Of a stretch of 64,000 bases of DNA, positions 1 to 64,000 are shown piece by piece. Under the pieces are notes generated by a model, which made no database searches, was not told the origin of the DNA, and worked only from the letters and a program-made list of their open reading frames with translations. Origin of the DNA: Cliona cf. orientalis (taxonomy: Eukaryota; Porifera; Demospongiae; Clionaida; Clionaidae); the NCBI GenBank assembly GCA_963930775.1, contig OZ005695.1, forward strand, positions 744,001 through 808,000, read 5' to 3'. A program made the position numbers and the translations under genes. Each line of letters begins with the position of its first letter. Position 1 is the first letter of the stretch.

Positions 1-291
1 TGTGCGAGAGTAAACATGTGTACATGAGCCAGTGAGTGCTCGAGGAGCGTGTGCAACATGGTTATGTGTGTTGTGTTGTACATGCATAATTACATGTATA
101 ATTATAGTTTTACTCTCTTTCCCACTTTCTGTTCAAACGTTGGCAGCACATTCGGCCCACTCCACCACAAATTAACTGGTGTCAGGAGTGGGCCATGGGG
201 GGAGATTAGAGTCCCTTCACGCATAAATTACCACTCTTTATGAAGTGTCAGACATAGTATTTCGTATAAACACACACACACCTTCTTTTGA

Positions 292-1044
292 GTATGCCTT
301 TGTCTTAGTTTCTCTCTCAACCACCTTGAATCTCTCCATTTGCTGTATGAAAAAACAAACCAACGTGTACTCATTGGCAAGACCACATGTATGGTGGGCG
401 TCAATTAGAATAATCTAGTAATCTACCTTGGATACTATAGTAAACTAACACCAGTCAGAGGGGGGGCTCAGACTACATTGTTTACAAATAATCACAGTGC
501 TACTGGGGTTACCGTTTCTATCAATTTTCTATTCTCCATGAGGGGTCTCTTGTCCTTGATGTCATTAGAAGTCAGCCATGTCTTAATCTGGTCTCTCAAT
601 CTCTATACAGACACACAAATGTAAATCAAACTTGGCTCTCTCATGGGTTTAAATTATACAAGGCTGGGCCTACTTGTAGCTTCTTGATCTCTTTCTTGAG
701 GTCTGCTTCATACTTCTCTTTCTGATTGGCATTGGACGCACTGTGCACCTGAGGGCGTTGTAAAACGGGAGGGAAGAGAAAGAGAGAGCAGGGGGGCTTG
801 AATTAGAAATATCACCATTTCAAGGGGGTGGGAGGAAATTGAAGGACACTAACCTTCTTCCAGATGTCTTCGAATGTTTCAACGCCTTCGGAGACTTTCT
901 TTAGGCATCTCTCTATCTCTCCTGGAGAGTTAGGGAGGGAAGAAACGGTGCAAGGGGGAACAGAGACAAGCATAAAGTAGATCAGTTTTCGTGGCCTACA
1001 AACGGCCCGAGACCCATACCTTGTAACTTCCGCTTATCTGCCAT
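292..1044 (-). CDS. CNOT3: CCR4-NOT transcription complex subunit 3, 5' part (partial, runs off left edge)
   Basis: Five exons on the minus strand: 1044..1020, 921..854, 748..674, 602..513 and 342..292, all with GT-AG junctions and keeping one frame. They encode the conserved N-terminal coiled coil of Not3/Not5: a start [14 protein letters not shown], then [54 protein letters not shown] and [15 protein letters not shown]. These near-exact matches to animal CNOT3 fix the identity. CNOT3 is a scaffold subunit of the cytoplasmic CCR4-NOT mRNA deadenylase. The start is the only in-frame ATG giving the family N-terminus. Only about 110 residues lie in the window; the next exon and the C-terminal NOT box must be left of position 1. 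I see no further exon in 1-291, which holds short CA-rich sequence. The gene is head-to-head with CEP131, with about 200 bp between the two ATGs. Confidence 0.95.
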
Positions 1045-1246
1045 GGTCTACTGTGTGTGTTACTCTGCAGAGCGGCATTGAAAAAGCTTTCTACAAGCTA
1101 CCAAGGCGTCGCTATCTCTTCGACTCTGTCTCGACTCTATGCCTCGTGCACTCGGCCATTGACTGAATGTCACGTGACCCGTTGATGACGTCATTTGGCG
1201 GGAGCTCGTCACAACTTGAACGGACACGAAGGAAGACGGCAGAGAG
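1045..1246. promoter_or_regulatory. Bidirectional promoter region between CNOT3 and CEP131
   Basis: Only 202 bp separate the divergent start codons of CNOT3 (1044, minus) and CEP131 (1247, plus). The stretch contains CpG-containing sequence and CRE-like TGACGTCA at about 1186, but no TATA box that I can see. A shared promoter is inferred from spacing. Confidence 0.6.
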
Positions 1247-4200
1247 ATGGACTTATCTGGGGCGCTTACGACCAAGAAGATAGTCGAAAAACGGCCTCCA
1301 GGATCAAGAGCAAACAAGGTAAGCTTTTAAAGAGTAGCACCAACGTTTTTATAGCTTTCCCTGAAAGAAAAAGGCTGGTTTTCAAACACAAAGCTTGGCG
1401 GTTGACTCCGAGCTGTTTCTATGGTAGCTTTGGGTTGTAAACAAACCCTACTATTTCCTGTCCAAGTACTTTTCTCTATTCCAAGCTGCATACCTCTGTC
1501 ATTCACACGTGCACATGACTTGCACATGTACACATAATTTTATTATACTCTTTTCAAATAATATTTTTACACTCACTAACACAACACATAGGCTAGGCCA
1601 GCCACCACCTCATTTTCAAAGCGGCAGAGAGAAGGGCCCCCTCACCACCAAATTAGCAGGGTCCCACCCTTGCCTCTATTTGATGGAGGTGGCAGTAGCC
1701 CCAGCTTGGAGCTGCACTCCAGTCCAGTGCACTTGGCAACCCGCTCACTTAGTGCTCGCACTCTACACACATCGGCTGCAGCTACTGGTGGTAGTGGCGG
1801 TGGTGGTTTGCGATCCTCTTCAACTGTGTCTCTTCCTTCGAGTTTGAAACGATCTTCACTGGGTGCTCAACAAGTTAATGTGGCAGACAAGTCAGCACAG
1901 AGGAGGCAGAGTGAGAGAGGACATTCAGCAGCAAAGAAGAAGGTAAGAAAAGGAAGTTATGTTTGCTGGAATTAAGTCTTTGTCAACTAGTGGGGGCGTA
2001 CTTACTAAAACTTGAAATTATGTGACTATTTCCAGATTGGAGGAAAGCCGAAACAAGCTAGTGCCCGCTCTGACGAAGCCAATCACACGGATACGTCAAA
2101 GGATGTACATGCAGCATCAACGCCAGCTAAAGGTAATAATGGTACACCTGCTCCAGTGCAAGATCATTCTGCGAGTGAGGAGAGAAATGGCGGCCATACT
2201 GCAACTACCACTAGCACTACTGTTAAAAGTATCAGTGGTGGTGGGTTTAACATCACAGAGCACTTGCAAAAGAATGCATCGGATGTTGCTCTGGAGAGAA
2301 CGGATGGATCTCTTTCACCAGAGATGAACCAGTTTTTGGAGGATATTGGCTCAGTGGTTCCGACCTTGTCTCCTGATCACAGCCAACTGAAAAAGGAGCA
2401 CACTTCACCACATCATAAATCACGACCCAAAATTGCCGCTAATTTCAATACGTCAAATGCAATACCGAGAGTAAACGGACAAATTATGGATACTTCCGAT
2501 TCCCATTCACCAATTCCTGATTCCACCACCACAGTCACTAAAGCCCTTGATCCACATGTGGCTGCATCCAGAATACAGCAGTGGTATAGAGAAAACAAGA
2601 GTTTGAAAAAAACAGCTCAAGTCCACAGCCTGCTAGCCAGCAAGAGAGACGAACTGAATCGAAGCAGAAACGAAGAATTGCAAAGAATTCAGTTAGAACT
2701 GGAGGCTAGAGAGATGAAGGAGAGGGAGAGAGAGAAGAGAAGAGCAGCCAAGATGCAGGCGGCTAGGAGGGCTGCCATTGAGGATCTCAAGAGAAAGAGA
2801 GAGGAAAAGAGGGAGAGAGCGGAAAAGATTGCACAAGAAGAGATTGTGAGTCACCATAATCATTGTACCGTATAGCTGGAAATATTGGCGGGAATTAAAT
2901 TTGGCAGTTGAGCCCAAAATGGCTATTGCAAAAATATTGGCGGATTTAAATTTGGCGATTTGGTACAGGATCGCCACACATATGTATGCGAGTGGGAAAT
3001 TTTGGTGGATTTTTAATTTGGCGGTTGTAATATAGACCGCCAAACTGCCAAATTTAATTCCCCGCCAAATTTTCCGGCTATACGGTACTATCTGAGCTGG
3101 TGTGAGAACAATATTATTATTTATGTGTTTTATATAATTTGAATAGGCTCTGCTTCAAGCCAGTGGTAAAGTCAAACAGTCAAAATCGTCTCGTAAAAAG
3201 CCACCTTCGTCCAAGAAAGGAGACAAGCCCAAGGATAGTGATCGACCACCTCCTACTGAAGTGGACAAAGCTGTAGATGAATTCTTTGAGGTATGACAGT
3301 TGAGAGAAAAGTGCTGATGTAGCATCAGGTTATTAATACAGAAAGTGCCTTGCAATAACGTGGTCTGTAGCATTTTATGCTTTTTTACAAAATTTGATTT
3401 TTTTTAATTTCAGGCTGGTGATAGCCGGCAACACAGAGTAGTAGCAGTTCCCCACACTACCACCACTGCATCACCTCTGCCGCCACGTGAGAGCTCTGAC
3501 TCCGCCCACCTCCCGCCACACAACAACAATAGCAGCACATACAACAACATCCTAAAGACGCTGGCACTATTAGAAGAAGCTCCACCCCCTCTCGCCGACA
3601 ATCCCACGTCAAGAGGGGGGGACGATGCCAATTCTCATTTGAATCAAAGTGGGTACTACCTCTCTGTGGACAATGTTAGTAAACTGGAGTCCCTATCCTC
3701 GGCTAATAGAGGGGTAGACCCTGCCTTAGTTAGTGGAATGGGTGGTGGTGGTGCTGGTGGTGTGTCGTCTTCGGGAGGTCTATCGGAGAGTAAACTCCAG
3801 AGTATTCTCAGCTACCTGGACGAGATGGATAAGGCAGATCAGGAGCTACTCTCGGACATTTCCAAGACTCGCTCGAGGCCCAAGACGGAGGCCCTGCCCA
3901 CCCCTCGCACTGCGGCTGTGGCTATGAAGGGCAGCAGGGGAGCTGAGAAAACAAAGAAAAAGCAGGGAAATGAAAACTCTAATGAGTAAGTCCCCACCAA
4001 ATTAAGATATGTCAGTGACTCCAAGCTGCTCTCCTGTCTTTCAGTATAAATATTCCCATTTTTCAGTATTTTGCATGCATTTTCAGTATTTTTCAAAGGG
4101 CTCATATATGATGTATGTACTAAATTCTCCCAGTTTCAGTGTTTTTTTCAATTTTATCAGTACTTATGGTCAGAATTCAGTAAAAATACTGACAAATCCG

Positions 4201-7200
4201 TATACTTGATATGTAAATTTCCATAAATTGACTACTTATTCAGTGCTCGGCTTGGTACTGAGCTGGATGTTGCCACGGCGGTAGCCAGTGACGTCACCTC
4301 GACCATCATGGCCCAAAGACTGGAGCTCGACAACAAGAACAAGACTGTGGAAATGCTGCAAAAAGCGCTGAGTCAGCAGCGGGAGTTGACCGTGTACCAC
4401 GCCAAGGAGATGGAGAAGGAAGGTCAAAGGAGACTCGACCTCCAGAAGCAGGAGTATGAGGGTACCATACAGAGACACCAGTGCTTCATCGATCAGGTAA
4501 GGAGTGAAATAACAAAAAAATTAACAAAACTGAAGTGTATCCATCCACTTCGGCTGCATGAAAAATTTTCAGTCTTCAGATAATATTTTGTCATTTTGCA
4601 CTCGCTAAGAAAAAATTTTAGATTCTGAATCTGATGCATGTATGTGTAACAAAACTGAAATGTACTCGGGTATCCATCCACTTGGGTTGCGTGGAAAAAT
4701 TTTCAATCTTCAGATAATATTTTGTCATTTTTGCACTCGCTAAGAAAAATTTTATATTCTCAATCTGATGCATGTATGTAGTTGATTGATGATAAGAAAG
4801 TGCTGAGTGAGCGCTGTGAACAGCTGGTACAGGAGCTCAAGGAACTAGACAAGAAGTACAAAACTCGCCTAAAGACTCTAGAGGACAACCACGCTGCTGA
4901 GCTGGCAAAAATAAAACAGGTCTCGGCCGCGGCTGACAAACTACGGAGAGAGAAATGGAGAGCTGAAGAAACGCAACGAATAAAGGAATCGACCGTCAAG
5001 AGCCTCGAGCCGGAGATACAAAGAATCATTGCCAAGGGGAAGGCTGAGATTCAAAAACTGAAGGCGATTCACGAGGCAGAACTGCTTCAGTCGGATGAGA
5101 GAGCCAGCAGGAGGTTTGTGGCACAGATGGAGGAGCTGAGAGCGCAGTGTGCGGAGGAGAAGGAGATGGCATGTGCTCACGAGAGAGAGCTAGCAAGACA
5201 AAGGTACATAAGTCCCTCTTGTACCTTTAACATTAATTGTTTGCTTATACACACATATATTATACAATATACCGTATAGTGGGAAAGTTTGACAAGGAAT
5301 TAAATTTGGTGGTTTGGCGGTCTATATTACAACCACCAAATTAAAATCCACCAAAATTTCTTACTCACATATATACATGTATGTATGGCGATCCCATATC
5401 GAACCGCCAAATTTAAATATGCAAATATTCTTGCAATAGCAGTTTTGGGCTCAATTGCCAAATTTAATTCCCACCAATATTTCTGGCTATACCGTATCTA
5501 CATTGTAGGTATGAGAAGTTGGCTGAGCAGGAGGAGCTGAGCTACCAGCAGCAGAGGAGGAAGCTCTTTGGAGAGGTGCAGCAAGAGAAGGAGAAACTAG
5601 CAGCTCAATTCCACCAACAGAGGGTGCTACTGGAGCAGCAGCAGAAGCAGATGGAGGAAGACAAGCAAAGGTGAGGAGACCAGCTTTGATGTAGTAACAT
5701 CACAAAGCATGTATAGTAAACAAACTAACCCTTTGTAGCTCCGAGGACAATGGTGTTAGCTGAGTGTAGTCGCATGTGTGTAATTTGTAGCAGCATTGTG
5801 CACCTACATGTAGCTTAGCCATTTTACACTGGTGACTGCATTCAGGGGCATCATGTTATTTGGTTTGAGTGATTTTTTTCATGTAATGATAATTTCGTAG
5901 GTATAGTGATGATCTGAAGGTTGCCCACAGTCAGCAGCTTGAGGAGATGCAGCGGCGTCACTCCAGCGAGCTCAGGGAACAGAGAGAGAGAATGGAGCTG
6001 GAGAAACAAGCGTGGGAGGAGAACATCTTGAAGAGGCAGGACACAGCCATGATGACCAGGGAGAGGGAGATGAGGGAACAACTCAGGCAAGAGAGAGACA
6101 AGGTGAAAGAAATTTAATGTTTGTTAGTACATGTAATTTTTAGAAACATAAACGTATATTATACAGTGTGTTGTAATAACCACAAAAAAATACACTAATA
6201 GCACCAAAAATGAGGAAAGGAGTAATAATCGATGCTTACATGTACTTTCTTGTGACATTTACTATGTATTGGTTAGAATAAGCTTTGATCAATATAATAT
6301 ACACACAGAATATTCACCGTTCCTTTCTTGGTTATGTACTATTATAGGAGATAGAGATGGTGATTGGTCGGCTGGAGGAGGAGACGGCCTCATCGAGAGA
6401 GGAGTCTGAGAGAGCGGCAGAGGCTAGGGTCAAAAGGATAAGAGACAAGTACGAAGCGGAACTGAGAGAGGTCGAAAGGTCAGAGAGACAGACACTGGAG
6501 AAATTCAACACCATGAAGGTTGGTCACTTTAAAACCTATATAATATTATAGCGACCTACATGCATGATAAAAGTAAGTTTTTCTATGGAATGGAAAGTTA
6601 GAGTTGGCTCATACATGTACATGGAAATTTTTCACTTTAAAGCACATGATAATAGTGGATATTATGAATATCAAAATGTATGCTTTTTTGGCTAATTTTC
6701 TAATTCTGATACAAACAATGTCATAATAGTCATCACCCCCAAACTCCAGAGTCAGGTGGTAGAGATGGAGGGAGAGGTGACCCGCTTGAACTCACTGCTG
6801 AGGCAGAAGGAGAGAGAGGTGGAGCAGGTCAGCCAGGTCGCCACCAAGCTTACCAGCGAGAGGGACAATGTCGCTGATGTTGTCAGACAGGAGTTTGCCG
6901 ATAGGTCAGTCTAAACCACATACACGTGTAGCTCTAACAATGGAAAGTTTCTTAGAGGCATCAATTAACAAATCATTCTTGTAAAAGGTTGATAGCCTCC
7001 CCCCGCCCCCCCCCCCCCCCCCCCACCCACCTCCCAAGCCCCCAAATGTAATTCTTTCCAAAGTTGTTTCTATGCCACCTGCGAAACACAATACATAATA
7101 TTATGTAAGTTACTGCCTTTGTTCTTTTTGGGTAAATACTCAGTGATAACACACAATACTAAATAAAGGGCTTGGAGCATGCTATTACAGAAACTTCAGA

Positions 7201-7500
7201 GATTAAAGGAATCTTAAAATTTATTCTTCTTTGTATAGGCTGGTTAGCACAGATGAGGAGAACAAGCAGCTAAAGATAGAAATGAGTGAGCTTCGAGCTA
7301 GACACAAGGTTGAGCTGGAGAGAGTGCGGCAGGGCAAGGAGAGAGAGATGGAGGAAGTCCACGGGAGAGTCAAGCAAGCTCTGGCAAAGAAGGAGGAGAA
7401 CTTGACCAGCCTCAGGCAGCAGTATGAGGCGGCGCTAAAGAGAGCAGACCACTTGGAAATGTTACTCGAGAGACAGAGAAAGGAATTACTCAAGAAATAA
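1247..7500 (+). CDS. CEP131: Centrosomal protein of 131 kDa (AZI1/CEP131)
   Basis: Twelve exons: 1247..1318, 1592..1942, 2036..2845, 3147..3290, 3414..3985, 4244..4495, 4782..5204, 5509..5670, 5901..6102, 6348..6518, 6750..6904, 7239..7500. Together they give 3,576 nt (1,191 aa), in frame from ATG to TAA. The N-terminal third is low-complexity and Ser/Gly-rich, then comes an IQ-like motif (AASRIQQWYRENK), SLLASKRDELNRSRNEELQR, a basic Arg/Glu coiled coil, and a LQSILSYLDEMDK block. The C-terminal half is continuous coiled coil including MAQRLELDNKNKTVEMLQ, IQRHQCFIDQ and LIDDKKVLSERCE, signature segments of animal CEP131. Vertebrate CEP131 is about 1,080 aa, a centriolar-satellite and ciliary-base protein linked to BBSome and IFT traffic. 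Introns hold a MITE pair (2866-3087, 5270-5496) and a tandem duplication (4528-4780). It converges on the hydrolase gene, with 209 bp between the stop codons. Confidence 0.93.
2866..3087. mobile_element. MITE-like inverted-repeat element, family A copy 1 (CEP131 intron 3)
   Basis: Both ends read TACCGTATAGC-GGAAA when the right end is reverse-complemented, and the inverted similarity extends about 45 bp inward (AATTAAATTTGGC). No coding capacity. It lies wholly inside the intron 2846-3146. Copy 2 is at 5270-5496 in the opposite orientation. Confidence 0.8.
4528..4780 (+). repeat. Tandem duplication of about 125 bp ending at a CEP131 splice acceptor
   Basis: Two adjacent units share GTATCCATCCACTT, AATTTTCA-TCTTCAGATAA, TTTTGTCATTT-GCACTCGC and CTGATGCATGTATGT. 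The first ends ...TATGTGTAAC; the second ends ...TATGTAG, immediately followed by exon 7 at 4782. The active acceptor is therefore in the second copy and the first copy carries a GT in place of the AG. Confidence 0.8.
5270..5496. mobile_element. MITE-like element, family A copy 2 (CEP131 intron 7)
   Basis: Same family as 2866-3087 in reverse orientation: TACCGTATAG at the left and CTATACCGTA at the right, with shared internal blocks (GGCGGTCTATATTACAACC, GGGCTCAATTGCC). It ends 12 bp before exon 8 (5509), so element sequence lies where the polypyrimidine tract and branch region should be. Confidence 0.8.
7004..7024. repeat. Poly-C tract in the last CEP131 intron
   Basis: Homopolymer of about 20 C within a C-rich stretch at 6999-7040. 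The exact length is probably variable and assembly-sensitive. Confidence 0.7.
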
Positions 7501-7709
7501 TTCCCGTTTGTAATAAAATCCCACATAATAATTATTACGTTGTGCACAAGATGACTAATTTTTTATTACTATGTGTGGGGCGAGGGCAAAAATTTTGCGA
7601 CGCTGTTCATGATGGTACATGCTATTCAACTTTTTTTTTGAGAAATGCACACAAAAATAGATTCATATATTATGCTGTCATAAAAATATTATGGATACCA
7701 TTAAAATTT

Positions 7710-9179
7710 TTACTGGGTACACAGATCTGCCTTGAGGTCTCCTAGTTCCACGGGCATTAGGTCTCTGGTGACAATGTGCTTGATAATGTCCTTGTTTCCT
7801 TGAGTGAAGTTGCCAAAGAAGGCGGCCAGTACTCCAGGCACAAACACCTCACGGTAGAGCTTCCGATTATTACTCTTGTTGGTCTTACAGAAGTTGGATA
7901 GGTGGCAAGCTGCAAGAAAATTGTAAAAAAAAAAAAAAAAATCGGGAGATAATAATTATTATCTAGTTGTGTTACTATACTCACCCTCCCATCCAGGAAA
8001 CTCATTCAAGATGTCACAGTGACCATAGTCCTAAGTAGTAGAATGGTGTGCCACCGCTTTAAAAATGCTGGTTTTCTTGAATAATTTTTGTCTTTCACTT
8101 ACTGTGACATTCATGAGAATTTTTGGGCACTCCAAGTTGTCGTAAAAGTGGAAGTAGCTGTCTCCCTTGATGCAGCACTGAGGGAACTCCATGCAGAGCT
8201 GGGTGCCATAGCACAAGCTAGGGATGGAGAAACCTAGCGGCTTGATGAAGTGGTTACTGCCTGGCTCAAGAAATGCAGCTGCCTAAGGAAAAGAAAAAAA
8301 TTACAAAAATCCTGTGGGCCCTCTTGATTTCTTGCCATTGCAGTTGAGAATCTTAGCTAAACTTTAGAATGGGAGATTATCTAATGGTTTGAATGTCATT
8401 ATCAATTACCTTGGCAAAGGTATGATTTTGTTGAAGCATCTGAATGAGGGTATCACCTCCCAGAGAGTGACTCAGGATGCCCAGATCACCCCAGGACGCT
8501 GTGACATTGCCACCTCCTTCAGAGCTAGGCAGAACCTTCTGCACCAGGTTATCCTCCAACTGAAATTATTAAAATTAATTTTGATATTGTATGCATATTG
8601 TTGATTATGATCGTGTATTTCTATCTTACCCACTTGAGCACTTTAAATGTCTCTTCTGGTATACTCTTGATGATCTCTTCCCGTGCATCAGCTGCTAGCG
8701 CAGGGTAGTAGGGATCTATACCAGCAATGATGTAACCATAGGCGGCAAAATTCGCCATGACTGTTGAGTAGAACTCGGGGAAGACCACTCCATTCAGACC
8801 AGGGACAAAGAGAATGGGAACATACGTCCCAGGGGAGGTGGGGTAGTAGACTGCAGGGGTAATGAGTGCATCTCTCTCTCTCTCTCTCTCTCTCACTCTC
8901 ACTCACTATCTATATGGAGAGGGACGTGATCACGGTCCTTGTTGAGGATCCTTGTGTTGACGGGGAAGGGGCCAGGCCGAAATGGATCGCCATTGTACAC
9001 AAAAGGTAAGGCCACACCTGCAAGACGTGAAAATTAATATAAGGATCCACATCACGACTCAATGTGTTTTAAAATTTTTAGAGCATCCTACCTTTCGCTG
9101 AACGCTGGCTCAACGATAGAACTGGATCTAGTCCTATGTATAAAGTGAGCAATATTGCACACACGCGCCGGCTGGACAT
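7710..9179 (-). CDS. Secreted chlorophyllase-like alpha/beta hydrolase
   Basis: Seven exons: 9179..9092, 9017..8907, 8871..8630, 8559..8410, 8282..8103, 8030..7985, 7909..7710; 1,017 nt, 338 aa, in frame throughout. Residues 1-25 form a signal peptide (MSSRRVCAILLTLYIGL). The fold follows the chlorophyllase / PET-hydrolase-like family: a first strand ILFVPGLNGVV with the oxyanion region, AAYGYIIAGIDPYYP, then a lipase box SHSLGG with nucleophile Ser about residue 179, and a C-terminal DYGHCD with the likely catalytic His about residue 261. The consensus box is GHSRG; here the first Gly is Ser. Several Cys pairs fit a secreted, disulfide-bonded enzyme. Chlorophyllase-like genes are known in some invertebrates, and the substrate (an ester such as a tetrapyrrole or lipid) cannot be read from sequence. 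Intron 2 is only 35 bp. The 5' end is head-to-head with the CARD-RNF213 gene (353 bp apart). Confidence 0.85.
8872..8906 (-). other. 35-bp intron made almost entirely of a GA microsatellite
   Basis: On the minus strand the intron starts GTGAGTGAGAG and ends in (GA)n-G with the AG acceptor. Without removing it the frame hits TGA at once; with it removed the exons join in frame (HID-N-ALITPAVYYP). The ordinary introns in this window are 45 bp or more. Confidence 0.75.
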
Positions 9180-9532
9180 CACTCCAACGGCAGCGTTCAG
9201 TTCTTCCAGGATGGACGCGCATTGAATTAGGGTTTATTCATTATTCTATGCTTTGTTGGAAATGGTCGTCATTGAAGTGAGCATCAAAATCCACATTCCC
9301 AGTCCAGAGTCCGATCCCCAAGAAGTGCCTTGACCGTCGACTGCATTTTGACCGTGGTCGCAGCTCTAGCTCTGGACACAGCGCCTATGAGAGTGATCCC
9401 GAGGGGACTACCTCGTCGGCTATGCTAATATAATAAAAGTGAAAGGTGAGGGCAAATTTTAAGCTTAATTATCAGTGATTATCGATTAATCTTATAAAAT
9501 TAGACTCTGAAGGGGTGTATCCATTATACAAG

Positions 9533-9824
9533 ATGGCAGAAAAGAACATTGAGCACCAATCACTGATTCAGTTTACTGATAATCTGACTCAACGCAACAT
9601 CGTTTCGGTAACTTCTAAGCTTTTTGCCAAGGGTCTTGTGTCTAAGGACGTTCATGACTCCATACTGAGCAGTGATGCTTCAAACCAATCAAAGGCTGCT
9701 AAACTCGTATCATGTGTGCTCGATAAGGTTAAAGAATCTGGTGATCAGTGGCAGATTTTGATTGATGTGCTAGGGGAGGATTCTTACTTGGATGGAATTG
9801 TATTGAAGATTACAAAAATCCGTG
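9533..9824 (+). other. CARD-like death-fold exon of CARD-RNF213
   Basis: Encodes about 97 residues with the helix pattern of a CARD: NLTQRNIVSVTSKLFAKGL, then VSKDVHDSIL, SNQSKAAKLVSCVLDKV, and WQILIDVLGEDSYLDGIVL. This matches the CARD scheme of helix 2-3 LL..GLLS..., a charged short helix, K(A)xKLLD.L..KG, and a final amphipathic helix. CARDs mediate homotypic assembly in apoptosome- and inflammasome-type complexes. A DED or another death fold is possible. The exon ends in phase 1 at 9824 and is followed by an unusually long 1,168-bp intron. Confidence 0.7.
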
Positions 9825-12800
9825 GTAAGCAAATGTAATGTATGATAAGCCATTGAAGCAATGCTCCTATAGTTATGATCAATATCTTGTGATATATTAT
9901 TATGTACTACGCTGGATTAAAGTTTCACCAAGCCTATACAGCTTGTACCTTTGTAGTGCAGAAATTATCTGTTCGCCTATGCAATGTGGTAAATTCGATG
10001 CAATTATCAAAATAATTATTAGCGACTAAGCCTTTTACCAATGAGAGCAGATAAAATTTTAACGTAGTCACATACTAAGAGAGCTACATGTAGTATATAA
10101 ACAAGGGACCATATCCTGTAGCAGAAAGAGATCTAAGGAGGGTGACTATACGAGCAACTGAAATAATTCTAATGAGTAATTTGCAAAAAGAGCATGAATA
10201 ATATTACCATATTATTGTTTTCCCCTCTGAGTCAATGCATAATGCATACACATTCATTGTGCTTTTTGTTCATGCGCACAACTAAGTGGCCAAATATATG
10301 AATGAGTAAAGATCATCAAAATTTTCTGAATAATGCTCATGATATTACTGTTTGGACTGAAATTTGAAGCCCTATGGAACCGAATCAGAATGTAAGATAG
10401 CTATATCAATTATAACAAAATTTAATATGGATAGTGAAATTTATACCTATTAAAGCCTCTGGTGCTTTTTTCCCGGTGACATCATCAGGACTAAACAGCC
10501 ACTATTCTTAAATTCACAAAAATTTTAATTATAACCATGCATGCAAAAATAAATCTACAGATTACGCAATGTGTGTTCTCTACATAGTCTCGTCCCCAGA
10601 CCCCACCCTCAAAAGGAGGGAAAAGGGTCTGGTGACTTCGGACAGTTTTCTTGGTTTGGCCGGCTCTAGACGTGCGTGCGCCTACACGGGTGCACTTGAA
10701 CAAAGCTCGAATCTGATTGGCCAGTAAGGCTGCGTAGGCGATTCAAATTTATATAGCGGGCAATGGCCTTGCTACGTTCCTGTGGCTAGCAAGTCATATG
10801 ATTGGGCTAAAGCTATGATCTGATTGGGACACACAAATTCCTCCGTGGGTCGTCAACTGGACCAAGCTTTTTGCCCAAAGTCACCAGACCCTTTTCCTCC
10901 TCGAGGGTGGGGTCTGGGGATGAGACTAGCTCTACAGAGCTCTAGTTTCTGTTTGTAATCATCCCTATTATTTAACAAATACTGTATTTTAGTCAGCAAA
11001 CCGGTCCTTCAGCAAGGTATCCCACAGCAGTATGATATGGCTGGCATGTGTGCTCAAACTTTGTTGGAGGTGATGTTTGACAAGCTGCAGAGTGGTGAAG
11101 TCAGTATGGCAGATTTGCAGAAGGTTGAAAAGCAAATGCAAGGCCTTCGTTTAGCTACATCTAGTAGCAAAGGTGGAAGATATTCGTACGAATCAGTAGA
11201 AACAGCTGTTCATAAGAGACTTGAGGAGTACAAAGCTGTGAAGAGGCGTAAAGAAGTTCTTAGCCACTTATGCCGTCATATATATTCTGAGGAAGTACAA
11301 GGTATGTCGTATCCTCAGGTGTAGCTTGGTGTGGGTGAGTAACTTGGGCATACATGTAATTCCCTTAAAATTTAATTTTGGTACCATATCCTGAAAACGA
11401 AACTAACAATTGAAGCTATGGGGTATGGTTCGATGAGTCTGGGAAGATCAGATTTTTTTATCACATAACTCATGAGTATGTGATACTAGCTTTCCCCTGT
11501 TATTGTATACAGGACTTAGAGTGCTACAGGCTGAACTTGGGAAGGACAGTGATAACAAGTTAATTAGTACAATGTGTGGGAGAAATGAGAATGACACCAT
11601 AGAGCTTAAATGCTTCCTCTCTGCTGCATCACTCCTGAGATTTGCTAACGAGTTTCAACTTATTAGTGGAGAGACACACTGCAGTGAAATTTTCCTTGGA
11701 TTTTGGAGAAGAACTTTGGATGAAGCTATCACAGACAATCCCCAGCTCTCCCTGAGCGATATTTATGCTTCCGTGTGGCAGCCTTCCCTTGGGCGATGTA
11801 GAAAGCTTCTTGAATCTCTCGAGGACCAAAGCATAAAGCTCTCGGATATGGATACTGACTTGAAGCCCTACTGCGATCGACTGGAAGCTCACCTGGAGCT
11901 ATTAAACAAATGTATGACCAACATTACTCGCATATCAGGAAATCTTTGCCTGATAAAGCAAGCTGTTCGAAGAATAAGAGAATACTGGAATCTCTGCCAT
12001 TATCAGAGAAGTGCTAATACATTTCTCGAACTGAAGAAGACCCTTGGGTTGACCACAGGCGATTTTCAACTCGTGGAGAAGCTATCTCAGCAGGTATAAT
12101 AATTTATTATTGAACTGAATTATCCTCTTGCTTACTCATTGATGCATATAGCTGTCTACTTCAATGAAGGATGAGACTCTAAAAGATATTGATGACAATT
12201 TCATTGAAGCTGGCAGGTCCATGGAAGCTGTTGCGAGGGAGCCAAGTAAAGTGAAGTGCTTGGAGAGTTTTATCAAATGCAAGGAAATAGTCGAGTGGCT
12301 ACAGCGGGAGACAAGAGGTTATTTGTTGTTTGCTTGCTATTCTCCTTTTGACCAAGAATATGCTTACTTTGAATGCAGATGTTCATGAAATTCAGAATTT
12401 TGTGAATGTGGCTCTAGCGACGGCAGCTGGTGGAGAGGGAGACCTGTCACATGACAGACTCTCTCACCTGAGAACAGTCGGTAGTGGGTTTGCTTCTCTG
12501 ATCTATATTTTTCCAGGAGATGCTGACTTTTTTAAGCTCAAGGAGGCTTGTAAATCGGTCTGGGATGCTCTGGATAAGAACAAGAACCTTCCAAAACTTA
12601 TTGTAATTATTTCTATTATAATGGAAATTTATATTTTGAACATTTTTTATAGGAGGATTGTAATAAAGATATCAGCTGGTACCAATCAGTGAAGGAGACA
12701 CGGGGGTCAGTGGAGGTCACATCATATGGACAAATGAGGAACATACTGAGATATGGTATCTACCAAGTCGGTGTTGCCAGTCAATCCAAGCTGCCACAGG

Positions 12801-15800
12801 ACATCCATGACATCATTTTTGTGAAGCTGAACCTCACAAAAGATGTTAACTTAAAGGTGCTTAAGACTTTCTACAACCTTGATGAGCTTCGTGACTTGGA
12901 GAGTGAGCTGGTACTCATCACGGGAAGCAAAGCTGAATACAGGACAGAAGTAGATCACTATTTAAATGTGAGCTCTCTCTCATAGTGCAGGCTTATATCA
13001 CTTGCACATTTTCTCTTTTCAGATCCTCCAATATGTGACCAGAATTGCTGAAGCTTTACTAAATCTACGAAAAGCTGGAAACGTTACGTACTCGGGTTGG
13101 AAAATGTCATTTGACTGTGCAACATACACAGATACTGGCTGGGGGTACGAGCAAGTGCAGCTTCAAGAAGAGAGCGCAGACCAGAGAATAAAACAGCTTC
13201 AAGCTTATGCCAAGATGATGGAGGACGACCTCAACTCGTGGGAGAAGAAGGTGAAGGAATCACGGAGCCGTCACTATGAGCTGAACTACTACACCACGCT
13301 GCAGCTGTTGAGACTGAGAAAGGAGCTTGGTCTTGTACACCAGAATCCTACCAAAATGGTCGATCCACAAATCCTGGCCCTCCTTGAGAGCGTTTCACCA
13401 GCAGTGACGTCAAGTAATGTGCAGGGTATCATTGGTAGTCTTCAGAGGCAGTTAATCGATCTCCAATTGCAAGCTGAAGATTCTGAGGAAAATACTCAGA
13501 TAGAACCTGTCGATATCGCTACCACAGAGGATCTCAGTGGAAGTACAAAGCTTCACACAGAATCTTGTTCATCCATGGAAATGCAACCGACTTCCAGGCT
13601 CTCTTCTGTGAAACCAAGCAACAGACCCCAACTGACTGAGAATGATTTAAATTATAACCAAAAGGAAATTTTCACGGACTTGGTGGAGTATCAGGGGTAT
13701 AATAGACTACTGGTGTTGAAGGCATTTGAACAATTATCAGCAAAATCCAACCTCTACGACATCCATGATTGGTGTGATGAAAAGGATGGCGAGTACGATT
13801 TTGAGGACGAAGAAGAAGAGGAAGAAATTGCAATCTCAAGTGACGAATATTACTCCACAGATTCAGGGTCAGATGATGAGGAGAGGGTGACACAGACTGT
13901 ATTTAATCGAAAATCATTTTCAGGTATGTATATACCTCTTAAGTGAGGCTCGCATACCCCAACATACTTCAGATGGATAATAATAGATAGTTAGTAGGTC
14001 TGTAGAGCTGTCATTCACCTTCAACCCCCAATTTTTTGCTCTACAAATTACGAAATAATCTTGCGTATTAATCACTACAGCTGCAAGTCCTGGTAGTGTG
14101 AAGCATAGAGCCTCTTCAAGCAGCGAGGTCGTCCCCAAAGTGAAGGTCATCCATCGGCCGATTATCAATGAGTCTCACCCCATGGTTCAGCAGCTGGTGG
14201 AGGAGTATGAATACGACCTGGATGCCTCCATTGAAGCAGTTCAGTTGTTTGGGTCCGTGCAGGGAGCCATGGACTACCTGGCAGGAAAGGAAGGTGACAG
14301 TGGGGATGAAGAAATGATTGCCCCTAATGCAGCGTTACTGGAACCAGCTCTTGAGGAAAGGTACTATGTGTATGAATAGTGTAATATATTTTGACAGCTA
14401 AGCTTACTCTTAAAATAGTGGGACTATAATTGTTGTTTTTGATGATCCCGAAGCCGAGAAAAGGTATTTGACTCTTGATCAGCTTGGATTTGTGCTGAAG
14501 CATCTTAGTGAACAACTACCAGGTAGCTATAGCTAAGTATTCATCACACTTCAAGATCTCATGTTACTAATCCTTTTCTATAGCATCTGTGATCGCTAGG
14601 CGAACATTTGATGATCAAGAGCTAAAATCTGGTACTCCGAATCTAATTATCATCCCTGCAAGTAAATAATCATGATTATGCTGTTAGCTATTGCACATTA
14701 CGATGAAACTATACCATTAGGTGATATTTTGAGGACGGTTCTTGCACTCTACATGGACGATGAAGACCTTCCACTGCCAACGTTGGAAGAAGTACTCATC
14801 TGTAACTCTACCACAACTGCTGAAGAGGTACTTACTGTCTGTATGATGATATTTCTGAGATGGGGGTGGGGAGGGGGGGTGTTCCATAATGGTGGCAATG
14901 ATTACAATGCCTAGGTTAATCTTTTGTGGCAAAGAGCAATTGGTGATCCTGGAAAGAAGAGGATCTTCTGCCTGGTCCATGCTGAGAAGCTTTCCTATCA
15001 GGTTTGTGATGAAGTTGTGGGGACATTGAAAGAGCTCTCTCAGGGGAAGCTAGGTAATAAAAAAAATTCTTTGAAAAAATAATATGATATTATCATCCAT
15101 ACTTTTTCTAGACTACCGTTTAGTGATTCTGTGTAGCAAGGAGGGAGAGGATAAGTCACACATAGTGTCCAAACTGCTATTGCATAAGAAATCCATTGTT
15201 CTCAATCACAGTCAAGAGACATACCAGTCATACTTAAAGAACCATTTCATCTGTGGATCTGGTGATTCACTATCCCAAGCTACACCTGATACAGCTTCTG
15301 TTGTAGACTGTGACAAGTATTCGATTTGTTATAACTATTACTATTCAGGAGGTAATATTATGTTATAACTTTCTGCTTGCAGCTCGAGTGTCAGAGTGGT
15401 GTCATCTGAACAATCTGGTATGGGTAAATCACTGTACATCCGCAGAATGGCAGAACAGCTTGAGACAGTCACTGAAGCTAAACTTGAAGATTGCCAAGTA
15501 GTCATTCCCATCCATGGCCCTGTTGTCACACCTGATGTTGTCCTAAAGTTTCTGAAAGAGCACTACCGAAAAAATAAATGTGTTATGTACCATTTTGACA
15601 TTGCTCCCAGTGTAAGAACTAGCTATGATGGCAGATAGCTATAATATTAAAGTTTAATATGAATGTTGAATTTCAGATCCTATCAGAGGTTGATACAATC
15701 CTGTTCAGTCTGCTAATCCTGCATGGACTGACTGATAGTCAAGGTTGCGTATGGCGTCGCCACTTAAGCCAGCTTTACACCATTGAAGTCACCCTCTTGA

Positions 15801-18800
15801 AGAAGGTATGTGACAAAAAATTTAGTATCAACCGATAATTACTTTCATAATAATTGTATAGAGCTCAGAGACAGATCCGGCTGCGAGAACCGTCGATTTG
15901 CTGTCCCTCCTACCAACTGTTAACTGTATCAGTCCAAAAATGGCTAAGGAAGCTTCTGCCCTTGGTAAGGGACATGAATGATCAGTATAGCAAACATTAT
16001 TGAAGTAAACTTTTCCAAATAGACCCATCCCAGATTGGTATGGACCGTGAAGAGTTTGGAAATTCCACATTTCAGAGGGTTTATCAGTATCTGAGAAGAT
16101 GTGAAGCCAATTCAAAACTAATTAACCAGTTTAAGTATGAAGGGCGAGTCGAGGGTGACACAGCTGACTGTCTGCAACACTTACTGAAGTAAGCTGTTAA
16201 TCTTCCTAATTATCTCACAACTGTAATAATGCACAATGATGCTATAGCAATTGTGGAGTTTACAATCCATCGTGGTCTGAAATTCATCATTTTGCCAAGT
16301 TTCTGGATGTGCAGCTGGAGTCCAGCGAAAAATCAGTATTTTGTGATGAACAGTTTGTTGGAGATGTCGTGCCTGCCTTCAAAGCATTTGTTGTCAAGTT
16401 GATGATAAGAATGTCACAGGTATTAAATTTCCCTTCTCCATAATATTGACGATCTATTTCTAATCTCTGCATGTTTTTTAGGATTTTGCAACTCCATCTC
16501 TGGAAGGAGAAGTAGCCAGAGGTAGTGTGGAAGATCAGTCTGTGGGAGATACAAATAATCTTCAACAATACAAAATTGAACGCCGTAGAAAGTGGGAAGA
16601 AAGGTATAATTGTGTTATTATTACTTTGTGTATAATGGACTACAGTTTTAAATAGCTACTAACATTTTTTTAGTTCTCATCCATACCTCTTATTCAATAA
16701 AGATGGATTCAGCTTTACATTCGTTGGTTTCATCATTAATCCCAACGGTGATTTGATTGACTTCAGAAAATGCGTATTGGAACCTCGAATAATGACGCCA
16801 CAGCAGTATACTGGCCTCATGACTAATGGAGTAAACTTTGATGATGATTATCACCAGTGGCAGAAGAGCACAATGATCGAAAAGATTGCCACGGTGATGG
16901 GGATAGAGTTTCCGTACGATCCTGATGAGACTTACGTCCTGACGGTCGACAATCTGATCAAGATCCTTGCCATTCAGATGAGGTTCCATTGTGGTATTCC
17001 AGTGGTGATCATGGGAGAGACTGGCTGTGGAAAGACAAGGCTCATAAGATACATGTGTGACCTGGCCAGGGAAGGCCGAGAAGCAAGAAATATGCTCATT
17101 TTAAAGGTTCTATGTCACTCTGCATGCATACATCAGGGTTGCATACAGGATTTTTTTTTTTCTGAAAGGGGGAAATCTCATGTGTATATACATATGTGTA
17201 TATGTGTCGCTGCTATGTGTATACTAGTAAATAAATCACACAATAATGCTATAATGAACAGACAATATCTTCTTGCTTATGTATGTAATTGTGCTGTTAT
17301 ATTATTATGGAATTCTGGGGGGGGGGGGGGGGGGGGGGGGGATCCCAGTGCACATTCCCCCCTCTGTATGCAACCCTGTACATGTAGTTATATTATAATA
17401 TGTCCTTACTTTAGGTTCATGGAGGAACCAAAGAGGAGGATATCATTCAATTCATAGCAGAAGCTGAGGAGGAGGCGAAGAAGAATAGAGCCTTAAACAT
17501 AGACACCGTGGTGTTCTTTGATCAAGCCAACACGACTGATGCCATTGGTCTGATCAAAGAGATACTCTGCGACAGACGGTTACATGGAAGACCAGTTTCA
17601 GATGATCTGAAGCTCATTGCTGCCTGCAACCCTTACCGGAGGTGAGTTTATTAACTGATGATATCATAATTGAATTCATCATGAAACAGGCATTCAGATG
17701 AAATGATCAAAAGATTGGAGAAGGCTGGTTTAGCATTCTATGTGAGATCCTCAGAGACACAGCAAAGACAAGGTGTTGTGTGTGTCAATTTTTTTATTCA
17801 TTTCATGTCACATCTGTATGCAGGTCGTATTCCTCTACATGAACTTGTGCACCGTGTGCTTGACCTCCCTCCCAGCATGAGACCTCTAGTATATGATTTT
17901 GGCCAACTCAAGAAGGGTACAGAGGATGAGTACATTGAGCATATTGTCGGTGACCATGTAAGTGGGATCTGAATACCAACTATGAGAGTGCTCATTTTCA
18001 CTGTTTGCTGTGATCTCACATGCAGGTGCAAAAACATTCCGCACTTTCAAAGGAGGATCCTGGCATTGTTTCAGCCATAGCCAGTGTGTTGGCTGCCTCA
18101 CAGGCCTACATGAGGAAGCGTGAAGTAATACTTAACGGTCTTAGACTATAATAATTGTTATTATGGCTGCAGTTAGTGATCAAGTATTGAATTAATGTTG
18201 TAGGACGAGTGCAGTTTTGTGAGTCTCCGTGATGTGGAGAGAGCAATGATTGTCTTTACATACTTCTGTGAGAAGATACCTGATTTCCAGAAGGAAGCTA
18301 AAGAAATACCACTAGTACAGGTATACACATGTAAAATAAAATATTGCATGCATCCACAGACACCGTTTGGTATGTATGTATGCAGGCCGCTCAGGGCGAT
18401 CCTTCTCTAAGGACCATTACTTCTGCGCTGATCCTGGCAGTCAGTGTGTGCTACCTCTCCAGACTCCAGGACAGGAAGGAGTATGAGAAACATATATCTG
18501 AACACTTTGTGTCCCCCCTTGTCTTACCTGGAAAAGAAGCACAGTTTGTACAGGAGATTTGCTGGTTAGTATAATCATGTATTTTTCATATAAGATAGCT
18601 TTGCCTCCCCAGTAAATCTTTTCAAACTGTAGCATACAAACATGCACTTGCTCTTGATTTGCTACATAATTATGACAGGTATCAGAATGTATTGCTGGAC
18701 AACATGGTGCTTGGTCCAAACATAGCCAAGAATGCAGCTCTGAGAGAAAACGTGTTCATGATGGCCATCTGCATTGAGCTGAGAATCCCTCTCTTCCTCG

Positions 18801-21800
18801 TTGGCAAGCCAGGGAGCTCCAAATCACTAGCTAAATCCATCATCCAGGACTCCATGCACGGCAAAAACTCTCGTAACGAGCTACTGAAGAAATTTAAGCA
18901 AATTCAAATGTTTTCCTGTCAGTGTAGTCAGCTAGCCACCTCTGAGAGTGTGATTGAGGTGTTCAATTCTGCTAAAAAGTTTCAAGATAGGTCAGATATC
19001 ACTCATTTGGTGTCAGTGGTCGTTCTTGATAATGTTGGTCTGGCAGAGGACTCCCCCAACCTTCCCCTCAAAACTCTCCACTCACTGCTGGAGGATGGAA
19101 CAGAGGGAGCTGGGGCCAAGGGGGAAGACGAGGCAAGTAGATTCTGTTGCTGGATGTGATGAAGGATTGAATTAGCTATTTTTTGTATTTCAGATCATCG
19201 AAAGGGAGAAAAGAGTTGCGTTCATCGGTATCTCCAACTGGGCCCTGGACCCAGCCAAGATGAACAGAGGAGTGATGGTGACCAGAGGGACTCCCGATAT
19301 CAAGGAACTGGAGTTCAGCGCTGGAGGGATCTGTGGCAAAGAGGACTATGATCGGATAGAGAACCAGCTTGAACCATACTTCAAACCACTGGCACAAGCT
19401 TATGAAGTTATTTGCTACAAGCAAAAGCGAGAATACTTTGGTCTTAGAGATTTCTACAGGTTTGCTCATCGTTTTTGTGGTGTGCAATTGCATATCAGTG
19501 TCATATACATGCTTCTATTTTGACTTGATCTGTAGCTTGATCAAGATGTTGTACTGGATGTGCAAAAAGTCCCGAAGTCGACCCCTGACCTGGCCTCAGA
19601 TGAAGCATGCCATCATGAGAAACTTTGGAGGGCTGAAATCGGATGAAGTTGACCCATTTCATGAATTTTGTAAGAGGCTGAACATGGTTGAGGAAGAACC
19701 AGACCCAGAAATATACATGGATGATCAAGAGGTAGCTATAAGCAATCAGTTTATTTATCTGTATTTATAGCCTGTTGCTATGTGGTTGCTAAGGTATGTA
19801 CAGGGTACTATTATATGTGATACAGTCCCTCCGTGTAGGGTTCACAAGACCAACACTAAGATTTCCTTTAGTTATATTTACCAAAACATGACATTTCCTA
19901 CACATGATTGTCAGAGGATAGGGCAGAATTTTCGCTAACTTAAATGAAATATGTAGAAAATTTGCCCTATCCTACATATTTCCTATCTGCATGAAATCCA
20001 TATCATCCAGTGGTTCATATCTATATGTTTATGCTATGTTCCTGAGAGCCAGAGCAAACATTCATACAGTTCTTATGGGCCAACAATATGACTATATATT
20101 ATTGAAACAATAGGCTAGAAAAATTTGTTATCAACCAAATCCCTCGCTTTGTATGCAGCCTGTACAGAAGCACTCGTCCCTCAGGCTTTGCCCTCGGGAT
20201 TTATACTTTTATACGTACTGCATACAAACCTCGGGAGTTGGTCAATAACTATACACATATGTCATGCTCTATGCTTGGATAGATATGGCCAATTGTTAGT
20301 CCTGATTGCTCAAGGCTAGGTCTGATCAAGACTAGCTTAGACACGAGAGAGACCAGCTTCCATGGGTGAGGATCTATTAAGAAAATTCAATATTAATATG
20401 CTTCAAGAGAATCACATTTTACAGAAAAAATCGTTACCTTTTGTTCCTGACTGAGAACTATGCTGCTTTGGACATCCTCAAGTACTACATCAGAGGAAAG
20501 GACCATGACCCATCTACAACTGGTGATGCCGAAGATAGCATTTTCTCACAAAAACCTTTCATTCTATTTGGCAGTAGCTTTCCCAAGGACAGAGAATATA
20601 CTCAGGTACTAATAGTTTTGCATTTTAACATAATTATGGTGAAAGCAATAGTTATTGTATTCTATTAGGTGTGTAGAAATATCAACCAGATCAAGATTTG
20701 CATGGAGACTGGACGAACAGTGATTCTACTCAATTTTGAAAACCTCTACGAGAGCTTGTACGATGTGTTGAACCAATACTATATGCACTATGGAGACAGC
20801 AGATATGTTGACCTTGGACTTCAGACACACCGAGTGAAGTGTCGAGTGCATAATGATTTCAAGTATGTCGAGCACCAAGTTGGAAACATTTGCATACTGT
20901 CATTAATTTTATCAATGGTATATAATTTCAGATTAATCCTGATCGCTGAGAGGGAGACTGTGTATGAGAAATTCCCCACACCACTGATCAACCGATTGGA
21001 GAAACATTTTATTCTGACTTCATCAATCTTAAAGGACTGGCAGCTGGAAGTATTGGCCGACTTTAAAGAGTGGATCAGCAAATTTTCAAGAATAAGGTAC
21101 TATTGTTTGTTTTTAAGGAGTTGTCTGATACTTTCACTGGCTATATCAAATACGGCACACAGAGATGACAGTGGAAAGGGAAACTTTGAGGAAGGCCATG
21201 CTTTCATTGGGTACCAGAAGGACACCCCAGCTGCTGTGGTGTTCCAGGCTTCCAAACAGCTAAAGAAGTACAGGAAAGGGCTTTCGATGAGTAGGCTGAG
21301 TGAGAGTGGCATTCTAGGTGACATACCTACGGAAGAGCTTGTAAAGGAAGCTAAAGGTTCTGATATGTGGAAAGATGCTGTAAGTAAAAAAAAAAAAACT
21401 TCAGGCATAAATAGTAATGGTATTTTTGATTTTCATATGTTTACATCCAGGTGCTGAGATTGAGCCAGTTCTTGCTGCTCCAGACAGCTTCTGATGACTC
21501 CCTTGTTCGTCTTGCGATGACAGAGCTTGCTCACCAGCAGGAGGAACTCATGAGGCTCTACTTCAACGAGCAGCACCACAAATCTGTTGCCGATTTTATA
21601 TCTTATCATATTCAAAATAGTGACGAAACCAAGGAGGGACTGCTCTTGCAGGTGATAAAATATTGACTTGTCATCAGTGCATATTATTCAGTTGGTGTGG
21701 TAAAATAATGATAAAGGTTACTACGCATGATCATATCTTGCTACGAGAAGAAGTGATAGAGCTGGTGAATGTGGGAGCTCTTGTCGACATGAAAGTGGAG

Positions 21801-24800
21801 TCGTTCCTTCTCCAAGAATTTGACACGGAGCTTGACTTTTCCAACAAAGTTGGGTAAGATGATATCATTTTTGAATATTCTGAATCACCTTTAGTAACCT
21901 TTTTTTCTTTCTTTGATAGTCCAATGTTCCAGAGAGATGAAGAGGACAAGCAAAACCGACTCTTAGTGATTCAGTGTGACTCCGGTCACTTGAATGGTGA
22001 CCTCATAGCATGCGCAAAATACCGCGTATACTATGAACGAGTTAATGCATTGAATAAGAACAAAATTCAGAACAGGGACGGCGTAACGCACATACTTTTC
22101 ATCATCAACTTGCCCCATCAAGTCTCTTCTTCCACTTTTGTCGGTTTTCAAGGCAATCTTTGGATCTCTTCTTACATCGATGACCTCCGGCCGACCTCTA
22201 GTGACACTGTTGAACCGTTGCATGCCATAGCAACAAACATTAGCGAACTGTTCATCGGTGAGTATATCCACGATATTGCACCACTCTTGGAGGGAACACT
22301 TGCAGAAGTTGCTCCATGCCTACTACAAACGTTTCAGGAGAAAGAATCATCCACAAAACCGGAAATACATCCAACTGCTCAGAAATTGGGGATGAGGCAA
22401 ACTCCAAGTGGCCAGTGTAGACGACTGTATGGCTGTATTCAGGCAGCTGCTTCAAGACTTGAAGACTCAACCAAAGATCGCTCTACGCAGAGAGTCACAC
22501 ATTTGACCAAGCTTATTCAAAGATCTCCTAAACACCTAGGTAAATAATACTTACTAAATTTTTGTATAGTATTTCAATAATTTTGATCTGCAGATCCTCA
22601 GAGTTTTCATGGCATTTTGGTGATGCATATTTATCGACTGCTCCAAGAGAGAGAATCAGATAAGCCAGATCTTGCCAACTGGGTCCTTGATGAAGCTCTG
22701 AATTCTAGTAGTCTCGAGGTTGGGGGTACATTTAGAAATGTCCTCGCCTGCAAGATTGATGAAGTTGTCATCCCAATATTTGCCGAAATCATAGCTAGCA
22801 TTGATCACAACTACAACCTCGACCATATTAATCCCAATGCTGGAGACACACCTCTAGTTCAGTTCTGGCTGGCCATGTTTAAAGATCCACAGGTTCAACA
22901 ACTTCAGTACTCCGAGATGACGCAAGGAGGAAAGGTTATTGGACTTGGAGGAAGAATGCTGGATCAAGATTTTAAGTGCAAGCTGCCTTTCTTTTGGCTC
23001 ATCAAAGATGCTGTGGATTCTCAGTGGGATTATGCCAAAAACAAAGCTGGTATTGTCATTGTATTATATTCATCGACTGAATAAATATATATGTCTGTAT
23101 GAGTTATACTAGAAATTATTCTGCATGAAATTTCCAGGTCCTGGAGCAAGTTGGCAAGTGCATCATGAGCATCTTTGCGAGTGTGTTGGTGATACTCCAG
23201 TAGGGGTAGTACTGAGGGCAGTGGATTCCGACAACTGTGAAGTATTCTACAGCTTATACCTTCATGACTTTGTGATGGGCATGCACAGATGCAAGCATAA
23301 GAGTTCAGACCTCAAAGCTATGGAAGTAAAGGTATCTATAGACTAAATAAAATTAATGATTCGGTACCTACCATGCACTATCTTTGCTCAGCTTGTCTTT
23401 GATGCATTGGATCACATTGTGCACTGTTCAGTGTTTCAACACAAATCCTCACTAACTTCAATGATTGCTGCACTGCATCTTGCCTATGGGATGAACAAGT
23501 CTCAGCTTCTTTGGTTCAATCAGCTTGTTTCCCACTCACCCAGTATTATGCTCAGCCTGGAGGGAGTACTTCCTTCAGAAGATGCTCAAGAAATGGTGTG
23601 TTATACACACGTATATATATGAGCACCATAGGATGTGACAATTTTGGTTGGTGTGGTTATAGGAGCTCCATTTGTATGCTGCTGAGAAGGTGATAGAGAA
23701 ACTGGAGCCACCTCTTCAGAAAGACAACCCCAACGCCAACCTGGCCCAGTGGCTTAACCACGTTAGGCTCTCTCAGAATACCATCGATTTAGTCCTGAGT
23801 TTAAGATCCCAAAATAAACGTGTTATTAAAGCAAGGTATGATCATATGTAAATAGTATACATACTGTTTGAGATGTTAATTCTGTACCTTTTAGACAAAA
23901 CTGGAGTAGACTGCGTGCAATTCAGCTCTTTGTAGAGCAGGTGATGCTAAAACACCCAGAAATAGCAAGTTTGAAACTCATGGCAAGACGACTGTGTAGG
24001 GTGAGTACAAACCTCATGGCCCATGAACTAGCTAAGCTACACGTAATAATTATTTTCTTTCATGATCAGCGCTGGGAGGATAGCTGTGATTTCCTGAAGT
24101 TCAGCACAGTAAATGGTGTGCAGCTGCAGTTGAACTCCATGGAGAAAATGTTGAAGAAAGAGAAAGGGTGTGATGAAAAGAAGAGGAGAGAAGTCAAACG
24201 AAGTTGCCGTGGGTTCTTCATGGAGATTATATCCAACTTGTGTTTCAAGGGCCAAGCAGCTCCTGAGCCAGATCTCGTGAAGATGCTACTGGACATCGTC
24301 TTCATGGAGAAGGGTAAACTACACACACAAGAGCTCACACCTTACAAAGATGATAAGTCAGCGGGGGACAAAATCCCAACTGTGCGATCATTCTTGCTTC
24401 AACTCCTTCTAGAGCACAGGTATATAATTATCACAAAATTATTTCTTTCGTGGATTTAATAATGATATTACTCTTTTAGTATATGCCAAGTGGAAGTTCA
24501 CCTGAGAGACTACTTGGATAGATCTTATCGTCTGCTTGTGGAAAATGAAGCTGAAGTTGCTGACCAAAACCTCTACCTATTGATCATTCAGTGCTTTGAG
24601 GTGTGTGTGTGTGTGTGAGTGCATGCATGTGATGTTATGTGCAAGTGACAACCAAACTGCTCTCAAGTATCATTCACTCACTATAGGATGCACTGTATAT
24701 GAAGTTGTCCACCCAGGATTTAGTTAGCATTGTTCAAGAAGTCACTGAAATCCTAAATAAAGGCTATTGTGGTCTTCAAGAGCATCGACATGGCACGCCA

Positions 24801-27800
24801 ACACTGGAGTACCTAGAGGGTGTGGCCAAGGTCCGCTACTCTCTTTCAGTCGTAGCTGAAGTTCTCAAAGAAGATCTTAAAGGACACTATTTTGTGGAGT
24901 TGTTGAAAGCTGCAGCAAAGATGTGCTCTGATCTTGAAGTCAACTGCATTGACCCAGCTCAGTGGCAAAATACTATGGGACCTCTGATCTACCTCCTCAA
25001 GCTGATTGTGAGGCAGTATGGCATGCCATGCCTCAGAGTAGCAGCTCAAGTTCATGACTGGCTCATCCCAGCCCGGCTGAAGACTAAGCATGTGAGTAAT
25101 GGTAATAATTGCAATAATAATTATTGCAGAAAATGCAAGATCAATGTGCATATTAAATGTATAGGAGAAATCAATGGATCCATTTGCTATTTATGACGAT
25201 CACTACAAAAAGCTCCGAGAAGCCGTGGGTGTTGCCATTCATGGTGACCAAATCAGTGCCTTGATAAAAGCAACACAGGTAGCTATTCTAGTATGTGAGA
25301 CTATCCAGCTGCATTTTTTATTGTTTTCTCATACTCTTGACTCACCCTCTCTCTCACTCTCTCGTTCATAATAACTATGCATAATTTTATAGACTTTGAA
25401 ATTTGTGGAGGTTCCATATATCTTACTGGCATTGTATGAAAAGGCCACCCTCAGTAGAACAACTGACAGTAAAATCAGCGATGATGTAAGTAAATTTCTC
25501 CAGCTAATTTTCTGATGTCTTCATACCCTATGACACCATTCAACAGGCTCTTGAGAGGCTGAACAAATTTATCAAGAACTACCGGTCATTCTCCAACGAG
25601 GTACGATTAACAGCCAGAGCACTGCTAGCCAACCAGCAAGGAGGAAGGGTCTTGGAGCAGATGGTTGTGTCTCCACGGCAACCACTTCAGTACAGGACTA
25701 TCTTGGGGATCGTGGTACATGCAGTCGCTGTGTTTTTTGGTCGACACGACGTGGATATACTGCTGCCTTTTGTGAACATTCTCAACAACCCAGCTCTCTT
25801 GAAAGTATGTAGCAAGCCTGTAATAATATTATAATATGTAACTACTGCATTTTCCCCCTAATAATAATAGCAATGCTTTCTTCCAACCATGCAAGAGGAC
25901 CCCCTGACTGGATCACAGTCAGCTATGATGGCAGGAGGCAAAATTGGACAATTCTATGGTACATATATACTGTACTTGCAAACGCACACTAATTCCACAG
26001 TCACATTGTTATTTTCTTATTTTTATCAGAATGCCCTAATGGTCACAAAACTTTCATTGGAAATGTGAGTTTATTAACATGATACTATTGTACCTTTTAT
26101 ATTGAATATGATTTCGCCAATAGCATGGGCGAACACCCCATACTGGTATGTGTATTATGTGCAAGACACCAATTGGTGGTACCACTGATGATGACTCGGG
26201 GACAGGTGGCAAGCTCTCTAATACGTAGGTTTACAACTCAATAACTGATCAATGATCACAGTCTTACTATGTTACAGTCAAGATACCACCAGGAAAGGCT
26301 ACGATCTTGGAGCCCCAGCCAATCGCACACACACCGCTCCAGAGAGGCACCTCTCAGCCAGAGCTGTCTGCATTCTCAGAGCTTTGATGCACTCTGCTTT
26401 CGTGTGGGCTAGTTGCAACAATCCATCTTCTCTGGGAGCAATCGCCAGCCTCATCACACCTCAGGTCCTACCAAAGGATCTACCAGAATTTTTCTGGGCC
26501 CATTTGGATAAAGATCTTGAACTGCTCGGACGAGACACTGGAAAGGGATTGGATGAGGTTGTGATGATCATTCATCTGGTTCTTCGACAAATCCTTATAA
26601 CAGATCCACCTAGTGGTTGGTTTCATAATTTTGCATGATTATAGAAAATTAATTATTTCTATAAATTAGGTGTGAAATTACAAACAGTCAGCTCTCTTCA
26701 AACCAAGAAGGATCGAAAGGAGTGGGAAAAGCTATTCAATGAACACTACATCCAACCCGTGTTCTCAACTCTGGATGAGAATTTGGCTGAAGCAATGGAC
26801 CGTGTTGCAGACGATGAAAAACAAGGTGAATACGATGTGAAATATCATCGTGTACTTTTGCTCTGGTTTTAGTTTCTGTATAAATGAGTAGATCATGGTC
26901 AGCTGTTCCATTTGGTGTACGAGAAAGTGAAGTATAGTGAAGAGAGCTTGGAGCCACATCTGTGGACCTACCGATCCAGGATCACTCTTGAATATCTTCA
27001 ACAGACTTTGCAGGAGGAGAAAATGAGGCAGGAGTACCCCATCCTCAGTGAATTCTTACAAGCTGTATGTTACTCTCGATCTATAATATGTTATTTATAG
27101 GTTCCGTCACACACACACACATCTGCTTCAAAATTAAGGAAACTGAGTTGCGTGCCACCCAGTACCTTCCAGACATAGCCAGGCTGCAGCAGTGCCTCTA
27201 CGATAAATTCAATCAGCAAATCAACCGGAAAGATATCAAGAAACTGACAATTCAGGCATTTTTAAAAGCAATACCTAATGGTATGTACCATGATCGATAA
27301 GTTTAGAATTTGTTTCTAAGCAATTTTCATTGGGAATTCAGAAACAGCGAAGAATGAATATCGTGAAATGATTAGCAGTGTAAAAGCAGCGTGGGCTCTC
27401 GTTGGACACAAGCTGAAAAACCATGGTAATATATTACATAGATTTATAATGTTATTCATTCTTAATGTTTTTAGGCCGACTACCTGTTGAAGATCGGTTC
27501 TATGTTACTGTAATCGATGACGATACGAAGATGGAGTACCTCGTTCCCACCACGTCGGAGGCTGGTGTATGCACCACAGCCCTGGTGGACTTCCTCACTC
27601 TCACTCACAACAACTTCATTGAAAAGTGCAGAGCTCTTGTGGGAAAGGATGACCAGAGGTAAGTAAATAGTATCATGATAGCCCAATTTTTCACGTTCTC
27701 TTTATTATCCTTCTAGCACCCTCAAATTCTTGAGTGAATATCAAGTTCCCATCACTCACCTGCATCGCTGCCACCTCCTGGACTACGAGCACCAGCTTCC

Positions 27801-29422
27801 CTCCATCATCCTCTCTCACTGCCATTACTCCCTCAAGGTCGGAAAGGGGCAAGATGTCAAATACGACCATCAGGCCCTGGAGAAGCACATCCTCAATCGC
27901 TTCATCCATGGAAAGCCTCTGATCCTTCTGGATATACCTCAGGTGGTGTACAAGAAGGATATTTGTACCACAGGCACCTTTGCAGAAGTCAGGAAGAAAG
28001 TTGCTCCACAGGTACTACCATACTTAATCTAGCATGGAAAGAAAAATAATTTCAATTTTGAAAAACGCACGTTTTTTCTGATAAAAGTCGTCAATCTCTC
28101 CACACATTAATGCTATGAGAATTTGTAAAAATTAATGCTAATTTCTTGCATTAAATTGGACCATGCGTTATATTAAATTAACTTTTGGATGCCTAATATT
28201 ATTTGATCTACTTAGTGAGCTATCGTATTGTTATTCTTGAATATATAGGAGAAACTGCCTCAGCGAGTCCGACAAGATATTATTACCGAGCTTCGCACTC
28301 CAGACCGTCTCCGTGAGGCGCTGGATGTTGTGGAGATTGTTCTTGGTTTCCTCTCCTCTGGAGGGGGAAGGGCCGACAAACCACTAGGGGACTACATTGA
28401 CAAGACCTTGAAAATGGAGGAGAGATATTTCAGCCAAAAGGTAAATCTCTCCCCTGAACCTTATTCTGAATTACTGACATACCAATTATTGTTCTAACTC
28501 AGGCAAAGATGGCATGTCAGCTGAAAGATACTTTATCCCTTTGGGAGACCATTGCAGTGGAGCTAGCTCGACAGCTGTGCCTCAGGGGACAGGAACCATT
28601 TGAATCCATCCGCCAAGAGTTCCTCTGTGAGCTGTTGAAGAAAGGGGGTGGAGAGAATCAGTGTGAGGCTTTGGACCGCTGCCTGGGTCAATTCGACCCA
28701 GATCTCCTGTTGGGGATCCTTTATGAGTTCATTGAGACATACATCAAACATTGTCCTTTGAAAGAACGCAATCAGCAGTAAGTACCTAGTGATAGTAACT
28801 CCCTTCCATATCCCAGCTATTAAAATTTAGGACTTGCTATAATATGTATAATATTATTATAGAGTATGGAGCTGCTTGTGTATACTAGCCTCGTCCCCAG
28901 GCCACTCCCATGTTTTCTGTGTGTAATATTGAAAACGTGGGAGTGGCCTGGGGACAAGGCTAATGTATACATAACTGTGGCCAAATAGCCTTCTTGGCAC
29001 CCCAAGATATGAAATAACCTCGTACCCTAGGCCGCAGAAGAAGGGGGAGAAAGTGTAGTGCAATTGTTTGCAGCACCCCAGTTTTTCGAAGGGGTAGTTG
29101 GCACATGCACGTGCAATAGGTATCAGGCCTTTTCTCCTCCCCCTCAAAGGGTCTGGGGACGAGGCTATATCAGAGGCATCCTCTTTTCAAGGCTACTTAC
29201 TGCTCTGGCATTAGCTATGCACAATCGTTACGTTTTCATCATCACCATGGCATCATAATAATATTATTATGATTCCATTCTTGCAGACTTAAGAAGACAC
29301 TTGAAGCAGTTCTTAAGCAGTATGGTACAGAGCTGCCTCAATTGGACAGGTTTCCAGCCAGTATCAAGCTGGACCAAGCAGTGGCTGCCTGGAAGTACAT
29401 TGTGCACTACTATGCCAATTAA
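9533..29422 (+). CDS. CARD-RNF213: giant AAA+ RNF213-like protein with N-terminal CARD and altered Walker B motifs
   Basis: A 61-exon model (exons listed in the regional entries) sums to 13,281 nt, 4,426 aa, and closes in frame at TAA 29420-29422. The order is CARD-like exon, helical N-arm, two UBA-like segments, AAA modules, E3-shell region without a RING, RZ-type zinc finger, and C-terminal domain. Long stretches are RNF213-specific (GETGCGKTRLIRYM, GKPGSSKSLAKS, ISNWALDPAKMNRG, NQYYMHYGDSRYVDLGLQTH, CPNGH...PIGG). Human RNF213 is a 5,207-aa interferon-inducible ubiquitin ligase that coats lipid droplets and intracellular bacteria and oligomerises with ATP. Compared with the minus-strand copy at 32885-63701, this one lacks zinc ribbons, CBM20 and the first part of the N-arm, and its acidic insert is shortened. 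Many exons are identical in length in both copies (454, 456, 405, 258, 275 nt). The ATG at 9533 is the first in-frame one. Identity as an RNF213 paralogue is very secure; the CARD call is fold-level inference. Confidence 0.93.
9825..10992 (+). other. Long first intron of CARD-RNF213
   Basis: 1,168 bp, about ten times the gene's usual intron. AT-rich; I see no further gene in it. It contains the inverted-repeat element at 10585-10927. Confidence 0.75.
10585..10927. mobile_element. MITE-like element with about 55-bp terminal inverted repeats
   Basis: Left end TAGTCTCGTCCCCAGACCCC, right end reverse-complements to TAGTCTCATCCCCAGACCCC. Similarity continues through AAAAGGGTCTGGTGACTT. No ORF of note. 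Related ends (CCTCGTCCCCAG) recur at 28886-28962 and about 29030-29170. Confidence 0.8.
10993..13923 (+). other. Helical N-arm exons of CARD-RNF213
   Basis: Exons 10993..11301, 11513..12093, 12152..12317, 12379..12602, 12653..12967, 13023..13923. They align exon by exon with 51030..48111 of the minus-strand gene: KLQSGEVSMADLQ versus AHGGQVSVNELE, VHEIQNFVNVALATAAGGEGDL versus a near-identical stretch, and SYGQMRNILRYG versus SYGQMRNILKYG. In human RNF213 this stalk packs against the AAA ring. The first residues after the CARD therefore correspond to roughly residue 1,810 of the sister protein. Confidence 0.85.
13633..14360 (+). other. Two UBA-like segments in CARD-RNF213
   Basis: First segment (about 13633-13795, end of the exon closing at 13923): KEIFTDLVEYQGYNRLLVLK followed by AFEQL and YDIHDWCDEKDG. 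Second (exon 14081..14360): VQQLVEEYEYDLDASIEAVQ then LFGSVQGAMDYLAGKEG. Both fit the three-helix UBA pattern (LVE-x-GY/Y(D)...A(L/F)...A-x-x-(W/Y)L). An acidic linker (DEEEEEE) lies between them. The ubiquitin-binding role is inference. Confidence 0.55.
14419..16603 (+). other. First AAA modules (AAA1/AAA2 region) of CARD-RNF213
   Basis: Exons 14419..14522, 14584..14661, 14721..14827, 14915..15053, 15112..15316, 15383..15611, 15677..15805, 15862..15964, 16023..16188, 16248..16419, 16482..16603. A P-loop-like SSEQSGMGKSLYIRRM begins this module; human RNF213 and the sister gene carry the same short loop form. The downstream HFDIAPS and FQRVYQYLRR blocks are family signatures. Confidence 0.85.
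16674..18564 (+). other. AAA3 module of CARD-RNF213, Walker B Glu replaced by Gln
   Basis: Exons 16674..17106, 17415..17641, 17690..17772, 17824..17957, 18026..18124, 18204..18320, 18386..18564. Walker A is intact (MGETGCGKTRL). Walker B reads VVFFDQANTTDA: codon CAA at about 17523, where the sister gene has GAA (VVFFDEANTTDA). The sensor-type ACNPYRR is kept. In AAA+ enzymes the Walker B glutamate activates the hydrolytic water, and E-to-Q is the classic substitution that allows ATP binding but blocks hydrolysis. Confidence 0.9.
17152..17341. repeat. Low-complexity intron insert with poly-G tract
   Basis: Within the intron 17107-17414. GGTTGCATACAGGATTTTTT at the left and ATGCAACCCTGTA at the right (about 17368) suggest a degraded inverted-repeat element around a tract of about 23 G at 17319-17341. 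Confidence 0.5.
18679..21853 (+). other. AAA4 module and following region of CARD-RNF213, Walker B Glu replaced by Asn
   Basis: Exons 18679..19132, 19194..19459, 19536..19731, 20283..20365, 20425..20605, 20669..20862, 20932..21096, 21163..21379, 21451..21651, 21717..21853. Walker A is intact (VGKPGSSKSLAKS). Walker B reads VVVLDNVGLAEDSP (AAT near 19031), where the sister gene and human RNF213 have VVVLDEVGLAEDSP. GISNWALDPAKMNRG and the arginine-rich VTRGTPDIKE are unchanged. The intron after 19132 has a GC donor (GAG|GCAAGT) and is an apparent GC-AG intron. Confidence 0.9.
19732..20282 (+). other. Intron with two small inverted-repeat elements
   Basis: At 19914-19977, GGATAGGGCAGAATTTTCGC pairs with AAAATTTGCCCTATCC. 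At about 20130-20250, TTATCAACCAAATCCCTCG at the left and CGGGAGTTGGTCAATAA at the right form terminal inverted repeats, with internal TTTGTATGCAG / CTGCATACAAA. No exon of the sister gene is missing here. Confidence 0.65.
21920..25804 (+). other. E3-shell region of CARD-RNF213 lacking the RING finger
   Basis: Exons 21920..22539, 22594..23049, 23138..23331, 23392..23595, 23663..23835, 23895..24000, 24070..24419, 24480..24600, 24687..25091, 25165..25278, 25393..25485, 25547..25804. In human RNF213 the RING lies between a W-x-R-(L/I) IQLFVE-type helix and FF-x-(D/E)-(L/I)(V/I)S-x-x-CFK. Here WSRLRAIQLFVEQVMLKHPE leads, after about 55 residues without any C-x2-C, directly to RGFFMEIISNLCFKGQAAPE. 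The 69-bp intron between exons 23895..24000 and 24070..24419 is too short to hide a RING exon. Confidence 0.85.
25871..26224 (+). other. RZ-type zinc finger of CARD-RNF213
   Basis: Exons 25871..25958, 26030..26064, 26124..26224. Reads ECPNGHKTFIGN / HGRTPH / CIMCKTPIGG. Four of the family's metal or active-site positions are present (Cys, His of GH, and the C-x2-C). The position that is Cys in human (GEC-G) is His here (GN-HG). In human RNF213 the RZ finger, not the RING, has been reported to be required for ubiquitylating bacterial LPS. Confidence 0.88.
26278..29422 (+). other. C-terminal domain of CARD-RNF213
   Basis: Exons 26278..26615, 26670..26825, 26892..27064, 27139..27280, 27342..27425, 27475..27658, 27717..28011, 28249..28440, 28503..28777, 29287..29422. 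Family signatures include YDLGAPANRTH, RALMHSAFVWASCNN, HLHRCHLLDYEHQLPSIILS, MACQLKDTLSLWETIAVELA and the C-terminus KLDQAVAAWKYIVHYYAN. The last intron (28778-29286) carries the hairpin at 28886-28962 and fragments of the same repeat family; I see no gene in it. Confidence 0.88.
28886..28962. repeat. Perfectly foldable short inverted repeat (CCTCGTCCCCAG family)
   Basis: TAGCCTCGTCCCCAGGCCAC at the left, GTGGCCTGGGGACAAGGCTA at the right, arms of about 32 bp. An adjacent fragment to 29170 ends GGGTCTGGGGACGAGGCTA. A partial relative is at about 32666 (AGCCTCATCCTTAGGCCACTCCC). Confidence 0.75.
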
Positions 29423-29940
29423 ATTGTAAGAGGCACTAATAGAGTTTATAATAAAGTCCCAAGTAGCTTATTATAATAATATTTTATTATAGTAATAGGT
29501 ATATACCATAGTTCTTCTTGTTTTAGCATTATGTCTAGATCTGTTCTGATCATTAATTTTGTATGAGCCTATACAGTGTATGAATTTCACTAAATTAATA
29601 ATCATTAAATTTCGCTACTGTGAGAGGTCAGAGGTGGCCTAAGGGTATTTAACTCACACATGCGCATAATTGATCATGAGTATAATATAGCTGACCAGTC
29701 TTGCATGCTGATAGCTATAATATAGCTATAGCTACTGTTAGTCTGGATGTCAGCCATGGCCCTTCCCCTCTTGTGAAGCTTATAAGGGCTGGCATCCAGA
29801 CTAAGCTACAGTACTGTAGATAAATTACATGGGATTAATGTTGGAGGTGGGGCTGTATGGTTGATTATTAAAAATAGCCACCTCCGAACTGTTGGTAGGA
29901 TAATTAATTAAATTTTAATGTATGATTACTATCATGATCA
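29423..29940. other. Intergenic region between CARD-RNF213 stop and the MSRB1 copy A 3' end
   Basis: AT-rich with no ORF. Holds a hairpin at 29738-29804 (TTAGTCTGGATGTCAGCC / GGCTGGCATCCAGACTAA) and, at 29617-29680, a segment GTGAGAGGTCAGAGGTGGCC...CATGCGCATAATTGA that recurs upstream of MSRB1 copy A (30622-30672). Confidence 0.6.
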
Positions 29941-29942
29941 GT

Positions 29943-30019
29943 TCTTGTCATAAAAAAATATCAGCTACAAAGTCACTCACAAAAGTGAGTTTTAACTTTA
30001 CAGCTTCAAAAATCACAAG
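29943..30019 (-). promoter_or_regulatory. SECIS-like hairpin in the MSRB1 copy A 3' region
   Basis: On the minus strand: basal stem CTTGT/ACAAG, 5' core (U)UGA-A, helix GCUGUAAAGU / ACUUUGUAGC, an apical AAAA followed by a CUCAC/GUGAG mini-hairpin, and 3' core UGAU. The spacing of 12 nt between UGA and the A-run is what eukaryotic SECIS elements need. The 5' core starts with U rather than the usual A or G, possibly reflecting relaxed selection. Confidence 0.65.
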
Positions 30020-30102
30020 AAAGGAAGATACTGGTAAAAAATACTATACTCTCTCACCCCCCCCCCCCCCTTGAAAACCACCACTTTTCACCACACATAA
30101 GT

Positions 30103-30581
30103 TTATTTCTCAGCCCCCTCACCACCCTTCTTGAACGAGAGGGTGGTGGAGGTTATTCAGAAGCGAGACTGGCCCCTCCTTAGACCATCGTTGAGAAACT
30201 CGTGGCCTAGTCTGCCGCCACACTTGCCACAGGAGACCCTGAACGCCGAGGACGATTCCTCGACCTTTGATACGCTGTCTGGTTTCACAGTCTCTGTGAA
30301 TGCCGGCCAGGGAGAGGAGTGCTTATATATATTTGGTAGTGCTGGAAAACAGGGCGTTGCCACACTTGGCACATACGTAGATACCTGAGCGGAAAGAGAG
30401 AAATAATATTGGGAAATTTCATAAATTTAGTCTATTTTGATCATTTCTGTGAGCATATAAATAATAATATGCAGTGTGAAATCATTTCTTAGAAAATGTC
30501 TACGAAACAGTGAAGTCAGAATTTACCATCTTCGAAGTGGTCCTTGTAATGCTCCCCACTGTCCCAGCCACAGTAAGACAT
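30103..30581 (-). pseudogene. MSRB1: Methionine-R-sulfoxide reductase B1 copy A, selenoprotein type, frameshifted
   Basis: Exons 30581..30527 and 30384..30103. Exon 1 gives [19 protein letters not shown]; exon 2 begins [18 protein letters not shown] and, in a different frame, continues [17 protein letters not shown] ... CGKCG ... [16 protein letters not shown], then TGA (30159..30157) at the selenocysteine position, then ITSTTLSFKKGG and TAA. Between ACC AAA and AAG CAC lie 7 nt (TATATAT) where 3 are expected, so a 4-nt expansion of an AT repeat at about 30324-30331 breaks the frame and brings an immediate TAA. The remaining catalytic and Zn-binding Cys are present. It may be a recent pseudogene, an allele, or an assembly error in the AT run. 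Confidence 0.75.
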
Positions 30582-30907
30582 AGGCCTACTCTTCTCCTGT
30601 TGATGCTGGCTATATGGCAGACTACAGTGAGAGGTCAGAGGTGGCCTTAAATCGCGCATGCGCATAATTGAGCAGCTGTATTCAAGCAAACAACTTCTAA
30701 ACGTAGATTGAAGGCGGGGCTGACCATAACCAGTAATTGTGATGACCACAGTACTAGCCAGCACTTTTCCACATATACCTTCAATTAACCACAAAATCTC
30801 ATTCAGAGCTCAATAATGACACACATGTATAATAATAATACAATATTCATAGTACATGTATTGAATATTAGCACAAAAGCTTCTGACAGCACAAATAAGG
30901 TAGACTG
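30582..30907. other. Intergenic stretch between MSRB1 copies
   Basis: Holds the 5' flank of copy A, including GTGAGAGGTCAGAGGTGGCC at about 30630 and AAGGCGGGGCTGACC at about 30712. No gene seen. Confidence 0.55.
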
Positions 30908-30980
30908 TTCTTGTAACAAAAAACTTCAGCTGCAAAGTCACTCGAAAAGGAGAGATTTAACTTCACGGCCTCACAAGTCA
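30908..30980 (-). promoter_or_regulatory. SECIS element of MSRB1 copy B
   Basis: On the minus strand: 5' core GUGA-G, helix GCCGUGAAGU / ACUUUGCAGC (one mismatch), apical AAA, 17-nt apical region, 3' core UGAA. Same layout and position as the copy A element. It lies about 140 nt after the copy B stop codon, as expected for a 3'-UTR SECIS that recodes the upstream TGA. Confidence 0.75.
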
Positions 30981-31118
30981 CAAAAAAGCCTACCAACAAT
31001 CATGCTACACAGTTAGGCAATAAAAATAGAAGTTGACATTCCATAATAATTACTATGTACACTTGTATGGTTTGTTTCCCTAACACAGTGTTCCCCCTTT
31101 GATCTCACCACACCAAGT

Positions 31119-31557
31119 TTAAATTTTAGCCTCCCCAGCCCCCTTCTTCTTGAAGGAGAGAGAGGAGGAGAATATTCAGAAGCGCGATTGGCCTCTCTTT
31201 GGTCCGTCGTTGAGAAATTCGTGGCCTAGTCCGTTGCCGCACTTGGCACACGAGACTTTGAGCGCAGAAGGCGACTCTTCGTACTTGGATACGCTGTCTG
31301 GCTTTACTGTTTGTGTGAACGCGGGCCACGGCGAAGAGTGCTGGAATTTCGTGGTACTGTAGAAAAGATCGTTACCACACTTGGAGCACACGTAAATACC
31401 TGTCAGAAATGAGAAGGTGAGAAAAACAAATAATGATATTAACACTTCAAACAAATGAAAGTTTGTCAAAAATCCCATAGAAATTCACAGAATTGAACTT
31501 ACCATCTTCAAAATGGTCTTTGTAGACCTCTCCGCTGGACCAGCCACAGAAAGACAT
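31119..31557 (-). CDS. MSRB1: Methionine-R-sulfoxide reductase B1, selenoprotein (copy B, intact)
   Basis: Exons 31557..31503 and 31399..31119; 111 aa with TGA at 31178..31176 read as selenocysteine, true stop TAA at 31119-31121. Exon 1 is [19 protein letters not shown]; exon 2 has [55 protein letters not shown], then GQSRF[11 protein letters not shown]. Vertebrate MSRB1 has the same GQSRF-Sec-IFSSSL arrangement at 116 aa. The enzyme reduces methionine-R-sulfoxide in cytosol and nucleus using the Sec; two CxxC pairs bind Zn. A SECIS lies downstream. Standard gene finders would end the protein at the TGA. It shares a short divergent promoter with RPS15A. Confidence 0.9.
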
Positions 31558-31696
31558 CTCGGTTTAGAACTTGTTTGTGATCGATCGATCGATCGTGACC
31601 TCAGAGACCCTGAAACGGAAGTTTTTGCGCAATCATTGTGGGCGGGGTTAGTTCGGTACTTCCCCCTCGGTTACAAATGGCGCATGCGCAGAGAGT
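31558..31696. promoter_or_regulatory. Bidirectional promoter of MSRB1 copy B and RPS15A
   Basis: About 140 bp between the MSRB1 ATG and the RPS15A 5' TOP start. Contains GATCGATCGATCGATC (about 31578) and CpG-containing GTGGGCGGGGTTA, GGCGCATGCGCA. The shared use is inferred from spacing. Confidence 0.5.
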
Positions 31697-31708
31697 CTTC
31701 CTTTTCCA
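31697..31708 (+). promoter_or_regulatory. 5' TOP pyrimidine tract of RPS15A
   Basis: CTTCCTTTTCCACC follows GC-rich promoter sequence and begins a short noncoding exon ending at a GT donor at 31733 (CAACTAG|GTACGC); the acceptor TTTTGCAG precedes the ATG at 31862. Pyrimidine-start transcripts are typical of ribosomal protein genes. Confidence 0.6.
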
Positions 31709-31861
31709 CCTGGGATCCACAAGTGCAACTAGGTACGCATGGCGTAGCGATAAAGTAAAATTTAACCATAGAGAAGTATCTAAGCTAATCCCGTTTGCTG
31801 AGGCATGCCCAAGCGTTTAATTTCGTGATTTTGTATTCATTGATATTGTTCTTTTGCAGCC

Positions 31862-32572
31862 ATGGTGCGTATGAGCGTACTGAACGACGCCCTTGTGTCG
31901 ATATGTAACGCCGAAAAGCGGGGCAAGAGACAGGTACTTATCAGACCCTGCTCCAAGGTTATCGTCAAATTCCTCACTGTAATGATGAAACACGGTACGT
32001 GACATCGCTTGGAAGTTGTAAAGTTAGATTGGTGTATGCCTAAGGGTATGATGCGCTCTAATTGGAGTCATTCTCTTCCACTACACACATGTAGGCTACA
32101 TAGGGGAATTTGAGATTGTGGACGATCATCGAGCTGGAAAGATTGTTGTCTACCTGAATGGCCGTCTGAACAAATGTGGCGTCATCAGTCCGAGATTCGA
32201 TGTGGCCCTGAATGAGATTGAGCAGTGGGCCAGTAATCTCTTGCCATCCAGACAGTTTGGGTGAGAAAATAATTTTTCACATCTGATATAATAATTATTA
32301 TTATTATTATACTGGATACTGGTATACTTGGTTGGGCTAGGGGTGAATTCCAAACTTAGCTTATAGAGGGAAGGAGACCCGGTGCATAAAAAGGTCGTTG
32401 CACCTCCTACAAAGATATTTTTGTTGCTGTTGTGGTGTACCACATTTTTATGTGTATTCTACCTTGCTTTATGTATAGGTACATTGTTCTGACGACATCG
32501 TCTGGTATCTTGGACCACGAGGAGGCTAGACGAAAGCATACTGGAGGCAAGATCATGGGATTCTTTTATTAG
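31862..32572 (+). CDS. RPS15A: 40S ribosomal protein S15a (uS8)
   Basis: Coding exons 31862..31994, 32095..32260, 32479..32572; 393 nt, 130 aa, the length of animal RPS15A. Sequence [20 protein letters not shown] ... [20 protein letters not shown] ... [16 protein letters not shown] ... [20 protein letters not shown], ending KIMGFFY, is near-identical to the family. uS8 binds 18S rRNA in the small subunit. It sits between the two tail-to-tail RNF213 genes. Introns show no obvious snoRNA boxes. Confidence 0.98.
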
Positions 32573-32884
32573 TGAATTGACTCCTCTTGTATACTGTTGA
32601 TGTTCATGTATTTAATTCATGTACACTGTGGTTGTAAACTGTGCATGCTAGCATAATATTATAGCCTCATCCTTAGGCCACTCCCAGTTTCATGCATGAA
32701 CCATTGCAGCTGCATGATCATGATCTATAATAACAACATACCAATGCAATAATCAAAAACTAGAAAGATCTACATAATATTATACTCTGACAAACAAAAG
32801 AACTCAAAACTTTAATCATAATAATATTATTTAATATTGTGCTACCTAATTAGCTATACTAGCTTATAATTATTGCATTACAGT
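32573..32884. other. Short intergenic region between RPS15A and RNF213 3' ends
   Basis: 312 bp, AT-rich, convergent 3' flanks. One degraded CCTCATCC repeat fragment near 32666; nothing else seen. Confidence 0.6.
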
Positions 32885-63701
<30,817 letters not shown>

Positions 63702-64000
63702 CTCAAGATTTGCTATTTAAAACGTAGCCAACTTGAAATTTTAGATCTACCGCTTTACCTCAGTACTTGACAAGTCGGCCAAATGGTGTTTGTCATATGC
63801 ATCCCGATCCCCAGGAATCGGAGTGGGCGATTTTTAATAGTTCAGGGATTTCCCCCGGGGTAGTCCCTCCACCCTCGAACCCTGCACTGTCATCTTGACG
63901 AGAGAATAAATTATTATTAGTGAGATAAAGAACTGCTGTTAATAGGTACTAGGTATCTACTGCGTGTGAGAATTAACTTGAGTTTGCGTATAAACTTCTA
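63702..64000. promoter_or_regulatory. 5' flank of RNF213 (minus-strand copy)
   Basis: 299 bp upstream of the ATG at 63701. CCCCCGGGGTAGTCCCTCC (about 63852) is the most notable GC-rich motif. No gene recognised; a promoter is inferred from position only. Confidence 0.4.

Follow-up and report, generated by a model that had tools for sequence, protein, structure and literature searches.

Within a 64,000-nucleotide stretch of the Cliona cf. orientalis genome (the window), one of two sister genes of the RNF213/mysterin family, copy A, has lost the catalytic Walker B glutamate at both competent ATPase sites together with the Cys/His pair of the RZ finger. RNF213 is known both as a factor in moyamoya disease and as a ligase with broad antimicrobial action. 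We give a probability of about 0.57 to the reading that copy A encodes a maintained pseudoenzyme of this family, predicted to be ATP-loaded and ligase-dead and to act as a scaffold or a dominant regulator. The features of copy A and of its sister, copy B, are collected in Table 1.

Table 1. Features of copies A and B in the window
Feature	Position	Strand	Basis
Proposed copy A gene: CARD-like exon, then RNF213/mysterin-like body without N-terminal arm	9533..29422	+	homology-guided exon models
CARD-like exon, 97 codons plus one base, phase-1 donor CGTG/GTAAGC	9533..9824	+	Pfam sub-threshold match
First RNF213-homologous exon, copy A	10993..11301	+	acceptor and phase from sequence; 60% identity to equivalent C7b stretch
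AAA3 Walker A GETGCGKT, intact	17014..17037	+	sequence and mouse RNF213 alignment
Exon with AAA3 Walker B	17415..17641	+	exon models, splice-site comparison; six strong genome matches
AAA3 Walker B catalytic codon CAA (Gln); GAA (Glu) in other five close copies	17523..17525	+	
AAA3 sensor-1 AACNPYR, intact	17619..17639	+	sequence and mouse RNF213 alignment
AAA4 Walker A VGKPGSSKS, intact	18800..18826	+	sequence and mouse RNF213 alignment
AAA4 Walker B catalytic codon AAT (Asn); GAA (Glu) in other five close copies	19031..19033	+	
AAA4 sensor-1 GISNWALDPAKMNR, intact	19227..19268	+	sequence and mouse RNF213 alignment
RZ finger first half CPNGHKTFIGN; zinc-ligand Cys and His kept	26032..26064	+	mouse alignment, copy comparison
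RZ finger second half HGRTPHTGMCIMCKTPIGGTTD; two zinc Cys kept, catalytic Cys to His, catalytic His to Asp	26124..26189	+	mouse alignment
Sister copy B, predicted span, N-terminus uncertain	32885..61613	-	exon models
Copy B AAA3 Walker B FFDEANTT, intact	44826-44803	-	
Copy B AAA4 Walker B VLDEVGLAE, intact	43303-43277	-	
Copy B RZ catalytic Cys position, Tyr	35838-35836	-	

Copy A and its relatives

In home-made homology-guided models the RNF213-like body of copy A starts at 10993 and has 58 exons, or about 4,400 codons. A first set of models was rejected because genes were broken or splice sites crossed. The iterated model forbids stops by construction, so that their absence from it is no proof, and in two stretches at the least, about 15.7-15.9 kb and 16.5-16.6 kb, it departs from the homologous frame, which is open there. 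At its 5' end the final model places four short exons (2020-7373) that lack support from the family, and it does not include the CARD-like exon.

The core has the dynein-like AAA arrangement with AAA3 and AAA4 of the RNF213 type. A 791-residue query aligns over residues 2-791 with nine chains of mouse and human RNF213 (6tax, 7oik, 8s24; E 1.1e-220 to 3.3e-215), and every solved chain matched (9/9) is RNF213; the RZ finger and E3 shell also align. Pfam returns no family above cut-off for two open reading frames of the AAA3-AAA4 part, and viral and prokaryotic sequence collections yielded no relative. Unlike RNF213, copy A lacks both Walker B glutamates, the RZ Cys/His pair, the RING and the N-terminal arm, and may have gained a CARD-like exon. 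An earlier, sequence-only reading had described the Walker B losses correctly, but it overlooked those of the RZ pair, the aligned RING and the arm. As for the arm, when N-terminal sequences of B, C7d and C5 are used as queries, the matches in copy A begin at about 10.97 kb, the sole exception upstream being one weak C5-query match at 2724-2846. Upstream N-terminal pieces are kept in C7b, C7c, C7d and C5.

AAA4 has at least ten matches across the genome; among the matches listed, six are close (75-100% identity) and four distant (35-38%). The close copies are A, B, C7b, C7c, C7d and C5, and among these only copy A is without the glutamate, at both sites, the other five having GAA at both. The distant RNF213-like genes, all on C3 (L007-L010), share the AAA4-like module with copy A but differ from it in their long open frames and belong to a different subfamily. 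Three of the four keep the AAA4 glutamate; the fourth, L010, has lost it and appears broken, which indicates that such a loss can go with decay.

The CARD-like exon

The name CARD, given to this copy in the sequence-only reading, survives in a weaker form: the upstream exon has a CARD-like match (7.5e-4, 19.9 bits) that falls below the curated Pfam cut-off of 23.9 bits. None of four relatives submitted alongside matches Pfam CARD. Three relatives on C10 (71-77% identity) have the same donor, and in the examined regions near the other close copies no match to the exon is better than E 0.07. A single-sequence structure model (mean pLDDT 68.4) has strands predicted at both ends; several CARDs are among the Foldseek matches listed for it, the best E of any match being 0.52. 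The exon may splice onto the body of copy A, since by the acceptor and phase read from the DNA its junction with the exon at 10993 would be in frame. Across the genome CARD matches are common (84 at E up to 0.1). Such matches beside RNF213 genes are suggestive of an animal, and the short introns may be suggestive of a sponge.

The AAA core

Window positions 17514-17537 read TTC TTT GAT CAA GCC AAC ACG ACT, giving FFDQANTT in AAA3, and positions 19022-19048 give VLDNVGLAE in AAA4. The contrast with FFDEANTT and VLDEVGLA in sister B had been noted before and is borne out, as is the need for two base changes in AAA4 (GAA in the other five close copies to AAT). Because glutamate occupies both codons in all five, both losses are derived in copy A, and gene conversion was rejected as their source since neither Gln nor Asn occurs there in any other copy. 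The Walker A and sensor-1 motifs, also previously called intact in A and B, are identical in all six close copies, and those of copy A equal the mouse RNF213 sequence in the alignment. As proposed, both competent sites carry a natural counterpart of the ATP-trap substitution. A literature search by titles and abstract openings found, among the papers listed, no report of natural Walker B loss in RNF213.

Engineered proteins provide the nearest counterparts. The best-scoring solved chain for the core is the WB3/WB4 mutant 9i1i, by a small margin (738.2 bits vs 737.0 for 6tax). It is substituted at the same two positions, with the same Gln in AAA3, but has Gln in AAA4 where copy A has Asn, and as far as its paper indicates it keeps the RZ catalytic pair. 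In human mysterin, PMC3963067 describes Walker B mutants that bind ATP, and the B1B2 mutant, in which both motifs are disabled as in copy A, forms more oligomer; that protein is engineered, with ATP binding kept and oligomers stabilised. RNF213 hydrolysis mutants of the E-to-A type are reported not to coat pathogens (PMC11549300).

The RZ finger and RING

With residue roles assigned from the account in PMC12075652, all four zinc-ligand positions (Cys, His, Cys, Cys) are kept in copy A, whereas the positions of the catalytic pair Cys4462/His4483 carry His (26124-26126) and Asp in the alignment to mouse. Loss of the second half of the finger was assumed at first and overturned by reading the DNA. 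By position counting, both catalytic residues are found in C7d and C5, only the Cys in C7c, and neither in B and C7b; in B the His position is Ser. Hence the "active sister" of the sequence-only reading has intact ATPase motifs but, with Tyr and Ser in its RZ finger, is not an active ligase by this measure; the copies that keep the pair, as judged from sequence, are C7d and C5. Copy A has no RING at the position aligned to that of mouse, where phmmer blocks leave 54 residues vs about 120 in the RING-bearing stretch of mouse. The copies other than A were covered by a pattern scan, which a RING interrupted by an intron would escape; the half-patterns hit in A, C7b, C7c and C5 were taken, on visual inspection, not to represent a coding RING.

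Selection and decay

The branch leading to copy A since its split from C7b, the nearest paralogue, evolved under purifying selection. The comparison of dN/dS between copies, suggested with the sequence-only reading, gives a branch omega of 0.16-0.20 for the AAA core and of 0.18-0.21 when all filtered codons are used, an average over the whole branch that does not resolve selection after the losses. Omega of 1 is rejected (LRT 24.6-70.1). The strict fit used 2,181 of 2,513 filtered codons, conversion-like tracts removed, and looser filters left 2,721 and 3,010. Point estimates from the strict fit are higher for A than for C7b, both overall and for the AAA core and the E3 part separately, but not significantly so.

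Nor was any sign of decay seen in the reading frame, in keeping with the earlier expectation: a lesion-tolerant model combined with exon-peptide matching found no stop or frameshift in the exons. The sole event in copy A, at 12974, proved by eye to be an ordinary intron. The event counts (A 1, B 4, C7b 4, C7c 16, C7d 4, C5 7) are mostly method noise, only that of A having been inspected. When exon peptides from the other five copies were compared with copy A, 253 of 302 gave a match; six of these matches contain a stop in A, always outside the model exons. A weak splice donor before the Walker B exon was rejected as a decay sign, being off consensus in all five copies matched, A included.

Across AAA3-AAA4, the other five copies agree with one another at 323 columns, of which copy A departs from them at 15, and the chance that both Walker B glutamates fall among 15 randomly placed changed columns is 0.002 (a post hoc figure). 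By the same measure C7b has 4/312 (Fisher p 0.018, or 0.046 without the two Walker B columns), an excess in A that fits relaxed constraint on the motor. Higher values are found on the longer branches of C7c (18/326) and C5 (34/342), and lower ones in B (8/316) and C7d (7/315).

Alternative explanations

Copy A might be an incipient pseudogene, its losses due to relaxed constraint and its frame still unbroken. Relaxation is suggested by the excess of AAA changes over C7b, by the missing arm and by the broken state of L010. However, about 4,400 codons have stayed free of any stop or frameshift found, whereas neutrality over even 2% of the A branch should have left about nine lesions (P(0) 8e-5, under assumed rates with indels at 10% of substitutions and nonsense at 4.5%). 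Omega, moreover, does not differ significantly from that of C7b (LRT 0.19-0.69; p 0.41-0.80 where computed), and Walker A and the zinc ligands are unchanged. We regard this explanation as unlikely, though not negligible.

An assembly or base-call error at both codons is very improbable: they are known from one assembly only, but three base changes would be needed in two codons 1.5 kb apart, with the frame intact in a 9.99 Mb contig. It is also improbable, if less so, that the substituted sites hydrolyse ATP slowly, the motor being tuned down and not off. Some Walker B substitutions in P-loop proteins leave turnover, which counts in favor of such tuning. In mouse RNF213, however, the equivalent E-to-Q changes are said to disrupt hydrolysis (PMC12075652). 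The same source reports that mouse Walker B mutants, including WB3 and WB4, retain E3 activity and that an E2-Ub probe labels WB4 at an ATP level about 100-fold lower, so copy A could instead be a ligase that is always on, its E3 held permanently active by ATP that stays bound when hydrolysis is blocked. There is little to recommend this for copy A, in which the RZ Cys and His are replaced by His and Asp and no RING is found in the aligned place; mutation of the RZ Cys abolished mouse activity, though serine at that position retained autoubiquitination (PMC12075652).

A proposed disarmed pseudoenzyme

We favor the maintained pseudoenzyme. By its motifs, the protein would bind ATP at AAA3 and AAA4 and remain loaded, a state that, by analogy with the human double mutant, may favor stable oligomers. 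The proposal of a locked scaffold or dominant regulator, made from Walker B alone, keeps its basis in the substitutions and the retained ATP motifs; "locked and inert", however, does not follow from them, since mouse Walker B mutants keep E3 activity as reported in PMC12075652, and more than the loss of Walker B would be needed to silence the ligase. Silencing would come from the RZ finger, with Cys and His replaced and ubiquitin presumably not passed on. That the Cys-to-His change abolishes activity is likely, but not certain, because of the serine result in mouse. In a putative mixture with the working-RZ copies, C7d and C5, copy A could serve as scaffold or dominant regulator, possibly recruited via its CARD-like head. 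The fuller version, in which selection maintains a copy disarmed at both ATPase sites and at the ubiquitin-transfer site, with a CARD-like head replacing the arm, as a death-fold-coupled platform or dominant regulator of ligase-competent copies, is doubtful as a whole.

A natural paralogue that retains ATP-binding motifs but neither the hydrolytic nor the ubiquitin-transferring residues would point to a function of the ring beyond both enzymes. Copy A in this way bears on why RNF213 needs an ATPase core, and the six close copies, with their differing subsets of active-site residues, offer a ready comparison.

Copies of the gene

The window occupies C7:744001-808000 in a genome (216.8 Mb in 149 contigs) that carries several RNF213/mysterin-like genes. 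Two lie in the window, copy A and, on the opposite strand, sister B, and their predicted 3' ends point toward each other. Used as a genome query, the AAA4 exon of A gave at least ten matches: six close ones, which are A, B, C7b (the nearest paralogue of A), C7c, C7d and C5 (75-100% identity), and four distant ones, all on contig C3 (35-38%). The AAA3 exon gave at least eight, namely the same six close copies (53-100%) and two weak matches, both totals being lower bounds. On C3, the distant copy L010 reads IDAADLS against MDEAGLP in its three relatives there, and its frame diverges further on from that of L008, another of the four. L010, which looks broken, is a second case of Walker-B loss. 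On contig C10, a stretch of 27 kb contains four strong matches to the ubiquitin-transfer zinc finger (RZ finger), which fall in open frames 629-2002 aa long; the group is perhaps a ZNFX1-like cluster.

Coordinates of features (window positions unless a contig is named)
Feature	Position	Strand
Copy A (proposed span)	9533-29422	+
First RNF213 exon of A	10993	+
Short tracts of A resembling C7d (identity 0.88 at the DNA level) and B (0.95 at most) more than C7b	16777-17077, 27513-28700	
Run of 25 G, intron preceding AAA3 Walker-B exon of A	17317-17341	
AAA3 Walker-B codon of A, CAA	17523-17525	+
AAA4 Walker-B codon of A, AAT	19031-19033	+
Sister B (predicted span)	32885-61613	-
B: Tyr at RZ catalytic Cys position, ATPase motifs intact	35838-35773	-
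C7b: Tyr at RZ catalytic Cys position, ATPase motifs intact	C7:2742457	-
L010	C3:1108584-1108979	
RZ-finger group	C10:8595543-8622319	

ATPase motifs

The sequence-only reading held that A has lost both Walker-B glutamates, and the DNA, read directly, bears this out: AAA3 has FFDQANTT and AAA4 has VLDNVGLAE. Since the other five close copies all carry GAA at both codons, AAA3 differs from them by one base and, as that reading had proposed, AAA4 by two. It also had the Walker A and sensor-1 segments intact; they are identical in all six close copies and, in A, agree with those of mouse RNF213. The best-scoring solved chain for the 791-residue core of A is 9i1i (738.2 bits), the engineered RNF213 double mutant in Walker B of AAA3 and AAA4 (WB3/WB4). 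Its small margin over 6tax (737.0 bits) probably reflects the Gln common to 9i1i and A.

In studies of RNF213 mutants, Walker-A mutation much reduced E3 activity but Walker-B E-to-Q mutation did not, the WB4 mutant gave labelling at about 100-fold less ATP, and the double-mutant structure had ATP modelled in AAA4 and not in AAA3 (PMC12075652). ATP binding was unaffected by Walker-B mutation and oligomer formation was stronger in B1B2 mutants (PMC3963067), and E-to-A mutants did not coat pathogens (PMC11549300). By analogy with these mutants, Walker-B loss alone would predict an ATP-loaded, tighter oligomer and not in itself a dead ligase.

Ubiquitin-transfer residues

In the mouse RZ finger, Cys4462 and His4483 are the catalytic pair and Cys4451, His4455, Cys4471 and Cys4474 are the zinc ligands; mutation of Cys4462 abolished activity, yet serine at this position retained autoubiquitination (PMC12075652). 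Copy A has all four zinc ligands, with His at the catalytic Cys position and Asp at the catalytic His position. No RING was found in A at the aligned place; in the other close copies, searched by pattern scan only, some half-pattern matches were judged not to code for a RING. Because the Cys/His pair is replaced and the aligned RING is absent, A is predicted to be ligase-dead. By position counting, C7d and C5 retain the pair, C7c retains the Cys only, and B and C7b have neither residue. The idea that A has an "active sister" is weakened, as B lacks the pair and is likewise predicted from its sequence to be ligase-dead.

Selection and frame integrity

Omega was fitted to a tree of four copies after conversion-like tracts had been removed. 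On the A branch it was 0.18 (2,181 codons, strict; 0.18-0.21 with looser filters) and, in the AAA core, 0.157 (698 codons, strict; 0.18-0.20 with looser filters), values that are relative only because similarity filtering depresses omega. Every fit rejected omega = 1, with an LRT of 11.5 in the N-terminal subset, 15.3 in the E3 subset and 24.6-70.1 in all others. No run gave a significant difference between A and C7b, whose strict values were 0.161 overall and 0.117 in the AAA core. The tracts of A resembling C7d and B form a pattern such as gene conversion would give.

The single event that a lesion-tolerant model called in A proved to be an ordinary intron; in each of the other close copies the raw calls numbered 4-16. 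Independently of that model, exon peptides from the other five copies were compared with A in 302 cases, of which 253 gave a match; six of these matches spanned a stop in A, and every such stop lies outside the model exons.

N-terminal arm

N-terminal queries matched A only from about 10.97 kb onward, one weak match excepted; upstream N-terminal pieces are present in C7b, C7c, C7d and C5. Upstream of A is a 97-codon open exon whose phase-1 donor would allow in-frame splicing to the first RNF213 exon; the final exon model is without it, and an earlier one contained part of it. The fetched regions of the other close copies held no match to it better than E 0.07, and three C10 relatives have 71-77% identity and the same donor. 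Its Pfam CARD score is 19.9 bits against a cut-off of 23.9, none of four relatives matched CARD in Pfam, at least six of the 49 places that the exon matches are also Pfam CARD matches, and its single-sequence fold is weak. "CARD-like" is a fair label for what may be a CARD, with a putative fusion to A.

Nature of copy A

The main rival to a maintained gene is one in early decay. Of the AAA3-AAA4 columns on which the other five copies agree, 15 of 323 have changed in A, against 4 of 312 in C7b (p 0.018, or 0.046 once the Walker-B columns are left out), with 8/316 in B, 7/315 in C7d, 18/326 in C7c and 34/342 in C5. The motor part evolves more freely in A than in its nearest relative, and this excess counts against maintenance; in the E3 part A shows no excess over C7b (16/422 and 12/418). 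The loss of the RZ catalytic pair from A speaks against the alternative of an always-on ligase. A maintained pseudoenzyme fits best, because the ATP-binding motifs are retained, the residues for hydrolysis and ubiquitin transfer are gone, and the frame is intact. For such a protein we infer the ATP occupancy, oligomer state, expression, mixing with the other copies and any role that the CARD-like head may have.
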